Source of the DNA: Thuidium tamariscinum
Taxonomy: Eukaryota; Streptophyta; Bryopsida; Hypnales; Thuidiaceae
Reading direction: 5' to 3'
Assembly: GCA_947034885.2 (NCBI GenBank)
Contig: OX344751.2
Location: 35,081,582 to 35,145,581, forward strand
DNA: 64,000 nucleotides
Of this stretch, positions 1-64,000 are shown piece after piece; within the stretch, counting starts at the first letter, position 1, and every line of letters starts with the position of its first letter. The position numbers were made by a program, and so were the translations under genes. The notes beneath the pieces were generated by a model. That model searched no databases. It was not told the DNA's origin and saw nothing but the letters and a program-made list of their open reading frames with translations.

Positions 1-2888
1 AGGAAGCGGGGTTGCTGCTGTTCTGCAACATTGCAAGGTGGAGACCCGTGGCTTTTGTTCTAAAGAATGAAGAAGCTTGCCATTGATATCAAAGAGGTCG
101 TCATCAGCATGTAAGACCTGTATCCCACACTCTGGTCACATGAGAGCTTGCGTATCAATGGTGTACCTTTGAGCTGATCACATACATTGCAATCCTGTTG
201 CGGTGTCGAAAGGTAGCTATTTTAAACAGTGATTTTGTGGTGTCTACTGCACTGTAAGTTAGCTGTTTTTTTAGGAGAGCTTGTTGGACCGTAAGTTGGA
301 GACCTTAGATCATTCAATCTTCCAGTCCGGAGACCAACTGAAGAACATGCACGAAAACTAGCAGCTCAAGAAGACACCCGTGCTGTAGTCTTGTCAATAA
401 GCTTGCCTGGAGCAAGGGCTGATCCGAAAGATTTATTGCAAAGATCACTTTAGCCATGGTGAATATTGCAATCGGTTAAGAAATACCGACCGAAGTTGCT
501 ACCGCTAGAAGAATCAAGCCAGGCATAGTTCAAGTCGCGCTTGGAGTTTTTTCTTCACGGTTTCGGAATATAACTGTAATTAGTAGTTGGAGGTGCAAAA
601 AATATTAAGTTAGCATTTTTGCTGGTAACTATATAAATTCGTTTGCCTCTGATTGCTAAGAACCCAGTCCATGGCGAAAGATATGGATGGGATGCTAATT
701 AATGAGCACTGATCATCTTAATAGCTCTCGTTAATAACAGTAGCTTACTGTAACTTCAATCTTAGTAGCGACAACATTAAAATATATAGCTCATCTGGAA
801 CCCAAGATCGAATATATAATTTGGCGTTACTGAAAGATCATGTCCTTAACTGCAAAGCTCGAGGATTCAAATATAAGTATAACTATAGATTCGAATACTG
901 CTTCTGGTTAATACCTTTTACTGTTGTGGAAATAAATTAAAATACCTCACGAGTTCGGACAGATGTTAGCGACTGTTATGTCCATGGGATTCGTAACTAA
1001 CGAATTAAAACGGTGCCGTTCTTGAGGCAAGTAGGGATTCGGGCCTTCGAGACCAGCATATTCGATCTACTGTTGCACGTTCACGAAGCAACATCTGAGG
1101 AATCTCTGTTTGGACACGCATTTGAATCGAGAGCGTGCTCGTTGACTGCTTTAAATTTGTTCGATGGTATACTCGATTCCTGATCAGTACTCTCTCTCAC
1201 AGGCACATACAGTATCCAGGGAGTCGGCCATCGAGGAATACCATTCCGGTGCAAGCTAGTTGACACCCTTGAGCTCCCTACGATAACAGACAGAAAACCT
1301 CTCCAAATGTGATTGCGAGACCTGGAGGAAACTTGCCTCTTTCTCTAAGATCGTGGTAAATTAATTTTCTGACCTTGGAAGAGGTCTCAACGACCTAATC
1401 CAGAAGGGTCAGATTATTTGAAGTATAGATCTATCCAATTTAGTTTACTCGACCGGGTCTGTACGCAGTTGAAGAATCCAGTGTGAGCATGGAAGAAAAA
1501 TGATTCGACATCGAATCAGTGTCGGGCAGCTTCCGTTCGTGACTGTTCCTATTCCGAACGTCTTTTTCCCTCCATAGGCTCGCCTGATTGAATTACTGAA
1601 AGGCTCAAGCGTTTCAGAGCTCCTTGACCTACAGTCCAAGTTTTTAAGTTCAGGTAATCATAATAGAATCAGCGTCACGGAATAACTAGAACAGTACAAT
1701 CTTGAAGCAATCTTGAGCTTCTTTGCCAATGGTGAAGTTGGGGTTTTGATAACTGAGATGACTAAAATTTTCCGGATTTAGACTGATAGACGTGCCAGCA
1801 AGTGCGTATTTTTTTAGTGCGTCTTGTTGTTCTCTGTTGTTGAGTGATACTATGCTTCGCACTGGAGTTAAAGGGGCACAAGTACACGTTATTCGGTTTC
1901 CCTGAATATTGAAGGTCCTGGAGCAACAGGCGTTCGTGATGCCGACATCAGTTGTCAGAATGTTTTCTCATCCCAAAGGTACGATTTGCAAAAAAATTAT
2001 ATTCATTTCAATCTATTTGATATCTTAACACCATGTACCTTGACACCTAGACATCAATTTCAATGCCTATTTATTTAGCGTCATGTGCTACCTTAAGCAA
2101 TGACGGTCGCTTATTAATTTTACATGGTTCAGTTTTTTTGGGAAAGGCTTTCCTTTAAGTATTGATCTATTTTGCTCCCCTCCTAGTCATCATGTAGGGT
2201 TTCTACAAACTTTTCTGTAAAAGCATTCATCTACACTAAAGCAGGTGCATTAAATTGCTTTATCTCTGCAGCCTTAAATAACTGAACAGGTATTTACTTC
2301 ATATATTTTCAACAGGGCTGCCTGCATTTACTTCGTCCGAGTTGAATTGCAATTGGAAGATCTATGATTACCATTCTGGGGACGACAATGCTGGCCATTG
2401 CAAGGAGAATTAGAAACGAGCATCTTCAATTCTTCGCCTGAGGATCCACTGGGAACGGCTCAGTACGTATTGCATTGGGATCAGCAACGTGTCTTCTAGC
2501 TTCGTCAAATTAGTGGCAACTCAGGAACACAGGTGGATTCACATAATTGTTATGACATTGATTTCTCGTCATTCACTGTTCGTTAAATGCATAATTATGC
2601 TGGTTTCCTAATCCGTCTGTTAATCTTTTAATCTGTAAATCTGTAAATCTGTAATGATCTGTGAATGCTGTAAGGAAACTCTTGAGTACAAGAATAACAC
2701 AACCCACCAACCTGGGCCATACACAGTTTGAGTAACCTTTTGCTGAAGCTGAAACTTGACCCTAATTAAGAACTAACCTAGAATTATGATCACTTGCTGC
2801 ATGATCCATCCTCAACTGATACATGATTTTGCACTTGTGCATGCAGGTCAGGCGTCATTGATTAATCTTCCGGACTAGCTAGCTCCTG
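1..2888. other. upstream non-coding region
   Basis: No coding region could be supported here. Base composition is moderate and less AT-rich than the repeat regions further on, which fits the 5' flank of the GRAS gene. Open frames are short (about 60 codons) and resemble nothing I recognise. A possible splice acceptor (a pyrimidine-poor tract ending GCATGCAG near 2847) lies about 40 bases before the GRAS start codon, so part of this stretch may be a 5'-UTR intron. A short run of about three 9-bp units (CTGTAAATC) occurs near 2633-2658. Confidence 0.5.
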
Positions 2889-5238
2889 ATGAGAAATTCC
2901 CTCGTCGAAGGCATGACTGCAGAGCAGCTTCTAATTACGTGTGCCACAGCAATTGAGCAGAATGATGTGAACACCGTCAAGCAAGTGGTGTCTGCGCTGC
3001 GAAACATCTCTTCGGTCAATGGCGAACCCAGTGAGCGCGTCACGGCCTACTTCTTACACGCGCTTCTGCGTCGAGCCGGCTCCATGCTGGACCCCAGTTT
3101 CCTTGCTAGAATCGACCTCCCCTCCCCTCATGGTAAGCCCGCGTTCATCTAGCCGCCCTCGGCACTTGTGTCCACCCTTGATCGAAGTCTCTTCGGATGT
3201 TATTTATCAGAATGATATGATTGTTGCTTGAATTGAACGAAGCCTAAAATGAAATTTGGAGCTTGCTAGAAACCCTGGTAATTTACGTGTCTCTAGCTGG
3301 CAGAGTACCTGTGGTAATTTACGTTAGCTAGAGTCTGTCTGATCTCATATGGTTACTGTCTTCGATTGACGATTCGAATTCGAATGAAAACCTTCCAAAT
3401 TTTTCTAAGTAGTTTACATTACAACATGATTAACTCTTTCGTTAAAGCAACGAAATTCTGTCTGGGAGCGAGCTAGCAAGCTTGGGTACATTCCTCGCAT
3501 ATGAGATATGTTTGTGATTAATAAGAGGGGTCAGGAAGGAATCAGAAAGGTTTCAGATCGAGTATACAGTATGGTTTGACGCGTTGACCGTTTGATATTT
3601 ATTACGCGTTAGTGTAGGTATTGATGGAAGAAACCCAAACGATAGATGTTGTCCTACAAGTCTGGAGAGCCAGAATCGAATTGAATAGCAGGATCGATCA
3701 GAGTTGGCCCAGATGTGGAGGGTGTGCGTTACAAGGCCTGGCCATAGAATGTGATGTACATGTTTACAATGGAGGCTCAGTTTTCATTGATACTACATGT
3801 GGTGGACATCTAGGAATTAATGGAAGAAACCGATACGATCAGTGTTGTCCTATAATTTGGAGATATTAATCAAATAGTATCAGAATTGGCCCAAATGTGG
3901 AGGGTGTGGAGGGTGTGCACGGGCCGGCCATAGAATGTAAAATGTGATGCTCACGATATAGGAGGGTTCCTTAGCTACATGTGGTAGACAGTCTTACTAG
4001 GAATTCGTGGAAGAAACCAATTAACACGACTTGTGTTGTCATGTAAGTCGATCCGGAGAGTATCGACCAAATTTTAGCACCAGAATTGACTCGAATGTGG
4101 AGGGTGTGATACACGAGTCAGTCATAGAATGTGGTGTAAATGTTTGCATTGTAGGGTTTCAATTTCTTGCTACTACATGCATGTGGTAGACGATCGAGTA
4201 CTTATGATGGAAGAAGCCAATATGATAAGTGTTGTCACAGAAGTGCAGTGGACGGAGCGGAAATGGAGCCTCAACGAACTCACCCGCTTCGTGGACCTCA
4301 CCCCGTACTTCCGTTTCGGCTACACCGCCGCTAACGGCGCCCTGCTTGAAGCTTTCGAAGGCAAAACCCAGATCCACATCTTGGACTTCAGCACCACGCA
4401 CGGCATGCAATGGCCCACTTTTATCGAAGCTCTCGCGGACCGCGCCGGCGGCCCCCCTCACACCTTCCGCCTCACGCTCTCCAGCGCGTCTCTCCCCACC
4501 GGCATCGCCCCGCGCTTGCAAACCACCTACGAAGAAGTCGGACAAAGACTCAGCAACTACGCCCGACTCAGACACGTCCCTTTCGAGTTTACCATCCTCA
4601 CCCCGCCACTGGAGTCTCTCCTCAGCGCCCAAGACTTCCCCATTTGCGACGGAGAAGCCCTCGGCGTCAACTTCTCGATACGCTTACACTACCTCGCAGA
4701 CGAATCGCAGGGATCGGGATCCATGGGATCCAGTTCGCAGGGATCCAGCGCACAACCCCAACCATTATGTCCACGTGATCACCTTCTCCACTTGATCCGA
4801 TCCCTAAACCCAGCTATTGTGACGCTCTACGAAGAGGACTGCGCTGCGACATCCTGTGACGTCGTGAAGCGGTTGGAAAACTCATTCGCTTACGAGTGGA
4901 TGCCATTCGACTACATTGCGACGTTCTGTGCTTCCGGCAACCGAGAGCGGGAAGAGTACGAGCGGAGCGTGGGACGGAAGATCGAGAATATTGTGGCCTG
5001 TGAGGGAGAAAGACGGATGGAGCGACTGGAGTCGAAGCGGCAGTGGTTGCAGCGCATGGGCAGGATGCGATTTCGGGCAGTGCCGGCGACTGAGGAGGTG
5101 GTGTTGGCATTGCAGGATGTAGTGGAGCATCACAACACCGGATGGGGGATGAAGGAGGAGGAAGAGGAAGGCACGCAGGCGTTGCTGTGGAAAGGGAATA
5201 GTCTGGCGTTTGCGTCGGCATGGGTGCCTTCGCGGTAG
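2889..5238 (+). CDS. GRAS-family transcriptional regulator, SCL32-like (2 exons)
   Basis: This is a plant-specific nuclear GRAS regulator. The coding exons are 2889-3132 and 4241-5238. The donor GTAAGC at 3133 and the acceptor CACAG ending at 4240 give a phase-1 intron of 1,108 bp, and the joined frame encodes 413 residues, close to the roughly 410 residues I recall for Arabidopsis SCL32. Exon 1 carries the first leucine-rich region (AEQLLITCATAIEQ, from about residue 11). Exon 2 carries WSLNELTRFVDLTP, the VHIID-type motif as IHILDFSTTHGMQW (about 126-139), the IVTLYEEDC and WMPFDYIATF segments (the PFYRE region), KIENIVACEG, and a SAW-type end (GWGMK then LLWKGNSLAFASAWVP). An in-frame TAG at 2880-2882 fixes the start at 2889. 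The IENIVA, KRxWxxRM and LxWKG-xxFAxxWVP pattern favours the SCL32 subfamily. SCL32-type genes are usually intronless, so the intron is unusual. No DNA-binding domain is expected; the family acts through partner proteins. Confidence 0.88.
3623..4240 (+). repeat. four degenerate tandem repeats of about 195 bp inside the GRAS intron
   Basis: The 3' part of the intron consists of successive units beginning near 3623, 3820, 4009 and 4207. Each unit opens with a form of ATGGAAGAAACC followed by a form of GTGTTGTC. It continues with TGTGGAGGGTGTG and CATAGAATGT, and ends near ACATGTGGTAGAC. Units differ by substitutions and small indels. The fourth unit is cut short because its GTTGTCACAG supplies the 3' splice site of the gene, so the coding exon begins inside the repeat consensus. 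This is read directly from the sequence; the order of events is inferred. Confidence 0.8.
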
Positions 5239-5374
5239 ATCATTGCATGGGCGCCGCTTTGAAAATTCATATTAATTTTTCTAGGACTCTTTGAATTATT
5301 TCTAGCTACTTCATGACGCGGCATCGATGAGAAAGCTACTTGTGTCGGCGTTGTTGGATGGGTACTTGCGTGCG

Positions 5375-5605
5375 TAGAGCATCACATTATACACTGGTTG
5401 GGGCGCTAAGCAGGAGGATCGGAGGAGTTCGTGCTGGCGTTGCTGTGGAGAGGGAATTCACTACGCTGGCGTTTGCTTCGATCGGCCTCGTAGAACTCTT
5501 GCTCGGTAGATCGATGGTCCCCACGCATCCTCCACTTTCATCGAACACTGATATTTTTCTAGAATTCTCGGATTCGTCTACTTCATTACTTTGCGCGGTT
5601 TGATG
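5375..5605 (+). pseudogene. decayed tandem duplicate of the GRAS gene 3' end
   Basis: This stretch repeats, in order and in the same orientation, landmarks of the last coding bases and 3' flank of the GRAS gene (about 5128-5333): AGAGCATCACA, GGCGTTGCTGTGGA, GGGAAT, CTGGCGTTTGC, CGGTAGATC, TTTTTCTAG and CTACTTCAT. The coding frame is lost through indels, so it cannot encode the SAW end. It is a local partial duplication about 250 bp downstream of the original. No other part of the GRAS gene was found copied here. Confidence 0.75.
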
Positions 5606-5610
5606 TGAAC

Positions 5611-8168
5611 ATTGACATTGAATTTTCTACACATGTAATGACGTGCCAGTGATTCTGAACTGTGAGTTCATCGTTTTCATGCTCAAGTCGGTGCGGTACT
5701 TCGGTTGATGGATTTCGTTTTCAGGAACTTGGTTCCCTATTTTAGACTGGTAATTGGTTAATCTTCCAGAGGACGACAAGTTCGATCAGTGGTGTGCTAC
5801 CGATTGATCTTCCAGTGGCCATCCGGACGGCCAATCTGCCAGGAACAAACTAATTAAGTCACAGAATATACCCGCGTATTATTAGAACTGCTCTTTCAAA
5901 TGCTGCAAGGGACACAAATGATTGTAGACCTGAAATGAGGATGTGCAGGAACTTTCTGCCATTGCAGGTGGCAGTGGCGCACAATTCCAGATGAATATAA
6001 TGCAGAATTGGAAGGGCTCAATGGTGAAACGGGAGAAAATTTAGAAACCCTATTGTTAGGTAATGGTAATCCTAGCAAACGATCAAGTTTTATACAATGG
6101 ACATCTTCGTTTGCAACGAAAGCATGTGTATCTCAGTGACGAGTCTGCGAATATGTGCTAACTGCTATGTCATCAGGATGCCAACTCGTATTCAAGTAAT
6201 GAATCGGTGCACTGACTTCCAAATTTGCCGAACACCGTCGCTGAAGCAAATTGGAACACTATTATAAACCCTGCCGATCTGAAAATCGATGTGCGATTCC
6301 ACTGATTATGTCTGCAAGAACTCGAATCGGTTGCACCTTAGAGCAATACTCGGAACAACATTGGGATGCTGTTAATATTGTCTTGTTGAAAGCTTCTATT
6401 CATTTTGGAAACCACATCAATGTGTTAGACCACCATTCCATAATAATGCGGGCAACATTCACTATCTACGTCCTTGTTAGTAAAACTAAGGTAAGAGTTC
6501 CAATTTGTGCTACGCGACTGATTTTTTTTCCTCTTTGTACGTAGCCTCTTTACATCAATGGATTACATTCAAAAATTTGAATTTGAATTTTTGTGCACAT
6601 TCTAATTCCAAATTTTTGAAATATGAAGTGAGGATATGTAAAGCCTTCAGCCTCTGGGTGGTAGTGCCTCACACAAGACTTTCATTAGAAGAAACTCTGA
6701 CCTAGGGTCTTGACTTCACCACCATCACCATAGCCACAGTTGATAACAGAAGAAACCGGCTCTGCCACCCTGAAGTCTCTCCTACCCATCTTCCTCTTTT
6801 CGACGATTTGCTTAGTTTTGACCAGCTGCAGAGGATTTGATTCATGGTTTTAAAATGGCCAATTTGACATAACATATTGTCAAACGTATAATTCAAGTGA
6901 GGTTTAATTGTATTTCACTAGAATCAGGGAAGAACACAGCTTGTATTGATGACAAAACGAAGAATGATGAACAAATACCAGCCCCTACATATGACCTGCC
7001 TAAAAATGCTAAAAAATGCTCAGCATCGAAACCCCATTCGAGCTCTTAGTTGGTCCTTTCTGGGTTAAACTTGTGCATCGGTTCTCCAATTCTGGTGACA
7101 CTCAATACCTTCTCATCCACGGTAGAATTTCAGCTCGATTCCCCGATTTCTCTGTGATAAAAACTTCAAAGACATACAGAATCTCAAGACAGACAGAAAT
7201 TCAGACAGTGAGCAACGAAGTCATCCCCATCGCCCTGCATGTCATGAAGTCATATATATTACAACGAAATTAACATGCTCGACATTTTCATCTGGCTATG
7301 TCTCATCAAACTGCTGGAGGGGGCGGATGGGCGCACTTTGTGATCTGCACTGCAATAGAACGTGCTTGAATAACAAAATGCTTCCTCTATCACCGAATTG
7401 AAATTTGTACTCTTTGTTCTTTGGTTCCTACATTCCTACCGAGTCCCAGATGTTGGTGGAACCATTTTATTCTACAGAATTTAATACCGCTCTGTCAGTA
7501 CTCGCAGGCACTCAGGCAGGTGACAAATAATTGATTCTCGACTCTCCTTCCACCAGCTTGAGAACAAAAAATTTGTCGTATAGGAGAGGGCTCTGAAATC
7601 GCCCAGGCTTTTGCAACCATCCAGTAGGAGGCTGTGAAATGGAACTTGATTGTGGCGGTAAATGAATTTCCAATTACATTGGAGCATGATAAGAGTTTGT
7701 TTTTTTCCTTCTTCAATGGATGGTTTCAGAGTCACAGTGGCTTCATTCTCAACTAAGTGAATAAAATAAGACTTGGTTGTTGAACCCCCTTCTTACAAGT
7801 GTTACAAAATCTGAAATAATGATTAATTCAAGCATTTAGGAAGGAATGCATTTAGAAACCACCTTGATTACTTTTTCCATGTTGCAATGCTAGTTCTTGA
7901 ACAAAGCCAGATTTATTTCCAAACTGCGCATGTATGAGTTTGTGAGGCCTACTGATCACAAATAGTGCCCTATGCCAAACTGTGTTTGAAAATTCATAAC
8001 TAATTCAGTAATGCTTCAAAAAATATGAAACAACTTGTGTTAGATTCCTAGAACAATTTTCTTTGATTGAAAAATAAGTTCAAAATATTTGCATCAAAAG
8101 AAATACATGAACAAGGGTGATCAGCTCTTAAATGAGCAGTTTCTCAGCCTCAATCCTCCCTTATGAGG
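5611..8168. other. intergenic, nothing recognised
   Basis: No coding region or clear repeat was found. Open frames of up to about 97 codons occur on both strands but show no domain or conserved motif. The sequence grades from moderate to AT-rich composition away from the GRAS gene. Confidence 0.5.
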
Positions 8169-8397
8169 TTAAACCCTAAACACCTCAATCCTTTTTTGAA
8201 TTTTTGCACATTATTGCTTATAACTTTGTATTGATGTATCATTTACCAGATTTTAATGAATTTGGTCATTTCAGAAGGTTGTCTTTTTTAGATTCAAGTA
8301 TTACATTCAATAAATGAGAAGTTAGTTGGATGAAACAGTGCCTTGAAGCCCTTTGATCATTGTCCAAAATATGGACGATGGAGCACTTTAGGGTTAA
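8169..8397. mobile_element. possible small TTAA-bordered element
   Basis: A TTAA at 8169-8172 is followed by ACCCTAAACACC, and the right side ends CACTTTAGGG before a TTAA at 8394-8397. The ends are short, imperfect inverted repeats (CCCTAAA core) of the kind seen in better TTAA elements elsewhere in this window. The body of about 220 bp has no coding capacity. The weak terminal match makes this tentative. Confidence 0.35.
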
Positions 8398-9915
8398 CCC
8401 TTAAAAGATAGACCTATAATCACTGATTTCAAGCCTCGTTGCTCATCACTTAGTTTGTTGCCATTTTGGAAATAGATATGTATGAAAAATCTTAAATTTA
8501 TTTTTGAAAGATGAAGTTACATATCTTCTCTACTTCACAAAAAATTTAGATTTTTTTGAGGAAAATTGATTTTTGTAAGAATTTTTGAAGAAAAAATGAA
8601 GAAAAAATCATATCAAATAAAAAATTATCTCAAAAAATCTGAAATTTTCACCTTGTATGTACATTAGTGTAAAACATCATGGTGTAAACTCATTTTCCAT
8701 GTACTTCTATAATTAGAATAAAATAAACATTGAAAATACATCCAAAGTTCAAAACACAATAAAATATCCAATGTTACAAATTTTACAAAGTTCTAATGAG
8801 AATAGAAACTATAGTAGTAGACCTTCACTTTGTTAGTTGGGTTCAAACTCAAAAAATATCACTTTTGTGGAGAAATTTCAGATTTATTCAATTTCAATAA
8901 ATACATTAAAATGGCATATTTTGCCATCCATTTTTTTTACTTACTTCTTAACTACATGAAAACAAACATTAGTTAGGCTAAAAATTCAATTGGGTACTCT
9001 TTGTGAGTCAACATGGAAGATTATTAAAAAAATGTGGATGAAAGAACTACTTCTAATCTCTTTTTATGACCCTAAATTGTTATCCAAACCCCACAAAATG
9101 GCATTAGTGGCAGTTTTAGGTTACAATAGAAATATCCAATTTTTTTCTTTTTACTTTTTGAGAAAGTGCCAAGATGACAATCACTTCAAATTTGGTGAAG
9201 CATTGTATTTTTACATTCAACTATCTTTTGGACTTAAAATATTTTTTCATCATACTCATACACTTTTTCATCCAAATTTGACCACTTCATAGTTCATCCA
9301 TATTTTAAAGAGAACTAAAAGAAATTTGGCAAAAAAGATTATTTTTATTTGGCGAAAAAAGACATTTATTTTGAAATGGTGCAATTTGGCCCCATTGTAC
9401 TGGAAGAAAAGGGCTAAAAGTATCTATTTTGAACAACCCCTATAATGGCTTTATAGACTGATCTATTGTAGACAACACTTAGATGCACTATTTATTAAAA
9501 AAGATTCTTTGTTTGCACCTTCTCGTTCAATCATCCCGCTTCCTTTATTGCTACAGGAGAAGTACCAAAGCTAATTGTAATAGGTAAGTCTATGAAACCA
9601 GAATGGGTCCTAATGAAAATCTACATTTATATTGAATAAAATATTCATTTTTGAATTTTTTTTTTCCAATGTTCCTCGTCCTGAGCAATGAACAAAAGTG
9701 TAACTGCTCAACAAATTATTCTTTCCTCAAACAACTGCACGTGTTGTGAAATGAAGGCTATATCAAACATCAAATTAGCGAAATTCACATAATCGGTGAT
9801 TTCAAAACGCCAATCTAGAATTAAACTTGAGATGTATACTAGCATGTTAATTCAAATTTCAGGAGCTTCGTGCACTGGAATGCTACAATTGTGGTGCTTT
9901 GAATTAATTGCACCA
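8398..9915. other. AT-rich intergenic, nothing recognised
   Basis: The stretch is strongly AT-rich. The longest open frame (100 codons, 8990-9292 +) is dominated by Phe, Lys and Leu and carries no recognisable motif, so I do not call it a gene. Confidence 0.5.
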
Positions 9916-10189
9916 CATTAGAGGGGATTTGAGGCCTCTGAAGGGTCGTTTTGGGGCTGTTCCCCAAAACTGTTCTCGTAACTACTGGCCGTTGTCAGGC
10001 CAGCATTTACCAAAAAAAATGGGTCTTGAAATATAAAAAAAGACCAAATTTTTTCATTTTTTCAAAATAAATAAATTAATGACATGGCATTCTCTCAACC
10101 ACGTAGGGTTCTTGTTCACGCAGTAGAAATTGCGTTCTCATAGTCCAGGAACGCGCAGTCTTCCAATGACCTCAAAAAATCCCCTAATG
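9916..10189 (-). mobile_element. CATTAG-ended inverted-repeat element, copy 1
   Basis: The left end reads CATTAGAGGGGATTTGAGG and the right end, on the other strand, CATTAGGGGATTTTTTGAGG. The interior has an AT-rich tract and a GGCCGTTGTCAGGCC segment near 9988-10002. That segment is the reverse complement of GGCCTGACAACGG in the copy at 43094-43359, so the two are the same family in opposite orientation. At about 274 bp it has no coding capacity and must be non-autonomous. No convincing target-site duplication was seen. Confidence 0.65.
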
Positions 10190-12612
10190 ATTTGGCGAAT
10201 TGGACTACATAATTGGTTTCCAAATTTAGGTGAACGCAGACCTATGAGGATAATCATATTAATTAGTTCTTTGTATCAATTCCATGATCGACATGGCAAT
10301 CCAACAATGCTAGTATGTGAACATGAAGATGTGAGCATGTGAGCCTTTTGTATGTATATAAGTAGATATACAACAACCATTGATGATGATTATGACATAA
10401 ATACCTAAAATTAAGTTATCTATAGTGTAGTTGCACTATAATTATAAAAAAACTTCATACTATAAATACCTATATTATAGGTATGTAGTCTTTTAAGCTT
10501 ATGAGCTCACACTCTTAAGCTCACATACAGTAGCAATCCTTTTCAATCAACCATTATAATTGGAGTCCTTTAATTGAGTAATCTATAGAGTGTACCAAAA
10601 TAATTATTGTACAATTTCCAAATTGTGGAAAAAGATGTGAAGTTCACTCATAAACCAATCACTAAACATGTTTGTTGTTTCTCATGGATTTGGAAAAAAA
10701 ACTGCAAGAAGATGGTGGAGCAAGTTATACCAACCTACATAAGGTGGGTACCTCCCAAACCAACATTTTTTGCTATAGCACCTAGTTAGAATTGTCAACC
10801 TCATCATGTTTTCATATTTTCTTGTTGGCAAGTGGAATGAAGTTCTAATACATGATAGAACACAACACTTGGTTACCATATGTAAAAGTTATGAAGAATT
10901 AAAGTTTCATATGGTAGATGATCTAAAATTGTTTCTTCAACATAAGTACATATTGATTTTGGAGATGAACACAAAAAGTGATAGATGGCAGTTTTAGGCA
11001 ATGCGCCATTTTGGGTGCACCCATGTTATATCCTAATATCTAAGTGTTATTTAAGATAATGTATAATTTTTTTATGTTTTTATTCAATTCTTACATTCCC
11101 ACAAAATTTCAACCAAGATACAATTTATCATTTTAACCTTGTAGGGATGCTATAGACTAGAGTGGTCCAATGGATGTTAATTGTAGGAAAATATAATATA
11201 CAAATTAGTCCAATAAACAAAGTAGTTTGGTAACTACCTTGGTCATAGGACTTTGGATCCTTACAAAGTTGAATTAACATTCATTAACCTTTGAAGGACA
11301 AACCATGGTGATTGTGAAATCATCCATTTTGATACCAATAGGAATCATTCATTCAAAAAAATCCCAAAAGCACTCATTGCAACTCAAAATATAGTAGAAA
11401 ATCTCTATTTTCCATACAAAAATCAAAGGATTAATAGTTGCACTTTTGTCCTACAAAAAATGATTTTGTGTCCTCCATTGGATGTTTGGTATCTTTGTCA
11501 ATGTTCAAGGCTTAATATGGCAAATTCATTGAAAATAAAATCTAGTTTCAATTGACCAACTAAAATTTGAATAATATTTTTTTATTTCTATGAGAGTAAG
11601 CATTTACTATTTAGGTTATGAATGTTTTTAAGAACCAAAGCTATAAGAAATGAATGAACTACATTCAAGTATATTGAAAATGATATTTTTGTCCATTTTT
11701 TAATAATATAACTAATAAGGGTACTTGGTGCTTCATGATTATTGTACAAGGTTCACAATGACTTCATGTAGGAATGTGAAGAAAATAATAAATTTCAAGA
11801 GTGAAGATTTGATGTCTAAATTTAACCTTATTGTGTCCATAACATGTAGAGTATAGTTAACTCAACACAAATTCGTAACACAATTAGAATCCTAGTCTGA
11901 AAAAACATTTATGAATTGCAAGGGAGAGTAAGGTAAATATGCCTATAATAGACAAAATTAGTAATCTCTCTTAATGTCATTAGCAAAAAAATTCAAATTT
12001 TTTGTCCATAAAAAGATAAATGTGAGAAACAAAGAAAGCAATCAAAATTTTGTTTCTTGGACAAAGTTTGAATTTTTTATGAAATTTTGAAGCATGCTAC
12101 CCAATTGGCCCAAAAGAATCTCTAAACAATCCCAAATTAAGCAAAAAGTGTTTAGATACAAGTCATCTTACCACCGCTAGAAGCAAACACAACATTTTCT
12201 AAAATGGCCACTACATGAAGGAATAAAAAAATAAAATTTTAGGGCAAGTTTACACTAGAAAGGTGTAAGTGTCTTATAACAATCACTAGTAACTCCATGA
12301 CCATCTCTCAAGGCATTGATTATGGCCACATATCAACCTATTGTAGTCCTTATCCCATTTATTAAAAAAAGTTTGTCATAACTTGATATAAGATTCTAAT
12401 GGATAGTTCACCAAGTGCCTATTATAGGTAAGTTTGCCTTATCTATGGTTCTTAGATTGCCATTCTAGTTTATGGTGTTGCCAACGAGGAATTCAAAATC
12501 TTACAAGAATTTCCTATCTATTCATTGTTTTTAATTGATCCCTACATTCCTATACTGAATTGTGAAATAATATTGCCTTTATAATTAGGTTGCCTTACTC
12601 CAAGAAAGATAT

Positions 12613-14393
12613 TCTACAAGCCATCTATGTCAACTAATATTTCTACAAATATTTCTATTTGTACACATGGAGGTTTATGAATTCCAACTACACCAATAAC
12701 TAGTTCAAAAGTAGTGCATTCTTGTATAGTAACAATAAATCTTTATATAGTATGGAATATCAAGAAATTAGGGAGGGGCAACCTAATTTCACTATTTAGT
12801 GTAGTGCAAAATCATATAGGAAACAATGACTAGGAAAAATTAACAATTAGTTCAAAGTTAGTAGATGGAATTAGAAAAAATCAAGTTTCATTTTGAAAAT
12901 AAAGAGTGTGTAATCAAAAAAAATTGGCAAGGCCAAATACCAACCATTGTAAGGAAAAAATTGAAATGTACCATAATTGCCTCTTTTCAAGACTTATTAG
13001 AGCTCAACTACCATAAGATAGTAATCACTAGTTGATGCCTATGTGGAACAATGTATCTAGATGAGGTATATAGAGTACCAATTTAAGAAGGGCCTATCAT
13101 CTCTGGGATACAAGGGCATGCCCGTTGGAATACTAAATTTGAGATTAGAATTTTGAAGTAGTAGGCACCTCTTGTAGTCATGCTCACCTTCTTTGAGAAG
13201 ATCAAGGCAATAAAGCTAGATCAAAGCTAATGAAACCCCTCAAGAAACTTCAAAATTTAGTAAACATGCACAAAAATCTTTGAAGTCACTCCTCAACATC
13301 AACATTCTAGTATCGTTTCACATCCCAAAAAACATGATAGTCTAGAGTTAATCTTGAAAGCCGTGAAATATGATTTCAAACCATTTTTCACTTTAGGGCA
13401 AGCCTTTTTCAGTGCAATATTTGTTGGATTTTTCTAAAAAACTAGTTAATGCCTAGAAATTTTATACCAATTTAAATTGCTAATAAAAAATAATGCCTCA
13501 AAAAGACATTTTTTATACATACTCTTAAAAAAGTTCTTAACATAAACCAAAAGTTTAAGAGGCATATCAACATATAATTTTGACTTACAAGCATTTCAAA
13601 TTTTCAAATTAAAAACAATGCCTATTTTAGGACAATTTATTCTTGGGACCAATTACCAAAAAAATGACATGTCTCATAGAAAGTAAGTGAAATTCTAGTC
13701 AATTTAACAAGTTTAACTAGGTGTTGCAAGCAAAAAACCTCAAAATGGAGGAAAATAATCAAAAGAGATGTTTTGCCTTTTTATGGTAAAGGAATCAATC
13801 TAACTAAAGGTGTGATGAAATTTAATATTTTAGGTCCCAAATCCAAGATTTTATATAATTAGAGTATTTTTATTGGTGTAACTTTATTTCAAAGATAATT
13901 GTCTAGAAAAAAATGATATTTGAGACAAAATATTACAAACTAAGAAGATGAGATTGATGACCATTTGAAAAAATTTAGTTAACTGGTTGATTTGTAAAGT
14001 AAGAAAAATTTTCAACGGCTCCATAGAATATTTTCAAATGTTACCTAACCTTTAAGGGACTAAGATGCGTTTCTTTTGCCAGGAAAGAAGTTTTAGGCAA
14101 CTTATCACAAATGGAAAATTTCTTTTTCTTAATTAAAATTTTACGAAACATGTGTCCAAAGAGTAGCTTTAAAGTGTAACAATTTCTACAATTTATCACT
14201 ACATGGCCAAAAACTTATTGCATGATATGTAATTTTCTTTGATCATTGGGTAGCCTAGGGAGCTCAAAAAACTTTTTTTTAAATCACTATTTAAAAAAAC
14301 AAAAGGTTGAAATTTGTATCTAGATTTATATGCTAATGCTCTACAAGCCATCTATGTCAACACATATTTCTACAAATATTTCCATTTGTACAA
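12613..14393 (+). repeat. pair of ~55-bp direct repeats 1.7 kb apart
   Basis: Both copies contain CTACAAGCCATCTATGTCAA followed by a form of ATATTTCTACAAATATTTC and then ATTTGTACA. One copy is at about 12613-12668 and the other at about 14337-14393. Similarity stops outside these blocks. They may be remnants of one dispersed repeat; they are too short to call long terminal repeats. Confidence 0.5.
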
Positions 14394-15478
14394 TACAAGG
14401 CCAATACATTATTAAATGGAAAGAATAGTTAAATGGTACAAACTTTAATTGATTGTTTTTGGATACAAAGGAACTTCTTACTATTTGAAGTTATCTAACT
14501 CCAAACTTCAACACATTTGACTTTATTTGGATGTTGTCCAACTCTAGTACATTGGTGGATGTGGGCACTGATTGTGTGAGGCAGTGACTGCCTCTTTTGA
14601 GCTCATTGTCTAGTGCACTTTTTATTCAAGTATAGTTTGTATTAGCATGTTTTCATAACTAAATCATTTATCCATTTGGAATTTTTTCCATCCAATAAAG
14701 TACTTTGCATCTACTTTTGATTATAAACAATATCTCTATGGACCAATTATAGGGCCCCCTACCATACATGTAATCACTCAATCACACCACTTTCAGATGA
14801 CTTTTTGCACTGTCCAAATAAATGAAATAGAAAATTAGAATGCATATTAAAAGTTCACATTTGATGGACTAGAAAACCAATTGCTTCTATAAGATGAACT
14901 TATTCATTTCTTAAAATTGTGTATTTACACCCTAATTATCTTCTTAGATCAATGTCAATGATATGACGAGGAATTTATTTTATTTTATATGCACATTTCA
15001 CAAATTCTTGCCATCATTCATTTGAATGGTCATAGATTCATCCTTGCTCATTTTTATCCTCAATCCAAATATCACTCTTGAATTAAAAATCTTCATATAT
15101 ATAGGAAATTGAAGGAAATTTTATGTTGTTTAGGGTCATTTTTCACTTCATTCTATATTCTAGGCCCTACCAAATTTTGAATGAAAAATTGGATAGAGGC
15201 GTTGAAAATTAGGATTTGGGATTTCAGAATACTACATTCTATAAATGATTCCTACATGCCAACACTTTTTGGTGGTTTTAGGATCAAAGATGGGAGGTTT
15301 GGAGTCCATGTTGGATTTGGCAAAAATAAAGATCCAACTCAAGTTCCATGTCTAATATATCATACTATCTACTAAAAAAATGAAGGTAGCTCTTGGTTGT
15401 TGTTGTTTTTAAAAATGCTCCCTCCCAATATCATCAATTTCTCAAAAAATTAGAAGCCATTGATGTCAGATACAATCT

Positions 15479-15600
15479 AAAATACAAATACGACTATAGA
15501 TGTATAGGATGCAAATACAAATATTATTTAAAATACACATACATATATAGATGTATATGTTACAATTATGAATACAAATATTGGAACAAATATGATACAA
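15479..15600 (+). repeat. degenerate tandem pair of AT-rich units
   Basis: Two adjacent units of about 64 bp share AAAATACA, ATACATATATAGATGTATA-like and AATACAAATATT blocks. The 84-codon open frame crossing them is Tyr/Lys-rich low-complexity and is not called as a gene. Confidence 0.45.
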
Positions 15601-16399
15601 GCTACATATATGTATCCATATATGGAGTTGTCCCATATTGTTTGTAGTAAGTTAGATTTGTAAAAATCATAAATAGGGGGGGAGGGAGAGGGGGTAATAA
15701 TTTTATAATTTAAAAAGAAATAATTTTTTTAAACATAGACTTGTGCCTCACTATGCCTATGCACTCAAAAGATACAATACAAAACTTGCCATACATAGAA
15801 TTCTAATTTGGCATTCACGTGCCAAAATTGAATTTCCGCATTAGATTCTCAACGGTCCATATCACCTCATACCATTCACAAGATGACATCAATCAATTTT
15901 TTTTAGAAAAAATATTTAATTTAAGCCAAATCTTGACCTTTAAGTAGTGTATTATTTTGAAGATTTGACAAGAATAATGATTCTAAACGGATTAATATCC
16001 TCATTGGTTGATTTTGGAAAAAAGAATTTGCCCATTGCAAATTCTATATTAAAAGGTGCCCTCAAAATGACTTTTGGGACTTTTTGATTCATATTGACAC
16101 ATATTTACCAAACTATATTAGACAAGTGAAAGCTTAAAACATAAAGTTGGGACTTTGACCTTCACACTATAAAACTCAAATTCCAAATACAATATTTTTC
16201 TTTCACCTTCTACAATTAACCCAAGAAATTTAAACTTTTGCTTCAGAGAAATAAAAGTGCAATGAAATGATCCTCGTGCAAGTGATCCAACATGGGCTTG
16301 TTGTTGCAAATGTTGCAAACCTTGTACACCATGTACTATAAGGTGGGTTCTCCTATAGACCTGACAAAGGTCCGGTAGATGTTTAGGAACATACATCAT

Positions 16400-17283
16400 C
16401 AAACATGATCGTGATAAAAATCTTGAAGTAATGGCACAACGATTTCCTAACATTAGTAAATGGACCCTTAACCCTGATATACATAAGGACCTCTCTAATG
16501 AATTTTGGTCAAACCCTAAAATAACCGACTCACAAAAAACAAGCCTATTAAAATTCCACACCGGCCAATATATGGGAAATGCTAGAAAACAATTATGTTT
16601 TGGGATTGAGAGATTTTCATCCATCACATGCTCCATTTGTAACTCTCACAACATAGACACATGGCTCTATGTACTCTTAAAATGCAAACAACATCATATT
16701 CATGCCCTTCGTGTCAAAAGACATAACGAAGCAATATGGGAATTGAGAAAACTAATCCTATCTACCAAAAATAGTAGATATTATACTCTCATGAATGCAG
16801 GAACATTCAATAACAATCCACAAGAAAATACAGTCCCCCCATGGTTGTTACCTTGCTCTTGTCAAAGACAAAGATGTCATTGTAACGCTAGATTTAAACC
16901 GGATATCCTTTGGATTAAAGGACTCTCCTACCAAAGCAACCCACCAAATATCCCAGATAATAATCTCACAATACAATTAATTGAATTTACATACTCTAAT
17001 GACAGATTTTCACAAACAACCATAGATAATAAAATTCAAAAATACCAACCATTAATAAATAGTATCACGGCCCAAGGATGGAAAATAGATCCACTTATTG
17101 TCATTACAGCAGGAGCTAGAGGAACAACACACATTCCTTCAATGAAAAGCCAAACTTAAATTAACAGAAATTGCTCTAACACACACTTTCAAAGCAACCA
17201 ATACCATAGCCACACAGTACGCTGGATCAATCATTCTACATAAAAGAAGAATTGAAAACAACCAACCACTTCCAAAAGAATAA
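16400..17283 (+). pseudogene. 5'-truncated non-LTR retroelement C-terminus (zinc finger plus restriction-like nuclease type)
   Basis: A frame open from about 16381 and clear from 16431 to 17159 encodes CSICNSHNIDTWLYVLLKC, KRHNEAIWELRKLI, a Cys cluster (CSCQRQRCHC), RFKPDILWIKG and LIEFTYSNDRF, then KYQPLINSI and GWKIDPLIVITAGARG. A CxxC finger with a trailing Cys, an RHN helix, a KPD and an acidic (I/V)xFT strand is the order found after the reverse transcriptase in early-branching non-LTR elements with a restriction-like endonuclease. The usual finger His appears as Tyr. A frameshift near 17145 separates it from a plausible natural end (EIALTHTFKATNTIATQYAG) at 17281-17283. The reverse transcriptase is missing, as in 5' truncation. 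The family assignment is from motif memory and is not certain. Confidence 0.6.
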
Positions 17284-18149
17284 GAAACCCAACAATGCAC
17301 ATTACATTGTATACTCATCCAATACTAATAAATAAATAACTAAATTGAAATCAAATCAATCTAATTAAATCTAATTAAATCTAGCAAAATTAAATTAAAT
17401 CTTGGATACTTTAAACTAGTTACTTGTTACTTTAGTGTCTATTTTCAAAAGGAAAGAGTAGTCTTGCATCAATAGCCCTTGATCCTATGGACATTGGCTC
17501 ATTGTCATGATGAACAGACACTTTATTTACGCCAGACTGCTTTTTGCAAGTGGACCAGAGTTTATATATATGGGTTCCCCTCCAAACCGCCACTTTTGCT
17601 CTTGTGCCTATTTACTATTGTTAAACTAGTCAAATTTCAATATCTCATTGACACTTAGAAAGAATTTTTGATGTATCAAAGAATGCAACATTTGGATATG
17701 AAATGCAATAGGTACATATTAATTGATTTTGGAAATGTATACAAAGTTAAGATCATAGTTTAGGGTTAGTAGTGCATTTGGGGGCAAGAGTGACTATTAC
17801 CTCCCTTACTCAATCCCTTGGGAAAATGCTTAAATTTTTTATTTTCCATACATGATCAAATTTTCAAATTTTCAATTTATATTTGCAATCAAAGGCCCCT
17901 TAATTAGCTAGGAAGGGTGCACAAGGTAAATTAATCAAGTCATGAGTAGGGGGCTTTTCTTTTTACTAATACCCTTGGAATGACTTGGAGGGGTTGAGTG
18001 AGGGGTCACAGTGAACTCATCCATTCGCTCAAACCCTTGAGAAAATGCTGAATTTTTTAAATATTTCACTCATGTCAAAATTTACAAGTTTTGAATTCAT
18101 ATTTGCAATCAGAGGCCTGAATTTTGGTGAGAGGAGTGTATTCGGTAGA
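17284..18149. other. retroelement 3' flank and AT-rich spacer
   Basis: The first 120 bases (with AATAAATAAATA and repeated ATTAAATCTA units) look like the 3' UTR and tail of the preceding retroelement fragment. The remainder is AT-rich with no coding region. Confidence 0.4.
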
Positions 18150-18804
18150 TTAACCCCTAAATGCCTAAGGCCTTTTTTAATCTTCTAGGAATTTGCTTTA
18201 GAGTGAACAAAAAATCAACCTTATGATAAGCTTTAACAATTTTTTTGAAATGTAACCATACAAATTCAAACTAGACATGTTAGAGATTGCATAGGAAAAG
18301 AAAACACGACAATATCACTTATGGATTGAAAGATTATAACGTTTGATCATGAGGGTGTTAAAATTGCAAAAGTGATGTGAAGTCTTTCAATCCTCTTTTC
18401 ACAAGCCAAATCTAAAAAGTTGGTGACCAAAAGAATATGAGGTGAAAGGGTTTAAAATGCATAACCCCAATCAATTTATGGTTTTTCAAAATCTACCCTA
18501 CAATTTTTTTAATTGAACTTCTAATGTGATTTTTTCTCCAAGATCTAGTGTATTTGAGGCTCATTTCCAAGAGCCCTCAACGCTAGAGAAAGTCAAGATT
18601 GCAATGGATACCCTTGTACAAAATGTTCAATTGAAAAATCATACTCAATCATTTTCAAGATCGGGTTTTTGATGCTTAAAGTAGATTTTTTTTTATAAAT
18701 ATGCAAAAATACAAACTTCTAAAAATAAGAACTTGATTAGGTTTTATTTACCTTCAAAGTTTTGCAAACACCAAATTTTGATGCCTCATGTATTTAGGGG
18801 TTAA
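18150..18804. mobile_element. TTAA-bordered inverted-repeat element
   Basis: A TTAA at 18150-18153 is followed by CCCCTAAATGCCTAAGG. The right end, read on the other strand, is CCCCTAAATACATGAGGC before a TTAA at 18801-18804. The first bases match the ends of the foldback at 27931-28678 (CCCCTAAATGCCTAAG). The body of about 650 bp has no open frame of note, so the element is non-autonomous. TTAA borders with CCC termini are typical of piggyBac-type elements, but no transposase is visible in the window. Confidence 0.6.
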
Positions 18805-18835
18805 TCAAGCATAAAATAGTTTTAGTTTTTTTTAC

Positions 18836-19444
18836 TTGCACCGTTGGAAACTTGGAATCGAGCGAGGGCTGCGGCGCCCACCTTCATCTCAATACAGAAC
18901 ACCGAATCATCACGGGTATTGGCTGGTTCGGGCCCCTCCCAACTTCCAATCCGGGCAGTCGGGCACTGCCCCAACTCCGACCGCTTCAGGCAGATCGGGC
19001 AGGGTCCCGAAAATCCCAGCAGAAAAGAAGCGGGCAGTAGCCCGCCCGGAGGTCCGCTAGGCCTGCCAGCGAAGAAGATTCGCGCCACTTGGACTCTGGG
19101 AGGGGTCGACCCCCATGCGCAGGATCCAAAACCGCGCTGCCATTGGTCCGAATCCGTGGGCCCATATCAGATGGAGATCGAGCCGGGGATCCACGAACGG
19201 GGAGGACGTTCAGTTCCTGTAGGCAGTGTAGTGTGAACCTGCGGGTGGGGTCCCCAAGAGGAGTAAGTATGTGGCTGGCGCAGCTTGTGGAGGCGCGCCC
19301 TCCAAGGACGAAAGCCTGCTCCATTGGTCCTGGGGATTGCTGTCGATATGGAGGGGCCCCGTGGCTCGAGCTGGCTGAGCGGGACCCACCGCCTTCGGCT
19401 CTAGAAGCCAGACAAGACCAGGGCCCGGGAAATATTTTGGGTTC
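18836..19444. other. GC-rich unclassified segment next to the LINE
   Basis: Composition jumps abruptly from AT-rich to strongly GC-rich at about 18836. Several overlapping frames stay open (for example 18844-19236, 130 codons), as expected by chance at high GC, and none shows a known motif. It lies outside the LINE, whose target-site duplication begins at 19445, so it was already present when the LINE inserted. The poly-T run just before it (18827-18834) would fit the tail of a minus-strand retroposed sequence, which is speculative. Confidence 0.4.
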
Positions 19445-19461
19445 TAAGGTAGAAGGCTCTT
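19445..19461 (+). repeat. left target-site duplication of the LINE
   Basis: TAAGGTAGAAGGCTCTT occurs here and again at 26455-26471. The two 17-bp copies are identical and bracket the LINE exactly. Confidence 0.9.
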
Positions 19462-19775
19462 GATAATCATTTGACGGCCCCAGGACAGCAAGTGAAGCTG
19501 AGCAGCAGCTAGTACTGTAAAATCGATATTTTTTTCGCGATGAGCGCCGCTACGCTGCTCCGGAGGACACCTCGCGCTACGGAGTGTAACCTAGGAGCGA
19601 TCAACTGATCCGTAGCGGTGCAGTAACTTTTTCTCAATCCAGCTCTGTAGACTTTCTTCAAGGGAGTTTTAACTTTTGGCATTACCATAAGTAATCCGGA
19701 TCAACGCTGAGTGGAGAGGTAATCAACGGACTAACTAGGGTTAGGGTTCCCAAGTATCTGGAAAGTATCTACGGC

Positions 19776-21635
19776 ATGGAGAAGCGAACATACGCTGACT
19801 CGTTGCGCGAGAACCTGGAGCATGCGCCCTTGACAAGCCAGCCAGGTGGCAAAGGAGATGCTCGAAGCGAGGCGCAATTGGGAGAGGAGATAGAGCCGGA
19901 GCTGGTGGCTGCCGTCACCAACTTAGGCAAGTACGCATCAATCCACCCGACCAAAGCGTCTCTGGGCGAGACTCTCCCGGAAGGGTATGCTCGCAGCTCA
20001 ACTGGGTTTCTTATTTGCAATACTGTATTAAAAGTGAAAGTTGATCAAGAGGTTGTGCGTAAGGAATCTGAGAGATTGCAAAAGCTAGCAATAGTTGCCT
20101 ATTTCGTGGGTGCAAGGCAAACAGAAGCTGCTCTGGCACAATGGATCACGGCAATTCAATCTCAAGTGGGCGATTGGGTAGGTATAGGCAGAGACCTCGG
20201 CCGCGGCTTTTTTCAAGTTTTAACAAAACACCGCGACGTAACGCAAAAATTACTGATGCGCACGCCCCACCATTCAAAGTGGGGCACGTGCATATTTCAA
20301 ACTTGGGCATCTGGGTTCTCCACAAACAGCCCAACCCGCTTGAAGGTCCCAACGTGGGTAACGCTGCGAGGTATACCAGGAGAATTCTTAGGGGTGGCGA
20401 AAGACATAGCATTGGGACTAGGGGAGCTCCTAGGCAGCGACAAGAGAAATGCCCACACAGTAGATCAGAAATTCTACGTGGCTCTTCAAGCAGGACAAGG
20501 ATGGCGAACACAATTAGGAGTCACAAATGAGGCCACAAAGGAGGATAGCATAATCGCAGTTGATTATTGCAACCTCCCCATCAGGTGTCGGCTTTGCCAG
20601 GCGACTGATCATTTGATCAAGGAATGCCCGAGTGGCAGAAAGACCCCTACCAACACAGAATCTGGAGCGGAGGCAGGCAGGGCCAACACATCAGCCCCCC
20701 AGCCAGAGAAGCAACACGAAGGCGCAAGACAAACAACAGAGGAGCAAATTCTGCCACCCCCTCCCCTCCCCGAAGGCCACAGCCCAACAATATTGATCGG
20801 AAACGAAGGATCGTCGAGCAAGACAAGGGAAACAGGGGATTCGGCCAGCCAGCAGGAAGTCACAAAGATCACCCCTACCCAGTCTGAGGAAGGATGGGAA
20901 ATGGTCACGAGCAAGAAGAAAAGTAGCCCAGCAAAGAATAAAACGCAAGGAGAAGGGAGGACCCTGCCATCAAGAGCAAATTCCCAGCCTGTAGCAGACC
21001 GTGCGCAGAAATGGCTGGACAAGGGCAAAACGAACGACCACAGGTTGGGAGCGAGGAGCGGAAGAAGCCCACTGAGGAGATCCCACGGATCAGACAGACG
21101 AAATAGACCTCGACCCCATTTAAGGATGCGGTCCACCGAAACCTCCAAACAAGACACCCAAATAAGAGCTGCAATCCCCCCCTCTGGCTCTATCCCATCA
21201 GGCTCATTACACGGAGGCATGGAGAATGGCATTCTTCCAGCCCCGGACCTCAGGAGATTCGATGGAGGCCTTCTCCAACACATGTCCCCAGCGAACAATC
21301 CCTTCAGCCAAGGAGGCCCAGCTAATAACCTAATGCTGAATCACGGATATGCAAGCCTAAGGGAACCAGCTGCGGAGTTGGCGATCATCGACAACCAGGA
21401 AGGCATCACGAACAAACAAGGAGAAGGCCCATCATCAGCACCCGCAATCATCCCAACTCCCCCAGAGATCCCCGCCCCACCAACAGCTGGGTTACCACGG
21501 CTGCTGGACCTAAATGAAACGGCCTTAACCTCCGGCTCCTTGGTTCCTTCAGGCAGTAGAGAGGAACCATCTCAAGCCTACCCCCCGAATCTTCCCCTAG
21601 TGATCACAGCGAGGGACGCCCCGCTCACCAACTAG
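19776..21635 (+). CDS. LINE ORF1 protein (CCHC nucleic-acid binding)
   Basis: An uninterrupted 619-residue frame starts at ATG 19776. It probably encodes the RNA-binding coat of the LINE ribonucleoprotein. A CX2CX4HX4C knuckle (CRLCQATDHLIKEC, Cys271, Cys274, His279, Cys284) follows an N-terminal region (about 60-270) resembling the plant DUF4283-type domain. The C-terminal half is low-complexity and rich in Pro, Ser, Gly and charged residues. The TAG at 21633 is probably not the ancestral end: the same frame stays open from 21636 to a TGA at 21915-21917, which overlaps the ORF2 start as ATGA. The intact ancestral protein would then be about 713 residues. Confidence 0.8.
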   Translation: MEKRTYADSLRENLEHAPLTSQPGGKGDARSEAQLGEEIEPELVAAVTNLGKYASIHPTKASLGETLPEGYARSSTGFLICNTVLKVKVDQEVVRKESERLQKLAIVAYFVGARQTEAALAQWITAIQSQVGDWVGIGRDLGRGFFQVLTKHRDVTQKLLMRTPHHSKWGTCIFQTWASGFSTNSPTRLKVPTWVTLRGIPGEFLGVAKDIALGLGELLGSDKRNAHTVDQKFYVALQAGQGWRTQLGVTNEATKEDSIIAVDYCNLPIRCRLCQATDHLIKECPSGRKTPTNTESGAEAGRANTSAPQPEKQHEGARQTTEEQILPPPPLPEGHSPTILIGNEGSSSKTRETGDSASQQEVTKITPTQSEEGWEMVTSKKKSSPAKNKTQGEGRTLPSRANSQPVADRAQKWLDKGKTNDHRLGARSGRSPLRRSHGSDRRNRPRPHLRMRSTETSKQDTQIRAAIPPSGSIPSGSLHGGMENGILPAPDLRRFDGGLLQHMSPANNPFSQGGPANNLMLNHGYASLREPAAELAIIDNQEGITNKQGEGPSSAPAIIPTPPEIPAPPTAGLPRLLDLNETALTSGSLVPSGSREEPSQAYPPNLPLVITARDAPLTN

Positions 21636-21913
21636 CCAATTCCACGCGCCTTCGCAGTAGGTACCATGCCAGAGGATCTGCACGAGGCTCTATTCGCTTG
21701 GATGAGGGCGCAAAACGGGGAACCAGTATTCACCCCTCAATCCCACCCCCTATCTCTAAATCAGGCATCAAGGAGAAATGACCTAACAGATTTGGTGAAG
21801 AGGCTACGGGCCTCAACTCTCTTTCAAAACAAGGAGATGCCCCGTAACGGGACATTCGGAAACCAACAGAGATCAGGCGAACTTTGCCCTGAGATTCCTT
21901 CCATCCCAAATCC

Positions 21914-24900
21914 ATGATGAAGGTCTCAATCATGTTTTAAAATGTGCAGGGCCTCAATGACCTTGCGAAGGTACACATAGTTAGAAATTACTACCAGCCT
22001 CTCCTGAGGACCATCAACATTTTGTGCTTCCAAGAGCACCGATTGAGGGGCGACAAGGTAAAAGAATTAGGTCGCTGCATTTGGCCTCAGGCAGCTTTCT
22101 TCGGCAAGGAAGCTGCAGTCGGATTTGGCCACACGGCAGGTGAACGAGGAGCAGGAACAGGAAGGGTGTGCCTCTGGGTGGCGCCACAAATTACTCACCT
22201 GATAACCAACTCAGGGCACTCTCCCTGCGAGAGAGCTCAATGGATCCGGTTGGAAGGCCTTCCTGGGGGAAACCTTTCCATCCTAAACATATATGCGTCC
22301 AATTGTATCAGAGAGAGATGCGCCTTGTGGGAATCTTTAGCAGAAAACCTCCCAAAGGACACAAGGTGGATGTTATGCGGGGACTGGAATTTCGTGGAGG
22401 AGCAAAGGGATAAATCCAATCTCAACGGTCGCACTATCTCAGTCAGTGAAGAACGCGTCTTCTCGCTACTCAAGAACACCCTGAATGTTGCAGACTTCTT
22501 TCCGGAGGCACGGAGATTAAAGTTCTCATGGGACAACAGGCGTCGCAATGGCATGAGGTCACTAGCAAGACTCGACAGATGTTACTCTTTTCGCCCCGCT
22601 GGAGCAGGACCGGCCCCAGTTATTGATTACCACATTAGAGGCGACTGCATTCATGCAGATCATCTCCCAGTAGCTCATGTGGTCCAATTAGTGCCAACAA
22701 CCCCTCCAAAAGCTGCCTACAAGATGAACAATTTCTTCCTTAGCGACGCAGAGGCGGTAGCAGGGATTAAGCAGGTTTGGGGGCTCAGCCCGACCCTGGG
22801 ATTCACTGGGAAGCTGAGATGAGCAGTAAAGTACTACAAAACATTCTGCATTCGGAAAGCAAAGGAGAGGAGAGCAGTAGAAGTTTCGCTGAGAAATGAC
22901 CTCGCAGCCCTCTAGGAGTCCCTTCAGGCTGATCCTCACAATCTCGAGACCCAAGAAAAGCTCAACGACCTATCCAACCGCATAGCAGGTTTTGAAAAAC
23001 ACACGGCAGAGGGGCAGAGGATTCGAAGTAGGATAAAATGGTTAAAGGTCGGCGATTCCTGCAACAGGGAATTTTTTAAGTCAACAAAACCATTCTCGAG
23101 CGCCTCAAGAATCACAGAGCTTGAAGACGAGCTAGGAGCGGTCCAAAAAGAGTAGAGAAAACTGGAAGAAATCAGCTCCAAATTTTACTCTCGCTTGTAC
23201 TCTCCCCCTACCCAATCTGTGATCCAGGAAGAAGCGTCAGCCTTTGCTCTGCGTGCAATTGGCAATCGACTCTTAGACTCCATGAAGCAATCATTGGTCA
23301 AGCCACTCTCGCTTGAAGAACTGAGCGAAGCGCTCAAAGGGTTGAGCCGAGGCAAGTTGCCAGGACCAGATGGCATCACAACCGAATTCTTCAAGCAACA
23401 CTGGAGCCTCATCAAGGACGACTATCTCATCATGATTAACCAAGCCATCAACGAACAAAAGCTTCCAGTAGGAGTGACCCATGGGCTCATTGCTCTCTTG
23501 CACAAGGGGGGAGAGAAGAACAAGCTCTCAAATTGGAGGCCCATCACACTTCTCAACGTGACATATAAGATTTTTGCCAAAGTATTGCAAATGCAGTTGC
23601 AACAGATATTAATGGAGATAATCAGCATAGACCAGTCAGCCTTTCTCCCCCTCGGGTTTATTCTTGACAATATCATGCTTACGCACGAAACGATTGCCTG
23701 GGCTGAGCAATCCAAGCAGCCATTACTTTTCTTAAAACTAGACTTTACTAAAGCGTTCGACACTGTCGATTGGTGCTTCCTTTCGCAAGCAATGCTCACT
23801 CTTGGCATACCAAAGGAATTCGTCTCAATGTCCCAGATGCTCTTTTTTGGAGCGCAAGCAGCGGTGAAAGTTAACGGGGTGCACTTGGAGTTGTTCCAAA
23901 TCAGGAGAGGGGTGAGGCAAGGGTGCCCCTTGGCACCCTACCTCTTCTTGATTGTAGCAGAGGTGCTTAACTCGGCTATCAAGCGGGGCATGGACTTGGG
24001 GCTAGTTAAAGGAATTACACTTCCTGGTGGAACAAAACAACAAACAATAGCCCAATTCGCAGATGATACTTCTTTAACACTCCTGGGCGAAGAAGGCACA
24101 GTCTGCTCGACGATTTTCATTCTTGAGCGTTTCTGTGCTGCAGCAGGGCTGCTCCTCAATTGGACGAAATCTAGGGGATATTGGTACGGAGGGGCGCAAA
24201 TAGACAAGCCAGCGTGGACACAGCAGCTCCAAATCGTGTGGGTGGAAGGGACGGAGGTAAGCAAATTGCTTGGAATCCCCTTCGGCATGAACTTACGGTC
24301 TGGCTCAGTGGACGAGTTCTTGTTAGACAGATCCCTCAAAAAGCTGCAGCAGTGGAGCACCGCGAAAGTCAACTCCACGGGCAGAGCAATCATCGTCAAC
24401 AGCGTGTTACTTTCCTCCTCGCTCTTCTTTGCGTCGCTGTGGGGGGGCACCTCGGCAGGCATCAAGAAAGTTAATTCAGCCACATGAAACTACCTTTGGT
24501 CAGGTACCCATCATAGAGCACGGACGCGGGTCTCATGGATCCAATGTTGTCAAACATTGGAAAAAGGGGGGATCAATACAGTTAATTTAGAGGATGCGCT
24601 GATAGTTCTTATGGTTAAATGGGTAACCAAAGCTTGTGAACCCAGTCTCTCCAATTTGCATCACCTCCTCCGCCATCAATTAAGTCACTTTCAACCTTAC
24701 ACAGGAGGCAGATGGTCACCCAACTTAGAGTACTTCTCCACACCGAAATTCCAAGCACATAAAGGATCCGTAGTGTGGAATCGAGCAAGGTCATCGTGGC
24801 GCAAACTCAGCCATGAAGTAATTCCCGTTAGGCCCACCTCCCCTGAGGAAGTAGGAGCTGAACCTTTTTGGTGGTCAGCTTTCACCCCAATTATAGGCCC

Positions 24901-26221
24901 GGGCTTCTCCAAAACTAGAGCTACTCAACTCCACCGCAATGGACTAAGGTAAATCAGGGATGCAATGGATAGAGGGACCTTCATATCGCCAGGAGAGGCA
25001 ACAACAAAATTCGGACTTCATCCAAACGAAGAGGGCGCGTAGACTTTTGCAACAACGTAGCTCGCAAGACAATGGGGAGCACTCATCTCTGCCCCTTACC
25101 CGAATGCAACAGAAGGAGACTGGGTGGGCTGGTACATCAACGAGCTCGACGAATGGCCTGCAGCCGTAGCCCAAGTCCCTCCCAACTTGTCCCCTCACAT
25201 TGGTGTCTCAGCAGCGAAGTAGCCATTCCTACCAGAACATGCAACTTTCGAAGTCCTCCCAATATCCAGAGTGCTCCGTCATTGGCAGACCACCAACCAA
25301 TCAGAGATACTGAGGAACGGCCTCGGCTTACTACATAGAGTCAGGATTATGCGAACCATGAGAGGTCCGAAAAAGGTTATTATTCGCTTTTTCTATGGGC
25401 GCATTGATCAGCTGGCATAGGACCCTCACAAGATTGCATGGAATTCAGATGGTGCTAGTACTCCGTTGCTGGAATATACAGCTAAATTAGGTCGGCAGTT
25501 GCTTAGGCGTGGTCACCAGGTGCCGAATCCTGTTACAAGGAAATGGGCAGGGGTCCTTCCAGGGGACTTCGTGCTCAAATGGAAATCGATCTGGCTCAAA
25601 GAGAGGGTTCGCAAAGAAGCTGGACTTTCATGGCTTGTGTGGCATAGAGGCGTCGCGGTCAACCACTGGAGAGGGAGAATCAACAATGCAATCGCCACCC
25701 ATTGTCCAGTCTACCCCGCCCGAGCCGATGAGACCATACTGCACAGATTTTGGGAATGTATCACAACGCAATGCGCTTGGCAATGGGCTATGCATATAAT
25801 GAACACTTTGCTTGAAGGAAGGAATGCGGTGGGACCTTGGAGACCCCTGTCCTGGAAACAGGGCTTATTCTTAGCTAATATTCCACGCAAATTCAACCAA
25901 GTGAAGTGCATTTGGCTCGAAATTCGGACCACGGTGATGTGGTCGCTCTGGATCCAGCGTAATGACATGGTTTTTAACAACACCCCCTAGTCCGCCCACC
26001 GCTTACTCCAGCAGATTTGGAATGGCCTCATCGACTATGGCAGAGTCGAATGGGCGAACATATGCAGGTCTAAGGGTCGATCTCAAGCATCACAGCGCAA
26101 GATTCTAGCAACCTTCACGAACCGCAGATGTCGAATGGATGTCTTCGCCTCAATGGAGGAGGAACAACCGCGCTGGAAAGTATCTGGCCCCCTTAGCGGT
26201 TTTGTTTTTCAACCACCCTAA
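21914..26221 (+). pseudogene. LINE ORF2 (endonuclease / reverse transcriptase / zf-RVT), 11 in-frame stops
   Basis: One frame of 1,436 codons holds the whole polyprotein without a frameshift. Endonuclease motifs: FQEHR, NIYASN, CGDWNF, SLARLDRCY and ADHLPV. Reverse transcriptase: LPGPDGIT, NWRPITLLN, LKLDFTKAFDTVDW (motif A), RRGVRQGCPLAPYLF (motif B), FADDTSL (motif C) and KLLGIPFG. Near the end, LSWLVWHRG and CPVYPARADETILHRFWEC form a zf-RVT-like zinc site. Internal stops are TAA at 21938 and 24950, TGA at 22820 and 24485, and TAG at 22913, 23153, 25040, 25058, 25220, 25418 and 25988. The start is inferred from ATG 21914 overlapping the ORF1 stop; the TAA at 21938 sits where WNVxGLN-type starts carry Trp. 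Catalytic residues are still present, but the chain cannot be made whole. Confidence 0.9.
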
Positions 26222-26454
26222 ATCCTGCTTCTTGTTCGACCCCGGGCTGTGAGCGGCTTCGTGCGTGGCGGCTTCCCTGTGAGGGGCCTGCAGCCCCTCA
26301 CCTGCTTCGCCCCACCTTGTTTGCTCTTCTCGGTTGTGTCTGTCTGTCCTGTCCTGTTTGGTCTGTCTTTGTTCCACCAAGTCGCACACGACTGGTTGGT
26401 TTGTATTTTACTCTTGCAATGGAATTCCGTTTCATTTGTGCCAAAAAAATAAAA
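26222..26454 (+). other. LINE 3' UTR and A-rich tail
   Basis: The region from the last ORF2 stop to the right target-site duplication holds a GC-rich stretch, then a pyrimidine-rich stretch (TCTGTCTGTCCTGTCCTG) and the A-rich end. No coding region. Confidence 0.7.
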
Positions 26455-26471
26455 TAAGGTAGAAGGCTCTT
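26455..26471 (+). repeat. right target-site duplication of the LINE
   Basis: Second copy of the 17-bp sequence at 19445-19461, following the A-rich LINE tail directly. Confidence 0.9.
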
Positions 26472-26782
26472 AAATGGAGCGGGTTCTAAAATGGTGTCCT
26501 ATCTTAAATGTACAGTAGTTGTACATGTTGCTTTTTCATAGCCTTCAGCAGTATATTGACAGTGTATATTGTAGCTAGGGCACCATTTTACAGCCCTATG
26601 TCCTTTCAACTTCAAATTTTGATAACTAATTCAAAAATACTCAGAATAATATGAAACGACTTGGATTACATGTCAATTCTACTTGTTTTTCAAAGAAAAT
26701 TTACTGAAAAATATTTCTAGAGGTTTTACCTCCCTGAAATTCTGTTTCAGCCCTTAGATGGTCCATTATAGGACCTCTTACC

Positions 26783-27008
26783 TTAAGGGAGAGGCACCCA
26801 ATGGCGTCCCTGTACCCAATGCCGTCCGTTTCTAAGTCAGTCATTCATTCTAAAACAGAAATGTAGCGGGACTGTAGACTGCTTATTGTTTTAGATCAAA
26901 AGAAATAAGCCATGTACTGCCTACCTACATTTATAGCCTAAAATGATTGTGTGCTGTAAAAACGGACGGCATTGGGTACAGGGACGCCATTGGGTGCCTC
27001 TCCCTTAA
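26783..27008. mobile_element. 226-bp TTAA-bordered MITE with ~48-bp inverted repeats
   Basis: The element reads TTAA, GGGAGAGGCACCCAATGG and onward through ACGGACGG-type sequence. The right side is the near-perfect reverse complement for about 48 bases, ending CTCCC before the second TTAA at 27005-27008. The middle has no coding capacity. Its right TTAA is also the left TTAA of the next element. The ends begin GGGAG, unlike the CCCC-ended TTAA elements nearby, so this is a separate family with the same target. Confidence 0.8.
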
Positions 27009-27934
27009 CCCCTAAAGTCCCAAAGTCCCCTCGGGGGACACTTGGGATTTCGGGCAGGCTCGTGTGACTTGAAATTTTGACCTGATTTTTTGAAACTTTT
27101 TTTGAAGATAGGGAATCACATCAGCTTTCTAAAAATATAATTTTTTTTCAATCGGTGCCCGGGAGTAGAAGTTTTGCCATCCGAAGTCAAAAAAGTAGTT
27201 CGGCAGGTAGAAAAAAAAACCACAAAAAAATGAAATTTTTTTTTTCAATTTTTTTCCTGAAAGATTATGTTTTTGTCTACATTTGAAGCTTTGATTCATC
27301 CTATTTGGACTAATAATGAAAAAGTTATGGACAATCTTGTTTTTCAGGCAATTTAAGCATCTTAAAAAAAAAACACTCATAGAATTCATTTTTGAATGCA
27401 ATTTTCAATTTTTTTCAAATTTTTTTTTTGACAAGGTTGAGTTTGTTTTCAAGAACAATCCCACCGTTGGGATTATGATTTCTTAATTCCATCTAAGGGC
27501 TAAAAACAATTTAGTATTTTGTTCAACTTTGGACCTACTTCTATTTAACAATTTTTTTATATGTGAAAATCAAGTTTTGACATTCTAAAATTTTTTTCAC
27601 CAACTCTCAACTCAAATGTTCAAGATAAAAAATTTTAACCTTATGGTGTGTAGTGCAAAAAAAATCCACAAATGGCCATCAAAGTCACCTGAAATTGAAG
27701 GCCGCAGTTGAAAAAAACTTTTTTTTTCAACTTCAAATGCTAATATCTTCCAATCCGTACGGTCAAACTTCATGAAATTTTTACCACATGATTTGAGACA
27801 AGTGAAGTACAAGATCCTATGGTTAGATTCTAAGAAGAAAAAAAGTTTTTTTAGGTTTCTTGAGTGATTGTAGCAGAAATGGCAATTTCCAGTGGTTTCA
27901 GAGCCAGAAAATGCCTTGGGAACTTAGGGGTTAA
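27005..27934. mobile_element. TTAA-bordered element, ~0.93 kb
   Basis: After the TTAA at 27005-27008 the left end reads CCCCTAAAGTCCCAAAG. The right end on the other strand reads CCCCTAAGTTCCCAAGG before the TTAA at 27931-27934. The interior is AT-rich with long A and T runs and no credible gene. Both borders are shared with neighbouring elements. Confidence 0.65.
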
Positions 27935-28678
27935 CCCCTAAATGCCTAAGCTGCGTTTTTTGGCATTATAAATTTTTTGGGCAGCTCACTATGGATGGAG
28001 TTTTTATTTTCTTTCTTCGAAATTTTCACACAACATGTGTCCAAGGAGTAGCTTCAAGGCCCAACAATTTTCATAACTTTTGACTACACGGTTAAGAAGT
28101 TACGGCATGATATGTCATTTTGTTTGAAGTGAGGGCAGCCCAGGCAGCTGAAAAAACTTCTTTAAAATTTTTTTTTTTCCAAAAGTAAAATTTCAAATTG
28201 ATTCTTTAGGTTTTTACAGACATGGGAAGCTTTGAATCATTCCATTTGGATCCACGAGTCAAAAGTTATGAGGAATTTTAGTTTGCGGGTAGGTATGGAG
28301 TTTTCGAATTCCAAACGTACCCGCAAACTAAAATTCCTCATAACTTTTGACTCGTGAACCCAAATGGAATGATTCAAAGCTTCCCATGTCTATAAAAACC
28401 TAAAGAATCAATTTGAAATTTTACTTTTGAAAAAAAAGTTTTTTTAAAGAAGTTTTTTCAGCTGCCCGGGCTGCCCTCACTTCAAACAAAATGACATATC
28501 ATGCCATAACTTCTTAACCGTGTAGTCAAAAGTTACGAAAATTGTTGGGCCTTGAAGCTACTCCTCGGACACATGTTGTGTGAAAATTTCGATGAAAGAA
28601 AATAAAAACTCCATCCGTAGTGAGCTGCCCAAAAAATTTATAATGCCAAAAAACGTAGCTTAGGCATTTAGGGGTTAA
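27931..28678. mobile_element. foldback element with ~357-bp arms, TTAA borders
   Basis: The left arm (27935-28291, starting CCCCTAAATGCCTAAG) and the right arm (28318-28674) are reverse complements with only scattered mismatches. They are separated by a spacer of about 26 bases (28292-28317). TTAA flanks both sides (27931-27934 and 28675-28678). Almost the whole element would fold into one hairpin if transcribed. It has no coding capacity. High arm identity argues for a recent origin or gene conversion. Confidence 0.88.
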
Positions 28679-29376
28679 GGGAGAAACACCCATTTCTGTC
28701 CCTATACCTATTCCTGGACCGTAGAGTACCACTAAATCTGTCCATAAATATTCATTAAAGCGTCCGACAAATGTTTAATTCTAATTTGCTCACTCAATTG
28801 TAAGATACATGTATAGTTTTCATTCACTAACAACTGATTTTAGCAGGTGTTCAGTTAAAGGTACACCTATAGGATGGTTCTAGTGGTCTAGGGAGCCAAC
28901 ACTTTGGAAATTTATAAAAATTACATATGGATTCCTAAAAATTTGATTTTTTTTAATATTCATGATTTTCACTCGCTAATACTAGAAAAATATCAGTTTT
29001 AGAAAATGTTGCCTCCAACTATTCTGAATTCCTTATTTGGACGTTTTTGGGTGTTTCCACTGTACCAACTATCTTCCTTCTATTCCCAAAATGAACTAGT
29101 TTTTCAAGTATGAAGTTCTAGTAGTTTACTTTGTTTTTAACTCAAAATAAAAAATTTGCATATTCATCTGTTTATTTCCCCTTCTTTCAATTTGCAAACG
29201 ATTTTTCCTCAAATTCATCCGGTTGATCTTGAACTAGCTACCAGTTCTCACCGGACCCTGGCACAGACGGCGGGACCTAGCTTAGCGGAGGACTGTGGCG
29301 GTGTGGCCTCAGTGATGAGTTGGTTTTCGAATCAAAGTTCATACCAGTTCAAGGGAGGCATCCCATTTCTACCCAC
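28675..29376. mobile_element. remnant related to the GGGAG-type TTAA MITE
   Basis: Right after the shared TTAA at 28675-28678 the sequence reads GGGAGAAACACCCATTTCTG and TCCCTATACC, a diverged form of the 26783 MITE left end. A second left-end-like block in the same orientation (AAGGGAGGCATCCCATTTCT) lies near 29351-29372. The expected inverted right end was not found, so this is a rearranged or incomplete element. Open frames are short. Confidence 0.45.
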
Positions 29377-31626
29377 TTAACCCCAAAGTGACAAAGAGGA
29401 CAGAAAGTGTCCTCACACAGTTTTAAGTTCAATTCAAAGTGTTGCAACTTTTGTATCCAAGGTCCAAATTCAATCAAACTTGTTGGAAAAAGTTGCATTC
29501 TTCCCTCTAGTTTGTGTGGTAAAATTTTCAGATGAATTCAAGATGTATTGATTTTTTGGAAGCCAATTGAAGTTCACAACTTCAATTTGAGTTCACCAAA
29601 CTACATTTTAGGGCTGCAACTTCGGGACCTTGTATCTCCTTCATCCATTGCTCATTTTCAATAAAATTTGTTGGATTTTGTTCCCCTTTAAGAATAGTTA
29701 TCTTGATAAAGTTTTCATGTCAATTCAAGTTGTTTTGAATGTTTGGGAGCAATTCAAAGTTCAAAATCCTGCCATTATTGGAGTACAATGAACTTTGGCA
29801 GCTTGTTTCTTCTTCATACAGAGTCTTATTCCAATAATTCTTTTTGGAAAAGTTGTGCATACTAGTCTAGTTTGCGTAGCTAAGATTTTATGTTAATCCA
29901 AGAATTAATGAGTGACTAAGAAGCTTTTTAGTAGAAGGAGGTTTAGCTTTAGATATGTTTTTTGCAATTTTTTGTATTGATTTTTGACATTTCAAAGCCG
30001 TTTTGTAGTCACAATGAGTCAATTGAATGAAAAATAAATTTCACTAATGTGTTTGTATACTAGTTTTGAATCATTTCGTAGTGAAAAGTTTTTTCATTTG
30101 AGTAGGTTTAGAAATCAAATTTCACCTCCAAATGTGTTTTTGGGAAAATTTCAGCATCCATTTTCAACACTGAAATATTATGATCTTGCAATCTATGTAG
30201 CCAAATGACTTCAAATTTTGTACATGTCATCTACAACATATACACTACAAGATTGTACAGTTGAGATTAGTATAACATGAAGACATTTAATTCCATAAAG
30301 CTTCAAAAGCAATGATGTTTTTGAACCCTAGAAATTGAATGTCACTTTGGCATTAACTCTTCATCGCCTAAGGTCCAAGGAGGCCTAAAAGCATCATTGC
30401 TTTTCAAGCCTTACAAGTCTAAATGTAATGTATGAAAATCTCAACCATACAATATTGTACATAGCATTCAGTAGCAACACTGCAACACTACAACTTGCCT
30501 CTAGTGTAACGAAATGATGTAGTATATTCCAAATCATTTCATCTGTGGGATGAAATGGTGTGGAATATTCCACACCGAAATCAGTGTCACATATGTTGAA
30601 ATTGTCATATGGGGAAGTTTACTTAGTTAGCCAATGCTAAGGTCGCAACTGAAAATTGCAGTAGAATTAATAATCAAATGTTCTTTATTACACTTTAGTT
30701 CCTTGTTTGGATGTTTATGATGGATGAGGCCTTAAGAGAGGGAAAGGTAGCCTCTCTGAAGGCTATTGAATGTAATGTATATGTTGTAAATGACGTGGAT
30801 CAAATTTGGAGTTATTTGGTTGCATTGATTGCAAGATCATAATGTTTTAGTGTTGAAAAAAGATGCTGAAATTTTCTTGAAAACACATTCCAAGGTGAAA
30901 TTTGATTTCTAAACCTACTCAAATGAAAAAAAATTTAAACTAGAAAGTGATTCAAAATCAACATACAAACACATTGGTGTAAAAATATTCCATTTTAATG
31001 CTTTAAACTCTTTGTAAAATGACTTTGTAATGTCAAAAAAATAGCAAAAAAAGGTGCAAAAAATATATCTATGGCAACACGTCCTACTAAAGTGCTTTTC
31101 AGCCACTCATAACTTTTTAAATTGATATAAAATTTTAGCCACACAAACTTGATTAGAATGTGTAATTTAAAAAAAAATTGAAATGAACACTCTATGAGGA
31201 AGAAACAAGCCACCAAAGTTCACTATAATTCAAAGATGTCTAGTTTTTGAACTTTGAAATGCTCTCAAACATCCAAAACAATTTGGATTGCTATAAAAAT
31301 TTGACAAAAAAAATTGGATTTCTAGAGAAACAAAATCCAACAAATTTGATTGAAAAAAAACATTGGAAGAAGGAGATACAAGCCCCCAAAGTTGCAACCA
31401 TCAACAATGCACTTTGGTGATTTCAAATTGAACCTAAGAACTTTGATTGGCTTCCAAAAAATCATTACATCTCAGATTGATTTGAAAACTTTACCACACA
31501 AACTAGACTAGTACATGCAACTTTTTTAACAAGTTTTATTGAATTCAAGCATTGGATGCAAAAGTTACAACACTTTGAATTGAACTATGACGATACTTTT
31601 TGTCCTGTTAAGCAATGAAGAGTTAA
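29377..31626. mobile_element. 2.25-kb foldback element, TTAA borders
   Basis: The left part (from CCCCAAAGTGACAAAGAGGACA at 29381) and the right part ending at 31622 are long imperfect inverted repeats over roughly 1 kb each. Matching landmarks include GTTCAATTCAAAGTGTTG, CTAGTTTGTGTGGTAAA, TTTTTTGGAAGCCAAT and ATTATGATCTTGCAAT. The centre near 30500 holds a further small inverted repeat around GAAATGATG. TTAA lies at both ends (29377-29380 and 31623-31626). An internal TTAACTCTTCATCGCC near 30354 resembles the right terminus, hinting at nesting. There is no credible coding region. Confidence 0.75.
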
Positions 31627-33393
31627 GGAGGAACATGTATTGCAAGGTAGGGTTTCTTCAATGGAGAAATGTTTTTGTATGTAGAATTAGGATTTAGAAG
31701 TTAGACTCTATAATTTTTCAAATTATTATTTCTCCAAACATAACTACCATAAATTTTTTAGTTGAAGATTGTATTTTGATCCATATTGGTCTTATAGACT
31801 TTCTTATTTTTGACCAAGGGTTGGTTGCAACATCCAATATTGATAGTGTTGTAGCCAATCATAGAGACCACAAGTGCACTAGGAAGTGTGCCACAATTGA
31901 TCACTATTCATCTCTTCATACAAAGAAAGAGAGCAATCTATATTAATAGAATAGGGGTTGATCAAGAATACAATCACCAAAGAAACAAACTACCTTTTGT
32001 GAAAGTCAAATTTGTTATAAATTAAGTCATTTTGTATAAAAGTGACATGTCATCTTATGAATGATGTAATGTTTGTCATGTGAACCCTCAACAATTTGAT
32101 GTGGAAATTCAATTTCAACAACTAAATGCCAAATTAGCCCTTTACATGTGCTAACACCTATATTGCCAATTAGGCTTGGCAAATACCAAGTCTTGTTTGT
32201 ATGAACAATAGATAAACAAAACAATAAAAATGAAGCAAGAATGAACCTTGAGGGAATTATATCCAAAATAGACCCCCAATACAATTGTGCCCTCTTCTAT
32301 ACTAATGTTGTGAAAATTGTAAAAGATTGGCATTAGACAATTTTAAAGTAGAATTGGGGTCAAAAGGGTATTGCAAGAATGTAGGAAGTCCAAAGATCTA
32401 CAATAGAAAAAAAATTGAGACCATTATAATCCTTCCTAGACACAACAATGCCAAGTTTTATCATTTTTTTTCACCACCAAAAATGTGAATTTTTTAATCA
32501 AAAAAAAATTGACCAAAATATATGTAAAAAACTCTCTAATTTGTTGTTCTATTGCAACCAATTTTTTTTTTATTCCAGTCAATCTAAATATGTATAGTGA
32601 CCCAAAGGACTAGAATGGATTTATTTACTTTATAGCTTCCCCTTATATTTTATAGTTGGGTTGGCTATGTCTATGTATAGTAGCCAATCCATTGTTAATC
32701 AATCTCCCTCCCTCCATTTTAGCAATGTAGGCTACATTTTTATTGTATAGGAAGAGATGAATGTTGGCCAATTCTTGGAGCATTAAAATTGGCTAGAAGA
32801 CTCTCAACATTGCAACCACCCCTTGGTCGAATTTACAATCAATCCTTGGTTGGAAATAGGAAGGTTTATATTACTAGAATAAGTTGAATAAAATCTTCAA
32901 CTAAAAAATTAATAGTTTCTATATTTAGAAAATTAAAATAATGAAAAATTATAGAATCCTTCAAACAACTCTATTTGCATACATGGAAAAATTTCTACAT
33001 CCAAGAAACCAATTTTCTAGATACACATAATTGCTTAAGTGGTGGAATGGCTTGTCTACCTTAATGTATTTGAATCCTACAATACAATTACAATCCCAAG
33101 AGAGGTTGGTGTAAATGAAGTCTTCATTCATCCAAGTTTACCTAAGAAGTCAATGAGAGTGATGATAATTCAACAATTAGCATCTTCTATTTGGATGTCA
33201 TTTCAACATTTACACTGTATTATAAATACTCAAATATGGCATCAATAATATATATGTGACTAATTTGTAGTTTTAGAGACATATGCAAGGTGCAATACTA
33301 GTTCCAACTGGAAGTGTCATTTGACATTGGGTTCACCTTAACATGAATATAAACTTGAGAGTACTTGATACCTCAATTCATGCACCTTTTATC
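31627..33393. other. AT-rich intergenic, nothing recognised
   Basis: No gene or clear repeat was found. Open frames of 60-85 codons lack motifs. Confidence 0.5.
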
Positions 33394-34204
33394 TTAACCT
33401 CTAACTACCCAGTCAACCATATATGGTCGATCTGAAATTTCAGGCCCATTTGTGAGCGGGCAGTTAAATTACTTTGACTCTTTAAAAAAAAATTGGAGCA
33501 GTTTTAAGGGTTAACTATTGAAAACTTTCATTTTTCACTTTAAAAAAATACATATTTGATTATTGAGAGGTCTTCAAAGGCATACATGTACCAAAAGTAA
33601 AGAGTAAAGCTTACCAATTTTTCTTCATTTCCTAGTGTTTAGCAATTTCACTTGATTTTAGATCTAAAAAATTGTACATATCCATTTGCTTCAAGAATGG
33701 TTCTAATGGATAGTGTAAAGTGTTTTCATGATATTCACCATTGAAAATTTTAACATACAACTATTAAATTGGAGCTATTTGCAAATTCTACTTATAAAAA
33801 TAATTGCATTTCAACAATTGCAAGGTGGATTGTGTAATAAGTTTAATAGCTTTTCATGTGAAATCAAGTTTTTTAGAAGTGAATTTTAGTGTGCTAACAC
33901 TCTATGTAGTTGTTTATGTTACTTCCAATCCCCAAAAAAATTTATATGCAAATTTGAGAAACATTGGGGGTAAAGGCAACATATTAAATATAGAAAATGT
34001 ACTCTTCTCTCTTTATAATCTCACAACTCCCATACAATTTTGCACTCAAAATTTGAGTACTTACTAAAAAACAAATTCTTTGAACATCTGTACGGTTAGA
34101 TTTTGAAAAAAAAATCAACTTGCTTAATTAGAGATGACTGCAAGCCAATGCACTTTTTCCATAGTCAAAACACACTTGAAAAGGCTTGTGCATTTAGGGG
34201 TTAA
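33394..34204. mobile_element. possible diverged TTAA-bordered element
   Basis: The right end is clear: CATTTAGGGG before a TTAA at 34201-34204, as in the CCCCTAAATG family. The left end is inferred at TTAA 33394-33397 followed by CCTCTAACTACCC, a weak match. There is no coding capacity. Confidence 0.4.
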
Positions 34205-34414
34205 ATACAAAAAACATTATATTTGAACTTTCTGGATATGCCTTTAAAGGTTAATTTCTCTACCTCCTTAGTGAACTAGTACATCTTTGAATCCAAATAT
34301 GAATCCAAATCTACCCAGTTTAGTCATGTGATAGTAAAAAATAGATTTTACATTTCCACATTTATTCTAAAAGACTCATTTGGAGTCAAGCCTATGATTA
34401 CAATAAAACACAAA

Positions 34415-34746
34415 CATAAGAAGATTTTTGGGCCTCCAAAAGACTGTTTCAAGGCCGTTCCTTGAAATTGTTTCCATTATTGCAGACCAAACCCTGGTTT
34501 GATTTTTTGAATTTTGAATTTTTTAAATTAATTTTTTTTAAATGTCTTAAAAAGAGAAAAAATGCTTTAAAAAATTCTTTTCAACAAAATATTTTTAAAA
34601 ACATATAACAATTCATTAATATTATTTGATGTGGTAGTCACTCGACCACATTAGCATACTGATGTAATAGTGTTTATAGCGTTTCTACAATGTCCCCAGC
34701 ATTCGGGAACTCATAATCTTCTAAAACGACTAGAATTCTTCTTATG
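34415..34746 (-). mobile_element. CATTAG-family inverted-repeat element, diverged copy
   Basis: The left end is CATAAGAAGATTTTTGGGCC; the right end on the other strand is CATAAGAAGAATTCTAGTCG. The GGGCCTCCAAAAGACTGTTT region, the TTGCAGACCAAACC region and an AT-rich core match the layout of copy 1 at 9916-10189 in the same orientation. Non-coding, about 332 bp. Confidence 0.5.
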
Positions 34747-35806
34747 AATCAATGTAATATGGATCTAGTGGTTGTGAAAATAATTCTTGTATATATGTGT
34801 CTAAAATGAACAATTTTGAACATTTGAACATTTAAGCTCAATTTTCCACAATTCTTTTAGGGATAAGTTTTATCAAAACATCTTTCAATTCATTTTAAAG
34901 ATACAAAAATGAACAATGACTATAATATATTTGAAATTTTATTAGACATACAATTGCTTTTAGCAATTTGAAGTAATAATTAAAATTACATTTTAAATTC
35001 TTGCCACTCAAATATTTTAATAAATTTGCAAATAGACTCTCCTAATTATTAATAGCCACATACATCACAATAGAATACATAACAAGTTAATTTAATAATT
35101 GTACCTCATAAGAATAATACTAGCTAACTCCCATTCAAAATCAAACTTTCATCCAACATTTATACACATCAAAACATTTTATGAATAGGCAATGATCTAC
35201 CTTTCATGCAAGGAAGGTATTGTGTTTTATTAGATGTATGGGAGGGGCTTATTAGTTAATTCAAGAATTGAAGTTGGATGAGGAGTTATAAAAGAGAATA
35301 TTTGTTCATTGAAATGGGGCCCCTTGCCTAATTACTCATTAATAAACAATGTTATGTTTATCCAATATGCATATGCAACTACCATTCCTCCAAATGATTG
35401 ATTGCACTACTACTTCAACAATATTCATTGAATACTCATCAACATTAGTGGAAGAGTCTAAGCTAAGTACTGAAACTATTTAGCGAAGATAATTTTCTTG
35501 CCTTCTTTTGAGAAAGTTACTTTATAGGTTATCAAAGTCAATATTCGTATGCATGGATGTTTATGGATCTCAATTACAAAAATAGCTAGATGTGTATTTA
35601 CACTTAGTGTTAAAGAGTGTTGTTTTTAAGAATCTTAAGAATGAATTTAGATCTACTCCTAAATTGAATTCACATTGCAAATATCACCTACAACACCAAG
35701 TGCAAGCATACCTAAATTGAAAATAGAATATTTTTGTATAATAACAATAAACATTCACATAGTGAGAAATGTCAAGAAATAAGTGTAGGACAACTTCATT
35801 TCATAA
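34747..35806. other. AT-rich intergenic, nothing recognised
   Basis: No coding region or repeat could be supported. Confidence 0.5.
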
Positions 35807-36137
35807 CATTAGGTGAAAATTGGGGCCTCTGGAAGACTGCGGATTCTCAAACTACGAGAACACTAAAACTACCATGGGAACGCATTTCACTGTTGCGAGA
35901 ACATAGAAACTGCAGAATTCGACGTAATCAAGACCATGCCATGTCATTGATTTTTAGTTTTATTGTAAATTTTTAAATTTTTTTCACATATCAAAATCCA
36001 ATTTTATTTTTTTATTTATTTTTTATTTTTGATAATTGCTGACCTGACAATGGCTAACAATTTTGGGAACTAATTTTGGGAACTGTTTCAAGAACTATTT
36101 CATGAACAGACCCAAAACGGCCTCAAATCTCATCATG
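35807..36137 (+). mobile_element. CATTAG-family inverted-repeat element
   Basis: The left end reads CATTAGGTGAAAATTGGGGC. The right end on the other strand reads CATGATGAGATTTGAGGCCG. The interior keeps GACTGCGG, GGGAACGCA, an AT-rich core, GACCTGACAATGG and CAGACCCAAAACGGCC, in the order seen in the copy at 43094-43359. Non-coding. Confidence 0.6.
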
Positions 36138-36894
36138 CTTAGAGTAACTCCTGCACTAATTGAATTAACTTGTTTACCAATGATGGTCCCCACGTGGACA
36201 CCTCTGACTGGATGGCAACCAATCATGAAGAATTCAACACCTAAAGTAAATAACAGTAGTACGGCACATCCATCACCCTCCCGAAAAAAGTAAGTTTTAA
36301 ATCGGGGCATTCGATTCAGGGCATTCAATTCGGGGCAGTATGGGCAGCACTCTCCGAAAAGGAAAACCTTCACGTCTGCCCGGACCCCCGACTGTCTTCG
36401 TCCTTGTTCTCCTCAGCACAGCCCAGCTCGCAGTTCCCTCTCGTTATGCAGAATTGCCATCGCCAGGCGCCCTTCGGCTCAGTCATTTGCAACACAGGGA
36501 TGCAGCCTCGCATTTCCAATTTGTCGACACTTACCAGAATTCGCCGCAGGAGTTAGCCCTCAGAATTCTCGGTCCGATTTTCCATCAGGAGTTTCTTCTT
36601 GAGATCATTTAGTTGGGTGACTGGAGCTTGCGGCGCAGATCATTTCAGCGGGGGAATACAGATCCGGGAGAATCATCTGTGTGCGTTGCGTCAGGTTTTG
36701 CTACTGCAGTACCGGTAGTCGTTTTGTATGTGGTCCATGCGCATGGTCAGGAGCTTGGGACTGGCGCTGCTGTGGTTGCTGGTGTTCTGACATTGGGAGA
36801 GCCCTAGGAGCCGGGTGAGCGAGCGGTGCCGCCCCCTCGCGTGGAAGGAGCGCTTCGATTTCGGGAGGGAGTTCGGTTAGTCCGGTTAGTCTAA
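36138..36894 (+). promoter_or_regulatory. GC-rich 5' flank and probable leader of the COL gene
   Basis: Composition rises sharply from about 36310 into the COL gene. A 90-codon frame starting ATG at 36340 and ending at 36612 lies wholly upstream of the COL start. If transcription begins before 36340 it would be an upstream ORF, but its sequence has no recognisable motif apart from a hydrophobic VFVLVLL stretch. No definite TATA box or initiator was assigned. Confidence 0.4.
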
Positions 36895-39065
36895 ATGCCG
36901 AAGGCTTGCGATGCGTGTCAGGCGTCCAGTGCGGTGTTGTTCTGCCGTGCGGACGCGGCGTACCTGTGCGTGAGGTGCGACGGTAAAGTGCACGGCGCCA
37001 ACAAGCTGGCTTCGCGTCACGAGCGCGTGTGGATGTGCGAAGTGTGTGAGGTGGCGCCGGCCGTGGTGACGTGCAAGGCGGATGCGGCGTCGCTGTGCGT
37101 GGCGTGCGACACCGACATCCACTCCGCCAACCCGCTGGCGCAGCGTCACGAGAGAGTGCCGGTGACGCCGCTGATCGAGGCGTCGCCCTCATCGTCGCCG
37201 GGAGCGTTCGAAACGTTGCCATCGCACACTCAGGTGGGTGTCCTTAAGGGCGAGGAAGACGCGGACACGGAAGTCATCTCGTCGTGGCTTCTCCCGCACC
37301 CGTCCAGGATCCCCGCCGACGCCATCATCCGAGGCAGCGCCGCAGGTACGACCTTCCCAATTTTCGTTGTCCATTTGAACCCCACCTTCCATTCTTTCTT
37401 TCTGTCTCTTCACTCGGACAAACGAAGATTTGTGGAAGATTTCAGCGAGTAGAGTGCCGGTGAGAAGTCACCCCGTGCATTTTCTATTGCGAGAGTGAAC
37501 ATTTCAGGGGGAGTGGCAGTGGAGTAGATCCTTTGGTTCGATTTCGTCACTGAATCTCGGGTTTCAGAAGCGTGTGGTTATGGCTGAGCCATTTGGAAGA
37601 CTTTCGTGAGGCACTTGATCCCGCGGACTCTTCATAAGTTCCCTGCATTCCCTGTTTTGCCTCCCCTGGAACCTTTTGTTTTGTTTCGATAATGGATGCT
37701 TTGAATTTCGGCCTTCTCTATTCACCATGGTCGAGGCCCCATCTGCAGACATTGGGTTGTGCATGAAGTTAGGAGCGTTGAAGTTCTTGTTCCTTTAGTC
37801 CGGAGACTCTTAGTTCCGTATGGACAAGCAACTGGTGGAAAACTTCGGTTTCGCTTGATCCTTTTGCCATGTTGATTTGGTCCCGAAGTCTCATAGTTTC
37901 TGGTTTCGTATAATCTTCGGAGAGCTTTGATTTCTGCACGATGTGATATGTGCTTGAAGTTCCACCTGGTTGACTCTTGGATGGTCCCGTGCCTGGAATT
38001 GAGGGACGAAATCTGCGTATGGATTCTTTGTTGTAACGCTGTGATGGTGTTTGCACATGTCAGTTGGTGAAGGACCGCGGGCATCAGTCCTGTGCTCGTT
38101 CAGCCCTGCGAAGCCGCTGAAGGTGCAGAAGTTGGAGACGCTATCCGACGTCTTCTCGGACGTGGATCCTTTCCTGGAGTTGGACGCGGCTGCGGTGACG
38201 GGCTTACAGCCGGACAGCCTTGTGCCCGTGCACGTTCGCGAGGGCTCCGTGGACACGACCGCACTGATCCACTCGGTGGACCCTTCGTTCAGCACGGATG
38301 CTTCTTTTCCTCTGAAGGGGGAGAAGATCCACAGCAACAACTACAGCTATGGCACCTCCACTCTCACTCACAGCGTAAGTCCTGCATCACGCTCTCTGCC
38401 ACTCACTCCTTTTCAAAAGCTCTGCGTGCACATTCAATTCTGGATTGGCTTGTCACCCCAATGCTCTCGTGGAGTCTTCATTTGAGCTTTGATTTTAAGT
38501 CACATTTTTGAATGCCGTGTGCATGCCATTTTTGTGGAGTATTCAACAATTATGCGTTTCCTTTTTTCCAGAATCCGTGTAGTGGCAGGCACTCGTTAAT
38601 CACAGACGATATGGTGCAGAGTGCTTGCCTTGACAGACTGTTTGCTACCAGCATGGGGCAACTTGTGTCCGATTATAGCACCACTGATCTGTCGCCCTGT
38701 ATGTTTGTGTACAGATTTCATGTTCGTCTCTGGACGCGGCGGTGGTGCCCGACTCGAGCGTGAGCGACATCTCCACTCCGTATGCCGATTCGCAGAGCAG
38801 CTTGGAGTTTGGAGCCCGCATGGGGGGCCAGCAGCAGCAGGGAGGAGTCGCCGTGGATGTGTTGGACCGGGAAGCCCGCGTGATGCGTTACAAGGAGAAG
38901 CGTCAGAAGCGCAAGTTTGAGAAGACCATCCGGTACGCGTCTCGGAAAGCGTATGCGGAGAGCCGTCCCCGCGTGAAGGGCAGGTTTGCGAAGAGGACTG
39001 ATTCCGATGTGGAGCAGGTGTTCGGGTCTGTGGATTCCGGGTTCGGAGTGGTGCCCACTTTTTGA
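36895..39065 (+). CDS. CONSTANS-like protein, group I (two B-boxes, CCT, VP motif; 3 exons)
   Basis: This is a nuclear transcription regulator of the CO/COL family, whose CCT domain contacts NF-Y subunits and DNA. Exons are 36895-37345, 38064-38374 and 38715-39065. The introns are phase 1 (GTACG to CACATGTCAG) and phase 0 (GTAAGT to TGTACAG), and the joined product has 370 residues. B-box 1 spans about residues 5-42 ([28 protein letters not shown]) and B-box 2 about 48-85 ([28 protein letters not shown]). The middle region has [18 protein letters not shown] and [21 protein letters not shown]. The CCT domain is at about 306-348 ([19 protein letters not shown], then [22 protein letters not shown]). 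The C-terminus GFGVVPTF is a VP motif, which in this family binds COP1. Two intact B-boxes, the middle motifs and the VP tail place it in group I. Its exact biological role cannot be read from the sequence. Confidence 0.93.
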
Positions 39066-40260
39066 TCGCTCCACTATTTTTTCGCTATTTCCTAAGAAGC
39101 CCCCTTTTTCGCCTTTTTTGTATTTCGAGGACTTAATCCTCCTTCTGTGTATCATAAGAGAACTGTTGTTCGAGTCTCGTTGGTTGAAGAGAAGGAGGTC
39201 GAAGTGGTGCCCTGATACTGAATGTACAAATAGAATCGTGGTTGGAGGCGCCATTGCTGAAATTTTGGTAGCGTTCGGGGTAGGTTGGTATCTTTTGTAT
39301 TTTGAGGTTGGGTTGGGGGTTAGGGGTCTGATTTCAGTTTACCACTGTGAACTCTGGAATTCATCAGACTGTTCTGGGGTTGGTGAGCATGTTAGTTGTA
39401 TCTTAGCTGCAAGTTCGCTTTATGTTTCTGCTGTATTGAAATTCTGGAAGCCCAGGTTGTGTACATACATTTGCCTGCTTATGAAAGAAGTTTCAATTGA
39501 CACTTTGACGGAAGAATACTTGATTTGTGCTTGGGGCGGTGGAGATTCTACAGTACTGTAGATTTTGGATATGTAGTGCATGCCAGCGAACAATGTTTGT
39601 CTGGAGGCGTCATTCAACTTGGAAGTTTTGACCGATTGGGTTGAAATTCGGGGAATCACCAGTTTTGTACTGGTATGTTTCATACAGGTGTGTTTTGGTA
39701 TTCGTTTGTTGATGTTTTAATTGTTACAGGCAGAACTTAAAAGTAAAAGTAATTTTCTAAGTTTTTAATTCATTAAAACTCTGAAATTCAATAACTTTCT
39801 TGCTGTAAGTCGGAATGCTGCAAAACTAAGCCCGTGCACCCCTACTCGCGGAGAGCTTTCCGATGGTACCAAGCATGTGGCTGGGGGATACACGGTCCGG
39901 GAGATCTCTACGTGACAAAACAAAACAAAACAAACTACCTGTCTTAAGGTATAGATTTCTAAGTCCTCCCCGACCAGTATCCTGTCTTGGAAGTTTGTTG
40001 TGAACCCCATAGGAAGAATTGAAGTTGGAATGAAATGAAATAATGATATTGGTCTGCATGCCGCATTTATTGAGCACGACCTTGAATTCAAAATTAATAC
40101 ATAAGGTGCATGTCTGATATCTTTTCAGCAATAACCCTGTGGGGCTGCTGCGGACACTAAGTGCTTGATGGATGACAGTGAATTCTTGCATGGATGACAG
40201 AAATGCAATTGTGGAATTTTGTGTGAAAAGAGGTCATGCAATAAATATTTCAATGAATAC
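39066..40260 (+). other. COL 3' flank
   Basis: This region of moderate composition probably includes the COL 3' UTR. Candidate AATAAA-type signals occur, for example near 40220. Open frames here (such as the 191-codon frame that overlaps the COL end) are out of frame with COL and show no domain. Confidence 0.4.
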
Positions 40261-42682
40261 TTTTGAGTTATTTAAATAGAGTAGATGATTTGCACTATTG
40301 TGAAAAGGATGATTACCATATAAGTTAGATCAGCTTGTCCTTCTAAGGTTAATTCATGTTGAAGATATTCTTTCCCTTTGTAAGAATTAGAAATGGATTA
40401 TACAACAACCTTACATGATGAGTATCAATCTTGACCCTAGATTGCATGAATAGTTGGTTTGATAAAATTTCAAAAGCAAGTTATTGGTAGTCAAACTATA
40501 TTACAAAACATCCTCTTTTCACACAACGTTTTAAAGATGAACATCCGCACTTTAGACCTATACATAACAATTCTCTATCATTCATTGATTAAAAAATGGT
40601 AGTAGAATTATATATGGATTATAGATATCTTTATCCAAATAGAATGGCATATCCATATGTTGGAAGCGGAAAATTCCATATTCACCACTTTACTGAATCT
40701 ATATTCTTATCCTATACTTTCCTTCAAATATATTAACCCAGGAATGTTGCACCACATTAGATAGGTTTGATGGATGAGAAAGAATTCTTGCATGTAAAAC
40801 AAAATTGCAATTGTTCATCCTTAGAATTTGTACAAGAAGGGGAGGTCATGAATAGTAGTTTGGATGCCAATAAGTATTTTTGAAGTTTTTAAAGGAGAAG
40901 ACTTCCATGGTTTCAAAAAGCATGATTTTCAAGAAGACCAACCTATTTTTATAGGATTAAAGGGCATGTATTGGGAATTTAATAAATGTATTGACAACAT
41001 CAAAATGTTTTGTATAGTTACAAAATTTGCAGCTAATGGGGTAATTAGAATCTTTCAACAAAAATTTAAACATGTTGTAATACAAAATAGCATACCTATA
41101 TAAAATGAACTTTAGAATTTTTTTAAATAATTTATTATTTTTTAAGAATTTCATCAAATTTATTAGTGAATTTTTTTTAAATAATTTTTTTTTAAAGATT
41201 TTTAAAAAAAAAATAACAATTACTTTTAGAATTTTCTAGCAAGAATTTCAAGAGTTTTGAAGCTTTATTGAATAAAATATTTATGAATTAAAATAAAATA
41301 TCATTCCAAATAGTAATAGATTTTTCAGTGTATTCCAAAAATCACCAAAAAGTTGTATTATAAAAAATTGCAAAAAGTAACTATCATTTATTGAAGAACC
41401 TTTTAAAAAGTTTGCTTGTTTGAAAAGTTTTTGGTCACTAATAAATTTGGTTTTGAAATGATTATTATTTTCAAATATAGAAAATAATTTTATACATGTA
41501 TGTTGCTTGTATGTCAATGTGTTCAAAATTTGTTGAAAAAAAATCTAAACTTTCAATTAGTATTAGTAGTTTTTGAAATACATAAATACTTATAAACGCC
41601 ACAATATGTAGAAAACTCAAAATAAATCTTGAATAGTACTTCCATCTTGTCATGAGTCATAAATATGTTTTTCAAATTATAAATATGGTCTTGGACTTAT
41701 ATCCAAGGAGTGAGCAAGAAAAAGAAGATGGAAATCCAACATATTTGATAAGCTTGCCAAGAACAAATGGAAAGCTTAATTTTTCTTGGAACATCTATAA
41801 AATTAATGACATGATGACATTCCAAGAACAAGCATGTAAGTGGCCTAAAATCTGACAAATTGTAGGGATTAGTGAACATGAAAATAGACTCTAATGCAAT
41901 TAGTACTACATGGAATGAGTGGTAGATAAAGATGTTTTGTCTTTCCTTATAAGATAGATGTATCCATAACCAATAAAATAAGCACATTTGAATATGGTAT
42001 AGGATAGTGCAAAGCAAAGCAAATATTTTTAGAGGTGCATTGACATTACTATGAATTTTCAAAGGCAAAAGTTGGTTTTCATCTATGACCAACATCTAGA
42101 GCCATCCAATTTTGGTCATTCAAAAACTACTTTCTTGCTAATTACTTCCTATTTTTGTGCTCACTTCTCTATCATTAACTTATTGGTCTAAACCTTGAAA
42201 AAGTACAAAGATTATAGATTCTAAGGAGAAAATGCAGAAATCCATTCCAATCTTGGTTGGAATAGGATACCTTAGGTATTTATTGTTGATGGTGTGTGTT
42301 AGTACTGGGTACATCTACATTAATGTTTGACCACTTTTATCCACTCAACTCAATCATACAAAAAATAAGTACTTAACATGCTACAAAATTGAACTTGAGT
42401 AATATTGCCTAATTTAAAGTGTATACATTTTAAACTCATAATTATAAAGGATCTTTTTATAATAAACCTAGCATTAGTGTTTTTAAAATTCAAAGCTTAA
42501 GGTAGAACCATTCAATCCCAACTAGGACCCTACACCCAACCCATAGATTTAGTTATTTTCACTCGAGGCTAGAATTTTTTTTTCTCCTCTTCAAAGTTGG
42601 GACAAAAAGTTCATGACACATATCCCAATATAATGAGCAAGAAAATAAGAAGTAATGAGTAGAAAAATAGTTTTTTGAATGA
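40261..42682. other. AT-rich intergenic, nothing recognised
   Basis: No coding region is supported. Frames of up to 132 codons (41697-42095, minus) are low-complexity and lack motifs. Confidence 0.45.
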
Positions 42683-42891
42683 TCACACTACAAGAAAATG
42701 GGGTCTTTTAAGTAGTGTCCTAGACATCATGTTTTTTGAGTAATGTCTTTTAATGCATCTTTTAAGTAAAATTTTACTAAAAAGACAGTCTTTTTAGTAA
42801 ATTTTTACTTAAAAGACACATTGAAAGACATTATTCAAAAGACATGATATCTAGGACACTACTTAAAAGACCCCATTCTCTTGTAGTGTCA
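42683..42891. mobile_element. CACTA-type MITE with TCA target duplication
   Basis: The element is 42686-42888 (203 bp). It begins CACTACAAGAAAATGGGGTC and ends with the near reverse complement ending CTTGTAGTG. TCA at 42683-42685 and 42889-42891 is the 3-bp duplication expected for CACTA elements, and CACTACAAGAAAA is a classic plant CACTA terminus. The arms pair through almost the whole length (GTCTTTTAAGTAGTGTCC and its complement). Non-coding. Confidence 0.88.
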
Positions 42892-43093
42892 AAATTAGAA
42901 AAGTTTGAGACTGGCTAAAGGTCCAACATACTTTTTCCATTTAAAAATCCATAGTAATTCTAATTAAAATCACCAAAGTTTTTGTATTCGTTTTCATTTT
43001 CTGTCACTACATCTTTGAAAATATTTGCTTTGCCTTGCACTAAATTAGAATATGTCTAGAATACCTTAAATGATCTGTTATGGGTGGTTCTAC

Positions 43094-43359
43094 CATTAGA
43101 TGAAATTTGAGGGCATTAGGAGATTGCAGGTTCCTGGACTGTGGGAACGCAGTTTCTGCCCTGTGAACTCGAATCCTACGTGGTTGCGACCCTACCACGT
43201 AATAATTTTTTTTTCAAATTTTTATTTATTTATTTTCATATTTCAGGACCCCAAATTTTTTTTTGATAAAAATCGGCCTGACAACGGACAACGGCATTGG
43301 GAGCCGTTTCAGGAACAGACCCGAAACGGCCATGTAATGCCCTCAGATTTCATCTAATG
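43094..43359 (+). mobile_element. CATTAG-family inverted-repeat element
   Basis: The terminal inverted repeats are about 25 bp: CATTAGATGAAATTTGAGGG on the left and CATTAGATGAAATCTGAGGG on the other strand at the right. The interior carries CTGTGGGAACGCAG, an AT-rich core and GGCCTGACAACGG. This is the best-preserved member of the family in the window; it is 266 bp and non-coding. Confidence 0.75.
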
Positions 43360-43716
43360 CTTATTCCGTGTTCAAGAGAATAGTTTTAAGACAATTTGAA
43401 TTTGAGTTTTACTAGTAGGAAAATATTCTTGTAGCACTTTACCACATGTATTAGATCTTGGTGGCATCAAGACCACCTTCCAATTACAGTAGAAATATCT
43501 ACAATGGTCCTTTAAAGTTGATGCGCATAAATGGAGTCAAAATCATAATAAGGGATTATTTTTATTTGTAGACAAAAGAAATAATAAATTTTTACAAATT
43601 TTTTTTTCCAAGAAGGTTGTTGACTTGTTGTATTCTCTATGAATTTTCAAAGTTAAACTGCAAAGTTTTCTATTGGTACATACTTGAAGTGTTTAAAGAA
43701 ACAAACAAACAATTCA

Positions 43717-44826
43717 TTAACCCTGGAGCGTCATGACTCATTGGTGATGTGGGAATGCACCTGTGAAAAGCAAAATCTTTGAAGATGAGTGGTGAGAGAC
43801 TGATCTTGTGGGTGAACAAAATAGTCGTAAGATCTTGTGTATTGTGACACATATTTTTCATAGCTGAGTTCAAATTATCAAAAGCTCCAGAGGATATGAA
43901 GATCAAGAGGTTTGACTACTGCAAGCAAGGCGTTGACCTCGACGGGCAGATGCAATGTTCTGTGAAGTTCACGTTGCATCTGCCAAGGTAGTGCTTCAAA
44001 AAATGTAGGCAAAATCATGCTTTGTAGAGAATTATGTGAAGATAGTGACTATGTCAAAATCATTTATACTGGAAGCACTGCTGCAAAATTGACAAGCTTG
44101 CAATATAAGATGTTTTGGAAAAACAGGAAGAGATCATCATTTTTGTGACTACAGACTAGCCCCCAAACATGCCCAACCCCTAATACAATATAATTGACCA
44201 CCCACATCTTCTGTGATTTTTCTAAAAGGGGTGGATCCAACGAAGCTTTAAAATATTGTATCATTACTTGGAATGTGTGTCTAACTTTAACAAAGTGATG
44301 GAAGCAAACGCCATCAAGTGCATTCTTCCTGAAATTTGTCATCGCCACATTCCTATAGGGAAGACAACAGTGAACAATTCAGGAATCCTGAGCAATGAAA
44401 TATCCTGAGCAAATGCCATTTGGCACTTCACAGTAACCAATCCTCATTACTCATTGTTTGCAGGACATTGGTATAAATTTTTTATTTATGAATATTCTGA
44501 ATAGTTGCCTTCATTTTCCTAATAATTAAGTGAGTGGCCTACATACACTACCCGCTCCTGATTTTGTATGCTAAAAATTTTCAGTGGATCAATTCTCACC
44601 TTGGACACATAGAAATTTTTAGTAAAACTAAACACCTTCTACCAATTTGATTTTTCCCTTCCTCATGCTTGCAAGATTTCCAGCGTTGCTATTGGAAAAC
44701 CACCAGAACCCCAATCGTGCACTCTCACAAAAATTTACGAATGAAAAGTCGTCGTTCTCTGCTTGCTAGGAGTTCCAAACTTTGTTCATTGTTCAATTTC
44801 TGGACTTCGACGCGCTCCAGGGTTAA
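43717..44826. mobile_element. TTAA-bordered element with CCCTGGAGCG termini
   Basis: TTAA at 43717-43720 is followed by CCCTGGAGCG. The right end on the other strand is CCCTGGAGCGCGTCG before TTAA at 44823-44826. A perfect 11-bp-stem hairpin (GGCAGATGCAA and its complement, 43945-43984) lies inside. The 1.1-kb body has no credible gene. Termini differ from the CCCCTAAATG elements, so it is another family with the same target rule. Confidence 0.62.
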
Positions 44827-46384
44827 AGACTTCAAAGTGTTCTAACAATTACTTTGCAACAATGTTGCACAATGTCTTGAAAAGTGCATGCAAAGGTGGA
44901 GATACCCTATATAGATGATTTGAAGTCATATTTGAAACACTTTTAATTAGGAGATCCCTTCATCATAGAAATGAAGGGGTGTACAGAAATAGGTACAACT
45001 ATCTAACTACTATAATGTTTCAAGATGACTATAAATGTTCTTGTATAAAACCTAAATATAACTTTCAAATGCAGTCTCATTTTGTATTGATACTTTTCTA
45101 TAATTTTAGAATTAGTGCCACCACTTTAAAGTTATTAGAAAAAAAATTAGTGACATCTATGTAGAAGCTAACTTCAAATTCATTATAGATTTCCTACCAT
45201 TTCCAATAGACACATCAAGCACTAGTTTTGGGTACCTTGGAACTTGAAGGGATCGTTAGATCTTAAGCATTCACTATATAAATAATGAATATTGTGATAA
45301 GTACAATTTATCTAATTCATATTCATTGAAGGAAAATTTAAAAAAAAAATTCATCTAATATATCAATGTAAAGAAGAAAGAATACTCTACATTAATTAAT
45401 GGTGTTGAGAGTGGATGTTAGAGAAGTTTCAATTGTTTAGTGTAAGGTAATGTACTCTAAAAGTGATTTGACTACTACAAAGGTATCAATGCACCAACAA
45501 TGAATATTTATTTCTAAATTCTTTTGGCCATTTTCAAGGTGTTTTGGATCTTGATTTTATAAGTTATAGAAATTGAAGCTCAAAGTAATATGAGCCATTT
45601 TAGGAAAAATTAATAGTAGGATCTTGTAGAAAATGAAGTCCTTATCATCTCTTCAATGTTTGGTTTCAATCTAAGTCATATATTAGAAGATTATAATGTA
45701 AAAGTGAAGTGTATAGTAAAGAAATCTATATTTTGGCATAGCTCAAATTTTGCTTTAACTAGCTTTTTTGGACACATAACATTTTTGGAAGTTGGCATCC
45801 TACGATTATTTTGAAGGCGACTAAATTTCGTACATATGGAAATAAGTATTGTATTTTTTTGAATAAAAAATGAGTGAGAAAATGGTTTTGCAATAGTGAC
45901 TATTTCATTGTTAAATTTCAGAAGTTATTAGATTAATGGAAGATTTGTCACAAATTTGGAGCCAAATTCATGATCAAAGATGTTAGAGTGAAAGAATTCA
46001 AGAAAAGACATAATAGAAAAAAAAAAAAAAAAACCGGCTCGAATCCAATCCAACTATAAGATATCTATTATTTCTAATTATTGTCGCTAAATACAAACCA
46101 AGAAGAGGTAAAAGACACATGCTTCTACGTCATTGGCCAAAGTTTCTTATCCAATGACTCTTTTGACTCTTTATCTTCAAATCACCCACGCTTTGAAATT
46201 TTTTATAAACTCAATGGTTAATCTTCTTCTAAATCTAAATACACCACTTTAAAGTAAACTTTATTCCCTTTTAGAGCGAGTCCAAGTTCAAGTGACTTTT
46301 TTCATTTGTATGTCCAAGAATGGCTATTTTAAAAATGGATTGAGCCATTTTGGACTACTAAAAAATTTAAGGATTAAATAGATG
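44827..46384. other. AT-rich intergenic, nothing recognised
   Basis: No coding region is supported. A run of A's lies near 46018-46033. Confidence 0.5.
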
Positions 46385-46416
46385 CATTAGAGCCAATTTG
46401 GGGTCACAAGAGGGCC
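46385..46416 (+). repeat. left terminal inverted repeat of the 15.5-kb element
   Basis: The 32-bp sequence matches the reverse complement of 61887-61918 at 31 positions. The single difference is C versus T. Confidence 0.8.
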
Positions 46417-46987
46417 CTTTGAATTTTCCACTCCCTGGAAGCAAGGACGTTGCCTAATTGAAAATCTTGGTACAGCCTTGCTGGCACTATTGGTGGCAAT
46501 GTGGACTGCAAGCAATGAAATTGAGGGGTTCAACCAATCATATCCTTTCCTTGCGTACAATTAGTACTTGTGTTCAAACCACTGAAACACTTGAGTCCAG
46601 GGAGTGGTTGAGTAATAAACCATTTTTGAGTAGTCCTTGCAGCAAGCATGACTAAGGTACTTTGTACTGATGTTTTGAAAGGTGGCCTTATTTTAATATT
46701 TTTTTTGGAATAAAAAAGAAAAGAAATTGTTGCCATGGAAGAAGACATGTGTGCACGCAGGCGACACCACAACATTCAAATTAGCGGGAGAGGTCACGAA
46801 TTACCTAGAAGGGGAGAAATTAACGCCTCATTTACTTGGCAAGGCATTTTTTGGGGAAAAGATTGCAGTTGCGGCCGCATGATGATGAAGTTGTCCTCAT
46901 TGTGAAGGCATTTGTTGAAAAATATTGTTGCCACTAGTTGAATGTTTGAACTGTCGCATTGTCAAACAACAGCTACATCGGTTTAAG

Positions 46988-48245
46988 GTAGTTCACTTGG
47001 TAGAATGATGCACAATTGTGCACCAAAGCTAGAGGTATGTAGCATTGTAGTTTGCAATGACCAAGATGTCAATGGAGCATGGATACCAATGCGGTTGGAG
47101 GTCGATTCGTGGGTGACACTGTGAGCTACTTCTAGAGGCCATTGAGATAAGGACGCTTGGGCACATGGTGAAGAATCCGGTGTTGGAGCATGGGAGGCCT
47201 AGATGAAGGAGTTTAAATGGAGCACTAAAACTCCTATACAATCATCTAAGTTGGAGGGGATACTAGTGAGACATGCTTACCTTCATCAACAAATATTGTT
47301 GGATCCTGCCATTGCCCATGACGAGTAGCGTTGTGCCAACTACTTATACACTTTATTTTGGGAAGATTGGGTGCATCCTTCTTCTATATTTGACATCATA
47401 CTTGTACTGCATCACAAAGTAGGAGAAGCTACCAAGAACAAGAGACACCATCATGACTTGATGGACAACAACACCTTCTATTTGCGGGCAGTATATATGC
47501 CTCCATCAAGGGTAGAACTACATGGCTATTTGGAGCCAATTCCCTTGCCAACTTTTGACGAACCTGGTTGGCCATTACTCGACATGCAAATCTCCGAGGC
47601 ATTCTATTACAAATTGACTACTGACTTTGTGGCTGCAATGAAATTGTCCACTGGAAGCACGTCTGCTCATATCTAGTGGTTTATGCCCATGCATGTCATG
47701 GTTGATCTTTTTGCAACAACAATAGAGGATGTGCGTCGGACAACAACCATGTACATATTTCAACATCCCAGCCCTGAGCTATTGAGTGATCTCATGGACC
47801 TTGAATGGAAGGAGAAGTTTATCATTGGCCAAGACATTATGAAGTGTATTGTCAATACAGATAGCATCATCTTCTAGTACCATCTTGGGTGGCAAGTTTT
47901 GTACACCAATTTCTAGTACACGAGATTCAAGGCTGGTCCTAGAAGGGATAATTGGATTGCCATAGACGAAGTTACAGTTCCAAAAATGGTCAAGTTGACA
48001 GTCTAGTTTGGTGATATGGAGCTACCTTCCTTTGAGGTTGGCAAGTCGTGGCCAGTGTCTCATATTCGACACAAAATTGCCATTGTACTGGACAAGCAAG
48101 ATGTTCCAAATGAGTATGATCTCTCTATTGACCAACCTAGTTTTCCATCCTTCAAGGTATTTACACTGTGGATCTCGATACAACATGTATCAAATTATAT
48201 GAATGACTTTCGATTTTTGGATTTAGGGTTTGGTCAAGGATGTTG
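46988..48245 (+). pseudogene. decayed gene of unknown family, broken by TAG and TGA only
   Basis: One frame runs about 1,260 bases with coding-like sequence, for example EVCSIVVCNDQDVNGAWIP, YLYTLFWEDWVHPSSIFDII, YGYLEPIPLP-type sequence near 47521, FDEPGWPLLDMQISEAFYY and FEVGKSWPVSHIRHKIAIVL. Its in-frame stops are TGA at 47122 and 47143 and TAG at 47200, 47326, 47674, 47875, 47914 and 48004. Every surviving in-frame Gln codon I can find is CAA; none is CAG. A probable frameshift near 46990 separates it from an upstream stretch reading RIVKQQLHRFKVVHLVE. I do not recognise the protein family. It lies just inside the left end of the large element, on the strand reading inward. Confidence 0.6.
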
Positions 48246-48249
48246 ATGT

Positions 48250-49226
48250 TCATTAACACGAGATTTGTGCTCGTATTTGTCTAGATTAATGCAAGGAGTG
48301 AGAAAACTATAGAGATTCAACAACTAATACCAACAAATGGGAGGTTTAGAATGGTAGCAACATAGTAGCAATGACCTGTATGAAGTCATGTATGATTTAG
48401 TTTTGAATTAGAGTATGTTCTAGCTATAGACTTACAAAATATAAGTTGGTTTGTAGACTTACAAATATAGTAATGTTACTACAGCTATGCAAAAATGGTG
48501 TCGCAGTACAACAAAAGTGTCGCTTGATGGCGAGTTTTGTGCAAGTTAGTATTTGCAAACATTAATCCGTTTTTGACATATTTGTAAATTGAAATGCCAA
48601 ATACTTTTTGATATTTGCATATGAATTACCTTCATGGACACCAAATTGGATGGTTTGCTTACCTATAACAAGCATATAATTGCCAAAAACAATATGAACA
48701 CATCTTAGAAGAATAACATGAAATCTAGAAATAATGGAAGCCTTGTTGTGGTACACATGACTGACAATAAACAAGGGAGGTCTAAATTCCTACTTCAATA
48801 CTTGATTGCTACAACACTTGAAATCAAAGAGATAGATTGATAAAGTGAACTAGACGTTGGACACAACTTCTTACTTGTTCTAAAGAGAACTTACTAATTA
48901 CTATCATGACTTGACCTTTTTCCAACATAAAAATAATGGGAAGTTTATCTTTATAAAAATTGGAAGAGCCTAAGAATACGAAGTACATGTGCTAAAGCTT
49001 ACCAAGCGTTGTCTTGCCTGCCAAAGGCAACTCAACAACAAACAAAGTTCTAAGTGTGCACAGGGGTAGAGCTGCTAAGAATTACAACCTGATGCAAAAA
49101 TCCCAAACTGAATCAATAGTCAAATGTTACTGTCTTTGATTCTATCCTATAAAAAAAACACTATAAATAAGGAAACTGACTAGGAGTGAGCACTTGATCT
49201 AGGAGAGCACTTGCTACTGCAAGCTT
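48250..49226. other. spacer inside the large element
   Basis: AT-rich, with no coding region supported. Confidence 0.4.
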
Positions 49227-49741
49227 CTACATATTGCTTGCACCTGTTACTATAGGTTCTTCTACATTGCATGCATTTGGCATGACTTCTACTACGGTTG
49301 TAACATTTGCTCCCGCAGACTCTACACTATTGCAGGCATCTGGCATGACTTCTACTATGGTTGTAACACCTACTACCGTAGGCTGCATACTATTGCAGGC
49401 ATCAATACTGACTTTAGGTATGGTTCTCTCAACTGAAACAACCGATTCTTGCATTGTCTCTAGCATTTTGGGAGCAAAAAGGCTAGAGCCACATATTCAT
49501 TTTCTTGATCACTAGAATCTGCATTACCATCATCCACCACATCCTCTGCATAGCGCTTTGCCATGTGAAACCACCCAGCTATTGGTTCTTCAAAAAGATG
49601 AATTACCTCCTCTAATTCCTTTGACTGGCTACCTAAAATTCCCTTGCCAAGCTCCCATCCCAAAGTGCAACTCATAGCGTTTGATGCATGAATGCTAGCG
49701 GCAATGGTTTCATTGGTGCTAGCAAACCCCCATTGCAGCAT
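49227..49741 (-). pseudogene. decayed reading frames with a 21-residue tandem repeat
   Basis: On the minus strand, 49460-49741 encodes an acidic stretch (LEEVIHLFEEPIAGWFHMAKR, then DVVDDGNADSSDQENEYVAL). A +1 or -1 shift near 49465 leads into a frame with three tandem units of the form DACNSMQPTVVGVTTIVEVMP (about 63 bp each, 49240-49420). The unit is repeated at both DNA and protein level. No known domain was recognised. It may be one exon of a minus-strand gene inside the large element. Confidence 0.45.
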
Positions 49742-50052
49742 CCAAGGCTAATTGGGAACATGCAAGCATCGAGGACACACAACATTTTCCAACAGTGCAG
49801 TCTTGAATATGCAATTGTAAGCTAGATTTTGCACTAACTACAAAACCCAGGAAACAAGTATAGGGGTTCTTCGTTTAGGGAAAGGTTAAATCAGTCTAAC
49901 GTTTTGTGACTAAAAGTCACTTTAAACAAGATTTATATTTACAAATTTAGGTTAATAATATAACACTCTTATTCCCATATGTAAAATTTCGTTGACCAGT
50001 CCATTACCAATGTATGTATAAAGTCTTTGTCCTACATAGTGTTCTAAGGGAG

Positions 50053-50341
50053 GTCAAATCATTCTTTGTCAAATAATTCAGGTTTTGTCAAATGATTCTT
50101 ATATCGTGTATGCTCTAGGACTTAGTCACAACACAATAATACATAGAAAATAATACACATAGTTCTTTAATTATACCTTTTTTATGTGAAGGTCAAATTT
50201 GTCCGGTCAATCTACAGCTATCACGATCATGCGGAATTATGTCTAACGGTTCCGTAATCTACGTCAAATAATTCTCAATGTGTAAGAAATGATAATGTCA
50301 AATAGTTCTTACTTTTGAATTTTAATCAATTTAGGTCAAAT
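50053..50341 (+). repeat. cluster of seven GTCAAAT motifs
   Basis: GTCAAAT occurs in the same orientation starting at 50053, 50068, 50087, 50192, 50263, 50297 and 50335. Most are followed by a form of (A/C/G)ATTC or GTTC. Spacing is irregular. It could be a remnant of a short-period tandem repeat or a set of binding sites. Nothing about function is shown. Confidence 0.5.
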
Positions 50342-50514
50342 GAGTCCAAAACAACATAAATTATTATACAAACACCACAATAATGAATCAGTTAAAATTT
50401 TCTTTCAACACATAAAGTACACATGAAATAAACTATAATAATTGTAATATATATAATAATAGACAATAATAATAAAATAATGAAAATATTAATAATAACT
50501 ATTTATTTATTTAT

Positions 50515-50515
<1 letters not shown>

Positions 50516-50552
<37 letters not shown>

Positions 50553-50556
50553 TAAA
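50516..50556 (+). repeat. (AAT)n microsatellite
   Basis: About 13 AAT units in an AT-rich stretch. Confidence 0.9.
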
Positions 50557-50640
50557 TACAACAGCAATAACGAATTACAGTTACAGTTTTTTTCTTTTTT
50601 TAAAAAATAAATTAAAATATAAAATATTAAAAAATTAAAA

Positions 50641-51690
50641 AAAACACAAGCAAGGCCCTAAAGCCGCAGGGTCGGGGGCCTATAGCCGCGCGCCGGACCC
50701 TATGGCTACGCGATGGCCAGTCTGCCCCGACTGCAGGTCCAACTGCAGGGAGGTCCAACTGGCCAGACAGGAAGGTCGTTGGGGCTCTTTGGAAGGTCGC
50801 AGGGCCTTCAAATCCCTAATCTCCCTGCGCCTCTTGCTGCGGCTTCTGCGCCTTTTTTTTTTTTTGGGGGGGGGGGGGATCAAATTTGTTGCAATTCGAG
50901 GTGATTTCTGGTTCGTGATCTTATTCTCAACCTACACAATCTTTATTGATAACAAATTGGTGCAAAATTTTAACATTTGAAGGATTTGGGAAGAAATCGA
51001 ACCAGTGGCCACTTGTTTGCAATTTTTGGTCGATTTGTGTCAAATTTGGTTTGAATTTTGCTTCATTTCATCAATTCGACCACCTTGCTGGCTTCGATTT
51101 CTCCTATCCTCGCACCCCAAGGTACCAGCTGCTTTGAATTGTTGATTTCAGTGATTACAAGCTCCGATGTTGCAGCACACGGATACTGGACGTCGATGCT
51201 CCCCAAATTTTCATTTGAACTCGATCTGTCACATGGAGTTGATTTGTACCTCACAGGATTCACACCCGTATGCAATGATTTGCAAACACAATTTCTGATC
51301 CCAAATCCTCCACTTCACTGTGATCCACAATTCACACTCTTTTCAGTTTCTTTATTTGGGTTAAATTTGATTGACCAAATTCAATCTTCCATATTCGCAA
51401 TACTCCCGAATTTCACTTGTCAGCTTTCACGAACAAAACTCTCTCCACTCCTGCCGATTCTGTCTCTGAATCTTTTTCAATCAAACACAGAAAACAAAAC
51501 AAAACCAAAAGAAATCGAATATCTGCTGAATTTCCAATGTTGTTACTTTATTGTGCTACGGCAGGTTTGTCTCTCACTCTCCCAATTGACCAATGCCCAG
51601 ATTTTCACAGAAAGTCCCAAGGAAACAGATTTAATCCCTCACACGTCTAATTTACAACTTCAGGCAATTACCAATTCATAATAACAATAA
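50641..51690. other. GC-rich patch and pyrimidine-rich segment with T13-G13 junction
   Basis: Within the AT-rich interior of the large element, 50641-50850 is strongly GC-rich with loosely repeated blocks (CCCTAAAGCCGC, CCTATAGCCGCGC and CCCTATGGCTACGCG). It ends in about 13 T's followed by about 13 G's (50853-50878). From 50880 to 51690 the plus strand is pyrimidine-rich. One frame (about 51058-51681) stays open for 207 codons but begins with TTG, has no domain and may simply reflect composition. It could be a captured gene fragment or a nested insertion. Confidence 0.4.
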
Positions 51691-51955
51691 CATAATTTGC
51701 AAAATAACTCCAAACATACACGATGCAATAATACAACTAAATTCATATATATGTATATTAAAAAATGGGTCTTACAAATGCCGATGATGGCTTTTTTAAT
51801 TTCTAGTTTTCTAGTTTTTCTTTTTTTAAGAATTGAATAGGCAAGATGATGGAGGGGTGTGACCTAAGTCACACCTCATTCATCTAAAATAATTTTTCAT
51901 CTAAACTCGTGTCCCATTCATCCATACTACTCTATTTACATTACAAAAATTTTAA

Positions 51956-52050
51956 GTAACTTTTACTTTTACTTTTTTTCAACTTTTACTTTTACTTTTT
52001 ACTTTTACTTTTACTTTTTGGTTTAACTTTTACTTTTTACTTTTTAAGTG
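51956..52050 (+). repeat. ACTTTT-type simple repeat
   Basis: A run of TTTTACTTTTTAC-like units. Confidence 0.75.
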
Positions 52051-52131
52051 TTTTTATATTGTTTTTTTCCTAATTTTATTACTTTTCTATTACTTTTCTA
52101 TAACTTTTCTATAATTTTTTTAAAATAACAC

Positions 52132-52800
52132 CTAAAAGTCAACTATTTCTATACTACAGCAATGCAGATGGAACAGGCATCCACAACTAAAGGGAGAAAG
52201 TGTTGAGTGAGCAAAATATTTTTGGCAAGAAGCACATCGGTTAGATATATTTATATTTGACATATCTGTTGCTTCAATTGGTAGCAAAGACGAGTATGAT
52301 TGAGGTTGGATTCTACTGCTCTCAACAAAGAGTATGCTAATGTCAACTTTCATTCTTTCAATTTCTAGCTTCAACTTTTCTACCATGACTTCAGTGTTGT
52401 ACAAATTAGACTTGGACTTGCTCAGGAGAAGTCTTGTTGGTTTAACAACAATAGTAGCAACAATTATTTTGCAGTTCTTTGCTCTAACAACATCATTCAA
52501 GTGGGCCTTCTCTGCGTCGTTGCCCACCACTGCTTTAGCATGCTGCTACAACTCATAATGTTGGTTCCAACATTCTTCCTCTGCGGCAGTATACTGCGAC
52601 AGTAATTGCTCTTACATGGCCAACTCAAGTTTTAGATTCGCCGCCTGCTTCAGCAAAGAGTTTAGTCTCCCCTCTGCTTCTTGTTTCTTTGCAAGCAAGA
52701 CTTTTGTAGGGTTGGGCTTTGTTGCACGTGGGATTTTGGCCACCTACTCCACTTCAGGCCTACAAGAAGTAGAAGTGGACCTGACTGAAATTATGGTCAA
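52132..52800 (-). pseudogene. decayed coiled-coil protein exon with RING-like Cys/His end
   Basis: One minus-strand frame runs from about 52800 to a TAG at 52132. It encodes predicted coiled coil (LLAKKQEAEGRLNSLLKQAA, VMVEKLKLEIERMKVDISIL). Near the C-terminus is CASCQKYFAHSTLSPFSCGC followed by LFHLHCC, spacing that resembles a RING-type or similar zinc-binding module. Interior stops are TAG, TAA and TAG (near 52750, 52615 and 52550). There is no frameshift across the stretch. It belongs to the interior of the large element; function unknown. Confidence 0.5.
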
Positions 52801-53745
52801 GTGATTTAATTGTTTGCAACAGCTAAATCTTTAAAGAAGGTCAGTGGTTGGTGAGGTAATGATATGTCATAATTTTGGATTTTAAACATAGTTCCTTACA
52901 TATATTAGATAGGTAGAGAGGAAATGAGTTAGAAACCATTCATTTCTAGGCAATCAAAGCATATTTTACAACAATGTTGGAACCTTTTCACTTCCAAATT
53001 AAATTTTTTTTAATAATAACTCTTTAGAAGTTCACATTTGTAAAGCTTGATTTAAAAAATAATGAACATAGGGATTGAAAACCATTCAACCCTTGAACTT
53101 TTAGTTCTATAGTAGCACTCTATGATTTTTCAACAATCCTAATTCAAAAACTTCTATTTTCTAATGTATTTAATATTCTTGAAGGAATTAGAGTATCACT
53201 TAGATCATTTATGGGTTTTAAGATCATATACAATTTTAATTTTTTTTTCTAGAGGTGAAATATCAAAATTCGCTAAGTTTTCTAGAATTTGCCAAATAAA
53301 TTAAAAAAGAAAAGAAAATCATACTATAATGAAATTGCTCACCAAAATAATAAATTCTATGAAAATGTTTAGGTTTTACTTATTGTTACAATAAATAAGA
53401 ATATAGAGTTTTTTATTGTATTTTTTTGTATTATTCTTAAAACTAAACCTCAGTGTAGTTAAAATGACATTCTTATGTCTTCATTGTATGTTTGAAAGAA
53501 AAAAAAGTTGTACATTTTTTCCCTTGTAAATTGTATGACTGTTGTGAATTTGCACTACCTACGTGTATTTTGAATCCAGTCTTTGAATCAAACCAAAAAA
53601 ATTTATACACACTAAAAGTTTTAGTATAAAAAGTAGGTTGTAAAAAAAATCATACCAACTAAAGAATTTTACCCAAAGAAAGTAGGGTGTGGAATACAAA
53701 GCACAAATCCTTACAACCTAAAGTGCCTTTTAAACTAAAAAAAGA

Positions 53746-53798
<53 letters not shown>

Positions 53799-55259
53799 TA
53801 AGCAATATCAAATCAAGTGTCCAATTAAAGTCCAAGTGTTGAAAACCCTAAACTATGCTATTTAAAACAATATAAAAATAGGCTAAAATCTATGCATGTA
53901 TCCATTTTTAGTTATTTTCTTTTTACTATTTTGCTTTGAATTTGGTTTTTACTTCTAATTTATTTTTCTTAAAAAAAAATAGGCTCGAATTTAGGATTAA
54001 GACGAAAATCCTAAATTCTAGATTCTAAATCCTAAACCTTAGATCCTTATTCAAAGTTTACCCTAAATCCTAAAAACCTTCAAAACCCCTAAAATTCTCA
54101 AAATTTGAAATCCTTAATCTTAAAATTCTTCAATACTTTCTTCCAAAATCAAATTTTGTTTGTATATGAATTCCAAAATTACTCTTTCATGCGAGTACTA
54201 ATTTATAATAATTTTTTCACAAATTGTGAATTTGAGAGAAGACTCTAAATGTTTAGGATTTCATTTTTATTTTGTTTAGTCCTAGAGTTTTAGGTATATT
54301 AAATCATTTGGTTTTTCATTCTTCTGTGAAACAAGTAAAAGAAATTTCATTTAAATTAACTTAGCAAGTTGACATCTAACCGGCTTAGAAGTGGTTTGAT
54401 GAAATTCAATTAAGGTAGCTATGATTTGGACTTACTAGAGCAACAATATTTCACACAAAATCTACTCAAGGGTCTAGGGCTTTAGGCTATAATCAAAACC
54501 TTCTCTACTTGACATGTCCTTGTAGCCACAATGCCACGTAGTAGTCAATCAACGGTTAGGGAGACTAATTAGACATCTAAGGAGACAAGTTGTTGAAATG
54601 TCCATTTAATGCTCTGATTCACCATATTCACTGGTGCCTTAAGAAACAAACATTAACTTTGGGAATGGATCATTTTCAGTATGCTTGTATTGGAGAGCAG
54701 AAATTTTGAACTGCAAGAAGTTCTGTTAGCTACGTTTATTGCTTTGCATTGGGAGTGCACTGCGTTTCTTGTACAAGGAGTGGTTGCCAATTGTAGTGCA
54801 ATCCATGCTAGTCAACCGCACAATCTCAACTAGAACACCCTGTTGCAGCCTTTGTTGACAGTATACATACATTTGTTCTGGAATTGTACGCTGCTTGTTT
54901 TGGAAGTGTGATTATCTTAATTACGGAATTGAACATTGCTAGTATTTGAATGGTACCGTGCTTAGTGATAGGATTAGTTAGCACAAGCTGGGCTTTGGAT
55001 TCAATGAAGGTGAAGGTTGTATGCAATTTTGGACTTCTTGATTTCTTGAATTTTTGGAATGAACTACTTGCTTGTATTGGAAATGCAGTTATTGTAGGTT
55101 TGATCTCTACGCTTTTAGTATTCAAATTGTATGTTCTTCAGTGATAAGGTATGTTGTTGTATAGTTCGCACGGGATTATCGTGTCCCTAATTGTGCATTT
55201 TTCCTATATTCTTCCGAAATTGTCAAGGGTTTGGGGCACATTGATACAATGTTAGACAA
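52801..55259. other. AT-rich spacer with (TA)n run and telomere-like degenerate repeats
   Basis: It contains a (TA)n microsatellite of about 47 bp at 53749-53795. It also contains a stretch (about 53995-54115) of repeated CCTAAAT/CCTAAA-like words that loosely resembles the plant telomere repeat. No coding region is supported. Confidence 0.5.
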
Positions 55260-56395
55260 CAAAAAACTGGTGAGGATCCCCCCAAAAGCAAACAGTCCCC
55301 TGCAAAGAAGTCGCGTCAGTTTAAATACAAAGACGACGAAGCTAACGACATAGAGGACGTTGCTACAATGCAAGGGGTACATATGATGATCCATTCTAAA
55401 TTTTTGGAACCTTTCGACCTTGGATCCCCCTCCGAATCACTATAGGTGGAGATGATTAAAGTTGCTCTAGTTCTTCTTGGTTGCAATGCCGTCTACATTG
55501 AGGATTTCTTCATCAATGTGGATGGACTTTGTTATACAAGACTCTCCCTTAATTAGGAAAGTCCGAGCGACTCATGACAGTCACATTTTGATACAGTAGC
55601 CTCCTAAATGTGGTCGGTATGAGATAGCCGATTGCCTAGACAATGCTGAGGGTGAACTCTTTTGCACTTACTGGTTCAAAGTGTATGGTGAGACTCATGA
55701 CAATTCATACTTTTCCATGAAATACTTGTAGGGGTGCTACTATACGTACATGCTGAAGATTGCAGTGAACTGGGTATAGGAAGCCTTGGAACAACGTCAT
55801 TTGCGTGAAGGTCATGTTTCTCATAATCCTAAAAAATTGGGGGCAATGGTATTGTGGCAACATATTCAAGCGCTTTGTTATATCATCCAAGATGTTGAAG
55901 CAAACAAAGGCCCAGAAAACAGGAGTTTGAATGGAGCAAAATCAACCTTACAGGAATGCCTGAAGGAGGAAGAGAAAGATATAGAACTTGAGTGTCTTCT
56001 AGTTTCTAAGCTCAAACAAGCCAAAAAAGACTTGGTGGGTTTAGAGGGAGATGAGGACTATGAAGATGTGACTTCTCGCTTTAGTAAGGCATTTGTGGAA
56101 GCCAAATCACTACAACGTCAAGGGAAGGTTGAAGAGGCAGCAGCAAAAAAAGTAGAGGCCACAGCTTTGCTTGCTAAAATAAACAAGGCAATCGAAAAGG
56201 CTCAAGAGTATGAAGATTGCGTGTGGGAGTTGGAGGAGTGTTTAATGCCGCAAGCAAGAACACAACTCAAAATTTTTCGTGAATTGGTCGTTGCGGCTAA
56301 GGAGAAAGTGAGGCTACTATTGCTTTGTCCAAGTAATATTTCTAGAAGCTTTTATTTTTGGCATAGTTGTCTTGACCTAAAATTGTATATATTTT
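55260..56395 (+). pseudogene. decayed coiled-coil protein gene of unknown family
   Basis: The start encodes a basic stretch (KSKQSPAKKSRQFKYKDDEA), then LEPFDLGSPSESL, a TAG, and VALVLLGCNAVYIEDFFINV. After a probable frameshift near 55500-55560 the frame used downstream has TAG at 55597, 55729 and 55777, and reads through GRYEIADCLDNAEGELFCTY, YFSMKYL, GCYYTYMLKIAVNWV and EALEQRHLREGHVSHNPKKLG. It then reads a long charged helical region (55786-56310) with KEEEKDIELECLLVSKLKQA and RQGKVEEAAAKKVEATALLA. The last part is an open 203-codon frame predicted to form coiled coil. No family was recognised. Confidence 0.55.
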
Positions 56396-57480
56396 AACAT
56401 TAGAAGCTAACAAGTTTGTATGTGCTAGTATGCTTGATCTAGGATGCGTAGAAGCCGCAAAAAAGCTATCATCTCCTCGTGAAGATTGAGGTACGCCTAA
56501 TTTAGGGGGCACAAAGGCTATACTTTAGCTAATACCTTATCACAAAGATTTTAGAGGTAGTAGGGAATGAAGAGTAAGGCCATTTTGTAGGATGATGCCA
56601 ATATAGGCAGAGGCTTGGATCAATGGGTGATTGCAAGAAACACCTGTCCTATTTTGTGTCACACGGTGCATTTTGATTTTTTTTTTGGCCATAACTTTTG
56701 TGTTTTAGCTTCGATTGACTTAAGATTTGTAGAGAAGGTACTCATAAATATCATAAAGCTTCCATAATTTTTTCATAATTTTCAAAAATAGTTTACTATC
56801 CAAAAATAGCCCCCGATTGGATGTCACACTTGGTAGTTTAGGGGTTTTCAATACCTGAGATATACCTTTTTTTTAATGATTTTGACATGAAATTTGGATG
56901 AGATGGTCTTCTAATAGACTTCTATCTTTCCAGGGAAGGATTTTTTTTTAAAGTTAATTTTGTAAGGTGTGGAGGTCTACAAAGTGAGCTCCCTTCTGCT
57001 TGTATTTTGAAACATATAAAATATTATTTTGGTGGATTTTTTTGTGAATGACCATCTCCATAAAGTTGTTGAAAATGGACACCTTTTATTTTCTGAAAAT
57101 ATCTATTTTTACTATTTTCCCTAATTAAAACATGAAGGTATGTATTTTCTGGAGGTTTGGCACTTTTCAAGTTCTCCTACTTAGAGAATTTTTCTATCCA
57201 TTTCCTTCGGTGAAAACCTTCATCTTAGAGGTATATACACTATTCATATTTTTAAATTTTTTAAAAAATTAATTTTCTAATTTTAAAGTACTCCCGAAAA
57301 AATCAGCCAAACGCAACAAATAGGACATGTGTTTCTTGCAATCACCCCAATCCAGAAATGTAGTACAATGGTCCAATTTTGGAATTACAATTGTGCAAAG
57401 TAGCTGTCAATGTTTTGTCTTTACGTACTATACACATGAACCCAAGTTTTACATTCGGATGACTTCTATATATTCAATGC
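56396..57480. other. spacer inside the large element
   Basis: AT-rich, with no coding region supported. Confidence 0.4.
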
Positions 57481-57957
57481 ACAGCAGTACAAAAACTACC
57501 TTGTATTTGTAATATTTTCTTCACTCCACACTGGCTCTTCACTGTCCTCTGTACTGTTAGATACGTAGGTGGTGCTTATACTTGGACAAGCTGTGTGAGC
57601 CCCCTGTGATATAGCCTAATTTTGCACCGTATCCACATTCTTGTCATTAGGGTCTCCAAGTACCCACCTCCGTCCTTGACGCACACAGCCTTCATACCAC
57701 TGTATAAGCCTTGTTGCAACATCTGAAGTGCTCCATGCCAAATGATGACATTGCACCAATTCCGCAACCTCTAGTGCACCGTCACTGATAATCTCACTTG
57801 TTGCCATTTGTTGGGTGATCTTCCTAGCATATCTATGTTGTATATTTTTGTACCAATAATGATATTGTTGCACTATAATACTAGTTCGATCCTTGCTGCC
57901 TCTATGTTGTGTGTGTGCTTGACTCGCTGCTTTATGAGCATGATGTGATTTTTCCAT
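57480..57957 (-). pseudogene. decayed minus-strand reading frame
   Basis: The frame starting at ATG 57957 encodes SIIVQQYHYWYKNIQHRYAR, KITQQMATSEIISDGALEVA and WYEGCVRQGRRWVLGDPNDK, ending in TAG at 57616. The same frame stays open past that TAG (AISQGAHTACPSISTTYVSN, then an acidic SEEPVWSEEN-type stretch) to about 57495. No domain was recognised. It is downstream of, and on the same strand as, the 58.6-61.0 kb segment, so it may be the last exon of that gene. Confidence 0.45.
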
Positions 57958-58403
57958 ACCTTAGCAGCTCCAAACTGACAAGCTTCCATATTTTTGCACA
58001 AACCATGCTCTATGCTTCACAATTACATGCTACAAAAGCAATTAATTGAGAAGGTAATTAATTAACAACAAGGTGAATCAACCTTGTTTTAGAAAAAACT
58101 AATTGGTAGCCTCAGGAAAGTTACAAATCTAGTATACAGTAAAACTAAACTGTAATGTTCATAGTGAATGTATTGAACTTACCATGTAATATGTAACATG
58201 ATTTCTCCAAATACTTTCAAGGAAGCCTTTCCAAATTGATCCACCTTAGCTTTGCAAGCTTATCATTGCTGCTCTGTCAACATAAGACCAATGAGGTATG
58301 GTTGTAGCTCTTCTAAGGCTTCCCATACTTAAAAACTAAAAACAATTTCATCATGCTTGCCTATTCTCTAGAGTATTATTTTCATACAGTACATCTTTCC
58401 ATG

Positions 58404-58599
58404 CACTATAAGAAACTCATGTTTTAGGTGACGGATTTTAGGTGACATCCAATGTAACAACTCATCTTTTTATGTCAACAATGATGTCCGCCATAACATT
58501 AAGATGTTATGGCGGACATCATTGTTGACATAAAAAGATGAGTTGTTACATTGGATGTCACCTAAAATCCATCACCTAAAACATGAGTTTCTTATAGTG
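58404..58599. mobile_element. CACTA-type MITE, near-perfect hairpin, ATG duplication
   Basis: The 196-bp element begins CACTATAAGAAACTCATG and its right half is the reverse complement of its left half with about one mismatch. ATG at 58401-58403 and 58600-58602 is the 3-bp target duplication. The arms meet at TGTTATGGCGGACATC-type sequence near the centre. It is a young insertion within the older large element. A transcript would form a long hairpin of small-RNA precursor type. Confidence 0.92.
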
Positions 58600-61008
58600 A
58601 TGCTTTGTCTTAGTTTAACTAGGAACTTGGCTAGAACAGCCTCCTTGCCACTACTCCACTTAGGCTTGACTTCATTACCACATTCCCTGATTTTCGTAAC
58701 AATTTGTCATCCTTCTTTAGCTAATAGTTTCATCTTTCCACTCCAATAGCAGACAAAGACTTTTCAATAGACTCGATTGCCAAGGCCCTCCTTCGTTCAT
58801 CTTGCATGTTCCATATGAAAATGAAATGGAGATGAAGTATCTTCTCTATCAAATAAACTTGTGCATGTAAAGTGCACATATGTGTTTTGGATAAGGAAAT
58901 TGGCAAGACCATTTTCCACCGAGGGTGAGTGGCAGCATCACGTGGTTCTACTTCAATTCCTAAGGCAAATAGTCCACCTTGCTACTTGCCTTTCTTTCAA
59001 TTTTCATGCTCACGAGGGGCAGCTAAAGTAGCACACTTCTTTTGTTGTTCTTTTACTTGCTCACAATATATGCAATTCATCTTGCTAGAAGGACCATGCT
59101 GAAGCCTGTGCATACATTTAATAGGTTTTATATCTGCAATTGTTATGTGCCATTCCACGCTGAATATTCCAACACCATCGAAAAATAGTTCTTGACCATT
59201 TCTTTGTGTTGCTATTACCTTAAGAAATTTGGTTTTCTTGAAAACCCAATCAAGTACATCGTATGACTCTTTACCAATCTGGAAGGATGCGATTGGCCAT
59301 ATCTCCTGCTATAATTGAACTGAGAAATATTTGTCATCATTCCTTTGAATCTCAGGATCCAAAGCCCGATTCATCAATATCAAGCTGATACACTCATACT
59401 TCTTGCTTTGCTGTACTTCCGCTTCATCCAGCTTAAGCACGAACACTAGCAGTCCCCCGTTGCACTTTGCGGCCGCATGTACATAAATTGACACCATAAT
59501 CATCTACATAGTTGGAAATAGACACCAAAATTTGGATGTACTTTCAAATTGACAGAACTTACAGTATGGAAATAGTGTAGGAAACAGTGAGACTTCTAAG
59601 TAGAAATTCAATAATTATAAGTGGAAAGGATAGAGCCATTACCTTCAACAATGATGTTGTAAAATAGAACCATTGATCGTTGAACAACTTCAAGATCCAC
59701 AAACAAATTGTTCTTGCTATGAAGGATCACCTCTTTTTCTGGCTTTATCTCTTTCCTACCTTGACAAACTACTGGAATGACACACCTATCCTCAATATGG
59801 TAGTACTGACCAATAAATTGAGGTAACTTAGCATTCATATCTTGTCGCAAGCTAGCCAGCCAATGTGGAGCAGACAGAATGCTGGAAGTGATACTAGGAG
59901 CAATCAATCCAATCCGATTCTTTAATGTTCGATAGATTTCCTGGTACCCTCGATGAGTCACCCTTGCTCCATCGCACGCGTGCAACATTGAATCAAGCCC
60001 AACAATGTCGTCAATCTTTTGGATCACCTTTTTTGCTAAATTACTGCTTGCTTAACTAATTCTAGGTTGATCGATAAGTACATTGGCTTCACCCACAAAT
60101 AAAATGCTAGCAACTATTGCAGCAGTTGCACTTTGGGCATTGGAATCTTCCATCAACCGTTTCCTTGACCCACGAAGTCTGTTGCACGTTTGCACGGCCT
60201 TCACGATAGATGGCTGCAATTGTACTCTTATCATGGTCCTGTGATAATTGGCATGTCCTAATCCTCTAGCAAGCTCATGTAGACTCTTCATTCTTCCTCG
60301 GATTTGTTGCCACAAGCCTATAGGGGTCTCGACCATTGACTTGCACTCTGATTCCAATCTTCTATAATCAGCTTAGCATTTCTGTAAGTTTACTTCCAAC
60401 ACCCATACCTCTTCTTTATATTCTAAGTCTTTTGATGCCATACTACTCTTTGTACGAGTTAAAGACACCTTCAACTATAAGCATGTGCTTTCTAAAGCTC
60501 TCACATCACTGTGTAGGTGTTGGCACTCCTCCACATGATATGCTGCAATAGTCTCAAATTCTGCATGGAGTTGATGGCATTGACTTTGCAAATGCTATAT
60601 TTCAGTCTCATAAGCTACCACTTTCTCTTCTAACAACCAGACACTACTCTGCAATGATTCAATGATTGGCCTCAAACACTGCATACTAGAATCACTCTCA
60701 ACTGGTGTACACTTCAAGCGCTTCGTGTAACCCAACATCCCGCTCTCACCATGGCACAAGAATTCTAAATATTGTTTCATAGTTTTGAATTCTGATGTGG
60801 AATTGGTGGCAGGATTGACACAATACAAGCTACCATCAACCTACAAATCAATGTAGGTCTGGCCTTCTACTCTTAGTACAGGGAAACTTGACCATTTTGA
60901 TTGTTCTTCAAGAATTCTCCCTTTCCAAATGAGAGGAGCATACTTCTTGTCCATCTGAATTTGAACTGCATAATTACCTACACTATTTGTGACATCTCTC
61001 AAAGCCAT
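58600..61008 (-). pseudogene. decayed multi-exon gene of unknown family (coiled coil)
   Basis: An ATG at 61008 opens a minus-strand frame of about 455 codons (61008 to about 59643) without frameshift but with five stops: TAG at 60843, 60597 and 60477 (first base on the minus strand) and TAA at 60375 and 60054. It reads MALRDVTNSVGNYAVQIQMD, YAPLIWKGRILEEQSKWSSF, a long coiled-coil section, then HACDGARVTHRGYQEIYRTL, APHWLASLRQDMNAKLPQFI and QGRKEIKPEKEVILHSKNNL. After a probable intron (donor near 59642), a second open stretch (59503 to about 58730) reads GLLVFVLKLDEAEVQQSKKY, DVLDWVFKKTKFLKVIA, and CIYCEQVKEQQKKC with a CxxC. It also has TAG and TGA stops. The exact splice borders were not settled because phases do not match simply. 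No known family was recognised. Confidence 0.55.
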
Positions 61009-61886
61009 GTTGCTGCAATCTACCTAAACCGCGACCAACTACTAAGTCCAATTTCATAATTGTTTGAAGTCCATGCCAGCAAGGTGGACATGGAACACTA
61101 CATATTGTCCCGCCAAAAACCTAAAGGTGGCAATGCCATGCGACTTTGGCGCCATTCTTTTTACCCCAAATAATCCATAAAATACTACATGTACCTCCTT
61201 CTTCAAGCATCATTCTTCCTACAAGCCTCTTGTCCTCTTTCAACATAGCCACCAAACATGTCGATCCACTTTTGGAAGCATTCAACACGGCCACTTACAC
61301 GTCGACCCAATTTTGGAAGCAAATGTATCTGAAGGTTTTACAGATAGTGACCCTTTTTCTTGCTACCCATATGATCCAAGCCTTGCTGGCCACATGCCCA
61401 TTGCCAAAAGTCAAACCTTTGGGTGAAAGCACATTAATAGGAGCCACTTGTAGACGTTAGGGAGGTACTTATGGAGGTCCTTAATGGAATATTCCATTCA
61501 CAAATCATTGTATATTTATCTAAATTGTCCAAATTGAATCTATAAATCATTCATGATGGATTCATATAATTAGACTATTCTATGATAAGTTATTGATTGT
61601 TCATCCAAGAGAGTCTTCAATTCATTTATGATGGGTTACTTATTCAACCAAATAAGCACTCCATTTTTGTCCTTTTTACACTTAGAAAGTAAACATATTT
61701 AATTTAATTTAATCTTATGTCAAGAAGCTATAACTAAAAAACAATGCACAATAATTTTTTTTCCATGTTTTAATTCATATCTAAGAGTTAGAATGAAGAT
61801 TCTTCGAAAAAAACAGTGGTTATGCCCAAGTTGGCTCCTTGTAGTGTACTTTCATCCCTCTGGTACTGCCCATGGAGAGCTTACAA
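61009..61886. other. inner right flank of the large element
   Basis: Upstream side of the minus-strand gene. A 104-codon plus-strand frame (61146-61460) has no motif. A short duplicated block (CGA(T/C)CCA, then TTTTGGAAGCA) occurs near 61260-61325. Otherwise nothing was recognised. Confidence 0.4.
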
Positions 61887-61918
61887 GGCCCTCTTATGAC
61901 CCCAAATTGGCTCTAATG
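61887..61918 (-). repeat. right terminal inverted repeat of the 15.5-kb element
   Basis: Reverse complement of 46385-46416 with one mismatch in 32. Confidence 0.8.
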
Positions 61919-64000
61919 GTTGCTCTCAAAGACTAATGCAATTTAGCTTCAAAAATTTTGTAACCAATTCTAGGGGAGGTCACTTAGCAAATTTTCAAAA
62001 CCATATGGGGCATAATATAGGGAGGGTTTTATTCATTTGAGGTAAAAATTTTAAAAATTTATAAAGGACTTCAAAGTAAATTAGGGTACATTCAAAGTAT
62101 AGAATCCAATATAAGTAATGGTAGGGAGTCTATAATTTGGGGTCTTTACAATTTTGTAAAAGTAATGAAGGACTAAGAGTACTAGATTCATATATTGAAT
62201 TATCTACCATAAGGTTTATTTAGTTGGACTGAATTTAATAGACCGTATTTTATTGTAGACAACTCCCTAACAAAGGATAGATGAGAAGTTGTATCCATCC
62301 CCGTGAAGTTTTGTTGGATTAGTTTGGGGTTTATCCAATGTCGAATTAGGGCTTTGGGTGGAAAGCTTGATTCTTGTTGTTCTTTTTCTTCTCCACTGTT
62401 CTTGAGTTTTGTTGAGCTTCATTGTACACACATTTGGACTTGTGACTTGATGATATAGTATCTAGTTGTATACCTTGAGCAACCATTTGATTGTCTATTG
62501 CAAGCTTGAAGGCAACCCCAATGCGACGCTGTCGGATAGAGAGGAGCGCGCTTAGGGAACACACGGGGTGTCTAGCTGCGACTAGGTTTGGTTTGGGAAA
62601 ATGAAGTCACAAAAAATAGAATGAACAATTTTACCAATTTTTCATTAAAAAAAACTCCCTATACAAAGTGCAATAATAATGACTATGCCAAAAAAAAACC
62701 ATAAACTCTGGGTTCTCCCAAGTATATCAAGGAAAGAAGGAAGGAGCATTTTCACCTTATCTACCACCTAGTTAAGTGGAGTTTGACCACTATAAAGCCA
62801 CATGGACTTGACTTCAACTATTAGTCTTTACTTTTCTCCCCCCCCGACCCTATCCTTATCTCCTACATGAACTTCTAGTCCTTTTAAAAAAAAACCTAAA
62901 CGAAAGATAAAACAAACTTCACCTTTCTTTTAAACAACTTTAAACTAATACTAAAACCCTAAAATGACTTTAAATATTAAAAAAAATCAAATTAATGCTA
63001 AATAATTGTTTAATAGAGGTAAAAAAGATAGAGTCCACTCCATATGGATGGATTAGACTCTCCAAAAAACCCTCAACTTCAACAATAAACATAAAATTTT
63101 ACATAGTAAACAAATTTACTACACGACAACGCTGTGTGTATGCTTTGTACACCTTTCTTGTAAACTATGATGACAATTTGGCATTGTTTTGGAAGTCTTG
63201 GCTGCTCCAAGTGCCCATAGTAGATTGATTGTGGACATCCTTGCTTGCTGAATGCTAATTTGTCCATGGAATTGTAGACATGTCTGAAGAGTAGGTGGCT
63301 ACAGGAGGTTGTTTCTCTTATTGGTTGAGCACTACAAACACTTCTATTTGGGTCACCTCGGCAACAAAAGAGTGAGATTTGGATTCTTATTTCAGTTATT
63401 GCAAAGTTTTTGGATTTAGACTCCAAGTTTTTCCTGATCAACTTCAAAGTAAGAGGTGTGTGAGATGCTGAGGGTTTCTTGACTAGCAAATGCTTCCCAT
63501 TTTTTCCTTGTACATAGTGGATTTTGCTAGGACAATATTGTAGTAGAACTAAACGCCATGGATGTCGGAATCACAGTCCAAATCTAGGGTACTCTTGTCA
63601 TTTCAATTGTGTTTGTGAACACATTTTTTTGCAACTAAATGTCATTCGACAACATTGTTAATTTTTCCTTGTTTTGAAGCTTTATGATTGATTGACAATT
63701 TCATATTCATTTGCTTGTGTTTCACTTGCATGTTTGGATATGTTATTTTTCATATTTGCATGTTTGGATATACTATTTTGCATTTCAAATTCTTTGGAGT
63801 AATCCACTGACCTTGTAAATCCAATCCCAAGTTGCAATTATTTGAGGATAACTAGATTTTGTAGTTCTTTCATACCCTGAACCCTAATCCATTGTGTGCA
63901 ACCTAAATCCTAAGACCCTAAACCAAAAACTTCAGGGTCTTTACTTTTGTAATACAGTTTGCACTAAACTCTGTCTTTATTCACATATTTTTACTTTCTG
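61919..64000. other. AT-rich right flank, nothing recognised
   Basis: Open frames of up to 136 codons (63079-63489, minus) show no motif. Telomere-like words (CCCTAAACC, CCTAAATCC) occur near 63880-63925, as in many plant intergenic regions. Confidence 0.45.

Follow-up and report, generated by a model that had tools for sequence, protein, structure and literature searches.

Nucleotides 46385–61918 of the window (the whole 64,000 nt stretch analysed here) are very likely a dead copy of a CMCT-type cut-and-paste DNA transposon in a land plant, carrying a RAG1-like transposase gene and a convergent partner gene and presumably integrating by blunt joining. The observed basis for this is the termini, the copies, the empty sites of relatives, the absent target duplication, the linkage of the genes and the existence of recent copies.

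Termini and nested inserts

The left terminal inverted repeat (46385–46416, plus strand) begins CATTAGAG, and the right one (61887–61918, minus strand) finishes CTCTAATG. The two agree in inverted orientation at 31 of 32 positions, and similarity drops off immediately outside. In a random 64 kb sequence of equal composition 6 × 10⁻⁸ comparable inverted pairs are expected, which rules out a chance inverted repeat and bears out the inverted 32 bp ends, 15.5 kb apart, of an earlier note on this DNA. Two further copies, L002 and L003, share the exact left border at 46385, and alignments of copies D (L039/L040) and G (L043) reach 61918. For the copies on C1 and C3 (B and C), which have the left border in common with the window, a right end was sought and not found. 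The end motif, CATTAG...CTAATG, is of the CA..TG type as in the CMCT clade; one short paired copy, with CTAAAG, is the exception.

The same note had described one bounded 15.5 kb interval. Its borders hold, but not all of its length belongs to one element, as at least three inserts are nested within it. The first (56625–57347) is non-autonomous, with 30 bp inverted ends (GGGTGATTGC...) and a 4 bp duplication, CAAT; it is absent from copy B at that place, and B has another copy of it nearby. The second (58404–58599) is a CACTA-type MITE with the duplication ATG, which D and G do not have. The third (approximate ends 61421–61856) is absent from L004, D and G and belongs to a MITE family with 40 scored places, this one included, out of 70 candidates. 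A neighbouring dispersed repeat (45506–46377; also L005–L008) lies outside the element and stops about 7 bp short of its left terminus.

Transposase gene

Coding-like segments had been noticed on both strands, and relatives elsewhere in the genome indeed carry long open versions of them. The transposase gene, decayed in the window, occupies about 57.7–61.0 kb of the minus strand. Its N-terminal part (59626–61023), located by tblastn to L042, is in a single frame with 5 stops in 466 codons. The catalytic part (58622–59470), also in a single frame (6 stops in 283 codons), holds the first D (KLDEAE), the second D (ADIKP) and the motif CIYC. The last exon (57679–58029; 1 stop in 117 codons) contributes HVIVKH and, within GMEKSHH, the E that is presumably catalytic; the splice sites of L042 and L044 suggest the position of the intron before it. 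The overall layout is D-D-CxxC-HxxxxH-E. CIYC and H-x4-H (HVLVKH and variants) are invariant or near-invariant across alignment A3, and both are present in those members of L081–L094 that span the last exon, with one H altered in L092.

Alignment to RAG1 supports the putative assignment of the D-D-E triad. The RAG1 family of Pfam (PF12940) is the only recurrent Pfam match, found in 7 of the 12 relatives scanned (the ten members of A3 and two more) and confined to the C-terminal part of the transposase; all scores are below the curated cutoff of 25 bits (best 15.3 bits, best E 0.0054). Five of the ten members of A3 (L042, L090, L088, L044 and the window) have no RAG1 match, nor do the last exon of L100 and L084, which has no last exon. 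A PDB profile search with a limit of E 10 gave six matches, every one of them RAG1 (best E 0.22). Aligned by hhalign with the mouse RAG1 core in a single comparison, the family profile matches over 317 columns (probability 33 %, E 4.5 × 10⁻⁴), and the family motifs fall opposite D708, CxxC, HxxxxH and E962, which we take to be the catalytic and zinc residues of RAG1. None of 200 local shuffles of RAG1 attains the score of a related profile. Alignment A2, with six members, gave no RAG1 match, its PDB matches being methionine sulfoxide reductase, and a structure model of the window piece (pLDDT 34) was too poor for its fold to be read.

Partner gene and third gene

The left, or partner, gene is on the plus strand (47008–48159), recognized by tblastn to an open copy in L044 and decayed by 8 in-frame stops over three matched stretches (4, 1 and 3). 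It has 125 matches across the genome and no Pfam match; against PDB there is nothing credible, the best match (E 0.18) being a ribosome assembly protein. Together, the transposase on the minus strand and the partner on the plus strand (47.0–48.2 kb) form a core of two convergent genes. Of 92 transposase loci, 66 show this arrangement (0.3 expected) and 26 are without it; among transposase matches longer than 1 kb the convergent partner is present at 50 of 56.

Some lineages also have a cysteine-rich third gene. In the window its C-terminal part (52135–52545, minus strand) aligns with the third genes of L042 and L044 and has a RING-like Cys/His pattern. That pattern weakly suggests a RING identity (Pfam E 0.48 in L042; no PDB support). 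An ORF at 49460–49747, likewise on the minus strand, is probably its C-terminal tail, given a by-eye resemblance to the tail in L042. The N-terminal half (55410–56394) is on the plus strand: 55410–55716 matches the third gene of L044 and the ORF 55780–56394 continues it. Copy G shares this ORF, with 80 % identity to the window over 55137–56242. From these matches the third gene is rearranged in the window copy, its N-terminal half being opposite in strand to its C-terminal half. Positions 49505–56303 are missing from copy B; the idea that they are an insertion into the window was dropped, since pieces of the third gene lie within them, and the segment is probably in part the element's own.

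Copies across the genome

Allowing up to 3 mismatches, the terminus has 49 genomic matches, against none for a reversed control. Nine opposed pairs lie no more than 25 kb apart, where random placement predicts 0.04, although one of the nine (C3:17325773/17350423) may not be a single element; one additional opposed pair is spaced 44.5 kb. Of the six non-window pairs spaced 8–14 kb, five (C2, C4 at 1.21 Mb, C5, C6 and C7) contain the transposase, the third gene and the partner gene, ordered alike, and the sixth (C4 at 4.47 Mb) has only the third gene and partner inside among the matches listed. Pairing of the termini, proposed earlier as a check, is mainly favourable, and copies with common interiors are present as well.

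It is highly improbable that the termini are copies of a single repeat lying, by chance or through recombination, on either side of unrelated DNA, so that the interval would not be one element. The interior is patchy, with its nested inserts and rearranged third gene, and only 18 of the 49 terminus sites are in opposed pairs within 25 kb, leaving 31 unpaired at that distance. However, termini of this kind enclose both the left and the right gene in a full copy, and this reading was rejected on the paired termini, the ordered paired copies and the strong gene linkage.

Catalytic-exon identity reaches 97–98 % between some copies of the transposon, and two copies from another lineage are 99.66 % identical across 8.7 kb. 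Such near-identical copies suggest recent movement of the family. MITEs of about 290 bp bearing the same end motif as the large element are abundant. One scan of a viral and one of a prokaryotic sequence collection returned no relatives.

Target sites

An exact target duplication of at least 3 bp was found at none of 27 insertions, and an exact 2 bp flank match at one, against 2.2 by chance. This count leaves out two MITE copies with misassigned ends (L066 and L076); with both, the result is 0 of 29 at 3 bp or more. Eight opposed pairs contributed to the flank sample, one of them (C4, 19.30/19.34 Mb) 44.5 kb apart. The empty sites of relatives show clean insertion with the target bases kept once, clearly at two sites and at one in more diverged sequence. 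Empty sites ending at the borders, as the earlier note had envisaged, thus exist for relatives, but one for the window copy was looked for and not found.

That a short duplication is made and then masked by flank decay or end resection appears improbable. Most MITE copies listed are diverged (72–82 % identity to the query copy), the flanks of the young pair on C5 agree at 6 of 9 bases, and flank identity at k=4, one of 10 lengths tested, is slightly above that of shuffles (0.343 vs 0.263, p 0.025), with no exact 4-mer. Copies with 97–98 % identity are nevertheless also without an exact duplication, and at the empty sites the target bases stand only once.

Spy, of the PHIS group, is described as likewise making no target duplication (PMC4482050), and a Spy-type transposon with a PHIS transposase would share this with the window family. 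Spy enters AAATTT, whereas here AAA ends the left flank at 1 of 27 insertions and TTT starts the right flank at 1 of 27. The transposase, moreover, resembles another type, being RAG1-like, and no Harbinger-type Pfam match appeared in the scans. Spy was rejected on the target-site result, and its probability is close to nil.

Relationship to known superfamilies

The likeliest home of the element is the CMCT clade, which in the account of PMC12730594 unites EnSpm/CACTA, Mirage, Chapaev, Transib, Plavaka, ESTA and Lanisha. That account gives the clade a DDE transposase in which C(2)C and H(3-4)H motifs separate the second D from the E, 5′-CA..TG-3′ termini, and target duplications of 2–5 bp. The window family shares the CA..TG termini, the C(2)C and H-x4-H motifs and the similarity to RAG1, and differs in making no duplication (0 of 27 at 3 bp or more; empty sites). 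It probably represents a known clade in a variant form that makes no duplication, and not a wholly new kind.

With Transib and RAGL/ProtoRAG the family shares a RAG1-like catalytic layout, its RAG1 scores all being below the family threshold, and RAGL elements also have two convergent genes between inverted repeats (PMC7204232). Transib and RAGL, however, are reported to make a 5 bp duplication (PMC9435367, PMC4411706), found at 0 of 27 insertions here, and the termini (CATTAGAG) are not CAC-type; nor is there any sign of RAG2, as the partner has no Pfam match. EnSpm/CACTA elements combine CAC..GTG termini with a 3 bp duplication, and the window family has neither. A KDZ-type element in plants was also rejected, with no Pfam KDZ match in the scans and no paper found in a limited literature search.

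Lanisha comes from the moss Ceratodon. It was proposed as a superfamily (Maumus, McDaniel and Carey, Repbase Reports 2020) and is presented in PMC12730594 as a recent EnSpm-like lineage that has the C(2)C and H(3-4)H motifs. The element may perhaps belong there, and we lean slightly towards it being simply a member of this described moss superfamily, zero duplication included. Both motifs occur here (CIYC; HVLVKH and variants), and the host is a land plant, as its GRAS and B-box genes indicate; a genome in 11 large contigs may fit a moss. Against this, PMC12730594 gives 2–5 bp duplications for the clade generally; Lanisha itself was compared by description only. Of the large, undescribed DNA transposon lineage with cargo genes suggested previously as one option, the large DNA transposon lineage stands, on the paired termini, shared interiors and empty sites of relatives. 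The 'cargo', though, is mostly the element's own genes, the size is inflated by nested inserts, and 'undescribed' is doubtful because Lanisha may be the same thing.

A more tentative proposal, on balance unlikely, is a plant lineage of RAG1-related transposons distinct from Lanisha and all named superfamilies, with blunt integration (zero-base stagger) and a dedicated, unrelated partner in a RAG1/RAG2-type convergent layout.

Proposed mechanism and implications

The length of a target duplication reflects the spacing between the two strand-transfer sites. In the CMCT-type element proposed here, the transposase, perhaps together with the partner, would bind the termini and excise the element, and both ends would then be joined to the two target strands without stagger. 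A zero stagger would leave no gap to fill and hence no target duplication. The same enzyme may also move the MITEs of about 290 bp.

If true, a RAG1-like family with zero duplication would offer a natural way to test how strand-transfer spacing is set. A convergent two-gene element in plants with a non-RAG2 partner would suggest that RAG1-type enzymes gained a dedicated partner more than once. As its near-identical copies suggest recent movement, the family is open to direct study.

Termini and copies in the genome

Read in inverted orientation, the two ends of the interval, 46385–46416 and 61887–61918, share 31 of 32 bases, and they differ just beyond. Such an end pair is expected 6e-8 times by chance in random 64-kb sequence of equal composition; thus the observation of 32-bp inverted ends in the earlier note stands. 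With 46300–46700 as query, the 363-Mb genome yielded 11 matching places, one of them the window. In copies B (contig C1) and C (contig C3) the first base corresponds exactly to position 46385, with no right end found within the fetched stretches, while L004, also on C3, is short and decayed and has both ends but has lost most of the middle. The remaining seven matches terminate at 46376–46378, and the four of these read in detail are a different, neighbouring repeat. This dispersed repeat occupies 45506–46377, ending ~7 bp before the transposon with the terminal sequence ...TTTAAGGATTAA.

A 22-base terminus, at up to 3 mismatches, has 49 matches in the genome and none for the reversed control. 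The search for paired termini that the earlier note had proposed mainly supports an element: nine pairs of opposed termini are no more than 25 kb apart (0.04 expected), one of which may not be a single element, but 31 of the 49 sites are unpaired at this mismatch level. A right-hand query (58602–61430) has 35 matches, one of which, besides the window, is full length at 80 % identity. With the exact start shared by B and C, the terminus counts and the opposed pairs, the proposed DNA transposon is confirmed, and 46385–61918 is a transposon copy.

Absence of target duplication

The transposon family inserts without target duplication, a property that we do not claim to be unpublished. The flanks of eight paired copies contain no exact duplication of at least 3 bases, the C5 pair being alike at 6 of 9 bases, and the window copy's own flanks (ATAGATG/GTTGCTC) show none. 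Across 27 insertions (18 short non-autonomous elements, or MITEs, the 8 pairs and the window; two MITE copies with misassigned ends were left out) exact duplications of at least 3 bases number zero, and only one of the ten flank lengths compared, length 4, shows identity above that of shuffled flanks, and weakly so (p 0.025). In three empty-site comparisons the target bases are used once. B and the window provide the empty site for the insert nested in copy C, the window and copy D (L039/L040) that for one MITE in copy G (L043), and the window that for another MITE in G, here in more diverged sequence. Empty sites, which the earlier note had asked for, are available for these relatives of the window copy; for the window copy, none turned up.

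The end motif of a ~290-bp MITE family (L043:2696–2989, 294 bp) is the same as that of the transposon. Because the search with it gave 3114 first-look candidates (40 scored, 20 copies fetched), small relatives of the family may be among the commoner repeats of the genome.

Gene content, decay and recent activity

A young relative of ~10 kb, read end to end (C2:44657313–44667335, L044/L045), carries a left (partner) gene on the plus strand, then a cysteine-rich third gene and a right (transposase) gene, both on the minus strand; it is itself damaged, its catalytic exon containing 2 stops. Its left and right genes are also present in the window copy. The C-terminal part of the third gene lies there at 52135–52545 (minus) and the N-terminal half at 55410–56394 (plus), and the third gene has therefore been rearranged.

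The window copy is dead. Decayed genes on both strands, as the earlier note described, are borne out by 8 stops in the left gene and 12 in the right gene (57679–61023, minus), where the frame is kept within three matched stretches (5 stops in 466 codons, 6 in 283 and 1 in 117; no frameshifts). TAG accounts for 5 of the 8 stops in the catalytic part, as if the transposase had decayed mainly through base changes such as C-to-T.

The copy has also been nested into. A MITE with GGGTGATTGC ends lies at 56625–57347 within a 4-bp duplication (CAAT); its family (also L009–L014), with 4-bp duplications, occupies different sites in copies of the transposon. A CACTA-type MITE at 58404–58599 (duplication ATG) is missing from D and G, and an insert at ~61421–61856 is missing from L004, D and G.

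Near-identical copies point to recent activity of the family. Catalytic exons are 97–98 % identical among four copies of the young subfamily, 98.0 % between two sister-group copies and, in a further lineage, 99.7 % between two copies. This last pair agrees at 99.66 % over 8,727 bp, a comparison that covers the right end (the left lay beyond the fetched stretch), and both copies end at ...CTTTCTAATG with different flanks.

A genome search with the transposase's catalytic part gave 165 candidates, of which 108 were scored as matches; 56 exceed 1 kb, and 19 of these list no stop by our own count. Matches number 125 for the left gene and 41 for the third gene, the latter being present at fewer loci. 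When transposase matches were merged into 92 loci, a convergent left gene lay 3′ of the transposase, at most 20 kb away, at 66 (0.3 for random placement) and was not found there at 26; for matches over 1 kb the figure is 50 of 56.

Likeness of the transposase to RAG1

Pfam and PDB searches with single proteins and a first six-member alignment returned nothing credible. Fourteen more relatives were then fetched, and for an alignment of ten of the twenty rows then available RAG1 (PF12940) led the Pfam families, matching 5 of the 10 members at a best E of 0.0054. A second scan, of five of these members and two more relatives, matched it in all seven. The profile search for a transposase raised by the earlier note thus found RAG1 in 7 of the 12 different relatives scanned. 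Every match falls in the C-terminal catalytic region and stays below the curated 25 bits; the match was absent for the last exon of L100 alone and for L084, which lacks that exon. In the PDB, the profile matched six sequences at E ≤10, every one of them RAG1 (best E 0.22).

When the profile was compared with the mouse RAG1 core, 317 columns aligned at a probability of 33 % and E 4.5e-4 (one comparison). Aligned were D708 with the D of ADMKT, CxxC with CIYC, the HxxxxH pair, and E962 with the E of GMExSH, which in RAG1 are catalytic and zinc residues; the first D (K-x-DEAE) is further upstream and not covered by the local alignment. A related profile reached 33.0 against RAG1 itself and at most 26.3 against 200 locally shuffled versions of it. 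The sub-threshold matches, core alignment and shuffle test are therefore consistent with a relation to RAG1, though a distant one.

Comparison with known systems

The authors of Lanisha, a superfamily proposed in Repbase Reports 2020, reportedly work on a moss. In a description of the CMCT clade that counts Lanisha among its members, the clade has C(2)C and H(3–4)H motifs, mostly CA..TG termini and duplications of 2–5 bp, and RAG1 is grouped with it (PMC12730594). The motifs, as described there, are those of the window family, whereas the 2–5 bp duplications are not made by it. Given these motifs, the listing, the moss work and a land-plant host that may be a moss, Lanisha is, by description, most likely the name for the window family, and provisionally the best label is a variant within the known CMCT clade.

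Elsewhere, 39 Transib-like proteins are reported in plants, and a RAGL element is said to make duplications of 5 bp (PMC9435367). Spy is described as inserting without duplications at AAATTT (PMC4482050), a target that the window family, as a rule, does not use. The convergent layout of RAG1L/RAG2L genes (PMC7204232) is echoed by the window element, but its partner gene is different. With high probability, the copy in the window, dead and carrying nested inserts, belongs to a CMCT/RAG1-like family of plant transposons that has been active recently and makes no target duplication.

Other features of the window

A LINE-type retrotransposon with DUF4283, endonuclease, reverse transcriptase and zf-RVT segments lies at 19695–25987. 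A GRAS-domain gene lies at 4090–5235, and a zinc-finger gene with two B-boxes, which by eye resembles CONSTANS, at 36895–37449. Both families point to a land plant as host, and the genome's 11 large contigs would suit a moss. Positions 27931–28678 form a near-perfect palindrome with 372-nt arms, 95 % complementary, and a 4-nt spacer, with shorter ones nearby.
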